DNA from: Desulfobacteraceae bacterium
GTDB taxonomy: Bacteria > Desulfobacterota > Desulfobacteria > Desulfobacterales > Desulfobacteraceae
Direction: 5' to 3'
Length of the DNA: 64,000 bases
Assembly (NCBI GenBank): GCA_004796375.1
Contig: QZLA01000109.1
Span: 1-64,000, forward strand
Shown: positions 1-64,000 of the stretch, in pieces
Position numbering within the stretch: the stretch's first letter is position 1
Layout of the letters: each line of letters opens with the position of its first letter
The notes under the pieces: generated by a model
What the model was told of the DNA's origin: nothing
What the model saw: the letters and a program-made list of their open reading frames with translations, nothing else
Database searches by the model: none
Position numbers and translations under genes: made by a program

Positions 1-4
1 AAAA

Positions 5-102
5 TGGCGGAAGTGCATGGGAATCGAACCCACCCGGGACGGTTCTAGCGCCCCACATCGGATTTGAAGTCCGAGGGCCCCACCAGTGAGCCGCGCACTT
101 CC
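5..102 (-). tRNA. selC: tRNA-Sec (anticodon UCA)
   Basis: Read on the minus strand this is a 98-nt tRNA that starts GGAAGTGC, ends GCACTTCC-G and carries an encoded CCA. It has the T-loop TTCGATT and the anticodon loop ACTTCAAA, with anticodon TCA. The long acceptor arm, the large variable arm and the total length fit selenocysteine tRNA and not a serine or suppressor tRNA. It implies that the organism decodes UGA as selenocysteine, so selA, selB and selD should lie elsewhere. I found no convincing selenoprotein gene in the window. Confidence 0.95.
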
Positions 103-126
103 GTATCGAAATAATAAGGAACGGTA

Positions 127-154
127 AGTATACCTGAAGAACCTTAATTGTCAA
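127..154 (-). promoter_or_regulatory. sigma-70 promoter of selC
   Basis: The minus strand reads TTGACA, then 16 nt, then TATACT. This is a perfect -35 and a near-perfect -10, about 25 nt upstream of the tRNA 5' end. Transcription would start near 120, leaving only a short 5' leader for RNase P to remove. Confidence 0.8.
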
Positions 155-243
155 TCTATTTTACAGGCTTTCATTTTAAAATACAAAGGAAAATACGAAA
201 AAAGTGAGATCCTTCGCTAAGATACCTGTTTGATGAAAAGACC

Positions 244-3200
244 TTATCCCAATGCCTCCCGGACAATCTTTGACAACTCTCTTTGCCTGAAGGGCTTTTT
301 CAGGAAATAGAGTTTCATTGAGCTTTGTTGTATATTATCCGGTAGTTTTGAATGATCTCCTGACCAAAGAATAACAGGCAGTTCGGGGCGAATTTGCTGT
401 ACTTTTTCTGCCAGATCAATTCCCGTTATGACAGGCATGGTAATATCTGACAATAGAATGTCCCAGTCATCCGGATTCCTGACAAATCGCTCCAAAGCAT
501 CCACACTGTCTGTCAGGGCCGTCACAGAATAGCCCATTGATTCCAGCATATCCTGAGCCACAACAGAAAGGACCTCTTCATCATCCACCAAAAGGATGTT
601 TTCAACGCCCTGGTGTTGATCATTGTTCAGCTTACCCGACTTTTTGGAAGTGTGTTCATGAACCGGCAGGAAAACAAACACATCAGTTCCTTTGCCCTCA
701 ACACTATGAATCCGGATATCTCCGTTGTGGTCTTTTATGATACCGTGCACCACAGACATTCCCAGACCCGTGCCTCTTTCTTTCTCTTTGGTGGTAAAAA
801 ACGGGTCAAAAATTTTAGGCAGGATCTCCGGTGACATTCCGCAACCATTGTCTGACAGCTGAAGCCTGATATATTCGCCCGGGAGGAGATCATCATATTT
901 CCGGCTGTCTTCATTGCTGATCTGTAAAGTGTCCAGAACGATTTCCAGTGTTCCCCCATCTGCCATAGCATGTAATGCATTTGTGCTAAGGTTCATAATC
1001 ACCTGATGGATCTGGGTCGGATCCCCCATGACAAAAGGCAACCCAGGCTTAATATCCTGTTGGATATTAATGGTCGCTGGCATTGATGCCCGGATTAACT
1101 TCAATGCCTCTTTTACGACCAGGCGGACATCCACAGAGTGCATCTCCCGCTCACTTTTCCTGCTGAAGGTCAGAATCTGGGAGATCAGTTTCCTGGCACG
1201 CTCACTGCCGTCGATAATCCCGTTCAACCTGGAATAGCTCCTTGACCCCTCTTCAACGTCATCCATAACCAACTCGGCATAACCGATAATCCCCGCCAGA
1301 ATATTGTTGAAATCATGAGCAATACCACCGGCAAGCGTACCAACAGCCTCCAGTTTTTGAGACTGACGGACCCGGGATTCCAGGTTTTTCCTTTGGGTGA
1401 TATCCATATGGGTTCCCAGCATCCTCAGCGGCCTGCCTTCTCCATCTTTTTCCACCGCCCTGCCCCTGCCGAGTATCCAGCGCCAGTTTCCACCCTTTGC
1501 CAGCATTCGAAATTCCATCTCAAACGGTTCACCTGATTCAAGTGCCTGGTTCACTGCCCTTTCAGCCTGGTCCAAATCATCCGGATGAATTAGATTTTGC
1601 CAGGTTTCATAGGATGCCGGCAGTTCATCGGGATCATAACCGAGCATGGTATAATACCGGGAACTGAAATACACATCACCATTGTCAAGGCGCCAGTCCC
1701 ATACACCATCGCGGAGCGAATTTAAAACCAGGTTCAGTCGCTGCTCACTTTTTATGATCTGTTTTTCAGTTTCCTTTTTCTCGCTGATATCCCTGATACT
1801 GGTTCGAATCCCTAAATAATTCCTGTCTTCAGAATAGATGGGGCGGCAGGAAAATGAGATCCAGCTGTGCTGACCATCTTTCTTAACAATCCTGTAGTGC
1901 CGGTCATTAATGAATTTGCGTTTTGAAAGTGCTTCAGTGATATCACTGAGAGCAACCGACAGATCCTCTTCAATGATGATCATTCCAAGCTGATCCGAAA
2001 GGGCGCCCGCTTTCATGTATTCTGCCATGGAATAGCCGGTAATCCTCTCTATGGCAGGATTCAGCCAGACAAGATTGCCGTCGGGGTCCAGCCAATTCTC
2101 CCAGTCCACGGTGTAGTCGGCTATGGCTTTAAATTTTTCTTCATTCTTTTTCAGCTCTCTTTCGTACCGTTTCTGCTCACTGTCATCATGGATGGCTAAC
2201 ACCCACCCAAGGCAGTTGTTATCATACCCTCTCATCTGGGTGGCACTGATTCTCACCGGAAGTGTTTTACCGCTTTGCTGTTTCAGCTCATAAGCCTCCA
2301 GATAAAAGTGCTGATCCGTTTCCACGCAGGTATTGAGTTTTTCCCAGAAGTCGGCATGGTGACTGGTGGTTTCATGAAGAAAATCTGAAGATTTATTAAG
2401 TAACTCTGTTTTATCATATCCAAACATCTTTGAGGCCGCTGGATTGCAGTCCTTTATTCTTGGCGGGTCTGAGGCATCCAGGACCAGGATGGCATCCAAC
2501 TGGCTGCTGAATATCTTTTCCATCAAGTATCTGGAAGCATCCAGTTCCCTTGTCCGCTGCAACACAATTTTTTCAAGCTCTTCAGCCTTTTTGGATTCTA
2601 CCCTAACAATATGATCATGATACTGCTGCCGCTGAACCGCTGATGCAAACAGATCAGCCAGCCGCTTGGCGATGATCAGATCAATTTCCAAAAATTGATT
2701 TTCAGGATTTGCAAGGGCAATCTGCCCGACCAGATCTCCGCCGATCATTGCCGGGACGCCCAAAAAAGCATTGATTTTGATATGCCCCTCAGGCGTACCG
2801 CACGAACGGGGGTCTCCTTCGATATCATTCAGCATGACAGGTTGCTTGTGATCCAGCACCCAGCCAAACAAACCCGTACATTTTTCAAATTTTATTGATT
2901 TGTCAGGGATCATGCATTCCTGCCAGATATCCCGGGTCATGGTGTGACAAGTCAAGACACCCGTTTCCGGCTCATAGGTGCCAACGTAGCCGTATCTGCT
3001 CTTGGTCAGTTTTTTAGCTACATCAAGGACCTTTCCCGATATATCCACCATGTTGGTTTGGGTTAAAAGCAGGGCGGACAGATCTGCCAGCTCATGATCA
3101 ATCCGCTTTTGCAGTTCCATTTCCTCTTGGAGCTTTTTCTGCTCGACAATGGACCAGGTGACATCTGCAAAGTAGGATACGATTTCTGTGTCTCTTTCAT

Positions 3201-4392
3201 CATAATCACTGGATTTGTTTCCCACACCCAGGATAGCGACGATCAGCCCGCCCCGGATAACCGGAACGACAAGCTCACGGATGATTTTAGCATGATCGTT
3301 GGGCAGTCCCTTTTTATTGTCAAGTGATGCGTAGTCATTATGAATAACAGGCTTGCGAGTACGAACGCATTCAACCCAGACACCCGCCTTATCAACACTA
3401 TAGTGCATCCCTTTGCCGCTGATGTTGCAGAATTCATTCAAGGTACGGGTAGACCACTGCTGGAGGGTCAAGTTTTTCTGATCAGGATTGACAAAGTGAT
3501 AGAATCCAATGGGGCTGTTTACGATTTTGCCCAGATCATCCAGGGCTTTTTTTAAAAGTTCGTCCAGAGAATGGCTTGAGGCATAGCTGATGAGGGACTG
3601 GCGGGACTGAATCAGCTGATGGAGACTGCTATACGGTGTTTTATTCTTCAGGACCAGGATACTGCTGCTTCCAGTCCCGCTCTCATCGGTCACTTCAGCG
3701 CCGGTAACCATGACAGGTATTGTTTTATGGAGCTTTGAAACAACAACAAGTTTGAGGGATTGTAGTTCAGCCATTTCCTCAAACCGGTAAAAGTCAGATG
3801 GAATAGCGATTGTTTCATCCGTGTTTTCGTCGACAAGGGTCAGGATATGATCAAGAGGTTGCCCTATCGCCTCTGATGCAGAAAACCCGGTTAAAATCTG
3901 CGCGGTCATGTTGATCCGCTGGATGCAGAGGGATTGATCCAGGTAGAACGCCGCATTCTCTGATGAAGCTGACAGATCCGGCAATGTCCGGATTTGGTCA
4001 TCAAGGGTAGGCGTCAGGACAATCAGGCGATAGCGTGAGCCGTTGTCCTGATCTTCTATATGACGGATCCAGCAGGAATATGGTGTGATGTCCCCCTCTT
4101 TTTGCCGAAACCTTAGCATCATTTTGTCATCTTGTTCCAGGTTGTCCAAAATGAGATGCTGATCAGTCCCATCGAGCATCTGATGCCATTCTGCCGGGCG
4201 GTGAGTGCAGCTGTCCGGATCGACACCCAGTGACTTCCAAAACCCGGGGCTGATATACTCAACCTCCGGATCGGACAAATCTTTGAGTAAAAACCCTGTA
4301 ACAGTTTCGGTGGTGATCAGTTTCAACATATGCGGGTCCCTGCTGATGAATTGTTCCAGCCATCTCTTTAAGTGCTGTATCTTCTTGTCCAT
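244..4392 (-). CDS. PAS/GAF hybrid sensor histidine kinase with C-terminal receiver
   Basis: This is a very large cytoplasmic sensor kinase of 1382 aa. In order it shows PAS-like segments in the first ~260 residues, two GAF domains (~270-600), a coiled linker, three PAS/PAC repeats (~630-1010), HisKA (H-box AHDFNN), HATPase (N-box NLSTNALHAM, G1 DNGCGM, G2 GTGLGM) and a receiver with acidic DDEE, phospho-acceptor in LLSDITMP and Lys in KKPF. No membrane segment is seen. I prefer the ATG at 4392, which has AAGGAT upstream. A GTG at 4446 would add 18 residues. It lies 84 nt below the HD-GYP regulator and is probably the last gene of the signalling operon. The ligand is unknown. Confidence 0.9.
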   Translation of the reverse strand: MDKKIQHLKRWLEQFISRDPHMLKLITTETVTGFLLKDLSDPEVEYISPGFWKSLGVDPDSCTHRPAEWHQMLDGTDQHLILDNLEQDDKMMLRFRQKEGDITPYSCWIRHIEDQDNGSRYRLIVLTPTLDDQIRTLPDLSASSENAAFYLDQSLCIQRINMTAQILTGFSASEAIGQPLDHILTLVDENTDETIAIPSDFYRFEEMAELQSLKLVVVSKLHKTIPVMVTGAEVTDESGTGSSSILVLKNKTPYSSLHQLIQSRQSLISYASSHSLDELLKKALDDLGKIVNSPIGFYHFVNPDQKNLTLQQWSTRTLNEFCNISGKGMHYSVDKAGVWVECVRTRKPVIHNDYASLDNKKGLPNDHAKIIRELVVPVIRGGLIVAILGVGNKSSDYDERDTEIVSYFADVTWSIVEQKKLQEEMELQKRIDHELADLSALLLTQTNMVDISGKVLDVAKKLTKSRYGYVGTYEPETGVLTCHTMTRDIWQECMIPDKSIKFEKCTGLFGWVLDHKQPVMLNDIEGDPRSCGTPEGHIKINAFLGVPAMIGGDLVGQIALANPENQFLEIDLIIAKRLADLFASAVQRQQYHDHIVRVESKKAEELEKIVLQRTRELDASRYLMEKIFSSQLDAILVLDASDPPRIKDCNPAASKMFGYDKTELLNKSSDFLHETTSHHADFWEKLNTCVETDQHFYLEAYELKQQSGKTLPVRISATQMRGYDNNCLGWVLAIHDDSEQKRYERELKKNEEKFKAIADYTVDWENWLDPDGNLVWLNPAIERITGYSMAEYMKAGALSDQLGMIIIEEDLSVALSDITEALSKRKFINDRHYRIVKKDGQHSWISFSCRPIYSEDRNYLGIRTSIRDISEKKETEKQIIKSEQRLNLVLNSLRDGVWDWRLDNGDVYFSSRYYTMLGYDPDELPASYETWQNLIHPDDLDQAERAVNQALESGEPFEMEFRMLAKGGNWRWILGRGRAVEKDGEGRPLRMLGTHMDITQRKNLESRVRQSQKLEAVGTLAGGIAHDFNNILAGIIGYAELVMDDVEEGSRSYSRLNGIIDGSERARKLISQILTFSRKSEREMHSVDVRLVVKEALKLIRASMPATINIQQDIKPGLPFVMGDPTQIHQVIMNLSTNALHAMADGGTLEIVLDTLQISNEDSRKYDDLLPGEYIRLQLSDNGCGMSPEILPKIFDPFFTTKEKERGTGLGMSVVHGIIKDHNGDIRIHSVEGKGTDVFVFLPVHEHTSKKSGKLNNDQHQGVENILLVDDEEVLSVVAQDMLESMGYSVTALTDSVDALERFVRNPDDWDILLSDITMPVITGIDLAEKVQQIRPELPVILWSGDHSKLPDNIQQSSMKLYFLKKPFRQRELSKIVREALG

Positions 4393-4530
4393 GGGTATCA
4401 AATCCTTGTATAAGTAGGGCGGAGAACTATTGAGGCCCTTGATCACATCCCCAAAATAGCAATTTTTCCCGGGTAATAAAAGTGTGGGTTGTCGTACCTT
4501 CTTTTTTTCATTGCACCTCGGGCAAAATCA

Positions 4531-5676
4531 TCAGCAGGCATGATCGAGCTTTTCCTCATTTAAAGCGGTCTGCTTTACTCCGTCTGTGTTGCCGTGGGAT
4601 ACCTCCGGCTCAAGATCATCTGGCTCTGCATATTTGGTGGCAATGGCATTGAATTCTTTTTCATTCTTTAAGAATAGGTCAACCAGATCCGGATCAAATT
4701 GCTTTCCTTTGGAGTTCTTGATGATGGCAACGGCTTTGTCGTGTGAAAATGCAGGTTTATATACCCGTTTTGTGGTTAATGCGTCATAGACATCTGCCAC
4801 GGTCATTAATCGTCCGGACAACGGTATCTCCTTTTCCTTGAGGCCTTGCGGGTAACCACTGCCATCCCACTTTTCATGGTGGCTGTGTGCAATTTCGCGT
4901 GCAATGCTTAAAAAGGATTGTTTCCCCAGGCTTTTTTCAGATGCCTTGATGATATTTTTACCATAAATCGTATGTTGTTTCATCTGTTCAAATTCATGGG
5001 ATGTGAGTTTGCCGGGTTTTAGAAGCACACTGTCAGGAACCCCGACCTTGCCGATATCATGAAGCGGGGCAGATTTGACGAGCAATTCAATGATATTGTC
5101 ATCCATGGGATATTCAAGATTGCCGGACCCTGACCGCATGGCGATGGCAAGACATTGAACAAAGTTTTTGGTACGCTTGATGTGCCCGCCGGTTTCAGGG
5201 TCACGGAATTCCGCCAGATTACCTGCAATTTCAATGGTAACATCCTGGGTAAGATTTAATAAATGGGTTCTTTTAGACACGAGAAGTTCAAGGTTATCCC
5301 TGTGCTCTTTCAAAGCAATGTGATTTTTTACCCTCCGTTCAAGCAGCCTTGGATTGAACGGTTTAGTAATATAATCCACGGCTCCGTATTGTAATCCTCT
5401 GACCTCATCGTCATCGTCGTCCAGAGCGGTTAAAAAAATAATAGGGATATCCCGGGTATGACCACTGGATTTTAACCGGAGGCATACGTCGTACCCATTC
5501 ATTTCCGGCATCATGACGTCCAGTAAAATGAGATCGGGCTGCCCGTCATTGGCCAGGGAAATCGCGTCCTGGCCATTGGTCGCCACACTGATCAGATAAT
5601 GGCTGCTCAATGCACCAATCACAAGATCGATATTATGTCTGCTGTCATCCACAACAAGGATTTTTTTTGTTTTCAT
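4531..5676 (-). CDS. Response regulator with HD-GYP c-di-GMP phosphodiesterase domain
   Basis: This 381-aa protein has a receiver (~5-120: VVDDSRHN, phospho-Asp in LLDVMMPEMNG, KPF) and an HD-GYP domain (~150-345: HDIGK, HHEKWDGSGYP, DVYDAL). HD-GYP proteins hydrolyse cyclic di-GMP, and phosphorylation of the receiver normally gates the activity. The metal-binding HD and GYP residues are all present, so activity is expected. Its ATG overlaps the stop of the upstream hybrid kinase (ATGA), so the two are translationally coupled and are likely cognate partners. It is the probable output of this sensory operon, lowering c-di-GMP to change motility or attachment. That role is inferred from gene order. 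Confidence 0.93.
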   Translation of the reverse strand: MKTKKILVVDDSRHNIDLVIGALSSHYLISVATNGQDAISLANDGQPDLILLDVMMPEMNGYDVCLRLKSSGHTRDIPIIFLTALDDDDDEVRGLQYGAVDYITKPFNPRLLERRVKNHIALKEHRDNLELLVSKRTHLLNLTQDVTIEIAGNLAEFRDPETGGHIKRTKNFVQCLAIAMRSGSGNLEYPMDDNIIELLVKSAPLHDIGKVGVPDSVLLKPGKLTSHEFEQMKQHTIYGKNIIKASEKSLGKQSFLSIAREIAHSHHEKWDGSGYPQGLKEKEIPLSGRLMTVADVYDALTTKRVYKPAFSHDKAVAIIKNSKGKQFDPDLVDLFLKNEKEFNAIATKYAEPDDLEPEVSHGNTDGVKQTALNEEKLDHAC

Positions 5677-8600
5677 GCTATTTCCGGTTCATATTCATAG
5701 ATCAAGGTTTCATTCAGGTAATGTTCTGCTTTTTTAAACTGATATTCGTTAATCCATTTCAACAGGGGGGAGAGTCGGTCGTGATCGGCCTGACTAGTGG
5801 ATGTTGACAGGATTTTCTCTAGCACAGCCGTGCTTTCGATCGGTTGATGCTGTCTGATAAGTGCCATCAGTTTGGCCGTCAGTTCATCAGCCTGTTTATT
5901 GTCTTTTTTTTCCGCCTGAGCCTTAACAGGTATATCATTGTCACGGGATACCGCCCCCCGAGATGAAAGCAGTTTTTCCGCCTCTTTCGTCACTCCCGCC
6001 AGTTCCCTGAAAATGAGAGGGGTATCTTTTTTTATTACTGATTCATATTTATCTACGGTTGCATTGGCAGCAAGATCGTCATGAACGGTTTCTTTAAGAA
6101 TGGACTCCGACTTTTCAGCCAACCGGGACAAGTGGTTGGCACCAATCATCCGCGCCGTTGACTTCAAATTATGCAGGCGTAATCCAATGCTCTCAAAATT
6201 GACTTGGTTCAGATCATCGTTGAGCTGCGTCTCAAAATCCTCATAGGAACTGATAAACGTTTTCAGCATTTTCATAAACAACTGAGGATTGTGATTCACA
6301 TAATCCAATCCGGCATTCATGTCAATCGACGGTTCTTCAACCGGTGTCATATGGCTCATATGTTCAGGAGCCACGGTCAACCACTGATCAATGGTTTTGT
6401 AAAATAATTCCTGCCGAATGGGTTTCGTTATGCAATCATCCATACCACATTGCCTGCATCTGGCCTGGAACTCTTTAAGGGCATGACCAGTAATTGCAAT
6501 AATCGGCACACGCCCTGATCCATTCACATCAAGCCCCCTGATCAGACGTGATGCCTCATAACCGTCCATACCCGGCATCTGAATATCCATGAGGATGAGA
6601 TCAAATGGCTGAGACTTGACCATTTCAATGGCATCATAACCGGTTGAGGCTTCGAACAGCACCGCACCTTTTTTACTAAGGAATGCCGAAACAATCTCGC
6701 GGTTAATGGAATCATCATCCACAACCAGTACTTTCCTGGAATAAAGGCTGCTGCCTTCATCTTGACAGCCTGGTACCCTATATACGTCTGTTGCAGGAAT
6801 GGCACTGTTATGTTCACAACCATTCAGCAAACCCTTTATAAAACGCATTGGTGTAATGGTCTGGTCAAGAATTGAAAAATGAACACCATGCCGTTCGAAA
6901 AACTTTTGCTGTTTCATATTATGCTGTCCGGAAAAGTGACCGTTCTTCATAAGGAAGACGTGTAAGGCTGCTATTCCCATCAGTTTCTCAATTGTATCTG
7001 AATCTGCATTCAGGATCGATTCCATCTTGATCTCATCTACGAACAGGAACAGAGGCAGTGATTCCCTGGAACGGTAAAGAAGCAACTGAGTTGCCTTTCT
7101 TACGTTCTCGGTCATGATGCTGAAGACTTCAAGGGATTCAAGGTTCGATTTAAGCGAGTGCCCTGCATCTATATCTGCGCTCAAGATCACAGCGCCTGCA
7201 TGTTTCAGTTTTTTTACCGGAAAATGGGGTATCTCTTTGGTTCCTGACGATTTCAAGAGCAAGGAAATGCTGAACACCGACCCCTCGTCCGGACGGCTTT
7301 GCACATCAATCTCACCACCCATCAGGGCCAGCATTTTTTTAACAATCACAAGTCCAAGGCCTGTGCCGCCGTATTTTCGAGTTGTGGAGCTGTCCAGCTG
7401 CGTAAAGGGCTGAAAAAGCTTGGACAACTGAATATCTGACATGCCGATCCCCGTGTCCTTGACATGAATAGACAGCCGCTCAAATCCGTTTTCATCCTGA
7501 ACATGATCTGACATGACAATGACACTGCCTTCCAAGGTATATTTCAGAGCATTGCTGATCAGGTTCATTAGAATCTGGCTAATTCTTGCGGCATCCCCTA
7601 ATAAAAACATGGGCAGCGAGTGGTGATGCTCATATATCAATTTGATATCTTTTTCCTGGGCCGTATATTTGAGTACATCAAATATTTTTTCAATCAACGA
7701 ACCCAGCTGGAATTCCTGTTCAACTAATTCTATCTTGTCTGCTTCTATTTTTGTCAGATCAAGAATGTCACTGATAATGGATAGAAGGGCGTCTGCCGCA
7801 CCATGAATATTAGAGATAAAATGGTGCTGACTATCATCCAATGATGAATCCAGCAAGAGCCGGCTCATCCCCAGAATGGCATTCATGGGGGTCCTGATTT
7901 CATGGGACATGGTGGCCAGGAAATTAGTTTTGGCCCGTGTCGCAGACTCAGCCTGATTCTTTGCCTGTTTGAGTTGCTTGATCATTTGTTTTCGGCCGGT
8001 GATATCTTCTTTTACCGCCACATAATGGATAATATTGCCATCTGCATCGGTTATGGGTGAGATCGAGGCAGATTCCCAATACAGCTGACCATTTTTTTTT
8101 TGGTTGATAAATTCACCCTTCCATGTGTTGCCGCTGGAAAGGGTTGACCACAATTTTTTGTACTGTTTTGATGATGTCCTGCCAGCACTGAGCATTTTCG
8201 GGTTCTGCCCAATGGCTTCATCTGCCGAATACCCGGTAACTTCAGAAAATTTTGGATTAACATATTCGATATTACCGCTTGTGTCGGTAATCACCACACT
8301 CACAGGGCTGAACTCAACCGCCTGTGACAGACGCAGGATTTCTTTTTCCGTGTTCTTCTGCTCGGTGACATCCTGCATGATTTCCATAACCCTGGATGGC
8401 AGACCATTTTCGTCATAACCCGCAATACTGGTCCGGCACTGGAAAATCCGGTTCTGAGCATGAAGATCCTTATGCAAATAATTACTGACGCGGGGCTTTC
8501 CGTCTGCAAACGTCTCCTGAACAATACAGGACTTGCAATTCTCCGAAGCCCCACCGTATGCATTGATACATTTTTTGAATTCGATATCGTTTCCAAACAG

Positions 8601-9140
8601 GTTCCTGGCATGTTCATTGGCCCAGACAATGCTCATTGATTTGTCCAGTATGCAGATCGGATCGGGTATGGATGCCAGCATCCCGGCCAGCTCATTATCC
8701 TTCTGGATCAGGTCCTGGTTTATGTTCCACAATTCAGTCACATTCTCATGGGAAGCAACCGCATACCTCCGGTTTCCCATCATCACTGTGTTGAATATGA
8801 CTTTAAACCACCTTTTCTGGGTAGGGGAATGACATGGATATTCAATGGAAAACTCTTCAATCCTGCCGCAAAGAAGCTCGGCAAACCGCTGGGCAACCTC
8901 ATGTGCACCTTCGCTGCAGGCACCGACTGCCTGCTCGACAACCGTCAAGTATCGATGCCCCAGGCCGTAATTTTCGGTTTGAAGATCGTTTTCATCTGCA
9001 AAATTACGCCATGCCCGGTTGACATAAATAATTTCTGAAACATCATTCATCACTGCAATATGGTGCGGCAGGGCATCCAGTACAGACCTAAACAAATCAC
9101 CAGGTGTTGATAATGGCTCAATAGCGGCAGTTCGTTGCAT
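5673..9140 (-). CDS. Hybrid sensor kinase, PAS-HisKA-HATPase-REC-HPt (BarA/TorS-like layout)
   Basis: This 1155-aa protein has three PAS domains (roughly 12-130, 145-265, 275-390), HisKA (SHEIRTPMN), HATPase (NLISNALKYT, DTGIGM, GTGLGL), a weak receiver-like segment without a clear phospho-Asp, a true receiver (VVDDDSIN, LLMDIQMPGMDG, TKPI) and an HPt domain with the helix HNLKSTARMIGA that carries the phospho-His. No transmembrane helix is evident, so signals must be cytosolic or arrive through a partner. The built-in HPt could pass phosphate to the HD-GYP receiver encoded next. The gene starts 10 nt after the CheA-like gene, which suggests one transcript and a shared pathway with the chemoreceptor. 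Confidence 0.92.
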   Translation of the reverse strand: MQRTAAIEPLSTPGDLFRSVLDALPHHIAVMNDVSEIIYVNRAWRNFADENDLQTENYGLGHRYLTVVEQAVGACSEGAHEVAQRFAELLCGRIEEFSIEYPCHSPTQKRWFKVIFNTVMMGNRRYAVASHENVTELWNINQDLIQKDNELAGMLASIPDPICILDKSMSIVWANEHARNLFGNDIEFKKCINAYGGASENCKSCIVQETFADGKPRVSNYLHKDLHAQNRIFQCRTSIAGYDENGLPSRVMEIMQDVTEQKNTEKEILRLSQAVEFSPVSVVITDTSGNIEYVNPKFSEVTGYSADEAIGQNPKMLSAGRTSSKQYKKLWSTLSSGNTWKGEFINQKKNGQLYWESASISPITDADGNIIHYVAVKEDITGRKQMIKQLKQAKNQAESATRAKTNFLATMSHEIRTPMNAILGMSRLLLDSSLDDSQHHFISNIHGAADALLSIISDILDLTKIEADKIELVEQEFQLGSLIEKIFDVLKYTAQEKDIKLIYEHHHSLPMFLLGDAARISQILMNLISNALKYTLEGSVIVMSDHVQDENGFERLSIHVKDTGIGMSDIQLSKLFQPFTQLDSSTTRKYGGTGLGLVIVKKMLALMGGEIDVQSRPDEGSVFSISLLLKSSGTKEIPHFPVKKLKHAGAVILSADIDAGHSLKSNLESLEVFSIMTENVRKATQLLLYRSRESLPLFLFVDEIKMESILNADSDTIEKLMGIAALHVFLMKNGHFSGQHNMKQQKFFERHGVHFSILDQTITPMRFIKGLLNGCEHNSAIPATDVYRVPGCQDEGSSLYSRKVLVVDDDSINREIVSAFLSKKGAVLFEASTGYDAIEMVKSQPFDLILMDIQMPGMDGYEASRLIRGLDVNGSGRVPIIAITGHALKEFQARCRQCGMDDCITKPIRQELFYKTIDQWLTVAPEHMSHMTPVEEPSIDMNAGLDYVNHNPQLFMKMLKTFISSYEDFETQLNDDLNQVNFESIGLRLHNLKSTARMIGANHLSRLAEKSESILKETVHDDLAANATVDKYESVIKKDTPLIFRELAGVTKEAEKLLSSRGAVSRDNDIPVKAQAEKKDNKQADELTAKLMALIRQHQPIESTAVLEKILSTSTSQADHDRLSPLLKWINEYQFKKAEHYLNETLIYEYEPEIA

Positions 9141-9150
9141 ATGGACTCAC

Positions 9151-10836
9151 CTATATATTTTTTTCAATCATTTTTTCAATATCCAGGAACAATGCGGTAT
9201 GTCCTTGGATAATCATGCTGCCCTTCACTGATGAAGAAGTAAAAGTTCGTGTGTCTATATCCAATACCGTTTCCACGGTATCAAACGGTGGCGTGGCCAT
9301 TAATCCGATTTCTTTACCGTTCAAGCTGAAAACAATCACATCCTGAACATCCCTGAGCGGAAGTGGTTGGAGATCGATGAACTGGGAGATGTCGTAAAGC
9401 GGCAGTGCACCGCCTCTGTATTGAATCACCCGGCGGTCACCGATGATTTCAATAGCTGATGTGTCTATCCGTTCAATCCGTTCCACCGGTTCCAGTGGAG
9501 CGATGAAGTATTCGGTCTCATGATTTCTGAATGTGATCACTTGTTCAAGTGCGTCCCCAGATCTGTCAGCATCTGCGGGCGTTGATTCAACATACCTGGC
9601 TGAAGACAGCTCTCCCATTTGCGCAAGGTTTAAAATGTTTAATATGAGGGCAACACTGCCGTCCCCCATGATGGTTGCACCTGAAAATGCCCGGCATTGT
9701 TCTACATGCCTTCCAACAGGCTTGACGACAATTTCTTCTGAATCATAAAACTGGTTAACCACCAGACCATACCGGTAAGTACCGGCAGAAACAACAGCAA
9801 CGTGAATCGCTTTGCCGGAAGATTGGCGTCGATCATTACCTGTTCTTTTTCGCACGCACTTACCGGGTTTTGTTTTTCGTTCCTCCAGCTTTCCCGCCAC
9901 CATATCAAACTGCCTAGAGCGGCGGTCAGCTATGTTTTGCCGCCGGTCCGGCAACATCTTTCCTGTGTCTCTGTCCTCACAGGCTGCCTGAATGCCAAGC
10001 AGATCTGACAGGTTCAACAACGGCAGCAGTTCACCTCTTAATCGAATAACCGCCGTATCACCCACCCGCTCAATTCGTTCTTTTGCATCTGCCAATGGAA
10101 TCCGGATCAACTCTTTCAGATTGGCCTGCGGAATGGCATATCTTTCAGAACCGGCACCAATGATCTGGCTGGGGATAATGGCAAGGGTCAACGGCAGCCG
10201 GATCTGAACGATTGTTCCCTTACCGGGTTCTGATTCCATTTGGGTGATACCCCCAAGATGTTCAACGGCAGAGACAATATGATCATCCAATCGATCAAGC
10301 TCGTCGCCATACCCATCATCTGAAATGATAATATTTACCTGCCCGGTATCACTGAATGCTTTCAGTGTAACGGTTCCGGTACGCTGTTTTCCATAGGCCG
10401 CTCGCTCATCAGGCGGTTCAATATTCACCCTTACCGCCCGGGAAACCAATTGGTGAAGGGGAGTACTGATGGCCTCCAGGATGGTTTTCTCAATCTCCAC
10501 GTTCTGGTTTTCGATTACAAAATCAATGGATTTGTCCTGTTCCATGGCTAGATCCCTGACGACCCTGCTGAACCTGCTGATTACTGAATCCAATGACTGC
10601 ATCCGTGTTTTCATGATCGCTTCCTGGATCTCTGATGTGATCAAATCAATTCGCTGGCTTGACAGTTCAGCCATTCTGGAATTGGCAGACCTGATTCCCT
10701 GCATCAACTGGTTCCGGCATAACACCAGTTCTCCTGCAAGCCCCATCAGCGAGTCCAGAAGATTGAGATTGACCCGGATAAACCCGGTGTCTTTATCGGG
10801 TGCCGTTCTGACAGTGTTCATATTCATTTCCTTCAT
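9151..10836 (-). CDS. CheA-like pseudokinase scaffold with two CheW domains
   Basis: This 561-aa protein begins directly with a CheA dimerisation domain (~18-125: LLDSLMGLAGELV, KTRMQSLDSVISRF, FSRVVRDLA). There is no N-terminal phosphotransfer (P1) or CheY-binding (P2) domain. The ATP-binding part is degenerate. The CheA N-box HLVRNxxDHG reads QLVSRAVRVN, G1 survives as DDGYG, and the ATP lid with the GRGVGMD box is deleted, so the chain jumps to the final strand and LPLTLAI. Two CheW-like domains follow (~225-400 and ~420-561). It can probably dimerise and bind receptors but should not phosphorylate. Internal ATGs at 10827 or 10821 have better ribosome-site spacing. It sits between the receptor gene and a hybrid kinase. 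Confidence 0.85.
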   Translation of the reverse strand: MKEMNMNTVRTAPDKDTGFIRVNLNLLDSLMGLAGELVLCRNQLMQGIRSANSRMAELSSQRIDLITSEIQEAIMKTRMQSLDSVISRFSRVVRDLAMEQDKSIDFVIENQNVEIEKTILEAISTPLHQLVSRAVRVNIEPPDERAAYGKQRTGTVTLKAFSDTGQVNIIISDDGYGDELDRLDDHIVSAVEHLGGITQMESEPGKGTIVQIRLPLTLAIIPSQIIGAGSERYAIPQANLKELIRIPLADAKERIERVGDTAVIRLRGELLPLLNLSDLLGIQAACEDRDTGKMLPDRRQNIADRRSRQFDMVAGKLEERKTKPGKCVRKRTGNDRRQSSGKAIHVAVVSAGTYRYGLVVNQFYDSEEIVVKPVGRHVEQCRAFSGATIMGDGSVALILNILNLAQMGELSSARYVESTPADADRSGDALEQVITFRNHETEYFIAPLEPVERIERIDTSAIEIIGDRRVIQYRGGALPLYDISQFIDLQPLPLRDVQDVIVFSLNGKEIGLMATPPFDTVETVLDIDTRTFTSSSVKGSMIIQGHTALFLDIEKMIEKNI

Positions 10837-10850
10837 CCTTTTGGGTCCAT

Positions 10851-10883
10851 CCCTCTACCGGCGGTCTTCCAGCCGGTAGAGGG
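10851..10883 (-). repeat. 12-bp perfect hairpin between receptor and CheA-like genes
   Basis: CCCTCTACCGGC and GCCGGTAGAGGG are perfect inverted arms around a 9-nt loop, in the short gap after the chemoreceptor stop codon. No T-run follows on the minus strand, so this is not a standard intrinsic terminator. It may stabilise the receptor mRNA or reduce read-through into the next gene. Confidence 0.7.
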
Positions 10884-10892
10884 TAAAGATAT

Positions 10893-12941
10893 TCAGTTCA
10901 ACCTGAAACGGCTGACCATTTGGGTCAAGTTTTCAGCAAGGTGGGATAAATCGCCTGCACTGGTCATTACCTGTGAACTGCCGGCACTCATTTCCCCGGT
11001 TGAATGGCTGACTTCTGAAATATCCCGCGTCACTTCGCTGGCTACTGCCGATGTCTGATTGACATTCTCGTTGACTTCAGACAATCCTAGAGCCGCCTGG
11101 CTTACATTATTGGAAATCTCCTGGGTCGTGGCGCTCTGCTCTTCGATAGCCGTAGCAATGGACGCAACGATCGTGTTGATTTCATTGATGATATTCACAA
11201 TATCTTCAATGGCGTTCACCGATTCAATCGTGGTGTCCTGAACCCCTGAAATTCTTGAACTGATCTCGTTGGTTGCTTCTGCTGTCTGCTGCGCAAGTGC
11301 CTTGATCTCGCCTGCAACCACTGAAAACCCTTTTCCGGCCTCTCCTGCTCTGGCCGCCTCAATGGTTGCATTCAATGCCAGCAGGTTGGTCTGTTCGGAG
11401 ATATCGGAAATAGTGTCCGTCACCTTGTGGATTTCGCCCGCCGCCTGCTTCAATTCCTCGACTTTTTTTGAAACATCACGGGCTTTTGACACGGCCATGT
11501 TTGTGGTCTCACTCCCGTTTGCCGTATTTTCGGCAACTTCCTGGATCGTGGCCGTCATCTCTTCTGCCGCACTGACAATCATCTGGATATTCGTTGTGGT
11601 TTGTTCTGTGGCGGCTGCCACGCTGGTCATGCTGCTGCTCATCTGTTCGGCAGCAGCAGATACATCGTTTGATTTTGCAGCGGTTTGCTCTGAATTGGAA
11701 GCCATCTGGTCAGAGATAGCGGACAACTCGGTAGAGGATGATGTCAGGGTCTGGGTACCTTGAACAATATCGGTGAACATATGGTTCAGGTTCTCTGACA
11801 TCTGGTTGAGTGAACCTGCGAGCACACCGACCTCGTCCTTTTGATTGACATCCAGCTTCTGGGTCAGATCGCCGGAGGCTATTGTTTTTGCAAAATTAAC
11901 CCCCCTAATGATGGGCGCACTGATACTTTTTGCAATGAGCATTGTCAACAGGATCCCGATACCAATGGCCACCATGCTTGCAACCGTGCCCTGAGCTTTG
12001 GCACTGCCTGCCATTTTCAGCATCTGTTGATCGGTCATGATATTTTCTCTGGCTGTCTTGCGGATATCTCCCAGGATCGCCTGGGTTTCTTTTAGTGCCG
12101 GAATCGTAGTTTCCGCATAGATGGCCGTGGCCTTGTGCATCCCGTCCAGCGCGCTTACCGCTTCTTCTTTCAAGGTCCTGATGGCCGTTAAAGTGGATGC
12201 CAGTATCGGGAGGGTTTTTGATTCAAATACGGCTTTGGCTGCATCATTTGACTCTGCCATGGCAGCCGTGATATCCAAGGCAGATGCATGCAGTTTTTCA
12301 TGATTCACCAGAAGATCATCCCACGCCTTTTTGAATTCATCACTTCCAAATGAAACAATCGTTTTCGCCTCCTCAGACTCAATCCACTTGCCTAACGCAC
12401 ACTGCCTATAATCGGTCTCCACAGAGAGGGGTTCATTTTTCAGAAGAGAATCCCTGATGCTGGATGCCCAGTTCAGGTGATCAATCTCGCGTTCAAGAAG
12501 AAGGGTCGGCAGGGTAGTGTCTGCCTGCCTGAAATTCTCTTTAATGGCGGCAGCCGATTCATGGAGCTTCCGGTGCGGCTCCTCAATCGCTTTCAACAGG
12601 GGCGCAAGATCCGGTACCAGCTGTTCTGCCCCTTTTCGGCCATCACCGTATAACCATTTGCCGAATTCACATTGATGGTCGTCCATCTGGACATTCAGTT
12701 CTGTTACTGTATCATCGGTCAGTACGGCATTTACCTGATTCACCCAGTTTAAATGATCCACCTCTTTTTGAGCGATCAATGCATCCAGTTTATTTCCGCC
12801 AATCACTTCTCCTGCATTCCGGACAATGCCGCCGATGTTTGAATAGCTAAGGTAGCTGATGATACCGAGAATCAGAACAATACTTCCGATTCCAATCCCG
12901 ATTTTGTAAGATACCTTAAGATCTCTCCATACTTTCATCAT
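10893..12941 (-). CDS. Methyl-accepting chemotaxis protein with two tandem CZB domains
   Basis: This 682-aa chemoreceptor has TM1 (~13-32), a large extracytoplasmic region, TM2 (~315-335), HAMP and a complete signalling domain with the hairpin tip [19 protein letters not shown]. The sensory region holds two successive CZB (chemoreceptor zinc-binding) units. Both keep the His/Cys/His/His ligands: HLNW, CEFGKW, HRKLH in the first and HLNW, CALGKW, HEKLH in the second. CZB domains bind zinc and in characterised receptors sense zinc or oxidants through the Cys. They usually sit in the cytoplasm, so tandem copies between two membrane helices are uncommon. No CheR, CheB, CheW or CheY gene is nearby. 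The next gene is the CheA-like scaffold. Confidence 0.92.
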
Positions 12942-13022
12942 TGCTTAAATCTCCTTTAAATATATTTTAATATTTGGTCTGATGAATCCTGATGATGGAT
13001 TAACTTGTTGGCGATCTAAGAT

Positions 13023-13038
13023 AACAAGAAGTGTGCCA
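13023..13038 (-). promoter_or_regulatory. Candidate sigma-54 (-24/-12) promoter of the chemoreceptor operon
   Basis: On the minus strand TGGCAC is followed by 5 nt and TTGTT, close to the consensus TGGCAC-N5-TTGC with one change in the -12 element. It lies about 82-97 nt upstream of the chemoreceptor ATG. The next gene upstream is a sigma-54 activator, which supports the call. The non-consensus -12 keeps it tentative. Confidence 0.5.
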
Positions 13039-13080
13039 CTGACGGCGAAAAGAAAAATATCTATATAATATCAAATACTT

Positions 13081-13095
13081 ATGAAATCATTTCAT
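13081..13095. promoter_or_regulatory. Palindrome ATGAAAT-N-ATTTCAT, candidate activator site
   Basis: ATGAAATCATTTCAT is a perfect 7-1-7 inverted repeat, about 50 bp upstream of the -24 element. That is a reasonable place for an enhancer-type site bound by the adjacent NtrC-family regulator. This assignment is inferred from position and symmetry only. Confidence 0.4.
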
Positions 13096-13176
13096 TGAGA
13101 ATGGGCGTTTTTGCACCTCAGACATTGGGTCCATATTTTTGTTTCGCAACACAAAAATTTTCGTCATGCAAAAAAG

Positions 13177-14589
13177 CTATGAGGATTTTAACTGAAACTT
13201 GCGGATATAGTGGTAGATCCTGTTTTTGCTCAGGCCGGATTGCCCGGCAGCCATGTCAAGATCCCAGTCACAGCTTGCGAGAAGCACCTTAAAGTACTCA
13301 TATTCTATTTCATTTATTGCATTGTCCCGGTAATCTTTAAACACAGGCGGCGGTGAGCCGGGATCAAGGTGAGATGCCTTGGCAGGACTGTGTGTATTGA
13401 CCGATTTGAGATCAAACCCTTTTTCCAGATGAGAGATACGGATCGTTTCAGGTAACTGCATGGGATAAATCAATTCAAGATCAGGGTCTGTCAGGATGAC
13501 CCGCTCAATAACATTGACCAGTTCCCTGACATTACCCGGCCAGTCGTAATTCGCCAGCATGGTAATGGTTTCCGGCAGCAATGCTTTGGCCGGCAGTTGA
13601 TGTTCTTTACACAGTTTATCCACATAATGCAGGGACAGTGCCTTGACGTCGCCTTCCCGGAACCGCAGCGCGGGGACCTCAATCACAAACGTCTGGAGCC
13701 TGTGATAAAGATCTGCCCTGAATGTACCTTCATGGACCATTTTTTGAAGATCTCGATTCGTGGCGGATATCAGACGAAAACGGCTTGACAGTTCTTTTGC
13801 ACTTCCCACAGGCCTGTATTTTTTTTCCTGCAAAACCCTCAAAAAAGCCTTCTGGGCAGATAGCGGCAGTTCTCCGATCTCATCCAAAAACAGCGTACCG
13901 CTGTGGGCCATCGAGATTAATCCTTCGGAGGATTTATCTGCACTGGTGAAGGCACCTTTTTTATGTCCGAACAGCATGCTCTCAATCAGGGTTTCCGGCA
14001 GGGAAGCGCAGTCTACCACCACATATTCTCCTGTGTTTGAAGAAGAATTATCATGGATCATACGGGCCAGGAGTTCCTTTCCGGTTCCACTTTCACCCTG
14101 AATAAGGACATTTACCGAAGTTGATGCACTGTAGGCAACCTGATCCAGGCATTTCATGAGTGCAGCGCTTTTTCCAACTATTCCCTGTGTGGAAAGGATC
14201 AGCTTCCTTTCCTGTTTCTGTTTTTCTTTTCTGTAGTCAAGTGCCCGCTTAATCTGGAGTATCAGCTTATCCTTGTAGAAAGGCTTTTCGATATAATCCC
14301 AGGCACCATTGTTAATGGCAAGTTTTGCACCTTTAGTGCTGCCGAAAGCCGTGATGATGATGACGATAGGCGGCTGGGGCATCTGCCGGATAATGGACAA
14401 GGCTTCGAGTCCATTGCCGTCAGGAAGATTGACATCAAGAAAGATTAAATCAAATGTCTGCTGGCTGAGCAGTTCAAGGCCTTGTTTCAAAGTACCGCTT
14501 AGAAACGCCCGGTGATCCATCTCCTCAACCCTTGCAGAGATGACTTCCCTGATAAAATCCTCGTCGTCAATAATTAGAATATCTGCCAT
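13177..14589 (-). CDS. Sigma-54-dependent NtrC-family response regulator
   Basis: This 470-aa protein has a receiver (ILIIDDEDF, phospho-Asp in IFLDVNLPDGNG, Lys in EKPF), a sigma-54 AAA+ domain (Walker A GESGTGKE, the sigma-54 contact loop GAFTSA, Walker B TLFLDEIGEL, DWPGNVREL) and a C-terminal Fis-type helix-turn-helix (LSKNRIYHYIRKF). It remodels sigma-54 holoenzyme when phosphorylated. I start at the ATG at 14589, which gives the typical MADILIIDDE beginning. A TTG at 14616 is in frame. It lies 235 nt upstream of the chemoreceptor operon on the same strand, with a -24/-12-like promoter between, so it probably activates that operon. The partner kinase may be one of the two hybrid kinases. 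Confidence 0.92.
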   Translation of the reverse strand: MADILIIDDEDFIREVISARVEEMDHRAFLSGTLKQGLELLSQQTFDLIFLDVNLPDGNGLEALSIIRQMPQPPIVIIITAFGSTKGAKLAINNGAWDYIEKPFYKDKLILQIKRALDYRKEKQKQERKLILSTQGIVGKSAALMKCLDQVAYSASTSVNVLIQGESGTGKELLARMIHDNSSSNTGEYVVVDCASLPETLIESMLFGHKKGAFTSADKSSEGLISMAHSGTLFLDEIGELPLSAQKAFLRVLQEKKYRPVGSAKELSSRFRLISATNRDLQKMVHEGTFRADLYHRLQTFVIEVPALRFREGDVKALSLHYVDKLCKEHQLPAKALLPETITMLANYDWPGNVRELVNVIERVILTDPDLELIYPMQLPETIRISHLEKGFDLKSVNTHSPAKASHLDPGSPPPVFKDYRDNAINEIEYEYFKVLLASCDWDLDMAAGQSGLSKNRIYHYIRKFQLKSS

Positions 14590-14862
14590 GATATCTATAT
14601 TTTGTATTCGACTCAATCGATCAAATCAAGCAAATTCTTTGTTTTGTTTGCTCCATATTTTGTACTGCACATGTACACAAATCAAACCGGGAGTGGGTGA
14701 TATAACTATCTATATCAAAAGTGGCGTGATTTTTCCAAATGTCTGCGCGGGTATCATCCATTGGAAATATTTTTATTGCAGTCTTGTGAATCGTGCCAAT
14801 ATTGTGTTCATACACCCGATACTCCCTCTATTTATTTTGAGTCCAAGGACTAAGGTGATGAT

Positions 14863-16278
14863 ATGATTACTTTAAAAGAATCGATCGAAGTTCGCCAACC
14901 CGTCGAGAAGGTATTTGACTATACGGCTGACTTTACCAATATTGAACAATGGGACCCCGGGGTTCACAGCTCTGTAAAAACGGAAAACGGATATGACCTG
15001 ATATTGAACAGCGGGCCGTTCCGTCCCCGGATGAGATACGAGGTGATTGAATTTCAACCGCATTCCAGGGTCGTGCTCAAGGGAACCGGAGATACCTTTT
15101 CAGCGCTCGACACCATCACTTTTGAAAAATCCGGGAACGGGACCTGCATTGATTACCAGGCCGACATCGAGTTTTCAGGGCCGGCAAAACATGTGGAATG
15201 GCTGCTTGCCCCCTGGCTGAGGCGGGTCGGTAGAAAATCGGTCCAGGGATTAAAGCGGGTGCTTGACAATTTCCCCAAAGACCTTTACCGCCTTTCCCTG
15301 TTCAAGTCAGGATCCGGGGTATTTCATTTTATTGCGGATCATACCATTCTTCCCGGATTGTTCGGCTTTACCCGCCAGGGGTTTGCCATGGCCGGTCGTT
15401 TTTGGCAGGATGACACCCACAGTCTGTTCGGCCGACAGGTGGTCCTGACCGGCGGAACGTCAGGGATTGGAAAGGCGGCCGCGTTTGCACTGGCACAGAA
15501 CCAGGCCAGACTGACCATCATTGCCAGGAATCCTGACAAAGCCAGGTCAACGGTCAAGGAGATCATCGCTCAAACCGGTAATCCCCGGGTGGATTTCATG
15601 ATCGCTGATCTGAGTATCATGCAGGATGTCCATCGGGTCAGCCGGGCTTTGATGGAACAAAAGAGAACCATTGATGTCCTGATCAACAATGCGGGTGCGC
15701 TGTTCAATGAAAGAACGGAAACATCCGAGGGAATTGAGAGAACGTTTGCCACTGATCTTCTCGGGATATTTATCCTGACCCGGAACCTGGTCAGCGCACT
15801 GTCCCGATCCCATGAAGGACGAATCATCAATGTCTCGTCAGGCGGCATGTATACACAAGGCATTGATTTGGACGATCTGGAAAACCATTTCAAACCCTAC
15901 GAGGGCGCCAAAGCCTATGCCCGGGCCAAACGGGGATTGGTGCTGCTCACCCGGACATGGGCAGAGCAGCTTGCACACCTTAATATAAGCGTACACGCCA
16001 TGCACCCGGGCTGGGTGGATACGCCGGGTATCAGAACCGCTTTGCCCGGTTTTCACTCTCTTACCCGGTCTGTTCTGCGGTCGCCAGAGCAGGGCGCAGA
16101 TACCATGGTATGGCTGGCTTCTGTAAACAGGTCCCGTGTCGGTACCGGTCTCTTCTGGCTGGACCGTCGCCCGCGTGAGACAGTTGTTTTCCCGGGTACC
16201 GGCCATTCCGATCAAGAACGGATGCTGCTCTGGGAAAAACTTCATGAATATGCCGCACCCTATCTTATTTCGGGGTAA
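14863..16278 (+). CDS. SRPBCC domain fused to short-chain dehydrogenase/reductase (DHRS12-like)
   Basis: This 471-aa protein has an N-terminal SRPBCC/START-type lipid-pocket domain (~1-145) and a short-chain dehydrogenase (~190-460). The latter has the NAD(P)-binding TGGTSGIG, NNAG, the catalytic serine after VSS, and YARAK as YxxxK. The SDR resembles the DHRS12-type group often encoded beside cyclopropane-synthase clusters, where the SRPBCC part is normally a separate protein or absent. AAGGTGATG precedes the ATG. It is transcribed towards the DUF1365-CFA gene, and the two 3' ends overlap by 14 bp. It probably oxidises or reduces a modified acyl chain; the substrate is not known. Confidence 0.82.
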   Translation: MITLKESIEVRQPVEKVFDYTADFTNIEQWDPGVHSSVKTENGYDLILNSGPFRPRMRYEVIEFQPHSRVVLKGTGDTFSALDTITFEKSGNGTCIDYQADIEFSGPAKHVEWLLAPWLRRVGRKSVQGLKRVLDNFPKDLYRLSLFKSGSGVFHFIADHTILPGLFGFTRQGFAMAGRFWQDDTHSLFGRQVVLTGGTSGIGKAAAFALAQNQARLTIIARNPDKARSTVKEIIAQTGNPRVDFMIADLSIMQDVHRVSRALMEQKRTIDVLINNAGALFNERTETSEGIERTFATDLLGIFILTRNLVSALSRSHEGRIINVSSGGMYTQGIDLDDLENHFKPYEGAKAYARAKRGLVLLTRTWAEQLAHLNISVHAMHPGWVDTPGIRTALPGFHSLTRSVLRSPEQGADTMVWLASVNRSRVGTGLFWLDRRPRETVVFPGTGHSDQERMLLWEKLHEYAAPYLISG

Positions 16279-18229
16279 GGACCATCTGGATATCATCAAT
16301 GGCACCGGTATCAAACCCGGCCTCACACACACTCAGGTAATAGATCCATTTTCGGATAAAGCCAGGCGTAAACCCCATGGAGCGAACCGCAGGCAGGGCC
16401 TGGAGAAATCGATCGCGCCAGGCCTCAAGCGTGGTGGCATAGTGCTGCCCGATATGTTCGGTGCCGGTAATCTCAAAATCGGTGTGGCCCAGAATGGCAT
16501 CATCCAGGGATTTCAGGCAGGGCAGATGTCCGCCTGGAAAAATGTGCTTCTGGATCCAGTCCCGCTCCCTGAGGTAGCGGTCATACCGGTCGTCAGCAAT
16601 CGTAATGGTTTGAAACACCATCACACCGTTCGGTGTCAATAATTCCCGGCATCGCCTAAAGAACGTCCCCAGAAATTGAGGCCCTACCGCTTCGATCATT
16701 TCAATGGAGATGATCCGGTCAAACTGCCCCTGGATATGACGGTAATCCTTGAGTAGAATCGTGATCCGGTCTTCCAGACCCTCATCTTTCACCCGTTGGC
16801 ATGCCCGCTCATACTGGGCCCTGGATATGGTGATGCCGGTAACCCGGCATCCGGTCTCTTTGACGGCAAACACAGCAAACCCGCCCCAGCCGCAACCGAT
16901 CTCCAGCAGGTGATGACCGGCGCCGACCCCGGCCTTATCCAGCATACGGCGCATCTTGTTTTCCTGTGCGGTTTCCAGGGTATTTTCCGGAGAGTTGAAA
17001 ATTCCACAGGAATAGATCATCCGGCGGTCCAGGAACAGTTCATAAAACGCGTTACTCAGATCATAATGATCTGAAATATTTTTCCGTGCATTTTCTACGG
17101 TATTCTTGCGCTTTTCATGGGCGATTTTTTCCCTGATACGGGTCAAAAACGATGTCACCATGTTTCCGTCAGAGAAACAGTCCCGGTTCAGGATCAGCAA
17201 CCGGGTCAGATTAACCAGGTCCGGGGTATCCCACAAGCCGTCTGTAAAGGCTTCCCCAAAACCGATCTCTCCATCAAGTACCACGCGGGTGAAAAAGGCC
17301 GGTGATATGATCCGGATGCCGGCAATCGGACCCCCTGCGCCCGGACCGCACAGGATCTTTGTACCGGACGGTTCTTCAATGATCAGCCGGCCGGTCACTA
17401 TTTTCCGGAACGCCGATATCACCAGCCGCCGGCATATCGATTCCGCAATGGTAGGTTCTTGCCGGCCAATGGTCATGCGACTGCTGGGTTCCGGTTTGTC
17501 ATGGTAGGTCAGTTTTCTCTTGAAAAACAGCTTGAATGCCTGCGCGTAAATTCTCGGAATGTTCATGTGGGGCACCAGGGGATATTTCAGTATGGTTTTC
17601 AGATGTGCGGCCGGCGTCATGGGACTGCCCGTCCCCTTGAGTTCAGCCGACATCTGTACTTTTTCGTCACAAACCAGGACGATACGGACATGAATGGCCG
17701 GGCCAGGATGTGAAAAATAAAACAGATAGGTTCCCTCAACCCGGTTGAAGGGCGATACATGAAACGCTTTGGGCGCTTTATAGCAGGCCAGCCAATTCCC
17801 CTCGCACGGCAGGGGATCGGTAAGCAGATAATGATGCCGTTCGCCAAATGTATTATTCACTTCGGCCACAATACCGATCAGTGACCGGTCACCATCAAAG
17901 CAGTAGTGAAAGCTTACCGGGTTGAAAACATAATTCAGATACCGTGCGCCGGTAATGGTGGTCACAAAGGATATGGCAGGCCGGTTGCCCATGGCCGGCA
18001 TCAGCCTTTCCAGCTTGGTATGAATCGCCTCCTGTCCCGGGGTAAGGTAATCGCGATCATGGATCGCACTGATGTTTTTTTTATTATAACCGAACAACGG
18101 AAATTTCCTGCCAATATGCGGCAGTTCATCCAGGTCCAGCCCATAAAAATACAACGGGTAGGACAGGCGGTGGGATACGGGCCGGAACCGCTCGTGGGTA
18201 ATTGTTCCGACATATATCCTGGAATTCAC
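16265..18229 (-). CDS. DUF1365 domain fused to cyclopropane-fatty-acid synthase-type methyltransferase
   Basis: This 654-aa protein carries a DUF1365 domain in its first ~240 residues (YPLYFYGLDLDEL, FNPVSFHYCF). A CFA-synthase SAM methyltransferase follows (~270-650: SCGIF, the SAM-binding LEIGCGWGGFA, ISRAQYERA, QKHIFPGG). CFA-type enzymes methylate double bonds of membrane phospholipid acyl chains to give cyclopropane or branched or furan precursors. DUF1365 and CFA synthase are usually adjacent separate genes, so this is a fusion of two pathway partners. It starts with GTG and overlaps the upstream flavoprotein gene by GTGA, showing translational coupling. Confidence 0.88.
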   Translation of the reverse strand: MNSRIYVGTITHERFRPVSHRLSYPLYFYGLDLDELPHIGRKFPLFGYNKKNISAIHDRDYLTPGQEAIHTKLERLMPAMGNRPAISFVTTITGARYLNYVFNPVSFHYCFDGDRSLIGIVAEVNNTFGERHHYLLTDPLPCEGNWLACYKAPKAFHVSPFNRVEGTYLFYFSHPGPAIHVRIVLVCDEKVQMSAELKGTGSPMTPAAHLKTILKYPLVPHMNIPRIYAQAFKLFFKRKLTYHDKPEPSSRMTIGRQEPTIAESICRRLVISAFRKIVTGRLIIEEPSGTKILCGPGAGGPIAGIRIISPAFFTRVVLDGEIGFGEAFTDGLWDTPDLVNLTRLLILNRDCFSDGNMVTSFLTRIREKIAHEKRKNTVENARKNISDHYDLSNAFYELFLDRRMIYSCGIFNSPENTLETAQENKMRRMLDKAGVGAGHHLLEIGCGWGGFAVFAVKETGCRVTGITISRAQYERACQRVKDEGLEDRITILLKDYRHIQGQFDRIISIEMIEAVGPQFLGTFFRRCRELLTPNGVMVFQTITIADDRYDRYLRERDWIQKHIFPGGHLPCLKSLDDAILGHTDFEITGTEHIGQHYATTLEAWRDRFLQALPAVRSMGFTPGFIRKWIYYLSVCEAGFDTGAIDDIQMVLTPK

Positions 18230-19506
18230 AAGCCCACCCCGAAGTGACTGCCCACGGCCAGGGCGGATTTGACACCGTCTTCATGAAACCCGTAACTAAA
18301 ATAACTGCCGCAGAAAAAGGTATTCCTGTATCCGTTCAATGAGGGCAGTTCCTTTTGGGTACCCAATGTTTCAAAGGAGTATTCCGGGTGGGTGTAGTTG
18401 AGCTCTTTAATGACATGACCCTTTGAGATAGGGTGTGCCGGATTCAGGGTCACAAAATAGGGGGTTGAGGTTTCAAGGCCCTGCAGCCGGTTCATATCAT
18501 AAGTGACCGTGACGGGCGAGCCGCCCGCGGAATCCATTCTTCTGATGTAGTTCCAACTGGCCCAGGCCCGTTTTGAGGGCGGCATGACAGCGCTGTCCGT
18601 GTGCAGGTATACCTTATTGTTTGAATAGGTCCAGGCGCCCAGCAGCCGTTTTTCCTGCTCACTGGGATCTTCCAGCAGCTCAAGGGCTTCATCGGCATGG
18701 CAGGCAAGGATCACCGCGTCAAAGGATTGGGGGGCCTGATCAGAAAAACGGACCTCCACCCGGTCTTCCTCACGGCGTATGCCGGATATCCGGGCATTCT
18801 TAACTGCCCTTCCGCTGAATTTCTCCAGGAACCGGTTCACATAGGTGTGGCTTCCACCCTTGACCGTATACCAGGGCGGGTGGCCGGTCAGTGACAGAAG
18901 CCCGTGATTTTCATAAAACCGGGCAAAGGTCTTAACCGGAAACTCCCCCATCTGCAGATCTGACGCAGACCAGATCGCGGCCGCCATGGGAATGATAAAC
19001 TGCTCTTTCACCTCCTGGTGAAGACCCTTTTGCCGGATGTACTCGGACAGGGTGACATCTTCCAGCCGGCCCTCCTGATAATCCCTTCTCAAATCCTTCA
19101 GGTAGGTGGCCAGCTCAAACAGGAACCGCCAGTATTTAAACCGGAACAGGTTTTTCCGCTGGGCAAACACGCTGTCCAGGCTGCTGCTGGCATAGCATAA
19201 CCCGGTTCTCTCACAATAATAACCAAACGACATATCCGTGGGCCGCACCTCAGCCCCGAGCTGGGCCAGCAGGGCTAAAAAATGGGGGTATGTCCTCTGG
19301 TTCAGTACGATGAATCCGGTATCCACGGCAATGCCGGGGTCCGGGCCCTCCTTAAGGACGATGGTGTGCGTGTGTCCGCCAAAATAATCGTTCTTTTCAA
19401 ACAGGGTTACCCGGTGACGCCGGTCCAGGATATAGGCCGTAGTGATGCCGGAAACGCCTGCGCCAACGACAGCAATGTTGAGATCCTTTTTCTCTTTCAA
19501 TGGCAT
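18226..19506 (-). CDS. COG2907-type FAD/NAD(P)-binding oxidoreductase
   Basis: This 426-aa flavoprotein of the amine-oxidase/phytoene-desaturase fold has the N-terminal dinucleotide motif VVGAGVSGI, a downstream TGFIVLN segment typical of COG2907 proteins, and the C-terminal FCGSYFSYGFHEDG motif that contacts FAD. Members of this group are found with DUF1365, CFA synthase and DUF1499 genes. In Rhodobacter sphaeroides related genes have been linked to the singlet-oxygen response and unusual methylated or furan fatty acids. A good AAGGAG lies 8 nt before the ATG. The likely role is oxidation or desaturation of a modified acyl chain, inferred from context. Confidence 0.85.
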   Translation of the reverse strand: MPLKEKKDLNIAVVGAGVSGITTAYILDRRHRVTLFEKNDYFGGHTHTIVLKEGPDPGIAVDTGFIVLNQRTYPHFLALLAQLGAEVRPTDMSFGYYCERTGLCYASSSLDSVFAQRKNLFRFKYWRFLFELATYLKDLRRDYQEGRLEDVTLSEYIRQKGLHQEVKEQFIIPMAAAIWSASDLQMGEFPVKTFARFYENHGLLSLTGHPPWYTVKGGSHTYVNRFLEKFSGRAVKNARISGIRREEDRVEVRFSDQAPQSFDAVILACHADEALELLEDPSEQEKRLLGAWTYSNNKVYLHTDSAVMPPSKRAWASWNYIRRMDSAGGSPVTVTYDMNRLQGLETSTPYFVTLNPAHPISKGHVIKELNYTHPEYSFETLGTQKELPSLNGYRNTFFCGSYFSYGFHEDGVKSALAVGSHFGVGL

Positions 19507-19606
19507 GGGCTGCGCTCCTTTTTGCCAAAAGGATTAACTGCAGATGGATGTATTAAAACGCGCCATTGCAAATTTTTCAATCATTTTTTATGAAACATTT
19601 TTAACC

Positions 19607-20962
19607 TCAGCGCGCATCGATCTCTTGTCGAATCTGTTCATGCAACTTACTGTCAATGGGATAAAACACAATAATCAAGATGGACAAGGCATTGCAGATG
19701 CAGGGAACCAGGGCATAGAGGGTACGAAGCATAAAGGTCACCGCCTCTGTCTGTTCCTGGTTGGGAACATACCCGGCCGCACCCAGCATTGAAAGCCCCA
19801 CACCGACACCCAGTGCGGCAGCCAGTTTTTTTGCAATGGACCACAGCCCGATAAACCGGCCTTCCCTGCGCTGATGGGTCACCCATTCATCATAATCGAT
19901 CACATCCGCCTGTATGGAGGAAGGCAGTGCCAGGCCGGCCCCGAACCCTATACCGGAAATCACCACCAGGACGGCGTAAAGGCTGCTGTCCCCTGGCCCG
20001 AGAAAAAACACCCCAAAAAAAGCCCCTGTATTCACGAGCATGGAAAGTATCCAGGCTCTTTTCTTCCCTGTACGCCTGGATATCCCTATCCAAAGAGGCA
20101 GGCACAGGATGCCGGTCAGAAAATAGGCAAACAGAAAGAGGCCTGCGCGTTGGGATTCCAGGACATACTGGACATAATACAAGATGAGCGTTGCCGGCAG
20201 GTTGCTGCCGATGGCACTGATCGTGTATGCCGCTATGAGGATCAAAAAGGGCCGGTTTTGAATGATGGTTTTGAAATCATCCCGCCACCGGACCCCCCTG
20301 CGGGGTGAACCGATATGGTCTTCTGTTCTTTTCTCAGGCACGTTGCGTATACACAGTATTACCGTGATCAGGATCATAGGGGCATACACCGCGGCGATGG
20401 CCGCAAACCGGCTGCGTTCAAGATCATCACTCCCTGCCTGCTCAAGGAAAAACCCGGCGATGTCCGGAGATGCGGCCGCAACGAGTGTTCCCAGGATCAA
20501 TCCGCCGTCCCGCAGGCTGAACAGGGTGGTGCGTTCATGATAGTCCGTGGTGAGTTCAGGTCCGAGAGATTCATAGGGAATGGTGATCAGGGTCCAGAAA
20601 AAAAACAGGGCGAACAGCCAGAACCCGAACCGAAATACCTGTTCGCTTCCGGGCACTTGAGGAGGGATAAACAGCATCAGGATCGCAGCGGCCAGCCCGA
20701 TTGCCCCGAGACCGATAAACGGATGCCGCCTTCCCCATCGTGTCCGGGTGTTATCCGACACGTATCCGATCAAAGGATCGGTGACGGCATCAAATACCCT
20801 GACCAGCAGCAGTAAAATCCCTGCCGTGGTGATGTCGATACCAATGGTATCGGTATAGAATTTGGGCAGATATACATAGACCGGTATGCCGATGACCGCC
20901 AGGGAGAACGCCGGCAGTGCGTAGTATATCCGTATGCGCCAGGGTACCTGGGAAGTCATCAT
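19607..20962 (-). CDS. MFS transporter, GPH (glycoside-pentoside-hexuronide:cation) type
   Basis: This 451-aa polytopic protein has about 12 hydrophobic helices and the GPH/MFS signatures DAVTDPLIGYVSDNTRTRWGRRHPFI in the first half (given here in part: DPLIGYVSD) and SIQADVIDYDEW in the second. Family members carry sugars, but copies inside CFA/DUF1365 clusters are thought to handle lipids or lipid precursors; that is inferred from context. It overlaps the end of the chalcone-isomerase-like gene by ATGA, so it belongs to the lipid cluster. Two adjacent ATG codons (20962 and 20959) can start it. Confidence 0.85.
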   Translation of the reverse strand: MMTSQVPWRIRIYYALPAFSLAVIGIPVYVYLPKFYTDTIGIDITTAGILLLLVRVFDAVTDPLIGYVSDNTRTRWGRRHPFIGLGAIGLAAAILMLFIPPQVPGSEQVFRFGFWLFALFFFWTLITIPYESLGPELTTDYHERTTLFSLRDGGLILGTLVAAASPDIAGFFLEQAGSDDLERSRFAAIAAVYAPMILITVILCIRNVPEKRTEDHIGSPRRGVRWRDDFKTIIQNRPFLILIAAYTISAIGSNLPATLILYYVQYVLESQRAGLFLFAYFLTGILCLPLWIGISRRTGKKRAWILSMLVNTGAFFGVFFLGPGDSSLYAVLVVISGIGFGAGLALPSSIQADVIDYDEWVTHQRREGRFIGLWSIAKKLAAALGVGVGLSMLGAAGYVPNQEQTEAVTFMLRTLYALVPCICNALSILIIVFYPIDSKLHEQIRQEIDAR

Positions 20963-21534
20963 GGTTTGCCGCCTGTGAGTTGGTCGCGAAAGCGTTTATC
21001 AATAGGGGTAGGACCCAACCAGATTGAAAACACGGCCCGGCTGAAATCCCTTCCGGTTATTTTACCCAGGGGCTGCCCGTTCAAGGACAGTTCCGTTCCG
21101 TTGTCCGGCATGTAAGTTAACGCATACCGGTCCCCCGGCCTGACATCCCGGTAGAGCCGGTTCAACCGGTTGATGTCCGGCTCAAGAACACGGTATGCTT
21201 CGGATCCTTCTGATTTGAGAATGCTTTCTGATGTGGCCGTTGCAAAATCTTCTGCTTTGATGGCCACCCGGTATTCCAGCGTCAGGCAGCGGGGTACATC
21301 CGTCAATGCATGTTTTCCCTCAACTTCATCCGGGAGGTACAAGGCCCCCGCATATGCCTTGATAAACATGAGATAGGTCAGAACCGCCGTTCCTTTCAGC
21401 TCAAGCGGCACACCTGACGGTGTTATCCTGGTTTTAAAAACTGTCCCGTCAATTTCAACTGAACCCGATTCAACAGAACCTGGGGCCTCCCCCCTGGATG
21501 GAGAGAACAGACCGCCAAGCATAACCAGGGTCAC
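20959..21534 (-). CDS. Exported chalcone-isomerase-like protein
   Basis: This ~191-aa protein has a short hydrophobic N-terminus and a chalcone-isomerase-fold domain (residues ~35-185: LTYLMFIKAYAGALYLP, LEYRVAIKAEDF, ALTYMPDNGTELSLNG). Bacterial members of this fold often bind fatty acids and lack flavonoid chemistry. The GTG at 21534 leaves a clipped signal sequence. Upstream codons in the same frame encode KSIHIIIVSV, which would complete a normal signal peptide, but no ATG, GTG or TTG is available there, so a rare start codon (ATC or ATT) is possible. It lies between DUF1499 and the MFS gene. Confidence 0.78.
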   Translation of the reverse strand: MTLVMLGGLFSPSRGEAPGSVESGSVEIDGTVFKTRITPSGVPLELKGTAVLTYLMFIKAYAGALYLPDEVEGKHALTDVPRCLTLEYRVAIKAEDFATATSESILKSEGSEAYRVLEPDINRLNRLYRDVRPGDRYALTYMPDNGTELSLNGQPLGKITGRDFSRAVFSIWLGPTPIDKRFRDQLTGGKP

Positions 21535-21616
21535 GACAGAAACGATGATAATGTGGATAGATTTATTTGTGAAGATAGTCCCCCTCGAACAGCAACCCCT
21601 ATGACAACCTGACAGG

Positions 21617-22090
21617 TCACGAACCGCTATGGCGTGCTATCCAGATCTCTTTGAACCGTTCAATTCGTTTTTGGTTGGCCCCCATGTCACTGTGTCCCAC
21701 CCTGGAGGAGGATCTCAAGTGAAGCAGCCGGTTGCCGCGATCCAGCCTGACTTCAAAATCATCCACAAACCTGAACAGCCTGGATTTGAATATTACGGCA
21801 AGGTAATCCTCTGTCTCCCCTTCAATGGTGCCCCCCATCTCCTTGATCACAGTCCTGACCGATCTCATGACCTCCTGTTTGGCTCTGTTTCCGGTGGGGA
21901 TCGGCTCGGTATAATGCGCAGGATCTCCGGGGTATTCACTGCAGACACAATTGGGTCGCTGACCGCATGCTTTAAGCCTGCCGTCAGACAATCCAGGGGG
22001 CTCCCCTGCCCCACTTTTTCTCCCCAGCACTTCGAAGACGGCAACACCGGCTATGGCAACGGACAGAATGATAAGCAGGGCGATTCTCAT
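21617..22090 (-). CDS. DUF1499 family protein with N-terminal membrane anchor
   Basis: This 157-aa protein has one N-terminal hydrophobic helix (~2-22) and a DUF1499 domain (RPNCVCSEY, then YLAVIFKSRLFRFVDDFEVRLD, then LRSSSRVGHSDMGANQKRIE; motifs given separately). TTAAGGAGATCCT precedes the ATG. DUF1499 has no proven biochemistry but recurs with CFA synthase/DUF1365 genes. As the first minus-strand gene it probably sits nearest the promoter of the lipid cluster, which shares an upstream region with the divergent beta-helix gene. Confidence 0.85.
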   Translation of the reverse strand: MRIALLIILSVAIAGVAVFEVLGRKSGAGEPPGLSDGRLKACGQRPNCVCSEYPGDPAHYTEPIPTGNRAKQEVMRSVRTVIKEMGGTIEGETEDYLAVIFKSRLFRFVDDFEVRLDRGNRLLHLRSSSRVGHSDMGANQKRIERFKEIWIARHSGS

Positions 22091-22214
22091 AGGATCTCCT
22101 TAATCAGGGTGAATCAATGTTGCCTATAATGTAATACATAATCCGGTCTTTCCAAAGGCAAAAAAACATAAAAAGAGTGTTTGATTTTACCCCATGCAAG
22201 AGGTAGGTTTCTGT

Positions 22215-24383
22215 ATGATGAAACACCTCTTGACCCTGACCATATTATTCATGTTGGCCACCCATGCACTGGCAGTGGATTATTATGTTTCAAGCTCCCA
22301 AGGCAATGATGCCAATACCGGGCAGAACCAGAATACCGCATTCCGGACCATTGAAAAGGTCAACTCCATGACATTTGCTGCCGGTGACCGGATTTTGTTC
22401 AAGTGCGGTGACACCTGGAAAAATGAAGCACTGGTCATCCGGCACTCGGGCACGGCGTCAGCCCCTATCACCTTTGGATCCTATCCCCCGGGTTGCGCAG
22501 ACAAACCGGTCATATCGGGCTCAGCCCCCATTACCGGATGGACCAGCCATTCCGGCAATATCTATGTGGCGGATCTGTCACGCCCGGCCAACCAGGTTCA
22601 TTTTTCAAAAACCGATACTGGCCAGATTCTCGGCATCAACCAGCTTTTCAGAAACGGCATCCGCCTGATGCTCGGGCGCTGGCCCAACCCGGGAGCCATG
22701 GACAACGGATATTCTACGATCGATGGATACCCCTCTGCCACATCCATTGTGGATCATCAACTGCCTGCAGGAGACTGGCAGGGTGCTGCGGTGCATATCA
22801 AGTCGATGCGGTGGCTGATTATTAACCGGATTGTTTCATCATCATCCGGCGGCACGTTAAACTTCAGTGAAACCACCACCTGTTTCAGCGGCACGTGTGC
22901 GGGGTGGGGATATTTTGTCAATCACCACCTCAACACCCTGGACCTGGACGGGGAATGGTTTTATGACGAGACAGCGAAAAAAATATATCTCTTTTCAAGC
23001 AGCGGGCCTCCCCTTGGGATCGAAGGATCGGTCATCACCTCTGAAAGTCCCAACAACAAGGGGTGCATCATCTTAGGACCGCCCTTTCTCGACCATGTGA
23101 CCATTGACAACTTTGAACTGAAAAACGGGTTTTCCCACGGTCTCACCTCAACGGGTTCCATGCGGGGCCGTGCCCACGGTCATATCACCATACAAAACAT
23201 GCTGATCCGGGATATGGATTCCACAGGCATGCGGCTGATCTCCTATATATGGAGTGCCGAACAGGGGGAGGAGGGACACCGGGGCGGTTTTGATTTCAAT
23301 GTGCTGGATAATACAGTGGACGGGGCCAATCACTTTGGTATCGACACCTTTACACGGGATTCCCAATACATCGGCAATACGGTCAAGAACATCGGGCTCA
23401 TCAACAACCTGGGAAAATCCGGTCTTGGCTGTGGATTTTCAGGTAATTCCTGCACCGAAAACGGTGACGGTATAAGGATTCGGAGCTGGGACCCGGACCA
23501 GGCCGGTTTCAACAACCTGTTCCAGTACAATATCATCGAAAAAACCGGGTACAACGGCATGGACATCTTTGGTGCCCGTAATACGGTTAAAAACAATCTC
23601 TTTACCAGGGCCTGTTTTACCAAAGGAGACTGCGGTGCCATACGGACCTTTGGTCAAAGCAGCCTTGCCGCTACACCGGTTCACACCATCACCATCCAGG
23701 ACAACATTATTCATGATATCCCGGGCAACACCGACGGCACCATTGCCGAATACCGATCACGGTTCGGCATGGGGATCTATGTCGACCACTATTCGCGGGA
23801 CGTGGATGTCATAGGCAATACTGTCGTGAATACCACCATCACCGGGATCTATTTCGGCCGGTCCACCGGAACCGCAACGGATAACCTGGTCTACAATTGC
23901 GGAAATAACGGGGATGCCTATTCATCCTCCCTGTCTGCCTATGGGACGCCTGCCCTGGTTTCCGAGGTGACCGGCAACACGGTGTATGCCCTGAATGAAA
24001 AAGCCTGGACCCTGGGCATGGATACCCCTGCCCGGTTTGCGGTGTGCGACCATAACCGGATCTTTCATCCCTATGTGGATGATCATATCACCTATCAGAA
24101 ATGGGACCGTACCACCTTTACGAATTGGCAGACCCTTTCCGGCCATGATCCCCACTCCGCTACCAACTGGTTTTCACTGAACCCTGGCGACCCGCCCCTG
24201 TCCCGTGTTTTCTGGAATACCACCCAGGGTAAAAAAACCATCCCCCTGGGTCATGCGGTGTACCAGGACCTCGATCAAAACCGGGTGGCCGGTTCCCTGA
24301 CCCTTGATCCCTACACATCAACACTTCTGATCCTGACAGACCGGAAGCTGTATGTGCCGTCCACGTTTTTACTGTTAAACTGA
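22215..24383 (+). CDS. Secreted right-handed parallel beta-helix protein
   Basis: This is a ~722-aa exported protein. I start at the ATG at 22215, which follows AAGAGGTAGG, and not at 22194. The N-terminus MMKHLLTLTILFMLATHALA is a clear signal peptide. It is followed by DYYVSSSQGNDANTG, a common beginning of pectate-lyase-like beta-helix proteins. The middle (~300-640) repeats short turns such as IQDNIIHDI, VIGNTVVNT and ATDNLVYNC that build the helix. Such folds occur in polysaccharide lyases and epimerases. No specific catalytic motif stands out, so substrate and activity are unknown. It diverges from the lipid cluster. Confidence 0.82.
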   Translation: MMKHLLTLTILFMLATHALAVDYYVSSSQGNDANTGQNQNTAFRTIEKVNSMTFAAGDRILFKCGDTWKNEALVIRHSGTASAPITFGSYPPGCADKPVISGSAPITGWTSHSGNIYVADLSRPANQVHFSKTDTGQILGINQLFRNGIRLMLGRWPNPGAMDNGYSTIDGYPSATSIVDHQLPAGDWQGAAVHIKSMRWLIINRIVSSSSGGTLNFSETTTCFSGTCAGWGYFVNHHLNTLDLDGEWFYDETAKKIYLFSSSGPPLGIEGSVITSESPNNKGCIILGPPFLDHVTIDNFELKNGFSHGLTSTGSMRGRAHGHITIQNMLIRDMDSTGMRLISYIWSAEQGEEGHRGGFDFNVLDNTVDGANHFGIDTFTRDSQYIGNTVKNIGLINNLGKSGLGCGFSGNSCTENGDGIRIRSWDPDQAGFNNLFQYNIIEKTGYNGMDIFGARNTVKNNLFTRACFTKGDCGAIRTFGQSSLAATPVHTITIQDNIIHDIPGNTDGTIAEYRSRFGMGIYVDHYSRDVDVIGNTVVNTTITGIYFGRSTGTATDNLVYNCGNNGDAYSSSLSAYGTPALVSEVTGNTVYALNEKAWTLGMDTPARFAVCDHNRIFHPYVDDHITYQKWDRTTFTNWQTLSGHDPHSATNWFSLNPGDPPLSRVFWNTTQGKKTIPLGHAVYQDLDQNRVAGSLTLDPYTSTLLILTDRKLYVPSTFLLLN

Positions 24384-24417
24384 GGCGATTTAACCCCTTT
24401 TCGAGGAGATACTGAAT

Positions 24418-25779
24418 ATGAGTAACGACACACCGAACATGAGACCACCATCAGACATGATCTTTTTGCTGAATGACAAACCACCGGCAACCCAGGCATT
24501 TCTGGCAGCCCTCCAGCACATGCTGGCCATCTTTATCGGGATCATCACCCCGCCCCTGATCATTGGCGGGGCACTCCAGCTCACGCCGGAACTGAAAGCG
24601 TTTATTATCAGTATGGCCCTGTTTGTTTCCGGGGTGGCCACCTTTATCCAGGTCAGGCGCTTCGGTCCCATCGGATCCGGGCTGTTGAGTATTCAGGGTA
24701 CCAGTTTTACATTTTTAAGCCTGTGCATTGGTATCGGCATATCGGTCAAGGCGGCCGGCGGCACGCCCGAACAGGCCCTTGGGACCATATTCGGTGTGGC
24801 CCTGATCTGCTCACCCGTGGAAATGATATTCAGCCGCTTTATTCCTTTTCTCAAAAAGATCATCACCCCCCTGGTCAGCGGCATCGTGGTCACCCTGATC
24901 GGCCTGTCCCTGATCCGCGTCGGTATCACCGATATCGGCGGTGGTCAGTGGCTGCTGACCAATAAACCGGACCTGTTTGCCAATCCCAAAAGCATCGGCC
25001 TGGCCGCCCTGGTGCTGATTACGATAATTATTTTAAACCGCAGCAACAACCAGTGGCTGCGGATGGGATCTATCGTTATCGGACTTCTTGTCGGGTATGT
25101 GGCCGCCGCTTTCATGGGCATGGTCCAGTTCGGCAAAATCAGTTCCCTGGGTTTGTTTGCCGCGCCCATCCCCTTTAAATTCGGGTTTCACATCAGCTGG
25201 GGACACGTCATCCCCATGGCCCTGCTCTACCTGATCACCACAGTGGAATCCATCGGTGATTTGACCGCCACCTCCATGGTTTCGGGTGAACCTATAGAGG
25301 GGGACCTGTACATGCAACGGATATCCGGCGGGGTATTCGGGGATGGGGTCAACTCTGCCATAGCTGCCGTATTCAATTCCTTTCCCAATACCACCTTCAG
25401 CCAGAACAACGGTGTCATTCAGATGACCGGTGTGGCCAGCCGCTATGTCGGATACTGGATCGCAGGCCTGCTTGCCCTGTTCGGCCTGTTTCCCATTGTG
25501 GGGGGACTGTTTTCCATTATCCCCAATTCGGTTCTCGGCGGCGCCACCATCATCATGTTCGGTACCGTGGCGGCTGCAGGGATACGGATTATTGCCGGCA
25601 GTGCCATTGACCGCAGGGGCATCCTGATCATGGCGATCTCATTCGGGCTGGGGCTGGGGGTCACCTTCAGACCTGAAATCCTTGGTCACTTCCCTGAATT
25701 TGCGCGGCAGATTTTTGGCTCGGCCATTACAACGGGCGGATTGACTGCTATATTCCTGAATATTGTCCTGCCGGAGTAA
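24418..25779 (+). CDS. NCS2 family nucleobase:cation symporter (xanthine/urate type)
   Basis: This 453-aa inner-membrane permease has about 14 helices. Diagnostic NCS2 motifs include QHMLAIFIGIITPPL near the N-terminus, TTVESIGDLTATS in TM8 (substrate-binding Glu), and NSFPNTTFSQNNGVIQMTG in TM10. The last resembles xanthine/uric acid carriers more than UraA uracil carriers. It follows the beta-helix gene by 34 nt with GAGGAG as ribosome site. No purine catabolism genes are in the window, so the physiological substrate is unproven. Confidence 0.9.
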   Translation: MSNDTPNMRPPSDMIFLLNDKPPATQAFLAALQHMLAIFIGIITPPLIIGGALQLTPELKAFIISMALFVSGVATFIQVRRFGPIGSGLLSIQGTSFTFLSLCIGIGISVKAAGGTPEQALGTIFGVALICSPVEMIFSRFIPFLKKIITPLVSGIVVTLIGLSLIRVGITDIGGGQWLLTNKPDLFANPKSIGLAALVLITIIILNRSNNQWLRMGSIVIGLLVGYVAAAFMGMVQFGKISSLGLFAAPIPFKFGFHISWGHVIPMALLYLITTVESIGDLTATSMVSGEPIEGDLYMQRISGGVFGDGVNSAIAAVFNSFPNTTFSQNNGVIQMTGVASRYVGYWIAGLLALFGLFPIVGGLFSIIPNSVLGGATIIMFGTVAAAGIRIIAGSAIDRRGILIMAISFGLGLGVTFRPEILGHFPEFARQIFGSAITTGGLTAIFLNIVLPE

Positions 25780-25863
25780 TCGTCTGTTGACATATGAAAA
25801 GAAATGGTTTATTAACCCCCTGAATTGAAAAATAAAATAACAAAAAGACATAAAATAATAAAA

Positions 25864-25965
25864 ATGATGACTCAGAACCACACCTATACCGGCTCAATTC
25901 AAGCCCTTCTCCTTGCTCGAACCGGGAGACATGAATTTCATTGGGATAGGAGCGTCTTTTTGTAA
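25864..25965 (+). CDS. Possible 33-aa leader peptide upstream of the MATE gene
   Basis: An uninterrupted 33-codon frame starts with ATGATG and ends with TAA. The peptide runs MMTQNHTYTG, then ALLLARTGRHEFHWDRSVFL. It ends 27 nt before a strong intrinsic terminator that itself abuts the exporter gene, which is the layout of a translation-coupled attenuator. Against it, no Shine-Dalgarno sequence is visible. I cannot show that it is translated. Confidence 0.35.
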   Translation: MMTQNHTYTGSIQALLLARTGRHEFHWDRSVFL

Positions 25966-25992
25966 TTGATTCAATAAAAAATAATTATTAAA

Positions 25993-26027
25993 AAGCCCGC
26001 TTCTTAAACGAAGCGGGCTTTTTTTTT
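25993..26027 (+). terminator. Intrinsic terminator / attenuator in front of the MATE gene
   Basis: AAGCCCGCTTC and GAAGCGGGCTT form an 11-bp perfect stem with a 6-nt loop, and T's continue to 26027. The MATE ribosome site GGAG starts at the next base and its ATG is at 26039. No promoter fits between, so transcription of the exporter must read through this terminator. Confidence 0.92.
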
Positions 26028-26038
26028 GGAGAAAACAG

Positions 26039-27424
26039 ATGAGTTCAGACAACAGTGATATGAATCCAGCATCGGTATCTGGCAATCGCAACAGATTTAT
26101 CAGCCAGTTGTTCAAACTGGCATTGCCCATTGCCATCCAGAATTTTCTGCATTCAGCCATGGCCCTGATCGATACCCTGATGATCGGACAGCTGAGTGAG
26201 ACTGCCATTGCCGCCGTGGGGATTGCCAACCAGTTTGTGTTCATATTCATCATCGTCCAGTTCGGCATCCACAGCGGGGTGTCTATCTTTACCTCACAAT
26301 ACTGGGGTAAAAAGGATTTTGCCCAGCTCAAAAAACTATTGGGCATCGGCCTTGGGTTCGGGCTGTTTTTCTGTACGTTCTTCACATTTGCCGCCGTGGC
26401 CGTCCCGGATCTGATCATGGGCCTGTTTTCCAAAGATGCTGAAGTGGTGCGCCTTGGGAGCAGCTACCTTAGGATTGTAGGGATCAGTTTTGCAGTTACC
26501 GTGGCTGCGTTTTCATTCATGAGCAACCTGAGGAGCATGGGGATCGTCAAAGTTCCCATGTATGCCAGTGCCGTATCGGTCTTCCTGAATATCGGGCTCA
26601 ACTGGGTATTGATCTTCGGTCACTTGGGCATGCCTGCCATGGGTGTCAAAGGTGCTGCCATTGCCACCTGCATTGCCCGGTTTTTTGAAGGGTTTGTCCT
26701 GATCGGGATGGTGTATGTCAAACAATACCCCATTGCCGCCACGTTCAAAGAGATGATGGATATTGATTTTATATTTGTAAAAAAGGTGGTGAATACCTGC
26801 TGGCCCGTATTTTTAAATGAGCTCTTGTGGGTGAGCGGCGTTAGCCTGTATAACCTGGTCTATGCCAGGATCGGTACCCAGTCCATTGCTGCGGTGAACA
26901 TCGTGGCGTCCGTGGAAAACTTTGTCCTGATCCCCTTTTTCGGTCTGTTTCATGCCGGAGCCATCATGGTCGGCAACAGTATCGGTGCCCAAAGAAATCA
27001 GCAGGCCTATCAATACGGTAAATATCTGCTGGGCGTGCAGTTTACTGCTGCCATCTTTGCGGGTGGCACCATGATCCTTTTCAGGGATATCATACTGGGG
27101 TTTTACAATATCTCGGATCAGGCCTATATGAATGCCTACTACCTGATGTTTGTGGCAGGGGTGGTCCTGTGCGTCAAGATCACCAATTTCACCAACATTG
27201 TCAGCGTACTCAGGGGCGGTGGAGATACCCGGTTCGGATTTCTCCTGGACCTGACCGGTGTATGGATGATCGGGGTTCCCATGGCCTTTATGGGTGCGTT
27301 CTATTTTCACCTGCCGGTTTACTGGGTCATGGCACTGGTGGTCACAGAGGAGATCTATAAACTGGCTTTTGGTATCCGGCGCTTTTTTTCACGCAAATGG
27401 ATCCGGAACCTGGCCGCCGGTTAA
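26039..27424 (+). CDS. MATE family efflux transporter
   Basis: This 461-aa polytopic protein has the two-fold MATE architecture of 12 helices. Family marks include LALPIAIQNFLHSAMALIDTLMIG near the N-terminus (in part: IDTLMIGQL), GVSIFTSQYWGKKD after TM2, and GAIMVGNSIGAQRNQQA in the second half. MATE proteins export cationic drugs or metabolites in exchange for Na+ or H+. Expression appears to depend on read-through of the terminator directly upstream. The 3' end overlaps the convergent cardiolipin synthase gene by 4 bp. The substrate cannot be deduced. Confidence 0.9.
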   Translation: MSSDNSDMNPASVSGNRNRFISQLFKLALPIAIQNFLHSAMALIDTLMIGQLSETAIAAVGIANQFVFIFIIVQFGIHSGVSIFTSQYWGKKDFAQLKKLLGIGLGFGLFFCTFFTFAAVAVPDLIMGLFSKDAEVVRLGSSYLRIVGISFAVTVAAFSFMSNLRSMGIVKVPMYASAVSVFLNIGLNWVLIFGHLGMPAMGVKGAAIATCIARFFEGFVLIGMVYVKQYPIAATFKEMMDIDFIFVKKVVNTCWPVFLNELLWVSGVSLYNLVYARIGTQSIAAVNIVASVENFVLIPFFGLFHAGAIMVGNSIGAQRNQQAYQYGKYLLGVQFTAAIFAGGTMILFRDIILGFYNISDQAYMNAYYLMFVAGVVLCVKITNFTNIVSVLRGGGDTRFGFLLDLTGVWMIGVPMAFMGAFYFHLPVYWVMALVVTEEIYKLAFGIRRFFSRKWIRNLAAG

Positions 27425-28887
27425 AGCAGCGGGGCAAACAGGCGGGCCAGGGAGTTGCGAAGCTGTTTGAGCCTGCGGATACTGTCATAGTCCTTTAACG
27501 TGAATTCCCGGGAGGTTTGAAGATCGGTGAAAAACATCTCTTCCACCTCTTTTGCAATGCCCTGGTCATAGATCAGGGCATTGATCTCATAGTTCAGTGC
27601 AAAAGAACGGATATCCATATTGGCGGTCCCGATGGAGCAGGTGTGGGAATCCACCACCAGGGTCTTGGCATGCATGAACCCCTTGGTGTAGTAAAAAAAC
27701 CGCACCCCGGCACTGAGCAGGTCCTTGAGGTAGGTCAGTGCGGCCCAGTAGGGCACCCGTTTGTCAAGATAACCGGTGAGCAGGACCCTCACATCGATAC
27801 CCGAGAGGGCGGCTGTTTTCAGGGCCATGACAATGCTGGCATCCGGGATAAAATAGGGGGAAATGATATAGATATGCTTTTCCGCGGTGGAGATCAGCTG
27901 AAAATAGATCTGCTTGATGGAATCCCATTCCGAATCCGGGCCCGAGGTCGTGATCTGGATGTGGGTGCCGTTGGCCCTTTTGGGGATCTCGGGAATGGGC
28001 GATGCCTTCTCGATATCCTCTTTAATGGTGTTGAACCAGCCCACGGCAAACACCTCCTGCAAAACGGCTACCGATTCTCCCTGGATCCGTGCGTGGGTAT
28101 CCCGCCAGAACGGGAAATACCTGCCGCCGTTGATATACTCCTGGCCCATGTTCATGCCGCCCAGGTATCCGATATGGCCGTCAATGATCACCAGTTTCCG
28201 GTGGTTCCGATAGTTGAGGATATGGATCCTGAAAAGGGATAGAAAATGGTAATTGGGGTGGATCTCAATACCGGCCTTTCTCAGTTTCCTTCTGTAGCGC
28301 CGGGGCAGGAAGTTGCCGATCTCGTCATACAGGATCCGGACCTTGACTCCCTGGGCCGCCTTCTTCTTAAGGATCTCGACAATCTTTCGGGTCAGTTCAT
28401 CCCGCCGCCAGATAAAATATTCCATATGGATATAGTGCTGTGCCGCCTCCAGGTCCTCGATCAGGACATCAAATTTATGCCGCCCTGAAAAAAACAGCTT
28501 CACTGAATTGTGCCGGGTGAGGATGGAGTCGGAGTTGGACTGGAGCAACCGGATCAGCTTACCGCTCTCGGGCGAGGTATATCGCTCATGCAGCACCTGG
28601 GTTTCAGTGACCTGCTGGTCCAAAAGACTGCTGTACTGGTACTGGAGCCGGTGCTCCAGGTTCTGCCGGGCAAGCGTTTCCTTTTGTTTTTTGCGCATGC
28701 CCTTGCCGAATAGAAAATAGAGAATCAATCCGACAATGGGGATAAAAAAAAACACCAGCAGCCAGGACAACGTGGTTCCGGCCTCCTTGTTCTCCAAAAG
28801 GAGGTAAATCACCATCACGGCAATGGAGGTGTACAGCGCGACCAGAAACAAGGTGTCTAAATGTGATGCCATCATGCCCATATTCAT
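27421..28887 (-). CDS. cls: Cardiolipin synthase (phospholipase D family)
   Basis: This 488-aa membrane enzyme has two N-terminal transmembrane helices (~10-30 and 40-60) with the PLDc_N sequence TLSWLLVFFFIPIVGLILYF. It has two HKD catalytic motifs (HRKLVIIDG at ~235 and HAKTLVVDS at ~405). It condenses two phosphatidylglycerol molecules to cardiolipin. The start overlaps the stop of the upstream small membrane protein (ATGA). Length and both active sites are normal, so the enzyme should be functional. Confidence 0.93.
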   Translation of the reverse strand: MNMGMMASHLDTLFLVALYTSIAVMVIYLLLENKEAGTTLSWLLVFFFIPIVGLILYFLFGKGMRKKQKETLARQNLEHRLQYQYSSLLDQQVTETQVLHERYTSPESGKLIRLLQSNSDSILTRHNSVKLFFSGRHKFDVLIEDLEAAQHYIHMEYFIWRRDELTRKIVEILKKKAAQGVKVRILYDEIGNFLPRRYRRKLRKAGIEIHPNYHFLSLFRIHILNYRNHRKLVIIDGHIGYLGGMNMGQEYINGGRYFPFWRDTHARIQGESVAVLQEVFAVGWFNTIKEDIEKASPIPEIPKRANGTHIQITTSGPDSEWDSIKQIYFQLISTAEKHIYIISPYFIPDASIVMALKTAALSGIDVRVLLTGYLDKRVPYWAALTYLKDLLSAGVRFFYYTKGFMHAKTLVVDSHTCSIGTANMDIRSFALNYEINALIYDQGIAKEVEEMFFTDLQTSREFTLKDYDSIRRLKQLRNSLARLFAPLL

Positions 28888-29306
28888 GGAATCAAAATAT
28901 CGGAAAGCCCTTTTCTTCGCCTTATCCAGTTGAGGCTTTGGCTGATCTTCTTCTGCCGCAGCAAAAGGATTTCAAGGCTTCGTTTACCGGGAAAATCCAT
29001 GATGGCCACCCCCATGACAATGGTCAAAATGCCCTGACCCGGGGTGAACAGCATGATGATCCCGGCCAGTATCAGCAAAAGCCCCAGCGCATTTTTAAAC
29101 CCGGCCAGGGGAAGGCGGACGTAAAGGGGGTGATGTTTGAAAGGATCCCTGTCCGGATTCAGAAAATAGTCCTCCGGAATTCTGGAGATCATGAATACCA
29201 CCCAGCATATGCTGAGGACAAAAGTCATCAATGTGAGTGCCGTCGTAATCCAGATCAGTTTCCAGGATGAAAACACTTTTATCAGGGCTGTCATGAATTC
29301 CAGCAC
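28884..29306 (-). CDS. Small PGPGW-type membrane protein
   Basis: This 140-aa protein has three predicted helices. The last is LLLILAGIIMLFTPGQGIL, which resembles the PGPGW family (TPGQG in place of PGPGW) of putative transmembrane proteins. Its function is unknown. It is translationally coupled to the cardiolipin synthase gene and may work with it or affect membrane organisation. It diverges from the peptidase gene at 29420. Confidence 0.75.
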   Translation of the reverse strand: MLEFMTALIKVFSSWKLIWITTALTLMTFVLSICWVVFMISRIPEDYFLNPDRDPFKHHPLYVRLPLAGFKNALGLLLILAGIIMLFTPGQGILTIVMGVAIMDFPGKRSLEILLLRQKKISQSLNWIRRRKGLSDILIP

Positions 29307-29419
29307 AATACCCGGCGTTGGTATTTAGTTATAGTATTCATCGGAAAAATTTAGTATATAGTTCAATTGCTTGTCAACTGCTAATATGCAGTAGTAACAA
29401 TATTTTAAGGAGTTTTACC

Positions 29420-30571
29420 ATGATTAATTCAGATCGGATCACCCAGCGGTTCATCGAGCTTGCCCAGATCGACTCTGTCTCCAGACAGGAGGGAGAAATT
29501 GCAGCACGACTGACACAGATCCTGGAAGACATGGGTGCAAAGGTCATTTTTGATAATGCCGGTGAAAAGGTCAACGGCCAGATCGGCAACCTGATTGCCC
29601 GGTTCCCTGGCAACACCGGTGCCGAGCCCATATTTCTCTCCGGCCATATGGACACGGTGGAACCGGGAAACGGGGTCAAGGTTCAGTTTAAAGACGGAAT
29701 ATTTACCTCTGACGGCACCACCATCCTTGGCGCGGATGACAAGTCTGCCCTGGCCATCATCCTGGAAGCCATGGACTGTGTCCTGGAGAACAACCTGCCC
29801 CACCCCCCTGTTGAGATCATTTTTACGATCTGCGAAGAGATCGGGCTTCTGGGAGCGGTCCATCTGGATTATTCCCTGATCGAATCCCGGTTCGGGTATA
29901 TCCTGGATTCCACAGATACCGAAGGTATCGTCACCCGGGCCCCGGCGTCCAACAAGATCGATATCATGATCAAGGGACGGGCTGCCCATGCGGGTGCCGC
30001 ACCCGAAAAGGGCATATCCGCCATCAAGGTAGCTGCAGATGCCATCTCCTCGCTTCACCTGGGCCGGATTGATGCGGAAACCACCTGCAACCTCGGCACC
30101 ATCGCCGGCGGCCTAGCCACCAATATTGTCCCGGAAGAGGTCCACATCCGCGGAGAGGCCAGAAGCCATAGTGATGAAAAACTCGACCGGGTGACACAAA
30201 CCATCCTGGATGCGTTTTTTACCTCTGCAAAGCACCATGAGACCCGTAACGGTACTGACAACGGCCTGCCCAAAATCGACACCCGGGTGGAACAGGATTT
30301 TCCAAGAACCAATATCCCCGAGGACCACCTGACCGTACGCCTGGCCCGCAAGGCCGCCGGCAACCTGGGATATGAACTTGAGAGCAAGACCATCGGCGGC
30401 GGCGCTGATGCCAATATTTTCTTTTCTAAAGGGATCATCGCCGGTGTCCTGGGTACGGGCATGAAAGATGTACATACCCTCAAGGAAAACATTGCACTGG
30501 CCGACATGGTCAAAACCACCGGACTGATCCTTGAAATCCTCAGGGTGCACGCAGCAGGAGAGCCCGTATAG
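29420..30571 (+). CDS. M20 family metallopeptidase (PepT-like)
   Basis: This 383-aa cytoplasmic zinc peptidase starts at the ATG at 29420, which follows AAGGAG by 7 nt; an upstream in-frame start at 29318 lacks such a site. Metal ligands and catalytic acids are visible: SGHMDTVEP, GADDKSALA, ICEEIG and a C-terminal GGGADANIF. Family members are tripeptidases or aminoacylases. Its stop codon directly touches the larC start, so it heads the larC-pgpA-recA-alaS-yejBE run. Confidence 0.87.
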   Translation: MINSDRITQRFIELAQIDSVSRQEGEIAARLTQILEDMGAKVIFDNAGEKVNGQIGNLIARFPGNTGAEPIFLSGHMDTVEPGNGVKVQFKDGIFTSDGTTILGADDKSALAIILEAMDCVLENNLPHPPVEIIFTICEEIGLLGAVHLDYSLIESRFGYILDSTDTEGIVTRAPASNKIDIMIKGRAAHAGAAPEKGISAIKVAADAISSLHLGRIDAETTCNLGTIAGGLATNIVPEEVHIRGEARSHSDEKLDRVTQTILDAFFTSAKHHETRNGTDNGLPKIDTRVEQDFPRTNIPEDHLTVRLARKAAGNLGYELESKTIGGGADANIFFSKGIIAGVLGTGMKDVHTLKENIALADMVKTTGLILEILRVHAAGEPV

Positions 30572-31756
30572 TTGATTCTCTATTTTGACATCCACACCGG
30601 CATCAGCGGTGATATGATCCTGGGCACCCTGGTTGACCTGGGCGTCCCCCTTGACTTTTTGAACGATACCATGGCCTTGGTTCCTTTGTCAGGATTTGAG
30701 TTACGCTGCGAAACGGTAGAAAGGAATCATTTGACTGCTTCCTCTGTAACTGTCGACGTTCACGATACCATCTCCTCAAGGCATTACTCGGATATCAAAG
30801 ACCTGATCAATGGGTCCAGGCTCTCAGAAAAGGTCAAGATTCAAAGTCTTGCGGCGTTTGGAAAGATCGCCCGGGCAGAATCCGGGATACACGGGCATGA
30901 TGTCGAAACGGTTCATTTCCACGAAGTGGGCGGCATTGATGCCCTGGTAGACATCATCGGCGCCTTTGCGGGCATGGAATACCTGAATGTATCCAAGGTT
31001 CATGCCTCCGTGGTCCCCCTGGGATCCGGGTCCATTGAATGCAGCCATGGGGTGATACCGGTTCCGGCACCGGCAACCCTGTCTATTCTAAAGGGGGTCC
31101 CGGTCAAGGGTACGGACATTCAGACCGAAATTGTGACCCCGACCGGAGCTGCCATCCTGACCACACTGACCTCATCATTCGGCCCGCTGCCCGAATTGAT
31201 CCTTGACCGGATCGGATACGGGGCCGGCAAACGGGAGCTGGGAGGCGGCCGCCCCAACCTGCTCAGGGGTGTACTGGGCCATCCCATCCCACCCACTGAT
31301 GATAAAACCGTTCCCTTGTCTGATGAGGTGATGATGGTGCAGGCCAATATCGATGACATGAATCCCGAGATATTCGAGTTTCTTATGGAGCAGTTGTTTG
31401 ACAGCGGTGCCTTGGATGTCGGGTTCAGCCCGTTGCAAATGAAAAAAAACCGGCCCGGAACCATGGTGCAGGTGTTGTGTCCCCTGTCTTCCCATAAAAA
31501 CATCTGTGACCAGATCCTGCGCCAGACCACCACGGCCGGCGTAAGATTTTTTCCGGTCAAAAGATATATCCTTAAACGGGAAGCCGTCGATGCCCATACC
31601 CGGTTCGGAACCATCCGGGTGAAACGGATCGATCACCCGGATCTGGGTTCCCGCCTTGTTCCTGAATATGATGTCTGCAAGGACATTGCCCTGAATCACA
31701 ACCTGCCGCTTCGTCAGGTCTATGACCAGATTAACGCAGATCTTCAGAAGGCTTGA
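30572..31756 (+). CDS. larC: LarC, nickel insertion protein for the nickel-pincer cofactor
   Basis: This 394-aa protein has the LarC signatures FHEVGGIDALVDIIG, EIVTPTGAAIL, NIDDMNPEIFEFLMEQLFD and MKKNRPG. LarC is the CTP-dependent nickel chelatase that completes the pincer nucleotide cofactor of lactate racemase and related LarA enzymes. LarA, LarB and LarE are not in this window. The start is TTG immediately after the peptidase TAG, with GGAG 11 nt upstream. A one-piece LarC is seen here, unlike the frameshifted version of Lactobacillus plantarum. Confidence 0.92.
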   Translation: MILYFDIHTGISGDMILGTLVDLGVPLDFLNDTMALVPLSGFELRCETVERNHLTASSVTVDVHDTISSRHYSDIKDLINGSRLSEKVKIQSLAAFGKIARAESGIHGHDVETVHFHEVGGIDALVDIIGAFAGMEYLNVSKVHASVVPLGSGSIECSHGVIPVPAPATLSILKGVPVKGTDIQTEIVTPTGAAILTTLTSSFGPLPELILDRIGYGAGKRELGGGRPNLLRGVLGHPIPPTDDKTVPLSDEVMMVQANIDDMNPEIFEFLMEQLFDSGALDVGFSPLQMKKNRPGTMVQVLCPLSSHKNICDQILRQTTTAGVRFFPVKRYILKREAVDAHTRFGTIRVKRIDHPDLGSRLVPEYDVCKDIALNHNLPLRQVYDQINADLQKA

Positions 31757-31788
31757 CATCTGGAAGCGCTTGAAGATAGAAAAGGACC

Positions 31789-32253
31789 ATGACATTTAAG
31801 AAAAAAGGGGTCATGATGTTGGCCACAGGGGCCAATATCGGTCATCTGCCGGTGGCACCGGGAACCTTCGGGACCCTGTGGGGGCTTCCGTTTATATTGA
31901 TGATGCTGTGGGTACCCGAAAGCTATAAAATTATCTACTGTGCCGGGCTGATCCTGGCAGCCGTCTGGATTGCAGACCAGGCAGCTGCCCTGATGGATGA
32001 GAAAGACCCGAGTTGTGTGATCATCGATGAGGTGGCCGGTTTTACGATTGCAATGACCACCGTGCCGATCACCTTCACGACATTGTTGACAGGTTTTCTA
32101 GTTTTTAGAATATTTGATATCGTAAAACCGTTCCCTGTCAACTGGTTTGATTCAAATTTAAAAGGCGGCGCAGGAATCGTACTTGACGATATTGTCGCAG
32201 GAATTTATAGTGCATTGGTATTGGGCATACTGAATTCCTTCAATCTATTTTAG
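31789..32253 (+). CDS. pgpA: Phosphatidylglycerophosphatase A
   Basis: This 154-aa membrane enzyme removes phosphate from phosphatidylglycerophosphate to give phosphatidylglycerol, which is also the substrate of the cardiolipin synthase encoded nearby. PgpA motifs are clear: [18 protein letters not shown], the acidic [13 protein letters not shown] and [16 protein letters not shown]. Four hydrophobic segments are present. It lies 32 nt after larC and 11 nt before recA. Confidence 0.93.
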
Positions 32254-32264
32254 GAGACCTTGTA

Positions 32265-33284
32265 ATGGAAAACAATTCAGAGAAACAAAAAGCGGTTCAA
32301 ACCGCCATGAACCAGATTGAGCGCCAGTTCGGCAAAGGCTCGGTCATGAAGCTGGGCGGTCGGGAAGTTGAAGCGGTTCCGATTATCCCCTCAGGTTCTT
32401 TGGCCCTTGACAAGGCCCTGGGTGTCGGCGGATATCCCCGTGGCCGCGTGATTGAAATATACGGTCCTGAAAGCTCGGGTAAAACTACACTGGCACTGCA
32501 TGCGGTTGCCCAGGCCCAGAAAAACGGCGGGATTGCCGCATTTATCGATGCGGAGCATGCCCTGGATGTGGCCTATGCCAAACGTTTGGGCGTGGATTGC
32601 GATGAACTGCTGGTTTCCCAGCCCGATACCGGGGAACAGGCCCTGGAAATTGCCGATATGCTGGTGAGAAGCGGCGGCATCGATATCATGATCGTTGACT
32701 CGGTGGCCGCACTGGTGCCCCGGTCGGAGATCGAAGGTGAGATGGGGGATTCCCATATGGGCCTCCAGGCCCGGCTGATGTCCCAGGCCTTGAGAAAACT
32801 GACCGCCACCATTGGAAAAACCCACACCACCATCATCTTTATCAACCAGATCCGGATGAAGATCGGAGTGGTCTACGGCAACCCGGAAACCACCACCGGC
32901 GGTAACGCGTTGAAATTCTACGCCACCATGCGGCTGGAGATCCGAAAAGCCAGCCAGATCAAGGAGGGCCAGGAGATCACCGGTAACCGGACCAAGGTCA
33001 AGGTGGTGAAAAACAAGCTGGCCCCGCCGTTCAAGAATGTGGAGTTTGACCTGATGTATGGGGAAGGGATCTCCAAAACCGGAGACCTTTTAGATATGGG
33101 GGTTGAACTGGACTTGATTGAAAAGAGCGGATCATGGTACTCTTTCGAGGGCGAACGGATCGGCCAGGGTCGGGAAAATGTCAAAGCCTTTTTCATGGAC
33201 AATCCCGATATCTTTGAAAAAATTGAACAGAAAGTACGCCAGGAACTCGGTATCGGTGGAACGGAAGTACCGCAGGAAGGATAA
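32265..33284 (+). CDS. recA: RecA recombinase
   Basis: This 339-aa protein is a full-length RecA with Walker [10 protein letters not shown], the Walker B strand [12 protein letters not shown], the loop L1 region [22 protein letters not shown] (in part: MGDSHMGLQ) and [16 protein letters not shown] leading to L2. It forms filaments on single-stranded DNA for recombination and LexA cleavage. AGGAGA precedes the ATG. It is only 11 nt from pgpA, leaving no room for its own LexA-controlled promoter, so it is probably read from an upstream promoter. recX is absent and alaS follows. Confidence 0.97.
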
Positions 33285-33320
33285 CAACGAGTCAATTAAT
33301 GTTTTAAGTTTAGGAGTCGG

Positions 33321-35945
33321 ATGATGAAAGGCAATGATGCCCGGAAAGTTTTCATTGAGTATTTTAAGAAACATGGTCACAGGGAAGTCAGAAGTTCCTC
33401 TCTGGTCCCGCAGGACGACCCCACCCTGTTATTCACAAACGCCGGAATGGTCCAGTTCAAGCGGGTGTTCACAGGTGATGAAAAACGGGATTACGCCACT
33501 GCCGTCACCTCACAGAAATGCGTGCGGGCGGGCGGCAAGCACAATGACCTTGAAAATGTCGGCTATACGGCAAGGCATCATACCTTTTTTGAAATGCTGG
33601 GGAATTTTTCCTTTGGTGATTACTTCAAGGAAAAAGCCGTCGAATTCGGATGGGACCTGTTGACCAACGGATACGGGTTTGACAAGGACAAACTCTGGGT
33701 ATCCGTGTTTCTGGATGATGATGAGGCATACAACCTGTGGAAGGATCATATTGGTGTGCCTGAAGAGCGCATTGTCCGCCTGGGCGAAGAGGATAACTTC
33801 TGGGCCATGGGGGACACCGGTCCCTGCGGACCCTGCTCCGAGATCCATATCGACCGCGGCCCGGAGTTTGGCTGTGACCGTGAAGACTGCGCGGTCGGGT
33901 GTGACTGCGACCGCTACCTGGAACTGTGGAACCTGGTGTTCATGCAGTTTGAAAAGGATGAGCAGGGTAATATGAACCCGCTGCCCAAACCCAGCATCGA
34001 TACCGGTATGGGGCTTGAGCGGATCATCTCCGTGCTCCAGGACGTGGCCACCAACTTTGAGACCGACCTGTTTGTGCCCATCATGGAAAAGGTGGCCCAG
34101 CTGTCCGGCAAGAGGATCAAGGAATCAGAATCAGTGGATGTGGCCATGAAGGTGATTGCCGACCATTCAAGGGCCTCGGCCTTTCTGATTTCAGACGGTG
34201 TGCTCCCCTCCAATGAGGGCCGGGGATATGTTCTGCGCCGGATCATGCGGCGGGCCATCCGGTACGGCAGAAGCATCGGCCTGACTGAACCGTTCATGCA
34301 CCACACGGTCCAGAAGGTGTTTGATATCATGGATGACGCTTATCCGGAACTCAAGGACTCTGCCGCATTTATCCTGAATGTGGTTAAAAATGAAGAGGAA
34401 GGGTTCCTCCAGACCCTGGACAACGGCCTCAAACTCCTGGAAGCCACCATTGAGGAGATCCAGGCCAACGGCCAGGACACCATTGACGGACAGGTGATAT
34501 TCAAACTCTATGATACCTATGGGTTCCCCGTGGATATCATTGCCGACCATGTCAAAGAGATGGAGATCTCCCTGGATCTTGACGGTTTCAATGCCGCCAT
34601 GGCCGAGCAAAAAGAACGCTCCAGATCCACCATCAAGTTTGCCGGTGTGGGGGAAGCCTATAAATCACTGACCTCCCAGGGGATTAAAACAAGGTTCGTG
34701 GGCTATGATCAGCTTGAGGCGGATGGGAAAATCCTGATCCTGGTCAAAGACAACCAGGAGATCCGGACCGCCCAAGCCGGGGATGAGATTGAACTGGTGA
34801 CCGACCAGACCCCGTTCTATGCTGAATCCGGCGGACAGGTGGGAGACACCGGCGTCATCTCTGCTGCGGGCTGCCGCATTGTTGTCCAGGATACCATTGC
34901 CGATCCCACGGGTATCATCATCCATAAAGGCACGCTGGAATCCGGAAAGATCGACACAGGCGATCAGGTTACCCTGCAGCCGGATGCGCCCAAACGCAAC
35001 GATACGGCCCGGAACCATACCGCCACCCATATCCTGCACTCTGCCCTGCGCAATGTCCTGGGTGACCATGTCAAGCAGGCCGGCTCCCTGGTCACTCCGG
35101 AACGGTTCCGGTTTGATTTCACCCACTTTTCTCCGGCCACGCCTGAAGAACTTTTGGCCATTGAAAAAGAGGTGAATCTGCGTATCCGCGAAAATCACGA
35201 GGTGAACACCATTGAAATGAGCATGGAAGAAGCCCAGAAAGCCGGTGCCGTTGCCCTGTTTGAAGAGAAATACGGTGACACGGTCCGGGTGGTGAGCCAG
35301 GGTGAGTTCTCCAAAGAGCTCTGTGGGGGAACCCATACCGGTCGGTCCGGGGATATCGGCATGTTCTGCATCCTGTCGGAAACCGGGATTGCTTCCGGGG
35401 TGAGACGTATCGAAGCCGTGACCGGACAGGCCGCCATTGATCATGTGCATGCCGACCGCAACGGACTGGAAAAAAGCGCGGTTCTTCTTAAAGCCGGAAA
35501 AGAGGAGGTTGCCCAGAAAATAGACGCCCTGCTCAAAGATAAAAAGGCCCTGGAAAAAGAGCTTGAATCTCTCAAGGCATCCCTGGCATCCAAATCCTTG
35601 GATGATATCGACAGCGAGATCCGGGTTGTTAATGATGTCAAGGTCCTGGCCAAGCGCGTGGAGATCGAAAACCCATCCCAGCTCAGGGATCTGGCAGATA
35701 AGTTCAAGGCAAAGATCAAGTCCGGTGTGGTCCTGCTCGGCACGGAATCACAAGGTAAAGCCCTGCTGATCGCCGTGGTTACCGATGACCTGACCCAAAC
35801 ATACAAAGCCGGAGATATTGTCAAAGAGGCAGCTGCCATTGTCGGCGGCGGCGGCGGCGGCCGTCCGGATATGGCCCAGGCCGGCGGTACCCAGCCCCAG
35901 CACCTTGACAAGGCTCTGGAGTCGGTTTTTAACACCATGTCATGA
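33321..35945 (+). CDS. alaS: Alanyl-tRNA synthetase
   Basis: This 874-aa synthetase charges tRNA-Ala. It has the class II catalytic core (FFKKHGH-like start, GGKHNDLENVGYTARHHTFFEMLGNFSFGDYFK region, shown in part: HTFFEMLGNFSFG), the editing domain with HTATHILH and CGGTH zinc ligands, and the C-terminal C-Ala DHHA1 part with GGGGGGRPDMAQAGG. AGGAGT precedes tandem ATGs at 33321 and 33324. The recA-alaS neighbourhood is common in proteobacteria. Its stop overlaps the yejB start (ATGA). Confidence 0.97.
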   Translation: MMKGNDARKVFIEYFKKHGHREVRSSSLVPQDDPTLLFTNAGMVQFKRVFTGDEKRDYATAVTSQKCVRAGGKHNDLENVGYTARHHTFFEMLGNFSFGDYFKEKAVEFGWDLLTNGYGFDKDKLWVSVFLDDDEAYNLWKDHIGVPEERIVRLGEEDNFWAMGDTGPCGPCSEIHIDRGPEFGCDREDCAVGCDCDRYLELWNLVFMQFEKDEQGNMNPLPKPSIDTGMGLERIISVLQDVATNFETDLFVPIMEKVAQLSGKRIKESESVDVAMKVIADHSRASAFLISDGVLPSNEGRGYVLRRIMRRAIRYGRSIGLTEPFMHHTVQKVFDIMDDAYPELKDSAAFILNVVKNEEEGFLQTLDNGLKLLEATIEEIQANGQDTIDGQVIFKLYDTYGFPVDIIADHVKEMEISLDLDGFNAAMAEQKERSRSTIKFAGVGEAYKSLTSQGIKTRFVGYDQLEADGKILILVKDNQEIRTAQAGDEIELVTDQTPFYAESGGQVGDTGVISAAGCRIVVQDTIADPTGIIIHKGTLESGKIDTGDQVTLQPDAPKRNDTARNHTATHILHSALRNVLGDHVKQAGSLVTPERFRFDFTHFSPATPEELLAIEKEVNLRIRENHEVNTIEMSMEEAQKAGAVALFEEKYGDTVRVVSQGEFSKELCGGTHTGRSGDIGMFCILSETGIASGVRRIEAVTGQAAIDHVHADRNGLEKSAVLLKAGKEEVAQKIDALLKDKKALEKELESLKASLASKSLDDIDSEIRVVNDVKVLAKRVEIENPSQLRDLADKFKAKIKSGVVLLGTESQGKALLIAVVTDDLTQTYKAGDIVKEAAAIVGGGGGGRPDMAQAGGTQPQHLDKALESVFNTMS

Positions 35946-36973
35946 CCGCTTACTTTATAAGACGCCTGTTGCTGGTGATACCTACCTTCATCGGTATCAC
36001 CATCATGGTTTTCACCATCACCCGGTTTGTCCCGGGCGGCCCGGTGGAACGCATTATTGCCGAAGCCAGGCAGATGCAGACCGGACAGGCGTCCAGTACC
36101 TCTTCAATGAGTGATACCCGCTCATCTCAACCCCTTTCAGAAGAACAGATCCAGCGTCTCAAAGAGTATTACGGGTTTGATAAACCCGTGCTCATCTCCT
36201 ATGTGCTCTGGCTGGGGAAAGTGGTCACCGGAGACCTGGGACGCTCGACCCGGTATTATGATCCGGTCTGGTCCATGATCCTGGAACGGATCCCCATCTC
36301 CCTCTATTTCGGAATCCTCACACTGATCTGTATCTACGGGGTGTGCATCCCTTTAGGAATTGCCAAAGCGGTCAGACACAAGACCGGGTTTGACAATATC
36401 TCATCTGTACTTATCTTTGCCGGTTATGCCATCCCAGGCTGGGTGGCCGGCGTTTTGCTGCTGGTGATCCTGGGATCCAATATGGATCTTTTCCCTTTGG
36501 GCGGGATGACCTCGGATCTGTTTGAAGACCTGAATTTCTTTAATAAAATCCTGGATGTTGCCTGGCATACTGCCCTGCCCCTGTTTGCTTACCTGATCGG
36601 ATCATTTACCGTGATGACGCTCTTGATGAAAAACACCCTTATGGACAACCTGTCATCGGACTATGTCCGGACCGCCATTGCCAAGGGGTTGCCCTTTAAG
36701 CAGGCCGTGTTCCGCCACGCGCTCCAGAATTCCCTGATCCCCATTGCCACCAGTTTCGGCAATAACATCTCCATCATCCTGACCGGTTCTTTTTTAATTG
36801 AAAAGGTCTTTAATATCAACGGCATGGGTCTTCTGGGATATGAGTCGGTGGTTGACAGGGACTACCCTGTGGTCATGGGAATCCTGGTGATCTCCTCCTT
36901 GCTGTTCATGATCGGCAACATCCTGTCCGATTTCTGTGTGGCCATGGTAGACCCCCGGGTCCGGTTCAAATAA
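35942..36973 (+). CDS. yejB: Peptide ABC transporter permease, YejB type
   Basis: This 343-aa inner-membrane permease is of the DppB/OppB family and starts with RRLLLVIPTFIGITIMVF. It has the variable periplasmic loop after TM1 and the EAA-type cytoplasmic loop DYVRTAIAKGLP. The Ser-rich insert near 50 and the overall sequence fit YejB. YejABEF imports oligopeptides such as microcin C in enterics. The binding protein and ATPase genes are not here, so YejA and YejF must be supplied from elsewhere. Confidence 0.88.
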   Translation: MTAYFIRRLLLVIPTFIGITIMVFTITRFVPGGPVERIIAEARQMQTGQASSTSSMSDTRSSQPLSEEQIQRLKEYYGFDKPVLISYVLWLGKVVTGDLGRSTRYYDPVWSMILERIPISLYFGILTLICIYGVCIPLGIAKAVRHKTGFDNISSVLIFAGYAIPGWVAGVLLLVILGSNMDLFPLGGMTSDLFEDLNFFNKILDVAWHTALPLFAYLIGSFTVMTLLMKNTLMDNLSSDYVRTAIAKGLPFKQAVFRHALQNSLIPIATSFGNNISIILTGSFLIEKVFNINGMGLLGYESVVDRDYPVVMGILVISSLLFMIGNILSDFCVAMVDPRVRFK

Positions 36974-37014
36974 CACGAGGATTAAATAAAGGATAAGGAC
37001 CCAGGCAAGATATC

Positions 37015-38052
37015 ATGAACCCGGTCACAAAAAAAAAGATCAAGCGGTTCCAGTCCATTAAGCGGGGGTACTGGTCCTTTATCATTATCTCCCTGATGAT
37101 CCTGTTTTCATTTTTTGCCGAAGTTTTCATCAACTCCCGGGCCCTGCTGGTTTACTACGAGGGCTCATTTTACTTTCCAACCTATTCCGCCATGATCCCG
37201 GGTTCAACATTCGGCCTGGATTACGCGTATGAAACCAATTATCGGGAACTCAAGGAAAAATTCAACACAGAGAACGCCAGAAACCGGGTGATCATGCCGC
37301 CGGTGCCATGGAACCCCTATGAGAATGACCTGAAGCAGGATACCTACCCGCCCTTTGCCCCGTCATTTGCGGAAAAGCACTTTTTCGGGACTGACAATGT
37401 GGGCAGGGACATCCTGGCCCGGCTGGTTTACGGGTTCAGGACCGCAATCATCTTTTCATTTATACTGCTGATCTTCAACTATACCATCGGGATCTTTATC
37501 GGGTGTTCCATGGGCTATTTCGGTGGAAAGTTCGACCTGTTTTTCCAGCGGGTGATCGAGATCTGGAGCAATATCCCGTTTCTATACGTGATCATCATCA
37601 TCTCCTCCATTGTGGTCCCCTCTTTCATGATCCTCCTGGTGATCATGGCTTTTTTCGGATGGATCGGCATGACCTGGGTGATGCGGACCATGACCTACAA
37701 GGAAAAGGAGCGCGAATATATCCTGGCGGTCAGATCGCTCGGTGCCTCCCATACCCGGATCATATTCAAACACATTATCCCCAACACCATCTCGGTCATT
37801 GTAACCTATGCCCCCTTTGCCATCTCCGGCGGCATTGTATCCCTGACCTCGCTGGATTACCTCGGATTCGGCCTGGCGCCGCCCACCCCCTCCTGGGGGG
37901 AACTGCTTTCCCAGGGTTGGCAGAACATGGATGCCTGGTGGATCTCATCCTCTGTGGTCGGCGCCATGATCATCACGTTGATGACCGTCACCTTTGTGGG
38001 TGAAGGCATCCGGGAAGCCTTTGATCCCAAACGGCATACGACCTATGAATAA
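37015..38052 (+). CDS. yejE: Peptide ABC transporter permease, YejE type
   Basis: This 345-aa partner of YejB has the YejE-specific N-terminus RGYWSFIIISLMILFSFFAE, then a periplasmic segment with LLVYYEGSFYFPTYS, and DNVGRDILARLVYGFR before the permease core. The EAA loop is EREYILAVRSLGAS. It lies 41 nt after yejB. Together the pair would form the membrane channel of a peptide importer. No ATPase or solute-binding gene follows; the next gene is an SMR exporter. Confidence 0.88.
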   Translation: MNPVTKKKIKRFQSIKRGYWSFIIISLMILFSFFAEVFINSRALLVYYEGSFYFPTYSAMIPGSTFGLDYAYETNYRELKEKFNTENARNRVIMPPVPWNPYENDLKQDTYPPFAPSFAEKHFFGTDNVGRDILARLVYGFRTAIIFSFILLIFNYTIGIFIGCSMGYFGGKFDLFFQRVIEIWSNIPFLYVIIIISSIVVPSFMILLVIMAFFGWIGMTWVMRTMTYKEKEREYILAVRSLGASHTRIIFKHIIPNTISVIVTYAPFAISGGIVSLTSLDYLGFGLAPPTPSWGELLSQGWQNMDAWWISSSVVGAMIITLMTVTFVGEGIREAFDPKRHTTYE

Positions 38053-38112
38053 ATAGAATAGATTTAAAAGGGGTTCGTTGTCCCTGTATCATTTATCTGA
38101 GGAGATCGTGAC

Positions 38113-38442
38113 ATGACATATACATTTTTAGGGTTGGCCATTCTAGCTGAAGTTGTTGCAACCAGTGCATTAAAAGCCTCAGAGGAATTCACCAAACTTA
38201 TACCCAGCATCATTGTAATTGTTGGATACGGCTTGGCATTTTACCTGATGACACTGGTTTTAAGAACCATTCCCATAGGGGTTACATATGCTGTCTGGTC
38301 CGGATTAGGTATCGTTCTGGTCACAATCGCCGGTATCATTCTTTACCGGCAGATACCCGACCTTCCGGCAGTGATTGGAATTTCCCTGATTGTTGCAGGC
38401 GTGGTGGTCATCCATGCGTTTTCTAAAACAATGCCCCATTAA
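38113..38442 (+). CDS. Small multidrug resistance (SMR/EmrE-type) transporter
   Basis: This 109-aa protein has four transmembrane helices. The first contains LAEVVATSALKASEEF, with the essential membrane Glu of EmrE, and TM3 carries YAVWSGLGIV. These features match drug-exporting QacE/EmrE members. It has its own GAGGAG ribosome site. I see no guanidine riboswitch in the short upstream region. Confidence 0.92.
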   Translation: MTYTFLGLAILAEVVATSALKASEEFTKLIPSIIVIVGYGLAFYLMTLVLRTIPIGVTYAVWSGLGIVLVTIAGIILYRQIPDLPAVIGISLIVAGVVVIHAFSKTMPH

Positions 38443-38610
38443 AGTTTATGCAACACCTCATTTTCTTCCAATTTTGGAAAGCACACCTCTCCAAAGGATC
38501 TGTTGGATTGAAACAATGTTTCTTGGATTTCTGGAAGCTTTAATCATTTCATCCCTGATTTTCTCATATACCACTTATGAATAATCAGACCCCAATGAAC
38601 CATTTAGTGC

Positions 38611-38639
38611 TTGACTTGAACTGACTTTTTTATTTATAG
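38611..38639 (+). promoter_or_regulatory. Probable sigma-70 promoter of the cold-shock gene
   Basis: TTGACT, a 17-nt spacer and TTATAG lie about 70-95 nt upstream of the cold-shock ATG. The untranslated leader would be around 60 nt and contains a T-rich stretch before TAGGAG. The match is good in -35 and fair in -10. Confidence 0.55.
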
Positions 38640-38707
38640 CTATGATAACTCTGCTACAAGTAGGGCGCAAGCTTATCTTTTTTTACTTTCAATAGGAGAT
38701 TACCATA

Positions 38708-38914
38708 ATGGCTACAGGTATCGTAAAATGGTTTAATGACTCAAAAGGTTTTGGGTTTATTGAACAGGAAGATGGCGGGAAAGATGTCTTTGTACACCAC
38801 TCAGCCATCAATAAAACAGGGTTCAAATCCCTCAATGAAGGTGACCGTGTTTCATTTGATATCGAACAAGGACAGAAAGGACCTGCCGCTGCAAATGTAA
38901 CCGTTATCAGTTAA
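38708..38914 (+). CDS. Cold-shock (CspA) family RNA-binding protein
   Basis: This 68-aa OB-fold protein has RNP1 (KGFGFIEQ) and RNP2 (VFVHHSAI), which bind single-stranded RNA and DNA. Length and motif spacing are typical, and TAGGAG precedes the ATG. Family members act as RNA chaperones during cold or growth transitions. Whether this copy is cold-inducible cannot be judged. Confidence 0.96.
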
Positions 38915-38934
38915 GCGGTTGATCTCATATTAAA

Positions 38935-39046
38935 CCCCATTTGCACCGCAATTGGATTCAGCCCCCCCCCAGAATAAAAGTTAACATATCGCCCTGAATT
39001 ATGTTATTATGGATGTTACACCAATTGATCTGACGTGCAAATGGGG
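38935..39046. repeat. Nested inverted repeat between csp and the zinc-ribbon gene
   Basis: The outer arms CCCCATTTGCAC (38935-38946) and GTGCAAATGGGG (39035-39046) are perfectly complementary. Inside them lie CAATTGG/CCAATTG and ATTCAG/CTGAAT pairs in the correct order, giving a long bulged hairpin. A C9 run lies in the apical part. No target duplication or T-run is seen. It could be a structured RNA or a small MITE-like element. Confidence 0.6.
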
Positions 39047-39190
39047 CCGGATACCCCTTGACACAGCACTTCTCATCACAGCTATGTGAACAAAAAAAAT
39101 AGACTGACGAAGCAAGTATTCTCGCTTTTGCTCCGCTTCTTTTCTGTAGATGTGAGTTAATTTTAACCCAAACACATACAGGATGGAAAA

Positions 39191-39349
39191 ATGGAAGACT
39201 GCGAATGGCATATTGTCGATGATGAAAATCATTACGAATCAGGATGTGGTGGTGAATGGTTTTTCTTCAAAGGGACTGTCAAAGAGAATCAAATGATTTT
39301 CTGCCCATTTTGCGGCGAGCCCATCACCGAGCATGAATCAATCGTATAA
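39191..39349 (+). CDS. Small zinc-ribbon-like protein
   Basis: This 52-aa protein has two cysteine knuckles, SGCGGEW and FCPFCGEPI, separated by about 18 residues, as in many tiny CPxCG zinc-ribbon proteins of phages and bacteria. AGGA lies about 7 nt before the ATG. The function is unknown; such proteins may act as adaptors or small regulators. A 35-codon frame starting at 39183 overlaps it but has no recognisable motif. Confidence 0.6.
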   Translation: MEDCEWHIVDDENHYESGCGGEWFFFKGTVKENQMIFCPFCGEPITEHESIV

Positions 39350-39383
39350 ACAGCAAGCAGCTCATAAACCCACCTGACACCCG

Positions 39384-39417
39384 ATCAGGGTCTTGTTTCA
39401 TAGAAACCGTCCCTGAT
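39384..39417. repeat. Hairpin downstream of the zinc-ribbon gene
   Basis: ATCAGGG pairs with CCCTGAT, and inside it GTTTC pairs with GAAAC around a 3-nt loop. No T-run follows. It may end or protect the short upstream transcript. Confidence 0.45.
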
Positions 39418-39442
39418 ATCTGGCGGTATTCAGAGGGGCCAG

Positions 39443-39481
39443 AACAAAGTGATGATGGTTCCATACCATCATCACTTTGTT
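39443..39481. terminator. 17-bp perfect hairpin between converging genes
   Basis: AACAAAGTGATGATGGT and its exact complement flank a TCCAT loop. It lies 8 bp beyond the stop of the minus-strand flavoprotein gene and downstream of the plus-strand small gene. The position suggests a shared terminator, but neither strand shows a real T-run, so it may act through RNA stability. Confidence 0.55.
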
Positions 39482-39488
39482 GTTAGAA

Positions 39489-40055
39489 TTACGAGACAAT
39501 TTTTCTGGCGAATTCAACGGCTTGCTTTTTGGCGGACTCATCCAGCGCATCCGGCGTAGAGCAGGACCCGATAAACAGCGTGCCCGCATTAACCGCCTTG
39601 TGGTATTTCTGCATCCGGCCGAAAGCATCCACCATTCCTTCAACATTATTATCATAACCGCCCGCACCTGTGGCGATCAGTGCCTGGCGCTGGCCATCGA
39701 CAAGTGACGCATGACTGGGCTGATTGGCATTGGTATACAGACAGTATGTTCTGTCGATTACCGCCTTGATCTGGGCGGAAAATCCCCAAAAGTACAGGGG
39801 GGAGCTGAAAATCACCAGTTGTGACTGGATCATCCTATCAAGCACTTCGGGCACATCATCCTTTTGAATACATCCCACGGGTTCTGCCTTTTCTTTGCAC
39901 TTGCCGCACCCCATGCACCCTTTGAGGTTTTTAGAGTGAAGATAGATGCTGTCCACCTCATGCCCCATGCCGGTTAATTCCTCTTCAACCCAGGACAATA
40001 CCTTGGCGGTGTTTCCTTTTTTTCGTGCACTTCCCTGTAAAATGGTAATTTTCAT
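39489..40055 (-). CDS. NAD(P)H-dependent FMN reductase / iron-sulfur flavoprotein-like
   Basis: This 188-aa flavodoxin-fold protein starts MKITILQGSARKKGNT, the FMN phosphate loop. It has SSPLYFWGFSAQIKAVIDR in the middle (in part: SPLYFWGFSAQ) and a cysteine cluster CMGCGKC followed by a further Cys, as in Isf-type flavoproteins that hold an iron-sulfur cluster. It probably transfers electrons from NAD(P)H or ferredoxin to an acceptor. It lies near two Old Yellow Enzyme genes on the same strand. Confidence 0.85.
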   Translation of the reverse strand: MKITILQGSARKKGNTAKVLSWVEEELTGMGHEVDSIYLHSKNLKGCMGCGKCKEKAEPVGCIQKDDVPEVLDRMIQSQLVIFSSPLYFWGFSAQIKAVIDRTYCLYTNANQPSHASLVDGQRQALIATGAGGYDNNVEGMVDAFGRMQKYHKAVNAGTLFIGSCSTPDALDESAKKQAVEFARKIVS

Positions 40056-40160
40056 TCGATCCTCTTTCTTTTATGGCGTAATAAAATTCATGCCGGATAT
40101 ATTGCACGAATTGAATCAATTTGGCCAATGAAATGCTTTGATATAAACGATTAAAGAATG

Positions 40161-41276
40161 TTATCGTTTTTTCAATTTCTCTGTTTTCTCATGAAAGATA
40201 CACCCCAATCCTGATTCTGAAATCAGATCAAGACACGTGTTACACGAGGTGCATTTGGCAGGAGAAAGGTCGCCCCCGGCCCAACGGTTCACCAGGTCAG
40301 GTTCTCGAATAAAGGGACGGCTCATGGAAACCGCATCAATTGATTCGAGTGCGCGCTCTATTTTTAAGGGGTCACGCCAACCCTCTACGGTTATCACAGG
40401 GCACTGAACCGTGTCCTTGATCAAAGCGGCATACTCAAAAAAAGAACCTTCTGTAAACGGTGCCGGAATAATATGATCCCATCCGCCGGCACATGCGCCC
40501 TCAGGCGTTCCAGCACTGACCTCGATGGCATCAATACCCAGGGCGTCAAGCGTGGATGCGGTTTCTGCCGCCTCTTCAGGCATCACACCCCCGGTAAATC
40601 CGTCATGGGCGCTCATTTTTATCATTACCGGATAATCATGCCCTACAGCGCCCCTGATCTCTTCATATACCTGATACAACAACCGGCCGCGATTTTGAAC
40701 GGATCCGCCGTATTGATCGTTTCGATGGTTTCGTGATCGGCTCAGAAACTGATTAATCAGATAACCATGGGCCGCATGGATCTGTACGGCATTAAATCCC
40801 GCCTTTTTCGCCCTTGCAGCAGCTTTTCCGTAATCATTGATTATTTTAAGAACATGGTCCCGGCTCAACGCCTCAACCCTTAATTTAGAAACAGGGTCAA
40901 CCATGGCAGAGGGACCGAACAGGACCTCTTTTTGACCAAGCATTTGGGCACCTGCGGTTGACCCGCAATGCAGCAACTGGGCGGCAAGGATACCGTTGGC
41001 TTGTTGTACTGCCCTGCACATTCGGCGTAAGGGTTGGATCACATGGTCACCATGGAGGCCGGTGCTGGTCTTGTCAGCCTGACCCTCAGGGCTGATATAT
41101 GCCGTCCCGGCGATGATCATCCCCACCCCGCCTGCGGCAAGTTCTGTCAGTTTATCGATCAGCTTTTGCGTGGGCCTGCCGTCTTCTGTGGACAGGCCTT
41201 CTACCGTGGCACTGCGGACCAGGCGATTGCTCAGTTCAATTTGACCCATACTCCAGGTTTGAAACATTCTATCCAT
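40161..41276 (-). CDS. NADH:flavin oxidoreductase, Old Yellow Enzyme family (copy 1)
   Basis: This ~371-aa FMN-binding TIM barrel has NRLVRSAT near the N-terminus, the active-site HAAHGYLINQFLS, and the phosphate-binding SMSRPFIREPDL. After the barrel it keeps a Cys cluster, CTSCNTC and a fourth Cys ten residues later. This looks like the 4Fe-4S site of 2,4-dienoyl-CoA reductases, but the FAD/NAD domains of those enzymes are missing. The ATG at 41276 follows GAGTGAGT; a GTG at 41282 is also possible. It likely reduces an activated C=C bond with an outside electron donor. Confidence 0.88.
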   Translation of the reverse strand: MDRMFQTWSMGQIELSNRLVRSATVEGLSTEDGRPTQKLIDKLTELAAGGVGMIIAGTAYISPEGQADKTSTGLHGDHVIQPLRRMCRAVQQANGILAAQLLHCGSTAGAQMLGQKEVLFGPSAMVDPVSKLRVEALSRDHVLKIINDYGKAAARAKKAGFNAVQIHAAHGYLINQFLSRSRNHRNDQYGGSVQNRGRLLYQVYEEIRGAVGHDYPVMIKMSAHDGFTGGVMPEEAAETASTLDALGIDAIEVSAGTPEGACAGGWDHIIPAPFTEGSFFEYAALIKDTVQCPVITVEGWRDPLKIERALESIDAVSMSRPFIREPDLVNRWAGGDLSPAKCTSCNTCLDLISESGLGCIFHEKTEKLKKR

Positions 41277-41305
41277 AGTCACTCACTCGATTTTGGGGAT
41301 GGCGA

Positions 41306-42079
41306 TTACCCGGTAAAATTCTGGTATACCAGTCGGACAATGGTCAGGAACACCACGGTCAGGAACAACGGCCGGATGAATGCGGTGCCCCGCTCGATAG
41401 CCATGTTGGATCCGATACGGGCACCGATGAGCTGACCGACTGCCATGACAATCCCAATGGCATAAGCCACGTTGCCGCCGATGATAAAGACGATCAGGGC
41501 CACAAAGTTGGAGGTAAAATTCATAATCTTGGTCATGCCCACGGCCCGGGTCATGTTCAGGCCCAGCACCACCAGGAGCGATGCGGTCCAGAACGACCCC
41601 GTGCCCGGGCCGAAAAACCCGTCGTAAAACCCCAAAAGCATTCCGAACAGGATAAAAAATGGGGCAGAGGGGATTTTGGGCGCCCTGTCGGTCCGGCCAA
41701 GATCCGGTGAAAGCAGGGTATAGAAAAACACCAGCAAAAGAAGGATGGGAACCAGGTGTTTGAGGAATGCCGCATCCATCTGCTGGATCACGAATGCGCC
41801 GGACACCGCACCGATAAAGGTGAAGCAGATCCCGAGCAAGGACCCTTTCAGCTCAATGGTGCCTTTGCTGACATAGTTGAATGCGGCTGAGAACGACCCG
41901 AAACTGCTCTGCAGTTTATTGGTCCCCAAGGCCACCTGTGGCGGCAGACCTGCAAACAGCAGGACCGGCAGGGAGATCAACCCGCCCCCGCCGGCAATGG
42001 AATCCACAAACCCGGCGCAAAGCCCGGCAATAAAAAACAGGACCAGGGACACGGTGCTCAGATCTGAAAACAGGTCCAT
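41306..42079 (-). CDS. TSUP (TauE/SafE) family anion transporter
   Basis: This 257-aa protein has eight hydrophobic helices. It has the TSUP repeats GFVDSIAGGGGLISLPVLL in the first half and GFYDGFFGPGTGSF in the second. Family members export sulfite, sulfoacetate or related organosulfur anions. I start at the ATG at 42079, which overlaps the preceding gene by one base (TGATG) and has AAGGAT upstream. It lies between two OYE paralogues, so its substrate may relate to theirs, but this is only inferred. Confidence 0.87.
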   Translation of the reverse strand: MDLFSDLSTVSLVLFFIAGLCAGFVDSIAGGGGLISLPVLLFAGLPPQVALGTNKLQSSFGSFSAAFNYVSKGTIELKGSLLGICFTFIGAVSGAFVIQQMDAAFLKHLVPILLLLVFFYTLLSPDLGRTDRAPKIPSAPFFILFGMLLGFYDGFFGPGTGSFWTASLLVVLGLNMTRAVGMTKIMNFTSNFVALIVFIIGGNVAYAIGIVMAVGQLIGARIGSNMAIERGTAFIRPLFLTVVFLTIVRLVYQNFTG

Positions 42080-43200
42080 CAATCCTTGCCTTCCCCCTTT
42101 TCCCCGGCTTTTAACGGGACACAATAGATACCGCCCTTGAACATACCGGGCTGAAAGCATTTATTACAGGATATGCAGTCAGCCGGGTAGGTGTCTCCTT
42201 CGGCCCACCGGTTCGGCAGGTCCGGTTCCCGGATCAGCGGCCGGGACAGGCAGACAAAATCAAGCGACTTCTCTTCAATGGCCGTCTCCACCTGCTCAAG
42301 GGATCTGAAGCCGCCCACCACCATCACCGGGCAACCCACCCGCTCTTTCACCGCCATTGCCAGTTCAAGGTTGTACGCCTCTTTGTCCGGGCTCAGGATT
42401 TTTGTCCGGACCGGTCCCAGCTTTCCTGAAGCGCCGGTGCCTGAAGAAACCTCAATGGCATCAATCCCCTTTTCCCACAGCCTTGATGCGGCAAAGCAGG
42501 CATCTTCAAGTTCCAACCCGCCATCCAGATGGTCTGCGGCATTAAGCTTGATCATAACGGGATAATCGTGGCCCACCTGTTCCCGGATCTCATCATAGAC
42601 CTCAAACAGAAACCGGGCACGGTTCTCCATGGACCCGCCATACTCATCGGTTCTTTGATTGGCCAGGGGAGAGAGGAACTGGTTCACCAGATACCCGTGG
42701 GCGCCATGGATCTGTACCCCGTCAAACCCGTATGCTTTTGCCCGTTGGGCCGCGACCCCGAAAGCCCCTATCACTTCTTTGATATCTTTTGATGTCATGG
42801 CCCGGGGCAGGTTGGGAAACTGCTTGACTTTAATTCCTGAAGGAGCCAGTGCAGGGAATCCCGAGTTTTTTTCCTCGGTCTGACCGCCGGCATGGACCAG
42901 CTGCATCACCATTTTGCCCCCGGCATCATGCACCCGGTCAACCAAGGTCCGGTACTCACGTTCAAATGCATTGGAATAGAGCCCCATCTTGCCGGGAAGC
43001 TGCTTGCCTTCCGGCCGGACATAGGTATAGCCTGTAATGATCAGCCCGACACCGCCTCTGGCCAGTTGTTCATACCAGTCGATCAATTTGGGTGTGGGCC
43101 TGCCGTCCTGTTCGCACATCCCCTCCCAGGTGGCGGAACGGACCAGGCGGTTGGATATACTCAGGCCCTTTATTTGGATGGATTCAAAAACACCGGCCAT
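42079..43200 (-). CDS. NADH:flavin oxidoreductase, Old Yellow Enzyme family (copy 2)
   Basis: This 373-aa FMN TIM barrel is paralogous to the gene at 40161. It has NRLVRSATWEG, HGAHGYLVNQFLSPL and CLSRPLIREPDLPNRW, then the cysteine set CISCNKC plus a Cys 12 residues on. As in copy 1, the chain stops before any FAD/NAD domain. The ATG at 43200 follows AAAAGGGGAATG; the ATG at 43218 lacks a ribosome site. It is translationally coupled to the TSUP transporter, and the upstream region holds a perfect palindrome shared with the divergent gene. Confidence 0.88.
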   Translation of the reverse strand: MAGVFESIQIKGLSISNRLVRSATWEGMCEQDGRPTPKLIDWYEQLARGGVGLIITGYTYVRPEGKQLPGKMGLYSNAFEREYRTLVDRVHDAGGKMVMQLVHAGGQTEEKNSGFPALAPSGIKVKQFPNLPRAMTSKDIKEVIGAFGVAAQRAKAYGFDGVQIHGAHGYLVNQFLSPLANQRTDEYGGSMENRARFLFEVYDEIREQVGHDYPVMIKLNAADHLDGGLELEDACFAASRLWEKGIDAIEVSSGTGASGKLGPVRTKILSPDKEAYNLELAMAVKERVGCPVMVVGGFRSLEQVETAIEEKSLDFVCLSRPLIREPDLPNRWAEGDTYPADCISCNKCFQPGMFKGGIYCVPLKAGEKGEGKD

Positions 43201-43289
43201 GGCATTCCCCTTTTCCATTAAAGGTTTATTATTGAAAAATCGTGCTTATATTATTTTTCAAACCGTAAAAAAGCAAGATTTGTTTCTAC

Positions 43290-43305
43290 ACCTTATATAT
43301 AAGGT
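43290..43305. promoter_or_regulatory. Perfect 16-bp palindrome overlapping a ribosome binding site
   Basis: ACCTTATATATAAGGT is fully symmetric. Its right half contains the AAGG that serves the ATG at 43311. It could be an operator between the divergent genes, or an RNA hairpin hiding the ribosome site. Confidence 0.5.
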
Positions 43306-43310
43306 ATACC

Positions 43311-43880
43311 ATGACCATTAAAAACAACGACCACCACTTGAGCCTGGGCGAGACCACTGATTTTCTCACAGGCGAAACCATTGCAGACAGCCATGATGAG
43401 CGTTACCGGCAGAAAATTGCAAAACTTCTGGTCCATGAATGCGGTTTTGACCGATCAATGATTGACAAGGCAACCCCTTTGATCATTCATGTCGGGGGCA
43501 GGAAATCGAGTATCAAGGTGGATTTTCTGGTCAGGGTGGGTGGCCGGATATCCATGGTGATCAAATACAACCCCGGTTCCATTGTCACCCGGCGTCAAAC
43601 CTGCCTGGCCCTCTCACGGATCATCGCCCCGTATCAAATTCCTGTGGCAGTGATGACCAATGGTGAGGATGCCGAGATCATTGACGGAAATACCGGTGAG
43701 GTCACGGCAAACGGCCTTGCCCGGATGCCCGGTTCAGAATCCCTTGATGCCATAGCCTCGGCCCACCCATTTGAGCCGCTGCCCGACAAAACCGTTGAGC
43801 TTGCTTCCCGCATTGTCCAGGCCTGTGAGGTGGATGGGGCCTGCCCGTGTGATACAGACGTCTGTGTGATTGAAGACTGA
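43311..43880 (+). CDS. HsdR N-terminal-domain (type I restriction R subunit-like) orphan protein
   Basis: This 189-aa protein matches the stand-alone HSDR_N fold. It has LLVHECGFDRSMI, then the PD-(D/E)xK-like core KVDFLVRVGGRISMVIKYNP with Asp and a Lys in IKY in place of the usual ExK. A Cys-rich end follows (ACPCDTDVC). No hsdM, hsdS or helicase is present, so it is not a restriction system as such. Similar orphans are frequent in Desulfobacterota. Nuclease activity is unproven. Confidence 0.75.
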   Translation: MTIKNNDHHLSLGETTDFLTGETIADSHDERYRQKIAKLLVHECGFDRSMIDKATPLIIHVGGRKSSIKVDFLVRVGGRISMVIKYNPGSIVTRRQTCLALSRIIAPYQIPVAVMTNGEDAEIIDGNTGEVTANGLARMPGSESLDAIASAHPFEPLPDKTVELASRIVQACEVDGACPCDTDVCVIED

Positions 43881-43901
43881 CTTCTTAGCCCTGCAGGCGA
43901 C

Positions 43902-46784
43902 CTAATTCACGACCTCTTTTACCCTTGACCCTTTCTTTACTTTTTTCTCGTTCTTCCCGTTCTTCAGACCCAGTACCTGCTTGAGGTAAAAGCCGGTATG
44001 GGATCGGGCGTTTTGGGCCACCTCTTCAGGGGTCCCTACGGCCACCACTGTTCCGCCCCGGTCCCCGCCTTCAGGACCCAGGTCAATGAGGTGATCCGCA
44101 TACTTGATCACATCCAGATTGTGTTCGATTACCACGACGGTGTTGCCGCCCTGCACCAGCTTATCCAGAACGGAAAGCAGTTTGTTGATATCATCGGAGT
44201 GAAGGCCGGTGGTGGGCTCATCCAGGATATAAATGGTTTTTCCGGTGCTGCGTTTGCTCAGCTCCCGGGCCAGCTTGATGCGCTGGGCCTCTCCGCCTGA
44301 CAGTGTGGTGGCGGCCTGCCCCAGCTTGATGTAACCGAGTCCGACATCCACCAGGGTATCCAGTTTCTGTTTGATGGAGGAGATATTCTCGAAAAACCGG
44401 ACCGACTGGTTAATGGTCATGTCCAGGACATCGGCAATACTTTTCCCCTTGTACTTCACATCCAGGGTTTCCCGGTTATACCGCTTGCCCTTGCACACAT
44501 CACAGGCAACATAAACATCGGGCAGAAAATGCATCTCGATCTTGATAATCCCGTCACCGGTACAGGCCTCGCATCGGCCGCCCTTGACATTGAAGCTGAA
44601 CCGGCCGGGTTTGTATCCCCTGGCTTTGGATTCATTGGTTTTGGCAAACAGCTCCCGGATATGGGTAAACACTGTAGTATAGGTGCCGGGGTTACTCCTG
44701 GGTGTCCGCCCAATGGGGGACTGGTCGATATGGATCACTTTATCGAGATACTCCATACCGGACACCGACCGGCATACGCCTGCCGGCCGCCTGGAACGAA
44801 ACAGATGATTGGCCAGGGAATTATACAGGGTGGACAGAACCAAGGTGGATTTGCCGGAACCGGACACACCGGTCACACAGATAAAACACCCCAATGGGAA
44901 CGTGACGTCAATTTTCTTGAGATTGTTGGATGACGCCCCGAGCACCTCAACCACCTTGCCGTTTCCGGCGCGGCGTTTCTCAGGGATATTGATCGATTTC
45001 TTCCCGGACAGGTATTGGCCGGTCAGGGTATTTTTTCGTCGGAGCATCTGCTTGGGGGTTCCTGAAAATACCACTTCACCGCCATTGAGCCCAGCACCGG
45101 GACCGATATCGATCACATGGTCGGCTGCCAGGATGGTCTCCTCGTCATGTTCAACCACCAGCACGGTGTTGCCAAGATTTCTCAGGTTCATCAGGGTGCT
45201 CAGCAGCCTTGCATTGTCCCGCTGATGGAGACCGATGGAGGGCTCGTCCAGCACATAGAGCACGCCGGTCAGTTTGGACCCGATCTGGGTGGCCAGGCGG
45301 ATCCGCTGGCTTTCCCCGCCGGACAGTGTGGCGGCTGACCGGTCCAGGGTCAGGTATTCAAGACCGACATTCTCCAGAAATCCCAACCGCTCTTCAAGTT
45401 CTTTAATGATGCTCTGGGCCACCACCTGATCCTTACCGGACAGGGACAGGGAGGTGATAAACCGCCCGGCATTCTGGACCGAAAGGGAGGTGAGTTCCCA
45501 GATGGTTTTCCCGGCCACCCTGACCGCGCCGGAAGCCGGGTTCAGCCGGGTCCCCCTGCATTCAGAGCAGGTGGTAAAATTCATGTATTTTTTAATCTCT
45601 TCGCGCATATAGCTCGAATCGGTTTCATGGTACCGGCGCTGCAAATTGGGAATAACGCCCTCAAACGTGCGCTTGTACTTTACCCGTTTGCCCACCCGTT
45701 CCATGTAAAAATCCACCTTCTGCTTTTTTGACCCGTACAAAAGGACCTGCTGAAAGGTTTTGGACAGCTTGTTGAAAGGGGTATAAATGTCCTGGCTGTA
45801 ATGTTCGGTCAATGCATCGAGAAACTCCATGAACTGAACGGAATCCCTTCCCGCCCAAGGCAGGATCGCACCCTCCCGCAGTGAGAGGGTGGGGTCGGGT
45901 ACCACCAGATCCGGATCAAACTCGGTGGTGGACCCAAGGCCATCACAATTGGAACATGCTCCCTGGGGAGAGTTGAATGAGAAACTGGCCGGTGTGAATT
46001 CCGGATAGCTGATACCGCAGGTGATGCACGAGGCGTTCTCGCTGAACAGGGTCTCTTCATCCGTGTCCATGTTCAGGACCGATATGATCCCTTCGGACAG
46101 GGACAGGGCCAGTTCAAGGGAATCTGACAGGCGCTTTTCGATGCCCGACTTGATCACCAGGCGGTCCACCACGGCCTCCACACGGTGTTTTTTGTTCTTA
46201 TCGAGTTTGGGCAGGTCATCCGTGGTATAAATCTCCTGGTTGACCCGTATCCGCGCAAACCCCTCTTTTTTCAACCGGGCAAAGAGCCGCTCATGGGTCC
46301 CCTTCTGGTTGATGGCCAGGGGGGACAGGATCACGATCTTGCTCTTTTCCGGCAGGGTCAGCACCCGGTCCGTGATCTGGTCAATGGACATGGAGGAGAT
46401 GGGCTTTCCGCAGACATGGCAATACGGGTTGCCGATCCGGGCATAGAGCAGCCTGAGATAGTCATAGATCTCGGTTACGGTCCCCACAGTGGACCTGGGG
46501 TTGTGGCTGGCGGTTTTCTGTTCAATGGAGATGGCTGGCGACAGCCCCATGATCATATCCACATCCGGTTTGTTCATCTGTCCCAGAAACTGGCGAGCGT
46601 ATGTGGATAAAGACTCCACGTACCGCCGCTGTCCTTCGGCATACAGGGTGTCAAATGCCAGGGTGGATTTCCCGGATCCGGACAGCCCTGTGATAATGGT
46701 TAAACTGTTCCTCGGGATTTCAACATCGATATTTTTAAGGTTGTGCTCCCGCGCCCCTTTGATAATAATTTTGTCTTTTTTCAT
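43902..46784 (-). CDS. uvrA: Excinuclease ABC subunit A
   Basis: This 960-aa nucleotide-excision repair damage sensor has two ABC modules (Walker A GLSGSGKS near 35 and GVSGSGKS near 640; signatures [12 protein letters not shown] and [12 protein letters not shown]). It has two zinc modules with CxxC pairs (CITCG...CSNCDG and CEACTGDG...CDVCKG). The Lys/Arg-rich tail is normal. It is coupled to pdxA by an ATGA overlap. Confidence 0.98.
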
Positions 46785-47833
46785 ATGGTGCTGTCTTTAC
46801 TGGTGGTACTTTCTTGGCTGGATGCCTGGAATGCTGCCATGCGGATGGCGGCCATCAGGCTGGAGTGATCGGCAACCCCCTCACCGGCAATATCATAGGC
46901 CGTACCGTGGTCCACGGATGTTCTGATGATGGGAAGTCCTATTGTGGTATTTACCCCGTCTTTGAAATGGATCAGTTTGAACGGAATCAACCCCTGATCG
47001 TGATACATGCAGACCACGGCATCAAATTTTTGGTTCAATGCCTGGTAGAACACGGTATCGGGCGGCAAAGGTCCTGCGGCCTCAAACCCCATGCTGCATG
47101 CGGTCTCCACGGCAGGCCGGATGATCTGCCCCTCTTCAGCACCGAACAGGGTATCCTCTCCGGCATGGGGATTCAACCCGGCAACGGCAATTTTCGGGGA
47201 CCGGATACCGAACCGCTGCTCAAGGCTTTGATGGGTCATCCGGATGGTTTTCACGATGCTCCCCCGGGTCAGGGATGCCGGTACCCGGGACAGGGCCATA
47301 TGAATGGTCACCAGGACCACCCTGAGCCGGTCACCTGCCATCATCATGGCGTATTCACCGGCATTGGTTCTTGCGGCCAGCAATTCGGTATGGCCGTGGA
47401 ATTCAGATCCGGCAAGTTTCATGGCCGTCTTTGTAATCGGACAGGTGACCAGCGCATCAATTCGATGCTTTATGGCCAGATCAATACCCGTCTCAATATA
47501 GTTGAGCATGCCTCTTGAGGTTTCAGGGGTGGGTTCACCCGGAATTACCGATGACCCCTTGAGCTTCGAGGCAGTGATCAGATCAATCCCCCCCTCGGTA
47601 AAACGGCACTCATCCATGGATCGAACCGGGTTGATGTCGGCCTGCCTCTTGAGTAATCGCAAGGCGGCCTCCAGGGTATCGGCATCCCCGATGGCCAGGG
47701 GCCGGCACCATTCATAGATCCGGGGTTCCAGCAAGGCCTTGCACAGGATTTCCGGGCCGATACCCACCGGGTCGCCCATTGTAATCCCTACAACAGGCAA
47801 GGGTTGCTGTTGATTATGGTGTTGAGAGTTCAT
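46781..47833 (-). CDS. pdxA: 4-hydroxythreonine-4-phosphate dehydrogenase
   Basis: This 350-aa NAD-dependent enzyme of pyridoxal phosphate synthesis has [10 protein letters not shown], the metal-binding HGHTELLA region, [12 protein letters not shown], and the C-terminal [11 protein letters not shown] and [11 protein letters not shown]. It begins on the edge of a 0.5-kb AT-rich gap and overlaps uvrA at its end. The pdxA-uvrA coupling has no evident metabolic logic. Confidence 0.96.
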
Positions 47834-48345
47834 TCTGAGGTCCGCTTGGTTAGAAATACAAAATCAAGGTGACAATATACTATTGAAATCAAAATTAGTA
47901 AACCTCATTGAATGTTTAAAAATTTGTGAAACTATTGAAATTATCAGGCATATGAAAAAATGGTAACAAATTGTAAAAATCAAAAAAAAAGGTCAAAAAA
48001 TAAAGGAAATCGGAGCTTTTTATTTGAGACATAATTGTGTGACCCGTTTCAAACCCAAAAAATATTAAGCGATTTAAATGGGTTAAAGAAGTGGTTGTAT
48101 TTATAGAAAAAATCTTTGTTTCACACAATATTTTATTTAAAAACAATTAGTTATAAACGCCACATTAACATCAACCTAATGAAAACCTAACCCGTCAAAC
48201 TCGGTTTGACCGTCCACCCATTTTACAATAAAAATTTGATACCTCAGCAGGATCAGGGTCAAACACTGTTATAGTTGTTGTAATTTGTATTTAGCGCCAG
48301 CAGTTATTAACCGTACTCTAATGAAAAAGGCAATACTTTAACCCT
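47834..48345. other. AT-rich gap between pdxA and dnaA (possible divergent control region)
   Basis: About 510 bp without a convincing gene. It holds a short perfect palindrome GTCAAAC-TCG-GTTTGAC (48194-48210), a further GTCAAAC near 48262, and a direct repeat CTAATGAAAA at 48176 and 48318. I find no TTATNCACA DnaA box, so I do not call it oriC. Promoters for pdxA and dnaA should lie here. Confidence 0.5.
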
Positions 48346-49755
48346 ATGAAATCCCTTTGGAATCAAGTTAAACAATCTATTAAAGACGACATTCCCGACC
48401 ACATGTACAGAATGTGGATCGAGCCTGTCCGATTTTTAGACGCCAATGACAGCCACATTACCCTTTCGAGCCCCAACGCGTTTTCTGCCAAGCGGCTCCG
48501 GGATAACTACCTGATCATTTTTGAAAAAGCATTTTCCAAACTGGGGATTGATGATGTTAAAATAGATCTTTCTGTTAATAAAGCGGTCACCCCCTCAAAA
48601 GAAGCACCCACCCAAAACCCTCAAGGCATTGAAAACAGGACTGCCTCCTATCCGGCCCTGCCTGCATACACGGCACGGGCGTTTGATAGACAGATGGAAA
48701 TCCCCGGCCTGGATATCCCCTTTAAAAGCGGCAGGATGTTTAAAAAAGAATTTACATTTGATGATTTTGTGGTGGGCGACAATTCAGATTTTGCATATTC
48801 CGCGTCATTGTCCCTGGCCCAGGGGCATTTTACCGGAAATAATATCCTCTACCTTCTTTCCGGTACCGGCCTGGGCAAAAGCCACCTGTCCCAGGCCGCC
48901 GGCCGCCATATCATCACGAAAGGGTATTCAGACTCGGTTTACTATGTCACTGCTGAAGATTTTACCAATGAGATGATCTTCTCTTTGAAAAACAATAAAA
49001 TTGAGCAGTTCAAGGAAAAATACAGAACAAGGTGTGATGTGCTGATCCTTGAAGATATCCATTTCCTGGCAGGGAAAGATGCCACCCAGAAAGAGCTGGC
49101 CATCACGTTGGATTACCTGTTGGACGCCAATAAGAAAATCATCTTTTCCGGCTGCAATCTTCCGGACGAGATCCCCAAAATGAATGATCAGCTCAAGTCG
49201 AGACTCAAACTCGGCCTGATTACCAAGATTGACCGGCCCAACTATAAAACCCGGGTAAAAATTCTAAAGAAAAAATCCAAGTGCAATGGCTACCTGATCC
49301 CTGAAGATGTGGTGGAATACCTGGCCCAGGAACTTAGCGAGGATGTCCGACAGCTTGAAAGCGGATTGAACGGTGTCGCGGCAAGAGCCAGCCTCTTGGG
49401 AGAGCAGATCGATATTGATCTGGCCAGAAGCGTTTTGGAAACCTTTTCCCTGCAACGAAAACTGGTCACCGTGGATCGAATTAAAAAACTGGTCTGCAAG
49501 GAGTTTAGCATATCGGAAAAAGAGATCATCTCAGCATCCCGGAAGCAGAAAATCGTCAAGCCCAGGCAGATGGGCATTTTTCTTTCCAGGAAGTATACGG
49601 ACCAGCCCTTGAAGAACATCGGGAAGAGCTTCAACCGGTATCATGCCACGGCCATATATGCCATCAATGCCGTGGAAAAAGAGATCAAGCAGAAAGGGCA
49701 GCTGTTTGAACAGGTGAAGTACCTTTCCCGGAAAATCGAATCAGGCAACCTATAA
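48346..49755 (+). CDS. dnaA: Divergent chromosomal replication initiator DnaA
   Basis: This 469-aa protein has all DnaA domains. Domain I is ~1-75, followed by a linker and an AAA+ domain (~130-350: Walker A GTGLGKSHLSQA, Walker B LILEDIHFLAGK, and LKSRLKLGL in place of the usual RSRFxxGL). Domain IV carries KPRQMGIFLSRKYTDQPL. The DnaA-box recognition signature, normally GGRDHTTVLHA, reads NRYHATAIYAI; the Asp is Tyr and one residue is missing. It may therefore recognise other boxes. dnaN is not adjacent; a GlcD-like oxidase follows after 2 nt. It could be the main initiator or a second paralogue. Confidence 0.88.
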   Translation: MKSLWNQVKQSIKDDIPDHMYRMWIEPVRFLDANDSHITLSSPNAFSAKRLRDNYLIIFEKAFSKLGIDDVKIDLSVNKAVTPSKEAPTQNPQGIENRTASYPALPAYTARAFDRQMEIPGLDIPFKSGRMFKKEFTFDDFVVGDNSDFAYSASLSLAQGHFTGNNILYLLSGTGLGKSHLSQAAGRHIITKGYSDSVYYVTAEDFTNEMIFSLKNNKIEQFKEKYRTRCDVLILEDIHFLAGKDATQKELAITLDYLLDANKKIIFSGCNLPDEIPKMNDQLKSRLKLGLITKIDRPNYKTRVKILKKKSKCNGYLIPEDVVEYLAQELSEDVRQLESGLNGVAARASLLGEQIDIDLARSVLETFSLQRKLVTVDRIKKLVCKEFSISEKEIISASRKQKIVKPRQMGIFLSRKYTDQPLKNIGKSFNRYHATAIYAINAVEKEIKQKGQLFEQVKYLSRKIESGNL

Positions 49756-49757
49756 GT

Positions 49758-51137
49758 ATGCCGCTTTCAGATACTGTTTTTAAACAGTTAGAGCAGATTA
49801 CAGGCCCCACCTTTTGCACTCGGAAAAAGGAGGAGTGCCTGGTTTATTCCTATGATGCAGCCGGAGACTCTCACCTGCCGGATGCTGTTGTTTTTCCGGG
49901 CAATGAAGACCAGGTCAGCCAGATCATGGCGCTTGCCACCAGGCACCGGTTCCCCGTGATTCCAAGGGGCTCCGGGTCAGGGATGACCGGTGGCGCCATA
50001 CCGGTGATGGGGGGCGTGGTCATGGTGTTCAACCGGATGAACCGGATCATCGATATTGATACTGAAAATATGCTGATCCGGGTTGAGCCCGGGGTGATCA
50101 CCCAGGATATCCACAAGGCGGTTGAAAAACTGGGGCTGTTTTACCCGCCGGATCCTGCCAGCTCTGCGGTGTGTACCATCGGCGGCAATATTGGTGAGTG
50201 TGCCGGCGGTCCCAGGGCCGTAAAATACGGTGTCACCCGTGATTATGTCCTTGGATTGAGGGCTGTACTGCCCAGCGGGAACATCATCACCACCGGTGTG
50301 GACACTGCCAAGGGTGTGGCCGGTTATGATCTCACCCGTTTGCTGACCGGATCCGAAGGCACACTGGCGGTTGTGACCCAGGTCACCCTCAAGCTGCTCC
50401 CCAAGCCGGCGAAGGTGAAAACCCTGGCGGTTTTATTCGAGGATATCGAACATGCGGCCCGCACCGTTTCCGGGATCATGAACCAGGCCTTGATTCCCCG
50501 TTGTGTTGAATTCCTGGATGAAGCCTCCATCAACCTGGTCAGGGACTATTTTGAATTTGATGTACCCCGGGACATCCGGGCCCTCCTGATCATTGAGGTG
50601 GATGGCAGTGCACAGATGGTGGAATCCGATTTTCAAACCGTTCAGGATTTCTGCACGCAAATGGGCGCAGCCCAGATGATCACGGCCCGCACACCCGAAG
50701 AGGCCGCATCGCTGTGGAAAGGGAGAAAAGCGTTATCTCCTGCCCTTTACCGGATAGCCAACACCAAGATTAATGAAGACATTGTCGTTCCGATCAAGCA
50801 TATCCCAACCATGGTCCGGTACCTTGAAAATATCCAGAAGGACACCGGACTGACCATAGTGAGTTTCGGCCATGCCGGTGACGGAAATATCCATTGCAAT
50901 ATCATGTACGATAAAACCGATGAAGCGCAGACCCAACTGGCAAAAAAGGCCGTGGATGACCTGTTCAGGAAAACATTGGCCTTAGGGGGGACCATAACGG
51001 GTGAGCACGGCGTGGGTACCACCAAGCAAAAATACCTGCCCTGGGAGCTGGATGACACTCAAATTGCCCTCATGAAGGGAATCAAGCAGGTTTTTGATCC
51101 GGACCGTATTCTGAACCCCGGAAAAATTTTTCTATAA
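49758..51137 (+). CDS. FAD-linked oxidase, GlcD / D-lactate dehydrogenase type
   Basis: This 459-aa flavoprotein has the PCMH FAD-binding domain (~40-220: RGSGSGMTGGAIP, PPDPASSAVCTIGGNI, GYDLTRLLTGSEGTL) and the FAD-oxidase C-terminal domain (~220-458: FGHAGDGNIHCN, GEHGVGTTK, FDPDRILNPGK). Family members oxidise D-lactate, glycolate or related 2-hydroxyacids. No iron-sulfur partner follows, unlike glcDF operons. It starts 2 nt after dnaA and has no separate promoter space. Lactate as substrate fits a sulfate reducer but is not proven. Confidence 0.9.
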   Translation: MPLSDTVFKQLEQITGPTFCTRKKEECLVYSYDAAGDSHLPDAVVFPGNEDQVSQIMALATRHRFPVIPRGSGSGMTGGAIPVMGGVVMVFNRMNRIIDIDTENMLIRVEPGVITQDIHKAVEKLGLFYPPDPASSAVCTIGGNIGECAGGPRAVKYGVTRDYVLGLRAVLPSGNIITTGVDTAKGVAGYDLTRLLTGSEGTLAVVTQVTLKLLPKPAKVKTLAVLFEDIEHAARTVSGIMNQALIPRCVEFLDEASINLVRDYFEFDVPRDIRALLIIEVDGSAQMVESDFQTVQDFCTQMGAAQMITARTPEEAASLWKGRKALSPALYRIANTKINEDIVVPIKHIPTMVRYLENIQKDTGLTIVSFGHAGDGNIHCNIMYDKTDEAQTQLAKKAVDDLFRKTLALGGTITGEHGVGTTKQKYLPWELDDTQIALMKGIKQVFDPDRILNPGKIFL

Positions 51138-51141
51138 TTTT

Positions 51142-51375
51142 TTAATGAAGTTTTACTGCGTACTGGTTGTTGACCAGCAGCCTTTCCAGCACATCCATCT
51201 TCGGATTTTTACCTTTTAAAATACTGCACTTTAATGCAACTGCGCAGTACTGGGCACATAATTTATTCTTTTTGGTGAACTCTCCGAAACAGTCGGGAGT
51301 ATCAATTGAATCCAAATGTGCATCCGATTGATTCTGAGAAGTATCGATCACATCGTCCAGTTGTTTTATTTCCAT
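51142..51375 (-). CDS. Small Cys-rich protein of unknown function
   Basis: This 77-aa protein has a CFGEF-x6-CAQYC-x5-C cysteine pattern in its middle (CFGEFTKKNKLCAQYCAVAL). That resembles short metal-binding motifs found in many uncharacterised bacterial proteins. AGGATTCTC precedes the ATG, so translation is plausible. It runs convergent to the GlcD gene with a 4-bp gap. No function is assigned. Confidence 0.6.
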   Translation of the reverse strand: MEIKQLDDVIDTSQNQSDAHLDSIDTPDCFGEFTKKNKLCAQYCAVALKCSILKGKNPKMDVLERLLVNNQYAVKLH

Positions 51376-51427
51376 GAGAATCCTAAATAATGGGCATGAT
51401 TCTTAATCACAGTTTTAATTGAATGGG

Positions 51428-53059
51428 CTAACTATAGTTACTTTTTACCATATATTCAAGTTTTTCTACGAGGGGCTCCAAGGTACCCCTGTCCCTGGCG
51501 CTGACACATATGCCATTGTTTATCAGCCATTTATCCTCAAATTCATCCATATTCACCCGGTCAATTTTATTAAAAACATACATACTGGGGATGGTGGACA
51601 GTTTCAGGCGGGACATAATGCTTTCTACCGCTTCCATCTGCTGCTTAAACCGTGGATTGGAGATATCCACCACATGAAGAATGATATCCGCATCCCTGAG
51701 TTCTTCAAGGGTTGCATGAAATGCTTCCATCAGCGCTTTGGGCAAATGCTGTATAAATCCAACCGTATCCGTGATAATCACTTCCGTATCCTTGGGGAAT
51801 CTCAGACGGCGTGAAGATGGATCCAGGGTGGCAAACAGGCGGTTTGCGGCGATGATCTTACTCTGGGTCAATGTATTGAGAAGGGTGGATTTCCCGGCAT
51901 TGGTGTATCCCACAATGGAGATGATCGGCAGGTCTTTTCGCTTGCGCCTTGCTTTCTGCTGCAGCCGCTGCTTTCGGATCTTATCGATCTCCTTTTTCAG
52001 CTGGGTGATTTTATCCCTGACCCGCCGCCGGTTAATCTCCAGCTTGGTTTCTCCGGGGCCCCTGCCGCCGATACCGCCGGTTAGCCTGGACATGGCTGTA
52101 TTTTTAGTCACCAGCCGGGGCAGAAGATACTCCATCTGGGCCAGCTCCACCTGGAATTTTCCCTCTCTGGATTTGGCCTGGTGGGCAAAGATATCCAGAA
52201 TCAGCTGGGTTCGGTCGATCACCTTCATTTCCACAAAATCGGTAATCGAGCGGATCTGTGATGGCGTCAGCTCCCGGTCAAAGATCAGCATGGTGGCATA
52301 TTTCTGGATGGCGGAAATGGTCAGATCCGCCAGTTTTCCCCTCCCCACGACAAACTTGGGATCGATTTTTCTCCTACGCTGGACTGCGGTTCCGATCACA
52401 TTGATACCGCTGGTCTTGCACAACTCCTTGAGTTCTTCCAGAGAGGCCCTGGATTCCCTGGGATCGTCCGTGGTGGCATTGATTAAAAACGCCGATTCCT
52501 CGCCGCTGCCTGCTTTGTGAAGGGAATTTTTCCTTGAAAGTTCTGTTTCAAGGGCCAGGATCCGCCCCATACAGTCCATGGCCGTATCATGAATGGTAAA
52601 CGGCTTTAGAACTTCATAGGGTGCCCCCTCTTCATCCACCAGGATATGCCCGGCATATACCGGTCCGGGCCGCCCGTCTTCCAGAACCGTGACCGCAGCC
52701 ATAAAGTCAAGCCTGAGCAGCGCCAGGTCGGTGAGGTCATCCTTGGTCAGGATTTCATTTTTCAAATGGGTATGAATACATCTCAACCCCTTGAGCCGTC
52801 CGGGAATCGCCATATGGTTCGGTGTCACCGGAATCATGATGCCGTGGGCATCCCCGATAATCACATGCTGGGTTTTCCCGTTCCGGTCTACCAGGATACC
52901 GATCTGCCGTCGGATCTGATGAGACAATGATACCAGGCGCGCCCCCTGCTCCGATGTGAACAACTCATCCGGCGGAACGGTTAAATCATACAGTTTTTCA
53001 ATCTGCTTGATCTGGGCCGGTCGCAGCCCTGATGTGTTACCGATGACGTTTCGTTTCAT
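51428..53059 (-). CDS. hflX: Ribosome-associated GTPase HflX
   Basis: This 543-aa GTPase rescues or splits stalled ribosomes. It has the HflX N-terminal domain, a coiled linker, GGIGGRGPGETKLE, Walker A GYTNAGKSTLLN, switch DTVGFIQHLPK and FNKIDRV. It is about 100 residues longer than E. coli HflX because of an N-terminal extension (~1-190), as seen in many Desulfobacterota. The ATG overlaps dnaB's end (ATGA), making it the last gene of the rpsF operon. Confidence 0.95.
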   Translation of the reverse strand: MKRNVIGNTSGLRPAQIKQIEKLYDLTVPPDELFTSEQGARLVSLSHQIRRQIGILVDRNGKTQHVIIGDAHGIMIPVTPNHMAIPGRLKGLRCIHTHLKNEILTKDDLTDLALLRLDFMAAVTVLEDGRPGPVYAGHILVDEEGAPYEVLKPFTIHDTAMDCMGRILALETELSRKNSLHKAGSGEESAFLINATTDDPRESRASLEELKELCKTSGINVIGTAVQRRRKIDPKFVVGRGKLADLTISAIQKYATMLIFDRELTPSQIRSITDFVEMKVIDRTQLILDIFAHQAKSREGKFQVELAQMEYLLPRLVTKNTAMSRLTGGIGGRGPGETKLEINRRRVRDKITQLKKEIDKIRKQRLQQKARRKRKDLPIISIVGYTNAGKSTLLNTLTQSKIIAANRLFATLDPSSRRLRFPKDTEVIITDTVGFIQHLPKALMEAFHATLEELRDADIILHVVDISNPRFKQQMEAVESIMSRLKLSTIPSMYVFNKIDRVNMDEFEDKWLINNGICVSARDRGTLEPLVEKLEYMVKSNYS

Positions 53060-54435
53060 TCAGTGTCCTGAAAGGAACCCATGGCCAACTCTTCAAACCG
53101 GGTATAAGAGGACAGAAAATGCATCAGTGCCGTGCCAACGGCACCATTCCTGTTTTTAGCCACAATGATTTCAGCCTTGCCCTTGTTAGGGTTATCCTCT
53201 TCCTTGTTATACACCTCATCCCGGTAAATAAATGCCACGATATCGGCATCCTGTTCCAGGGCACCGGACTCTCGAAGGTCGGACAGCATCGGCCGTTTGT
53301 CCGATCGCTGTTCCAGCATCCGGTTCAACTGTGACAAGGCGATGATCGGGACATTCAGCTCTTTGGCCAGGGCCTTGAGTGCCCGGGATATTTCAGCAAT
53401 CTCAAGATCTCTCCTGTCCGATTTAAAAGGCGGCCGCATCAGCTGAAGGTAATCGATAATGATCAGTCCCAGGCCGTGATCTTTTTTCAGGCGCCGGGTT
53501 TTGGCCCGGATTTCCATGGCCGTGATATTGGGGGTGTCATCGATAAAAATCGGCAGGTCATTCAAAATACCGGCGGCATCGGTTGCGTTCTGCCAGTCTT
53601 CAGGACTGATAAATCCGGTCCTGAGCCGGTTCGAGTCGATCCGTGCCTCTGAGGTCAGCAGCCGCATGGACAACTGCTCATTGGACATCTCAAGGGAAAA
53701 AACCGCAACAGGGGCATTTTCTTCAAACGCCACATTCCGGGCAATATTCAATGCAAATGCCGTCTTTCCCATACTGGGCCTGGCCGCCAGGATGATCAGG
53801 TCGGACCCCTGCAGGCCGGATGTAATGGCATTCAGGCGCATGTAGCCGGTGGACAGGCCGGACAGACCGCCTGATTTGCCCTGCTGCTCCTCAAGTTTAT
53901 CTATGTTCAGGTTGATCAACTCACCAAGACTTGCAAAGGTGTTACCGCTTTTGGATTCAGAAATATTGAAGACCTGGTTTTCCGCATAGTCGATGATATC
54001 GCCAAAATCCCCCTTGTCCTTGAGACATCGGTCGATGATCTGGGACGATGCATTGATCAGTGACCGCAGTGACGCCTTCCCCTTGATGATTTTTGCATAA
54101 TGGACCGCATTCAAAGCCACAGGTGCTGAATCTGCAATGGATGCCAGGTAGGCGGCACCGCCTACCGATTCCAACTCCTCTTTTTCCTTGAGGCGGTTGG
54201 CCACGGTCACCAGGTCGGCAGGATCATCCTGGCTGAACAATTCTAAAACAGCACGGTAGATTTTTTGATGGGCGCCTTTATAAAAATCTTCCCAGGACAG
54301 GATCTCAACAATTTCCAGCAAGTTGTTGTTATTGATAAAGATCGCACTCAATATCGACTCTTCAGCGTCGATATCGTGAGGCGGCGTCGTTTTCAGAAGG
54401 GGATCTGTTTCTGGATTTTTTTTCTTGTCCGCCAT
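53056..54435 (-). CDS. dnaB: Replicative DNA helicase DnaB
   Basis: This 459-aa hexameric helicase unwinds DNA at the fork. Its N-terminal primase-binding domain begins PPHDIDAEESILSAI. The RecA-like domain has Walker A ARPSMGKTAFALN, Walker B LIIIDYLQLM, LSQLNR and the C-terminal AKNRNG. Placement after rplI is the common bacterial order. There is no intein or other insertion. Confidence 0.97.
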   Translation of the reverse strand: MADKKKNPETDPLLKTTPPHDIDAEESILSAIFINNNNLLEIVEILSWEDFYKGAHQKIYRAVLELFSQDDPADLVTVANRLKEKEELESVGGAAYLASIADSAPVALNAVHYAKIIKGKASLRSLINASSQIIDRCLKDKGDFGDIIDYAENQVFNISESKSGNTFASLGELINLNIDKLEEQQGKSGGLSGLSTGYMRLNAITSGLQGSDLIILAARPSMGKTAFALNIARNVAFEENAPVAVFSLEMSNEQLSMRLLTSEARIDSNRLRTGFISPEDWQNATDAAGILNDLPIFIDDTPNITAMEIRAKTRRLKKDHGLGLIIIDYLQLMRPPFKSDRRDLEIAEISRALKALAKELNVPIIALSQLNRMLEQRSDKRPMLSDLRESGALEQDADIVAFIYRDEVYNKEEDNPNKGKAEIIVAKNRNGAVGTALMHFLSSYTRFEELAMGSFQDTE

Positions 54436-54447
54436 TATAGATTAACT

Positions 54448-54486
54448 ATTGACGGCCCGCCAGGAATCACATGGCAGACCGTCAAT
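54448..54486 (-). repeat. Hairpin between rplI and dnaB
   Basis: ATTGACGG and CCGTCAAT are perfect 8-bp arms, with a further GCCA/TGGC pairing inside. It fills most of the 58-bp gap. No T-run follows, so it may moderate rather than stop transcription from ribosomal genes into dnaB. Confidence 0.5.
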
Positions 54487-54493
54487 TATTGAA

Positions 54494-54946
54494 TTATTCC
54501 TTTTCTTCCGGAATAACGTTTACCGTAATTTCCGGTTCAACATCCTTGTACAGACGGACAGCCACCTTGTACTCACCAATCTCTTTGATGGGCTCTGCCA
54601 GAAGAATGGCACGCCTTTCGATCTCGATGTTCTGGGCGTTCATGGATTCCTTGATGTCATGGGTGGTTACGGACCCGTAAAGCCGGTTTTCTTCATGAAC
54701 CTTGGCTTTGATGTTGCAGACCACCTGCTTGATTCTTTCTGACATCTCTTCTGCAATCTTCTGTTCTTTGGCAATCTGAAGCTCGAGTTTGGCTTTTGCC
54801 TGTTCCATCAATTTTCTGTTCTGGTCGGTTGCCAGAATCGCTTTACCCTGGGGCAGCAGGTAATTGCGGGCATAACCCGGTGCTACCTTGCACTCAGAGC
54901 CAACAATACCGAGGGTATCGATGGTTTCTTTTAATATGACTTTCAT
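54494..54946 (-). CDS. rplI: 50S ribosomal protein L9
   Basis: This 150-aa protein has the L9 N-terminal signature MKVILKETIDTLG then VAPGYARNYLLPQGKA, a long connecting helix rich in Lys/Glu, and the C-terminal domain with RLYGSVTTHDI. Length is typical. GGAGGT precedes the ATG. It lies in the rpsF operon. Confidence 0.97.
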   Translation of the reverse strand: MKVILKETIDTLGIVGSECKVAPGYARNYLLPQGKAILATDQNRKLMEQAKAKLELQIAKEQKIAEEMSERIKQVVCNIKAKVHEENRLYGSVTTHDIKESMNAQNIEIERRAILLAEPIKEIGEYKVAVRLYKDVEPEITVNVIPEEKE

Positions 54947-54975
54947 TGTAAACCTCCAAAATATGGCTATGCCGG

Positions 54976-55992
54976 TTACGGCAAAATTTGTTTGGGTGAA
55001 TTCCCGAATCTTTCCAGCTTTCGAAAATCAAACCATGTATCAAAAATACCCAGCACCATGATTAAAAATACAAACAGGAGCTGGAAGATGATGATGCCTG
55101 CGGTGATAAAGATCACGCCCAACTTCAACGGCATGCCCTTTTTCTTGAACAGGAACGATACGATGGCCATCCCCTGAAACAGGTAGAGCATCAGGATGAA
55201 CAGCAGCGCGTTCAGCGAGATGACATCCAGACCGGACACGGGAATAAACGAGAACAGCACAAAACCGATGGCCATAAACACCATGGAATTGGGCAGCTTC
55301 CAGTCCTGGATCCTGTTAAGAGATCTGACTTCGATCGCCTTGCGGGCGAGCACCTTTCGAATCATCATGATATTGATCCAGATAACATTCATCAGCATAA
55401 ACGAAATTGTTGCCGGGAATATCCGGATCATTCTATGTTTCTGGTCGCTAATAATATGGATCATGTCATTCATGCCGCCGGCCGCCTCTTCAGTCTGCAG
55501 GGAGGCCTGCTTGAGCAGGGCTGTTATTAAATCCAGATTCCGGGTAACATATTCTGAAATTAAAACCGGAACGGTCTTTGAATTCAATCCGCCATGGATC
55601 ACTAAAAACAGGGTACAGATACCCAGGGTGGACAGGCAGGTAAACCCGATCAACCGCTCGATACCCATGTGGTTTTCCGTAAATTCTCCTAGGAAAAAAC
55701 CGCAGATCAATGGTGCCGACACGATGGTGATATCAATGACATGAACGCCGGGGCCTGTGCCAAGCAACTGGCCTGTATAAGCCAGGATGGCACCGACACA
55801 TACCGATAGAATAATCAATCCGCCTGTTCTCCCCAGCTTCAACCGGTAATAAAGCACCGGAAACGGCAAAAGAACGGGCGCGATCATTCCCAGTAAGGGA
55901 GAAGATATGGAAACGATAAAAATGAGCAGGCATGAAAAGATGCCGATCACCATATCTTTCAAGGCAATGGTATGGTCAATCCCCCGGGACAC
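54976..55992 (-). CDS. DUF2232 (YybS-like) membrane protein
   Basis: This 338-aa protein has about eight hydrophobic helices and no cytoplasmic domain of note. It matches the DUF2232/YybS group by position between rpsR and rplI and by its PVLYYRLKLGRTGG loop near residue 45. Its function is unknown, but the family is regularly embedded in this ribosomal-replication operon in Firmicutes and Desulfobacterota. Confidence 0.85.
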   Translation of the reverse strand: MSRGIDHTIALKDMVIGIFSCLLIFIVSISSPLLGMIAPVLLPFPVLYYRLKLGRTGGLIILSVCVGAILAYTGQLLGTGPGVHVIDITIVSAPLICGFFLGEFTENHMGIERLIGFTCLSTLGICTLFLVIHGGLNSKTVPVLISEYVTRNLDLITALLKQASLQTEEAAGGMNDMIHIISDQKHRMIRIFPATISFMLMNVIWINIMMIRKVLARKAIEVRSLNRIQDWKLPNSMVFMAIGFVLFSFIPVSGLDVISLNALLFILMLYLFQGMAIVSFLFKKKGMPLKLGVIFITAGIIIFQLLFVFLIMVLGIFDTWFDFRKLERFGNSPKQILP

Positions 55993-56008
55993 TGTATATC
56001 CTTAATTA

Positions 56009-56272
56009 TTAATGCATGGCCTTGCCGACGAACGGCAGCAGGGCAATCTGGCGGGCCTGCTTGATGGCCAATCCCAGTTTCCGCTGATGTTTGGCGCATG
56101 TACCGGTAATCCGTCTGGGAATTATTTTACCCCGCTCAGTAATGAACTGCTTGAGTGCTTTCGGGTTTTTATAATTGATTTCAAGTTCGGAATCCACACA
56201 GAAACGACAAATTTTTCTGCGCTGATAATATTTATTTCTGCCACCCTTCTGGGGTCCTCTGCTATAACTCAT
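56009..56272 (-). CDS. rpsR: 30S ribosomal protein S18
   Basis: This 87-aa protein has a basic N-terminus, the CRFC pair, [25 protein letters not shown] (in part: [12 protein letters not shown]) and the end ARQIALLPF typical of S18. It keeps three Cys and a His that could bind zinc. It pairs with S6 encoded just upstream. Confidence 0.97.
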
Positions 56273-56295
56273 GGAAAATCTCCTATGCTGTTGTC

Positions 56296-56787
56296 CTATT
56301 CGGTTTCCTCTTTGGCAGCCGCTTCGGCTTCCTCAGCTGTGTCTCCACCTTCTTCGGCGGTCTCTTCTGCGGCGTCTTCAGCAGGCGCATCAGTTTTTTC
56401 TTCCTCTTCAGATGCCTGCTCTTCAGTTGCCTCTACCGGTTGGGCGGCCCGGGCTTCTGATGCGGCTTTGGCCATTTCTTCAAGCGCTTGCGGCTCAACA
56501 TCCTTATCAAGGACGATGGTCATGAATTTGAGTATATGATCGGTCAGTCTGAAGTTACGCTCCAGTTCCTTGACCACTTCCCCGTCCCCGCCATAGGTCA
56601 GGCACACATAGTATCCACGATTTTTCTTGTAGATCTCATAGGCCAGTTTTTTGCTGCCCCACTCGTCAAAATCGACGAGAAGTCCTTCTTCACTGGCAAT
56701 GATATTTCTGACTTTGTCAAACAGGTCCTTTCTGGTCTGGTCCTGTAAGTCCGGGTCAGAAATGAATACAGTTTCATACTTGTTCAT
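56296..56787 (-). CDS. rpsF: 30S ribosomal protein S6 with acidic tail
   Basis: This 163-aa protein has the S6 fold (~1-95: [31 protein letters not shown]) followed by a tail of about 50 residues that is almost only Glu, Ala, Asp and Thr. Many S6 proteins have short acidic tails that are glutamylated in E. coli; this one is unusually long. TGAGGAG precedes the ATG. It is the first gene of the operon and has a clear promoter. Confidence 0.95.
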
Positions 56788-56810
56788 TTTTTCTCCTCAC
56801 GGATAATAAA

Positions 56811-56877
56811 GCCCTGACACATCTGCATCAGAGCAAGGATTAATAACCACTTAAATCACCGACCCATCTGGTGATTT
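56811..56877 (-). promoter_or_regulatory. rpsF leader with two hairpins
   Basis: In the ~100-nt 5' leader, AAATCACC/GGTGATTT (56853-56877) and GCTCTGA/TCAGGGC (56811-56834, one G-U pair) form successive stems before the ribosome site. Autoregulation by the S6:S18 complex is known at rpsF leaders in many bacteria. I could not match the conserved CCG loop with confidence. Confidence 0.4.
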
Positions 56878-56890
56878 ATCAAAACCACTC

Positions 56891-56920
56891 TGTATACCAT
56901 ATCAAGCTTAAAATGGTCAA
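56891..56920 (-). promoter_or_regulatory. sigma-70 promoter of the rpsF operon
   Basis: On the minus strand TTGACC is followed by an 18-nt spacer and TATACA. Both boxes are one base from consensus. The predicted start lies about 97 nt before the rpsF ATG. Confidence 0.7.
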
Positions 56921-57042
56921 GTAAATTTAGCCAGTTGTAATGGATATGAAACTGATATTTCCAAACACCTTGACTTAACGGTTGAATTTATACATATCTG
57001 AATCAGTTCAGTTCAAGAATTGGTATCAAGGATCCGTAAACC

Positions 57043-57810
57043 ATGAAACCGTCCGATTTTTCAAAGCAGAATCATCACAAGCCCTCAGAACCGTTTCCAA
57101 TTCGACCGGTGCTGATTTATACCTGCCCGGCCCTTGCATACGCCGCCATTGGATTGATTCAATGGCAAGTTCCCCTGTCCGCCCTCGCAGCCTGGACCGC
57201 CGCGGCACTGACCATTGGATTCCTGCTGATGAAAATACAGTCGCACATCCGGCATGAAATACGGGTGAATATAGATCTGACCGCTGTCATGGCCGGCATC
57301 CTGGTTTTCATGATATGGGTCGGTCTTGACGGATATTATCCGCTCAACCCACTGATTCCTCACATCAGTGCTGTCACCGGGCCAGACATACACCCCCCCT
57401 CCTGGGAACTGGTCGGAGTCCGCCTGTTCACCTCTGCTGTGATTCTTCCGGTAATGACAGAACTGTTTTGGCGCTCATTTGCGTTAAGATTCCTGATCAA
57501 TTCCAGGTTCAACACCATCCCCCTGGGATCGTTTTCCTGGATCTCATTTCTGGCGGTCAATATGCTCTATGGTGTCTGCCATGAGCGATGGCTTCCAGGT
57601 ATTATTGCCGGTGCGATCTATTCTATCCTTCTGTACCAAAGAAAGAACCTCTTTTCACCCATCCTGGCCAACGGCACCACCCAGGCTCTCCTGGGAATTT
57701 ATACGGTTTCCACCGGGTCATGGACATTATGGTCGGACTTTTGGTCATCCCTGGTTATTTTTTTCGGCGAAACCGTTTTCATTCCAAGTACCATCACCTG
57801 GTGGACATGA
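57043..57810 (+). CDS. CPBP-family (CAAX protease-like) membrane protein, exosortase-associated type
   Basis: This 255-aa protein has about eight hydrophobic helices. It resembles the CAAX-protease-related proteins that accompany exosortase/PEP-CTERM systems, with ELFWRSFALRFLI, LYGVCHERWLPG and TTQALLGIYTVSTG. The usual catalytic EExxxR is TELFWR, so the first Glu is lost. The final HxxxN motif reads NGTTQ. The middle His is kept. It may have changed chemistry or be inactive. No exosortase gene is in the window. It diverges from rpsF. Confidence 0.72.
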   Translation: MKPSDFSKQNHHKPSEPFPIRPVLIYTCPALAYAAIGLIQWQVPLSALAAWTAAALTIGFLLMKIQSHIRHEIRVNIDLTAVMAGILVFMIWVGLDGYYPLNPLIPHISAVTGPDIHPPSWELVGVRLFTSAVILPVMTELFWRSFALRFLINSRFNTIPLGSFSWISFLAVNMLYGVCHERWLPGIIAGAIYSILLYQRKNLFSPILANGTTQALLGIYTVSTGSWTLWSDFWSSLVIFFGETVFIPSTITWWT

Positions 57811-58165
57811 TTCATGACAACCCATAGGAATCATTCACGATTAAATGCAGGGCTCGTCCAATTTTTGGTGATCGCAAAGGAGAAAAAATTTATAAAATTA
57901 ATTTTTTAAGTTTTCAGCCTTTATAATGCAAAATTTTGAGAATTTTACAAAAAAGTAAAATGGTTTTTTACATTTTATGCCATTATAACCACAGTAATTA
58001 CAATATAACCACATCCTCCGGCTTGACTTCACCCGCACATACATGTTAAATTTATCTCCAACCAATGAAATTCACTAACAATATACGATTTCATCGCTTG
58101 CGCTAAAACATGATTTAGTATATGTTTTGATACGTCTATTTTAATTAACGGGGGGGTCCCAAACC
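57811..58165. other. AT-rich intergenic region with inverted repeats
   Basis: About 355 bp with no gene that I can support. It contains ATTTTAC-N6-GTAAAAT near 57945, two near-identical TATAACCACA words 17-18 bp apart (57985 and 58004), ATGAAAT-N16-ATTTCAT (58065-58094) and AAAACAT-N10-ATGTTTT (58105-58128). These may be operators for the gene at 58166. A G7 run stands where its ribosome site is expected. Confidence 0.45.
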
Positions 58166-58699
58166 ATGAGTGATTTTTTAAAAAAACTAAGAACACAGCA
58201 AAAAAGCAGTGGCAAACCAAGACAAAGTACAGATGGCCATTTCTACCCGCACCAGGAGAATGCCAATAAAAATGCCGATTTAACCAGCGAGCAGATGGAT
58301 GCGCTGTCCAAGAGCATTAATGAAATTTTACCGCTTCTGTCTGAGAATTGTTCTTCATTTATTTCTTCAATCGATCAGTATATTGCGGCTGTTGACGAGG
58401 TTTCCAAAACCAAGGTCAAAGTCAATGAGTCGATTTCCAACTTTTTTGATAACCTGAATCTGCTGCTTTTCGGTGACAAGCAACCGGTGATCAGCAGTAC
58501 ACTTCCCCCCCATGCCACCACCGGATATACCATTGGAAGTCGTTACACAAAAGGCGAAGTGATTGCTTTAATCAAATCGATGCGAAAAGAAGGCGCTACA
58601 TTTGCAGTGATTGCAGAATATCTCAAGGATAAGGGCATCCCGACCTTCTCCGGACGGGGAGACTGGCACGCCCAGACAATTCACCGGCTCTGCAAATAG
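58166..58699 (+). CDS. Uncharacterised protein with recombinase-like C-terminal motif
   Basis: This 177-aa protein has a Lys/Gln-rich start (~1-45), a helical middle (~50-110) and a C-terminal motif VIAEYLKDKGIPTFSGRG then WHAQTIHRLC. That last part resembles the small DNA-binding segment found after recombinase domains in large serine recombinases. No catalytic domain is present, so it is more likely a DNA-binding or regulatory protein. It ends 2 bp from the convergent TetR gene. Function unknown. Confidence 0.65.
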   Translation: MSDFLKKLRTQQKSSGKPRQSTDGHFYPHQENANKNADLTSEQMDALSKSINEILPLLSENCSSFISSIDQYIAAVDEVSKTKVKVNESISNFFDNLNLLLFGDKQPVISSTLPPHATTGYTIGSRYTKGEVIALIKSMRKEGATFAVIAEYLKDKGIPTFSGRGDWHAQTIHRLCK

Positions 58700-58701
58700 G
58701 A

Positions 58702-59331
58702 CTATTGCCTGCGCAGACCATTGGCGATGACAGTAAATGCTGTCTTCAAGGTTGAGGTTACAAAATCCTTCTTGTTGTTCAAAAAGCGTTTACTGTCCAC
58801 CCATAAAACAACACCTGAAAATGTCGCCCAGACTACATCAGCCAGGGCGACAGGGTGTTCATCAATGAAAATTTCCTTATCGATCCCCTCTTTAATTACC
58901 TCAATAATGGCGCCGTGAGCCTCTGAAGAAGTCCGCTTCAACTGCTTGAGCACTTCAGGGGAAAGATTCCTGAGTGTTTCTCCGGACTGGAGATGAAACA
59001 GGTTGATCAGAATCATTGAATCGTATTCGTATACGTCGATGAAAACATGTTTGAGTTGATCAAGCTTCTCTTCAACGGAGATATCCTTGGCCACTACTTT
59101 TTTAACTTCCCGTGTCAGGTGTTCCAGTATTTCAATGGACAAAGAGGTGTGGAGTTCTTCCTTGTTCTTAAAATAGAGATATAAGGTGCCGGGGCTTAAC
59201 TCAGCCTGGGCGGCAATCTCCTCCATGGTAGCTGTATTAAATCCCTTGGTGGAAAACACTTTGCGGGCCGCTTCAATGATTTGAGCCCTTCTCAACTCTT
59301 TTTCGCGCTGCTTCCTTTCTGCTATACCCAT
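58702..59331 (-). CDS. TetR/AcrR family transcriptional regulator
   Basis: This 209-aa regulator has the N-terminal helix-turn-helix (~12-60: IIEAARKVFSTKGFNTATMEEIA, in part: GFNTATMEEIAAQA; SPGTLYLYFKNKEEL) and an all-helical ligand domain. I start at 59331 (MGIAERK) because the longer frame to 59577 runs into the end of the phosphorylase gene and does not look like protein. AAGG lies upstream. It follows glycogen phosphorylase on the same strand. Its target and ligand are unknown. Confidence 0.9.
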   Translation of the reverse strand: MGIAERKQREKELRRAQIIEAARKVFSTKGFNTATMEEIAAQAELSPGTLYLYFKNKEELHTSLSIEILEHLTREVKKVVAKDISVEEKLDQLKHVFIDVYEYDSMILINLFHLQSGETLRNLSPEVLKQLKRTSSEAHGAIIEVIKEGIDKEIFIDEHPVALADVVWATFSGVVLWVDSKRFLNNKKDFVTSTLKTAFTVIANGLRRQ

Positions 59332-59446
59332 GACCCCGCCTTCATCATTTTTTGAATCAGATTCATAAACTAATGAACTGCTTAATACTGCAATATGGCA
59401 AAAATCGCAAGAAAAAGATGAGCTTTTGGTTAGCGCCGTTTTGAAT

Positions 59447-61882
59447 CTAAATCTGAGACTGAATCCCCCAGATTTCGGCAGCATACTCATTGATGGTCCT
59501 GTCACTTGAGAACCAACCGGTTCTGGCTGTATTGCGAAGTGCTTTCTGCCCCCATGCATGGGCATCCTGGTAATCAATACCGATCTTTAGCTGCGTGTTG
59601 CAGTAATCTGAAAAATCGGCGATGTGACAATAAAAATCGCCGTGATTCACCAGGGTGTCGACCAATGGCGTGTAGAGCCCCGGCTCTTTCTTATTGAACA
59701 GATCCGAAGCCAGCGCCTCGATGACCCGCTTCAGCCCGGAATCATTTTCCAGGTAACTCCGGGGTGAGTAGTTTTGCCTGAGCTTGAGTATCCCTTCAAC
59801 GGTATGGCCGAAAATATAAATATTATCCCGGCCCACCCGTTCAGAGATTTCAATATTGGCACCATCCATCGTTCCCAGGGTCACTGCCCCGTTCATGGCG
59901 AATTTCATATTCCCGGTTCCCGAGGCTTCCATTCCGGCGGTCGAAATCTGTTCACTGACATCTGCTGCCGGGATAATCCGCTCTGCATGGGTCACCCGGT
60001 AATCCGGAATAAACGCAACCCGGATCTGTTCGCGAATGTCCGGATCATTGTTGATCACCCTGGCCACATCATGGATCAGCTTGATGATCAGCTTGGCAAT
60101 CTTGTATCCCGGTGCGGCCTTGCCCGCAAACACGAACACCCTTGGACTTGCCACATGGTTGCCATCATCCTTGAGAGACAGGTACATATGGATGATATTC
60201 ATCACATTCAGAAGCTGGCGTTTATACTCATGAATCCGTTTGGCATGAATATCAAAAATGGCTTCCGGATTGACCCTGACAAATGATTTGGATTTGATCA
60301 CCTGCCCAAGTTTTTCCTTATTTTTATGCTTGACCGCCATGAACCGCGCCACAAACTCACGGTCATCCACATATCTCTCGACCTCCTGTATTCGCTCCAG
60401 GTCAGCAATCCAGCGATCCCCGATCGCCTCTGAGATCAGGTCCGCCAGATCCGGGTTGCATAAGGCAATCCACCGGCGGGGCGTCACCCCGTTGGTTTTG
60501 TTGTTGAACTTATGGGGATACAGGGTGTAGAAATCAGGTACCAGTTGAGTTTTGACCAGTTCCGAATGGATCCGGGCAACCCCGTTGACCGAGTGACTGC
60601 CGATAATGGCAAGGTTGGCCATGCGGACCTGCTTAAAATTTCCCTCCTGTATGATGGACAGGCGTGAAATGGTATCCTCGCCCATATCCGGGAACGACTG
60701 CCTCAACTCCTTGATGAATCGTGAATTGATTTCATAAATGATCTGCAGATGTCTTGGAATCACCTTCTCAACAATATGCAGCGGCCATGTTTCCAGGGCC
60801 TCAGGTAGCAGGGTATGATTGGTATAGCCCAATGTAAGCGTGGTGATCTTCCATGCCTGTTCCCAGGGAAGCGCATGCTCATCCACCAGGGTCCGCATCA
60901 ACTCGGCAACGGTCAAGGCAGGATGGGTATCGTTCATTTGGATGGCAACCTTCTCATGAAACCTATCAAACGCGTCATGACTGAGTTGAAAAATGCGGAT
61001 AATATCGTGAACCGAGCAGGCCACAAGGAAATATTCCTGGACCAGTCTCAGTTCCTGGCCGGACTCCTGGGAGTCAGAGGGGTATAAAATCTTTGAGATA
61101 CTTTCAGACTTGATCTTATCTTCAACCGCTTTGAAATAATCACCCTCATTAAAAATCTGCATGTCAAACTCTTCAGAAGCCCAGGCGGAGAAGAGACGCA
61201 AACGGTTGGCTGTCCTGCCCCCGTAACCGGCAATAAATATATCATGCGGCCTTCCCACCAGCAAACTCCAGTCGACCCACATGGGGTTATACTCACCATC
61301 TGTATCCCGGGTGTCCTCGATCCGGCCGTAAATCGGTATCAAAATCCTGTTGCCATACCTGCGGATCAACCAGTTTGATGACCGGTTGGGCCAGTAATCC
61401 GGTTTTTCGCGCTGATACCCGTTGACTATACGCTGCTTGAACAACCCATAATCATAGTTGATGCCATATCCGAATCCGGGCATGTCAAGGCTGGCCAAAG
61501 AATCCAGAAAACAGGCGGCAAGCCGTCCCAGTCCCCCGTTCCCCAATGCCGGATCGTGCTCCTCCTCAATAATCGCATCAAAATCCCAGCCCATTTGCCC
61601 CACATGATCCCTGCATTTGGAAAGAATTCCCAGATTCAGAAGGTTATTGGACAGCAGGCGCCCGATCAGGAACTCCATGGAGACATAGTACATGCGCTTG
61701 ACATCATTCTCAAGGTATCGCCGCCGGGTCTGCATGCCGACATCCATGACAAAGCGGTTGACGGCACTGGACACGGCAAAAAACTGATCGATCCGGCTGG
61801 TTTGGGCCATATCCTTTCCCAGTTCATAATTGACATATTGGCGAACCGCATGTTCAAAACCGGTGAAATCAAAATAGGACAT
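59447..61882 (-). CDS. glgP: Glycogen/starch/alpha-glucan phosphorylase
   Basis: This 811-aa PLP enzyme releases glucose-1-phosphate from alpha-1,4-glucans. Visible marks are EHDPALGNGGLGRLAACFLDS (in part: ALGNGGLGRLAAC), KQTNGVTPRRW-like KTNGVTPRRW, and the PLP-lysine motif EASGTGNMKFAMNGA followed by GTMDGANIE. The length is typical of bacterial enzymes and no motif is missing. No other glg genes are in the window. A strong AGGAGGTGAT precedes the start. Confidence 0.97.
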   Translation of the reverse strand: MSYFDFTGFEHAVRQYVNYELGKDMAQTSRIDQFFAVSSAVNRFVMDVGMQTRRRYLENDVKRMYYVSMEFLIGRLLSNNLLNLGILSKCRDHVGQMGWDFDAIIEEEHDPALGNGGLGRLAACFLDSLASLDMPGFGYGINYDYGLFKQRIVNGYQREKPDYWPNRSSNWLIRRYGNRILIPIYGRIEDTRDTDGEYNPMWVDWSLLVGRPHDIFIAGYGGRTANRLRLFSAWASEEFDMQIFNEGDYFKAVEDKIKSESISKILYPSDSQESGQELRLVQEYFLVACSVHDIIRIFQLSHDAFDRFHEKVAIQMNDTHPALTVAELMRTLVDEHALPWEQAWKITTLTLGYTNHTLLPEALETWPLHIVEKVIPRHLQIIYEINSRFIKELRQSFPDMGEDTISRLSIIQEGNFKQVRMANLAIIGSHSVNGVARIHSELVKTQLVPDFYTLYPHKFNNKTNGVTPRRWIALCNPDLADLISEAIGDRWIADLERIQEVERYVDDREFVARFMAVKHKNKEKLGQVIKSKSFVRVNPEAIFDIHAKRIHEYKRQLLNVMNIIHMYLSLKDDGNHVASPRVFVFAGKAAPGYKIAKLIIKLIHDVARVINNDPDIREQIRVAFIPDYRVTHAERIIPAADVSEQISTAGMEASGTGNMKFAMNGAVTLGTMDGANIEISERVGRDNIYIFGHTVEGILKLRQNYSPRSYLENDSGLKRVIEALASDLFNKKEPGLYTPLVDTLVNHGDFYCHIADFSDYCNTQLKIGIDYQDAHAWGQKALRNTARTGWFSSDRTINEYAAEIWGIQSQI

Positions 61883-62114
61883 CTATCACCTCCTGATCTT
61901 GTGATCAAAATCATTTCGATCTTTGATTATTTACCGCTTCATGATATTATTCAAACCAAATTTAGGAATGATGCATTACTGCCCCTTAACTGATGCGAAC
62001 CAAGGGGTTGCTAATGCGGTATTATACCAGATATGACAATTAAAACCATGGTTTAGTGGTTTACATCTTTTGAATACATCCAGCATCGCTGTAGAGAATT
62101 AAGTTGGAGAACAT

Positions 62115-64000
62115 ATGACCAAATCGAATTACTGGGCAGATAATTATGTCAGGAAACTGAGCAGTGCCCAGGATGCCCTCAAGAATATCAGGCCCGGCCA
62201 GCGGGTGTTTATCGGGTCCTCATGCGGGGAACCCCAGCACCTGGTCAAGGAGCTGTCCGTTCTCTCTTCCCGGTTTACGGACCTTGAAATCGTCAGACTA
62301 CTGGCCCTGGAAAGTGCCCCCTTAACCCTGATTGCCAACCGGTCGCACTCCCAGGCGTTCAATATCCGTTCATTTTACCCGGGATCTGCCCACCCCAAGG
62401 AATTAAAACAGAACCAACGGTTCATTACCCCGATTAACCTGTCCGCCATTCCCAGACTGTTCAAATCAGGTCAAATAAAAGTCAATGCCGCCCTGGTGCA
62501 GGTTTCCCCCCCGGATGATTTCGGGTGGATGAGTCTCGGGGTATCCGTGGATATTACAAAGGCGGCCTGTGAGTCGGCTGATCTTGTCATCTGCCAGGTC
62601 AATTCAAGCATGCCCAGGGTCCTGGGGCAAAGCTTTATCCATGTCAACTCCGTAGACCACATTATTGAACATGAAGAGGACCTGCTCAATATCAAGCATA
62701 TGCCGGAAATAGAAGCTGCAGATATGATTGCCAAGCACATTTCAAGACTGATCGAGGACGGTGCCACCCTCCAGACCAGTCTGGGGACCACCAGTCAGGC
62801 AACCATGCTGTGCCTTTCGGATAAAAATGATTTAGGCATCCATACCCAGTTTGTTACGGATGATATTATGCGGCTGGTCTCTTTGGGGGTGATCACCAAC
62901 GATCACAAAGGCTTCAATAATGGCAAAATTGTTGCCAGCAGTGCGGCAGGCTCATCCCTGTTATATGAATTTCTGGATGACAATCCCTCCATCGAGTTCC
63001 ACCCGTCCGACTATGTGAATGATCCCGGCATTATTGCGCGGCACAACAAGATGGTTTCCATGAACACGGCCATGGCCATCGACCTGACCGGCCAGGTGGC
63101 TGCCGATGCCCTGCCCTACAACAACTTTTCCGGGGTTAACGGCATGGCGGACTTTATCCGGGGCGCTTCCATGGCGCCCAACGGCAAGTCCATACTGATG
63201 CTGACCGCCACATCCGATCACGGGCGGCGAAGCCGTATTGTTCCCCTGCTCAGTGATATCCCCATGGTGGTGCCGCGAGCGGATGTCCAGTTCGTCGCCA
63301 CCGAATACGGGGTGGTCAACCTGTTCGGGAAAAGTATCCAGGAGCGGGCCATGGCCTTGATCTCCATTGCCCACCCCGATTTCAGGGATGAGTTGTTTGC
63401 CAAGGCCAAGGAACTGGACCTGATCGACATCGACCGGAAACTCAAGCACTCCATCAAAGGGGTGTATCCCTTAAAATATGAAGAAACCATACAGATCAAG
63501 GGCCTGCCCATCACCTTCAGACCGGCCAAGCCGGTTGATGAGCGGGGAATCCAGGAGCACTACTATAACCTGAACCGGTCGGACATCGTGTCCCGTTTTT
63601 TCCATGAAAAGACCAGTTTTGTCCACGACCAGATCGAAACCACCTTTGAGATCGATTATATCAATGACCTGACCATTGTTGCGGTGATCGGTGAGATCGG
63701 GTTTGAAAAAATCATTGCCGTGGGTGAGTATTACCGCAACTCCATTGTGAACATGGCTGAAATCGCGTTTTCCGTGTCCAGGGAATACCAGGGCATGGGC
63801 ATTGCCAAGATCCTCCAGTCCAAGCTGGCAGAGGCTGCCAAGGACAACGACATCAAGGGACTTGTGGCCTATACCAGTCGGGGGAATGAGGGAATGATCC
63901 GGCTGTTTCACACCCTGCCCTACAAGGTGAACTCTGAAAAAGAGGAGGACATGCTGGTCTTAAGCTGCCTGTTCTCTGAACCCCTGGAAAAAGAAAGTTA
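62115..64000 (+). CDS. Acetyl-CoA hydrolase/transferase fused to a GNAT domain (3' end at the window edge)
   Basis: An open frame of at least 628 codons runs to the last base; the final TA could be the first two bases of a stop codon. Residues ~1-450 match acetyl-CoA hydrolase/transferase, with TSLGTTSQA, GVNGMADFIRGA and the catalytic Glu (~397) in TEYGVVNLFGKSIQERA. Residues ~480-628 form a GNAT acetyltransferase with VSREYQGMGIAKILQSKL. Such fusions are frequent in sulfate reducers and may couple CoA transfer to protein or metabolite acylation. TTGGAGA precedes the ATG. Confidence 0.88.
   Translation, partial: MTKSNYWADNYVRKLSSAQDALKNIRPGQRVFIGSSCGEPQHLVKELSVLSSRFTDLEIVRLLALESAPLTLIANRSHSQAFNIRSFYPGSAHPKELKQNQRFITPINLSAIPRLFKSGQIKVNAALVQVSPPDDFGWMSLGVSVDITKAACESADLVICQVNSSMPRVLGQSFIHVNSVDHIIEHEEDLLNIKHMPEIEAADMIAKHISRLIEDGATLQTSLGTTSQATMLCLSDKNDLGIHTQFVTDDIMRLVSLGVITNDHKGFNNGKIVASSAAGSSLLYEFLDDNPSIEFHPSDYVNDPGIIARHNKMVSMNTAMAIDLTGQVAADALPYNNFSGVNGMADFIRGASMAPNGKSILMLTATSDHGRRSRIVPLLSDIPMVVPRADVQFVATEYGVVNLFGKSIQERAMALISIAHPDFRDELFAKAKELDLIDIDRKLKHSIKGVYPLKYEETIQIKGLPITFRPAKPVDERGIQEHYYNLNRSDIVSRFFHEKTSFVHDQIETTFEIDYINDLTIVAVIGEIGFEKIIAVGEYYRNSIVNMAEIAFSVSREYQGMGIAKILQSKLAEAAKDNDIKGLVAYTSRGNEGMIRLFHTLPYKVNSEKEEDMLVLSCLFSEPLEKES

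Follow-up and report, generated by a model that had tools for sequence, protein, structure and literature searches.

The 64,000-nucleotide stretch of Desulfobacteraceae DNA analyzed here (the window) contains a minus-strand gene cluster that we read, with a probability of about 0.6, as a sigma-54-dependent operon joining two devices, namely a self-contained relay from a hybrid histidine kinase to an HD-GYP phosphodiesterase, and a chemoreceptor with a CheA-like scaffold that would serve the main CheA array of the cell. We document the gene content of this cluster, the loss of kinase motifs from the scaffold, domain-wise selection in the scaffold's relatives, the modularity of the cluster, and the conserved position of its promoter. 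The features of the cluster are as follows, from upstream to downstream:

13177..14616, minus strand: NtrC-type sigma-54 activator (REC-AAA), of module B type by identity (see below)
13039-13023, minus strand: −24/−12 (sigma-54) promoter-like site GTGGCACACTTCTTGTT, 81 bp upstream of the receptor start
10893..12941, minus strand: membrane MCP chemoreceptor with two CZB domains, HAMP and MCPsignal (Pfam)
9151..10836, minus strand: short CheA-like scaffold with P3, a P4 remnant, P5 with an insertion and a second CheW domain, without P1 and without REC
5673..9140, minus strand: soluble PAS hybrid histidine kinase, PAS-HisKA-HATPase-REC-HPt (Pfam), with no transmembrane segment
4531..5676, minus strand: predicted REC-HD-GYP c-di-GMP phosphodiesterase, REC-HD (Pfam), motifs intact
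244..4446, minus strand: GAF-GAF-PAS hybrid kinase of the NtrB type (HDFNN) with a C-terminal REC, the last gene of the conserved cluster

As the first-pass annotation had it, the receptor, scaffold, hybrid kinase, and HD-GYP genes are consecutive on the minus strand, with their domains confirmed by Pfam, gaps of 56 bp and 10 bp followed by a 4-bp overlap, and no CheR, CheB or CheY gene between them. While that list holds for these four genes, it placed the limit of the cluster too early and missed the fifth, GAF-GAF-PAS hybrid kinase gene (244-4446), which starts 84 bp downstream of the HD-GYP gene and has a homologue, 52-72% identical, at the same position in each of the related clusters L067, L068, and L073. 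The product of this gene is likely the partner of the cluster's NtrC regulator. The scaffold, the hybrid kinase, and the HD-GYP protein are all without a membrane segment. Elsewhere in the window, at 48346-49755 and 53056-54435, lie genes for a DnaA-like protein and a DnaB-like replicative helicase, both named from sequence.

The scaffold is, on its sequence, plainly a CheA paralogue. Pfam recognizes H-kinase_dim and CheW domains, plus a sub-threshold HATPase_c match (21.2 bits against a cutoff of 26.4), and the best PDB match of its AlphaFold2 model (mean pLDDT 69.7) is the CheA structure 1b3q. The domain most like that of a full CheA is P3 (PF02895, 6.9e-11), which starts at residue 19 and is 73% identical to the P3 of the full CheA from the same genome, and the three matches to CheW (PF01584, 3.6e-34) represent two domains, the first of which is split by an insertion, a feature reported for the CheA of Desulfobacteraceae (PMC10782961). 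Set against the makeup of a CheA, the scaffold thus has P3 and P5/CheW but neither P1, for which no Hpt match is found in its 561 residues, nor a P4 with all four of its motifs (the N, G1, F, and G2 boxes): G1 retains its DDGxG, the N box has both its Asn and its His substituted, and F and G2 have been deleted. The initial description of this protein as kinase-dead and lacking a phosphotransfer domain is thereby upheld, and these losses support the prediction that it would be incapable of acting as either kinase or phosphodonor. Nor does the scaffold pass as half of a bipartite CheA, which would combine a separate HPt gene with an active P4, as its own P4 is dead; the HPt of the hybrid kinase does not match CheA P1 and belongs to another HPt family. 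Its closest intact relatives are CheA proteins of ∼1085 residues (P1, P3, P4, two CheW, REC), and on contig C405 the genome of the window itself carries a full CheA of this class in company with CheW, CheB, and CheR genes. This protein would be a candidate for the alternative that the first-pass annotation allowed for, in which a complete CheA from another locus is the true partner.

In an alignment of 15 short forms with full CheA proteins, all P4 boxes are kept in L040, L042, and L060, only the F box differs in L043, the G2 box is altered in L041, and the lid is missing in L039; the N, F, and G2 boxes are gone in most of the short scaffolds, L044 has no P4, and the related L061 lacks both P4 and P3. 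A series in which relatives lose P1, P4, and then P3 in steps could be taken to mean that the scaffold is a functionless duplicate of CheA decaying toward a pseudogene, but the reading frames are open and have repeatedly been retained together with an MCP gene, the position of the promoter is conserved, and P3 and P5 are under purifying selection in the dead forms L056 and L057. Specifically, dN/dS in this close pair is 0.15 for P3, 0.12 for P5, 0.25 for the second CheW domain, and 0.45 for P4, a pattern which argues that the protein is retained, with its kinase domain relaxed and its assembly domains kept; P4 has a value of 0.18 in L040/L042, a pair with intact P4 boxes. Across six dead forms, invariant columns number 25 of 63 in P3, 57 of 155 in P5, and 9 of 113 in P4. 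We note that these selection figures are taken from relatives, as those of the window scaffold itself are too distant for dN/dS. We regard decay as a very unlikely account of the scaffold.

The strong constraint on P3, and its 73% identity to the full protein, would also suit a scaffold that forms a mixed dimer with full CheA through P3-P3 contacts, where it would be a tuning or dominant-negative subunit and have little part in linking the receptor, and those P1-less forms that have an intact P4 could phosphorylate the P1 of the full CheA in trans. However, the scaffold gene has an MCP gene as its close companion at 13 loci, and the L061 form does without P3 and P4; both observations suggest a receptor-linked role in the array, and we consider regulation by heterodimer formation to be distinctly unlikely. 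In the phylogenetic tree, the short forms either sit outside the clade of full-length CheA proteins or branch at its base, a topology compatible with one or several origins. A ∼1085-residue CheA of the same class is also present in every scaffold-bearing genome, which is weak evidence for a partnership since most genomes of the family carry a full CheA.

A scan of the named genomes with the window scaffold alone as the query returned nothing, and a scan with the scaffold alignment returned mainly full CheA proteins. We also observed P1-less CheA-like proteins, with P4 boxes intact or partly lost, adjoining MCP genes in Desulfobotulus, Desulfobulbus, and Desulfobacterium records (L101:8983-10812, L110:8707-10776, and L162:629-2560). 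Separately, a family of ∼130-residue proteins without a Pfam match, possibly degenerate receivers, recurs beside short scaffolds and one full CheA (L048:7685-8077, L039:4383-4787, L041:6356-6775, L058:10592-10981, L061:10231-10617, and L051:2286-2663).

The relatives of the cluster fall into two modules. Module A, an MCP gene followed by a short CheA-like scaffold, is found at 12 loci besides the window (L039-L044, L048, and L056-L060), 11 of them in ten other genomes and one more in the window's own genome. A GAF hybrid kinase and an NtrC regulator frequently lie upstream, and a CheW gene is sometimes present as well. At none of these 12 loci is the module followed by an HPt-bearing PAS kinase and an HD-GYP gene, with L048, L057, and L060 ending at contig ends. 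Module B, which runs NtrC, receptor slot, hybrid kinase, HD-GYP, and GAF kinase, occurs in three other genomes (L067, L068, and L073), in every case without the scaffold. The window's NtrC protein is 59-78% identical to the module B regulators and at most 44% identical to those of module A, which makes the window a module B whose slot is filled by a module-A-like receptor and scaffold. The contents of this slot vary: L073 has a different MCP of the dCache type and no scaffold, L068 has an empty slot with the kinase directly after NtrC, and the MCP gene of L067 (3560-4502) is frameshifted by an internal deletion of 1136 bp, with the neighboring genes, including the kinase (55%) and HD-GYP (75%) genes, still open. 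The gap of 200 bp in L067 was searched by tblastn and blastn for traces of a scaffold, and no match exceeded chance. The expectation that the order of the four genes would be conserved in relatives hence fails, as MCP and scaffold occur 12 times without the kinase and HD-GYP genes, and the kinase and HD-GYP cluster three times without the scaffold. Among the genomes searched, only that of the window has the four genes as a unit, which weighs against an established pathway.

What does recur upstream is the promoter. The site GTGGCACACTTCTTGTT scores 0.81 of the maximum, a value reached by ∼0.003 of the shuffles of that intergenic region, with a perfect GG element and GT in place of the GC element. 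Most loci of modules A and B, including L068, have a site of the −24/−12 type ahead of the receptor gene or of whichever gene comes first, with no site of note in this position in L059 and L055. The sigma-54 activator and the −24/−12 site that were proposed early on do belong with the cluster, and the recurrence of these sites supports the idea that sigma-54 would control whatever fills the receptor slot. With its −24/−12 site and adjacent AAA activator, the window cluster fits a sigma-54-dependent operon, of which the transcription is predicted.

The hybrid kinase and the HD-GYP protein form a complete and conserved pair. In the kinase, SHEIRTP and the N, G1, and G2 boxes are present, as are the aspartate of the receiver and the histidine of the HPt, and the HD-GYP protein carries HDIGK at 206, H235, HHEKWDGSGYP at 266, and D295, a motif set from which phosphodiesterase activity, that is, hydrolysis of c-di-GMP, is predicted. 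The two genes are also adjacent in about nine further genomes, six of which lack the other genes of module B. At E ≤ 1e-125, the hybrid kinase is found in 7 of the 389 genomes searched from the order, and each of the seven belongs to this family.

The first-pass annotation was right as to the dead scaffold, the complete kinase and HD-GYP pair, and the sigma-54 link, but it went further in proposing that an array of CZB receptors, assembled on the dead scaffold, directly controls the hybrid kinase, and through its HPt the HD-GYP protein, so as to lower c-di-GMP. Such coupling would suit the tightness of the operon and the placement of a receptor slot before the kinase in three of the four module B clusters (the window, the remnant in L067, and L073). 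A second case of a dead scaffold near an HPt and a receiver-bearing enzyme is L056 (7379-10540), where an MCP, a dead scaffold, a stand-alone HPt with the P1-like motif AHSIKG, and a REC-SpoIIE phosphatase stand in a row; L057 (1-2688) begins in the same way, its MCP, dead scaffold, and stand-alone HPt being followed by a REC protein. The idea that the HPt proteins of these two loci are detached CheA P1 domains is weakly supported. On the other side, the kinase and HD-GYP genes persist where the receptor is broken (L067), absent (L068), or of a different kind (L073), the scaffold occurs in no other module B, the hybrid kinase has PAS sensors of its own and no CheW-like domain, and CZB receptors of the window type are mostly orphans elsewhere. 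Control of the kinase by a receptor array by way of the scaffold is consequently not supported as a general mechanism, we consider it unlikely for the window, and two separate devices under one promoter are the more likely of the two readings.

Two observations do count against separate devices. The dead scaffolds followed by HPt and REC proteins in L056 and L057 hint that such scaffolds can serve dedicated HPt/REC outputs, and the layout of G066, a genome with an MCP-scaffold pair in one place and a module B lacking the scaffold in another, makes it possible that receptor and scaffold couple to module B in trans. Extending this, one could picture the dead, P1-less CheA paralogues as dedicated assembly proteins that build receptor complexes for phosphorelays other than that of CheA, these being the relay from the hybrid kinase and its HPt to the HD-GYP protein in the window and the stand-alone HPt and REC-SpoIIE pair of L056. 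We hold this joint proposal to be improbable, but were it true, it would amount to a chemosensory design that keeps the lattice and outsources the kinase.

Both CZB domains of the window receptor retain the set of three His and one Cys, and together with the MCP signaling domain this places the protein among CZB chemoreceptors, with zinc binding and oxidant sensing as putative functions. The two CZB domains lie between membrane segments at residues ∼9-40 and ∼316-348 and are hence predicted to be periplasmic, a minority placement that accounts for ∼3.9% of CZB sequences (PMC8262984). The receptor's signaling domain is 58-70% identical to those of the MCPs paired with short scaffolds in relatives. 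The full-length or near-full-length relatives, 42-61% identical, are mostly orphans: those in G003, G283, G350, G007, G022, G018, G076, and G073 have no scaffold or HD-GYP neighbor, and the one in G372 belongs to a cluster that contains another CheA. Such orphan receptors must already operate with a CheA whose gene lies elsewhere. In L089, an MCP with a related signaling domain (50%) adjoins a two-CheW CheA with a receiver.

Taken as two separate devices, the operon would work as follows. In the first, the soluble hybrid kinase, sensing through its own PAS domains with no need of the receptor, would autophosphorylate and relay the phosphate internally, via its receiver and HPt, before handing it to the HD-GYP receiver, a direction that is assumed here, and the phosphorylated HD-GYP protein would then lower c-di-GMP. 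In the second, the CZB receptor and the dead CheA paralogue would probably enter the main chemoreceptor array as structural additions: since the scaffold keeps P3 and the domains that bind CheW and receptors (P5 and CheW), it would occupy CheA positions or pair with the full CheA of C405, its presumptive partner. Either way, it would recruit the periplasmic CZB sensor and dilute or retune kinase activity. The GAF hybrid kinase and the NtrC regulator would turn the operon on from the −24/−12 site, so that one switch could shift motility bias and c-di-GMP together.

It is useful to compare this arrangement with known systems. The array adaptors CheW and CheV are non-catalytic array proteins with CheW domains, and the window scaffold is likewise non-catalytic with CheW domains but differs from them in also having P3, a P4 remnant, and two CheW domains. 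Wsp combines an active CheA kinase with a diguanylate cyclase. In contrast, the CheA-like protein of the window is dead, and its enzyme is an HD-GYP phosphodiesterase with a hybrid kinase of its own; no set of the Wsp or ACF type (active CheA, CheR, CheB, and diguanylate cyclase) is present in the window cluster. The likeness to Wsp-type chemosensory control (e.g., PMC9758175) is that receptor genes adjoin an enzyme of c-di-GMP turnover. As in the split kinase of Cereibacter (Rhodobacter) sphaeroides, the functions of CheA are divided among paralogues; there, CheA3 has a dead P4 and a live P1, and CheA4 has P4 without P1, with only dimerization, kinase, and CheW domains (PMC10782961). The window scaffold, lacking both P1 and a working P4, differs from CheA3, which keeps P1, and from CheA4, which keeps the kinase. 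It shares the P3-P4-P5-CheW order and the insertion in the first CheW domain with the two-CheW CheA of Desulfobacteraceae, of which it is a clear paralogue (PMC10782961), but it is without P1, an intact P4, and the C-terminal receiver. In a survey of 13,673 CheA proteins, P1, P3, P4, and P5 form the core of all homologues, with P1 sometimes encoded by a separate gene (PMC10782961), and by combining both losses, the window scaffold is not a CheA by this definition, although it is a CheA paralogue. The literature search, mostly outside subscription journals, found no description of a dead, P1-less CheA or of the four-gene arrangement, in keeping with the original statement that no described system with this exact set was known.

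In this cluster, the provision of a receptor and the breakdown of c-di-GMP would come under a single sigma-54 switch. The part of the finding most worth following is the lineage of dead scaffolds, which departs from the P1/P3/P4/P5 core rule in graded steps, under selection and paired with receptors. The short scaffolds of this family are natural separation-of-function variants, suited to asking what CheA contributes to array architecture independently of phosphorylation.

Follow-up and report, generated by a model that had tools for sequence, protein, structure and literature searches.

Results

Gene Content of the Locus

The window analyzed here is a stretch of 64,000 nucleotides from a Desulfobacteraceae contig (QZLA01000109.1), and the gene under study encodes a short relative of the chemotaxis kinase CheA (table 1). 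The coordinates given for this gene in the first-pass annotation were correct; the reading of the open frame placed it on the minus strand, with no internal stop and with a surrounding open frame of only 567 amino acids. The gene order was a sigma-54 regulator, a methyl-accepting chemotaxis protein (MCP), the CheA-like protein, a hybrid histidine kinase (HK), a REC-HD response regulator, and a PAS/GAF HK. In the MCP, the best of the two CZB (zinc-binding) stretches lay well ahead of HAMP.

Table 1. Positions of Genes and Features at the CheA-Like Locus of the Window
Feature	Position	Strand	Basis or remark
CheA-like protein, predicted kinase-dead, 561 aa (P3, P4 remnant, split P5/CheW1, CheW2)	9151..10836	-	
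P3 dimerization domain, residues 20-77	10606..10779	-	72% identity to Desulfospira full-length CheA
P4 remnant, residues 80-217	10186..10599	-	Model superposition on T. maritima P4
Degenerate N-box QLVSRAVRVN, residues 129-138	10423..10452	-	Alignment
Junction of ~47-49 missing residues (ATP lid, F- and G2-box), residues 183-186	10281..10290	-	
P5/first CheW domain, residues 218-412, with family-typical insertion at 284-342	9601..10185	-	
Second CheW domain, residues ~430-558	9163..9549	-	
Intercistronic hairpin, MCP stop to CheA-like start, 12-bp stem, -28.1 kcal/mol	10837..10892	-	
MCP with two CZB stretches, HAMP, MCPsignal	10893..12941	-	Pfam
Sigma-54-like -24/-12 element TGGCAC-N5-TTGTT, 97 nt ahead of MCP start	13023..13038	-	Score 18/20
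NtrC-type sigma-54 response regulator, upstream neighbor	13177..14616	-	Pfam
Hybrid HK (PAS, HisKA, HATPase_c, REC, Hpt), starting 10 nt past the CheA-like gene	5673..9140	-	
REC-HD response regulator (HD-GYP-like), 4-nt overlap with the hybrid HK gene	4531..5676	-	

Domain Architecture and Loss of P4 Catalytic Elements

In a Pfam scan of the protein, H-kinase_dim (PF02895) matched residues 19-77 (6.9e-11, 42.9 bits against a cut-off of 23), which identified a P3 domain, and CheW (PF01584) matched in three stretches (117.8 bits, 3.6e-34), which identified P5/CheW. These three stretches made up two CheW domains, the first of them being interrupted by the insertion of about 59 amino acids. An insertion of this kind has been described for the CheA of Desulfobacteraceae, and the double CheW is a trait of the F5 class (Berry et al. 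2023, PMC10782961). As had been claimed in the first-pass annotation, P1 and P2 were absent and the chain started at the dimerization domain: the Pfam scan found neither an Hpt/P1 domain with a phospho-acceptor histidine nor a Response_reg match, the latter corresponding to the C-terminal REC of CheV. The HATPase_c model (PF02518) stayed below its threshold (21.2 bits, cut-off 26.4), and no NCBIfam equivalog was found for the family, the best matches being far under cut-off. A weak Pfam match to condensin was disregarded.

For P4 we assumed the usual names and places of the N, G1, F, and G2 boxes. In the alignment with the full-length Desulfospira CheA, G1 (SDDGYG) was the sole intact box, the N-box was altered as previously noted, the F-box was entirely gone, G2 was reduced to one aligned residue, and 47 columns of the P4 region were absent; in the alignment with T. 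maritima CheA, there was a break between chain residues 167 and 217. These results agreed with the earlier description of a loss of about 50 residues that comprises the ATP lid and G2, and likewise with the retention of the flanking parts, as the P4 core, P5, and the second CheW domain were all present. The missing lid was not found in the other frames of window positions 8901-11100, where tblastn with the lid segment from the same genome gave a best E value of 0.13 (control, 7e-39). Judged by sequence, kinase function has almost certainly been lost, and the protein derives from CheA but is no CheA kinase in its domain content.

An AlphaFold model of the protein, a structure prediction having been suggested earlier, showed a mean pLDDT of 73.8 and a pTM of 0.38, and its residues 80-217 were folded like T. 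maritima P4 without the lid (136 residues, rmsd 1.1 A, Z 24.0). This fold was partly imposed, because the input alignment consisted mostly of intact CheAs, and the pTM made the modeled arrangement of the domains uninformative. With G1 kept and the fold predicted to be kept, the P4 remnant may still bind nucleotide. Compared with the mean identity of full-length proteins to Desulfospira CheA (n = 33; P3 86%, P5 halves 79% and 86%, P4 76%), the protein showed 72% in P3, 68% and 74% in the P5 halves, and 53% in the remainder of P4; in the P3-P4 linker the corresponding values were 81% and 49%. P4 and the linker were thus the most eroded parts, and the earlier description of the deletion as a clean loss was overstated, since both diverge faster and the edges of the deletion vary by lineage.

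CheA Paralogues in the Same Genome

The genome that contains the window (G000; 5.6 Mb in 410 contigs) encodes five CheA-type dimerization domains. One of them belongs to a full-length relative of 1079 aa on contig C405, which has Hpt, intact P4 boxes, two CheW domains, and REC, and whose gene adjoins cheW, cheB, and cheR (cheB and cheR recognized by eye). The window protein has P3, the P5 with the split insertion, and the second CheW domain in common with this F5-like CheA (53-56% identity in two tblastn pieces), but it lacks P1, the P1-P3 region, the N-box residues, the ATP lid and G2, and the C-terminal REC. A second lid-deleted copy (532 aa) was observed on contig C57, in a locus that resembles that of the window in its order of HK, sigma-54 regulator, MCP, and CheA-like gene and that continues with a 130-aa protein up to the contig end. 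The last two domains are parts of more distantly related CheAs, in which an Hpt shares the reading frame. Hpt matches numbered 12 in the genome, one of them within the hybrid kinase downstream of the window gene.

Recurrence of Short CheA Paralogues in Desulfobacterales

Short CheA paralogues were present in at least 15 of the 299 Desulfobacterales genomes searched (9 of 59 genomes of the family and 6 of 240 further genomes of the order), at no fewer than 17 loci; about 32 further known genomes of the order lay outside the search with the window query. Short frames that appeared to be cut at a contig end were left out (G005, G014, G024, G125, G117, G153, and G018:C195), the 5'-open state being confirmed for those of G125, G117, and G018, and also uncounted were G254 and G083 and the distant CheA-like copies of G064, G221, G090, and G173. 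Those of G173 are three ORFs in a row (L149:3975-14018), one of which measures only 307 aa. Among the matches listed for a phylum-wide sample of 297 genomes, some of them from the order, no clear short member was found outside the order; several short matches in this sample (e.g., G407, G380, and G333) were suspected contig edges. All 15 genomes with short members also had a long-frame relative of at least 895 aa among the matches listed, except G018, where the relative is a fragment at the edge of a contig that includes G2 and REC.

CheW domains were retained in all short members, the frames were open at 16 of the 17 loci, and identity to Desulfospira CheA ranged from 47% to 83% in P3 and from 48% to 93% in the P5 halves where these domains were present. 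Five loci had intact P4 boxes (L026, L028, L143, L146, and L029 of G027, the last split by a frame change), and thus kinase loss is not universal among the short paralogues. One locus was ambiguous, with a mild G2 change (L145, Desulfobotulus alkaliphilus), and eleven were catalytically broken, with damage that increases from substituted boxes to a deleted lid and finally to the absence of the whole of P4. The lid was deleted at five of these (the window, L018, L023, L024, and L025); N-, F-, or G2-boxes were altered in L142, L150, and L151, and G2 in L027; in L030 (429 aa) P4 was wholly lost and P3 directly joined to P5; and L031 (351 aa) consisted of the CheW part only, P3 being missing. L151, from Desulfoluna limicola, kept a weak Hpt in which, by eye, the phospho-acceptor histidine was replaced. 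The collection of named genomes added another member without P1, L062.

The same deletion, which the first-pass annotation had proposed to look for in homologues, was therefore found at five loci in four genomes. Homologues with full domains at the equivalent position had been named as a sign of a sequencing artefact, and L026 and L028 do have intact P4 boxes; yet the recurrence of lid-deleted copies in four genomes makes a local artefact very unlikely, and with the missing segment in no frame around the gene, a sequencing or assembly error was rejected.

In a tree of 52 proteins, all from the window's own order and with a bootstrap that had not settled, well supported branches required at least four switches between the full-length and the short form. 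The window protein and the C57 copy were paired with a support of 95/88, for which the tool warned of long-branch joining. The lid-deleted label changed three times on the drawn tree, only one change being forced. Loss of the lid probably occurred more than once, given that L023 clustered with P1-less, P4-keeping proteins (94/98, not starred) and differs in the edges of its deletion. The earlier claim of selection and not random decay was strengthened by frames that stay intact at an identity of 44-52% across independent genomes, by the several separate losses, by the strongest erosion being in P4 and its linker, and by the constant retention of CheW. As for the claim of a scaffold, kinase loss and non-random upkeep held up, but the scaffold role itself is our inference.

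Linkage to a Receptor Gene and Putative Regulatory Elements

An MCP gene was at most two genes away at 17 of 18 short loci, the exception, L150, starting 194 nt from a contig end. The 15-residue MCP tip sequence and the C-terminal arm of 121-122 residues match most MCPs of the same genome, and therefore these receptors would be expected in common arrays with the receptors that the full-length CheA serves. A sigma-54 regulator gene adjoined the MCP/CheA-like pair, or was one gene off, at 7 of 11 loci. Sigma-54-like sites scoring at least 18/20 were observed upstream of the MCP at five of the 11 loci, the window included, a score that simple base shuffles reached in 0 to 0.5% of cases; a good site was lacking at the other six, and that of L023 sits within an upstream small gene. 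In addition, a strong hairpin of varying sequence was present at 8 of 11 MCP/CheA-like junctions (the window, L018, L023, L024, L025, L026, L027, and L028) compared with 1 of 12 controls at equal strength per base, and it may act as a leaky terminator and so determine how much receptor is made relative to CheA-like protein.

Proteins of about 130 aa that form one family were encoded near several loci (L018:7685-8077, L023:4383-4787, L025:9592-9981, L027:5356-5775, L028:11613-12119, and L031:9231-9617). By eye they resemble a degenerate receiver, the three scanned (L018, L023, and L025) had no Pfam match, and the family occurred in 63 of 291 genomes of the order, also on an ordinary cheA contig (G000:C6). 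At L024:5936-7816, the lid-deleted CheA-like gene was followed by genes for a free Hpt, a REC-SpoIIE protein, and an anti-sigma-like ATPase (HATPase_c_2).

Discussion

Relation to Known CheA Proteins and Adaptors

A survey of 13,673 CheA sequences considers P1, P3, P4, and P5 as the core of all CheAs, reports HATPase_c in every homologue with little size variation of the kinase domain, and uses HATPase_c together with CheW as the identifier of CheA homologues (Berry et al. 2023, PMC10782961). Accordingly, a lid-deleted variant is not described in the available parts of this survey, and identification by these two domains would tend to miss kinase-less derivatives. Our literature search on kinase-less CheA found no description of this short family. 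The closest case in the same parts of the survey is CheA3 of R. sphaeroides (Cereibacter), a CheA paralogue whose HATPase lacks helices and ATP residues and that keeps CheW; however, the N-terminal Hpt of CheA3 is functional, and the protein works together with CheA4, a kinase encoded in the same operon (Berry et al. 2023, PMC10782961), whereas the window protein has no Hpt and no adjacent CheA4-like gene. A bipartite CheA, with a CheA4-like kinase and a separate Hpt, was also rejected for the window protein itself, in which a competent P4 was not found; the P1-less relatives L026, L028, L143, and L146 do have the P4 boxes. The short CheA of E. coli (CheAS) and the window protein both lack P1, but CheAS has an active P4. 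CheV is composed of a CheW domain and a C-terminal REC domain, whereas the window protein descends from CheA, retains P3 and part of P4, and has no REC. Nevertheless, CheV, an additional adaptor for particular chemoreceptors (Ortega and Zhulin 2016, PMC4742279), would be the closest functional analogy within what that source covers, as the role proposed here is that of an extra CheW-type adaptor for specific receptors.

A Proposed Receptor-Dedicated Adaptor and Its Alternatives

We propose that the protein is most likely a kinase-dead adaptor for the upstream-encoded MCP that brings this receptor into arrays shared with the full-length CheA, to which we assign a probability of roughly 0.6. This proposal builds on the observed architecture, loss of catalytic elements, recurrence, and gene linkage. 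A duplicated double-CheW (F5-like) CheA would first have lost P1/P2 and REC and later ATP binding, leaving a protein that would now serve as a structural adaptor dedicated to that MCP. Because the P3 dimer bundle and both CheW folds are kept, it should enter the receptor/CheW rings, and it could form heterodimers with the full-length CheA through P3; the receptor would thereby be coupled to the shared array and kinase density lowered locally, with a presumed effect on kinase output. The neighboring sigma-54 regulator probably turns on the MCP/CheA-like pair, and the intergenic hairpin may fix the ratio of the two products.

Against this adaptor speak the P4 boxes kept at five of the 17 short loci, the nucleotide binding that the P4 remnant may retain, the six of 11 loci with no good sigma-54-like site, and the position of the L023 site within a gene. 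In addition, the window operon continues into the Hpt-containing hybrid kinase and the REC-HD protein, which could be the true partners. The MCP and the kinase-dead CheA would then form a kinase-free complex that signals, as an allosteric phosphorelay adaptor, to co-encoded hybrid kinase/Hpt and REC proteins, such as the REC-HD protein of the window and the REC-SpoIIE protein of G046, and not to CheY. The short distance to the hybrid kinase gene, the genes that follow the lid-deleted copy of L024, and the HK and sigma-54 regulator genes that flank many loci are all consistent with such a relay; we nevertheless consider it unlikely, as the downstream genes vary by locus (HK, CheW, a small protein, or unrelated genes), the C57 copy precedes only the 130-aa protein before its contig ends, and the HK/sigma-54 pairs may do no more than switch on transcription of the operon.

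The stepwise series that ends in the CheW-only L031, the long branches of the tree, and the one split copy (L029) could instead reflect a redundant CheA on its way to being lost, in which CheW has persisted only as erosion began at the N-terminus and P4. Such decay appears improbable in view of the frames that are open at all loci but one, the upheld identity of P3 and the P5 halves, the two divergent lid-deleted copies within one genome, and the preserved linkage to an MCP. Equally improbable, in our estimate, is a negative partner that pairs through P3 with the full-length CheA and tunes total kinase activity in a dominant-negative-like manner. The high P3 identity to the full-length Desulfospira CheA and the full-length paralogue in the same genome would suit this pairing, but L031 has no P3 and yet occurs in the same type of locus. 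Heterodimers of this kind would be compatible with the receptor-dedicated adaptor that we favor.

That relatives in the order repeatedly lost the phosphorylation machinery and kept the connecting parts suggests that CheA is reusable as a structural adaptor. More tentatively, and with less than even odds, Desulfobacterales might repeatedly convert CheA into an array-embedded pseudokinase, a receptor-dedicated core unit free of kinase, and their genomes might mix kinase-bearing and kinase-free units, which would set the kinase stoichiometry for each receptor or divert its signal to a co-encoded phosphorelay. The family of short paralogues shows a repeated conversion of CheA to a non-kinase protein tied to particular receptors, and, if its placement in arrays is true, it would offer a natural system in which to study the influence of kinase density and of P3/P5 contacts on chemoreceptor arrays.
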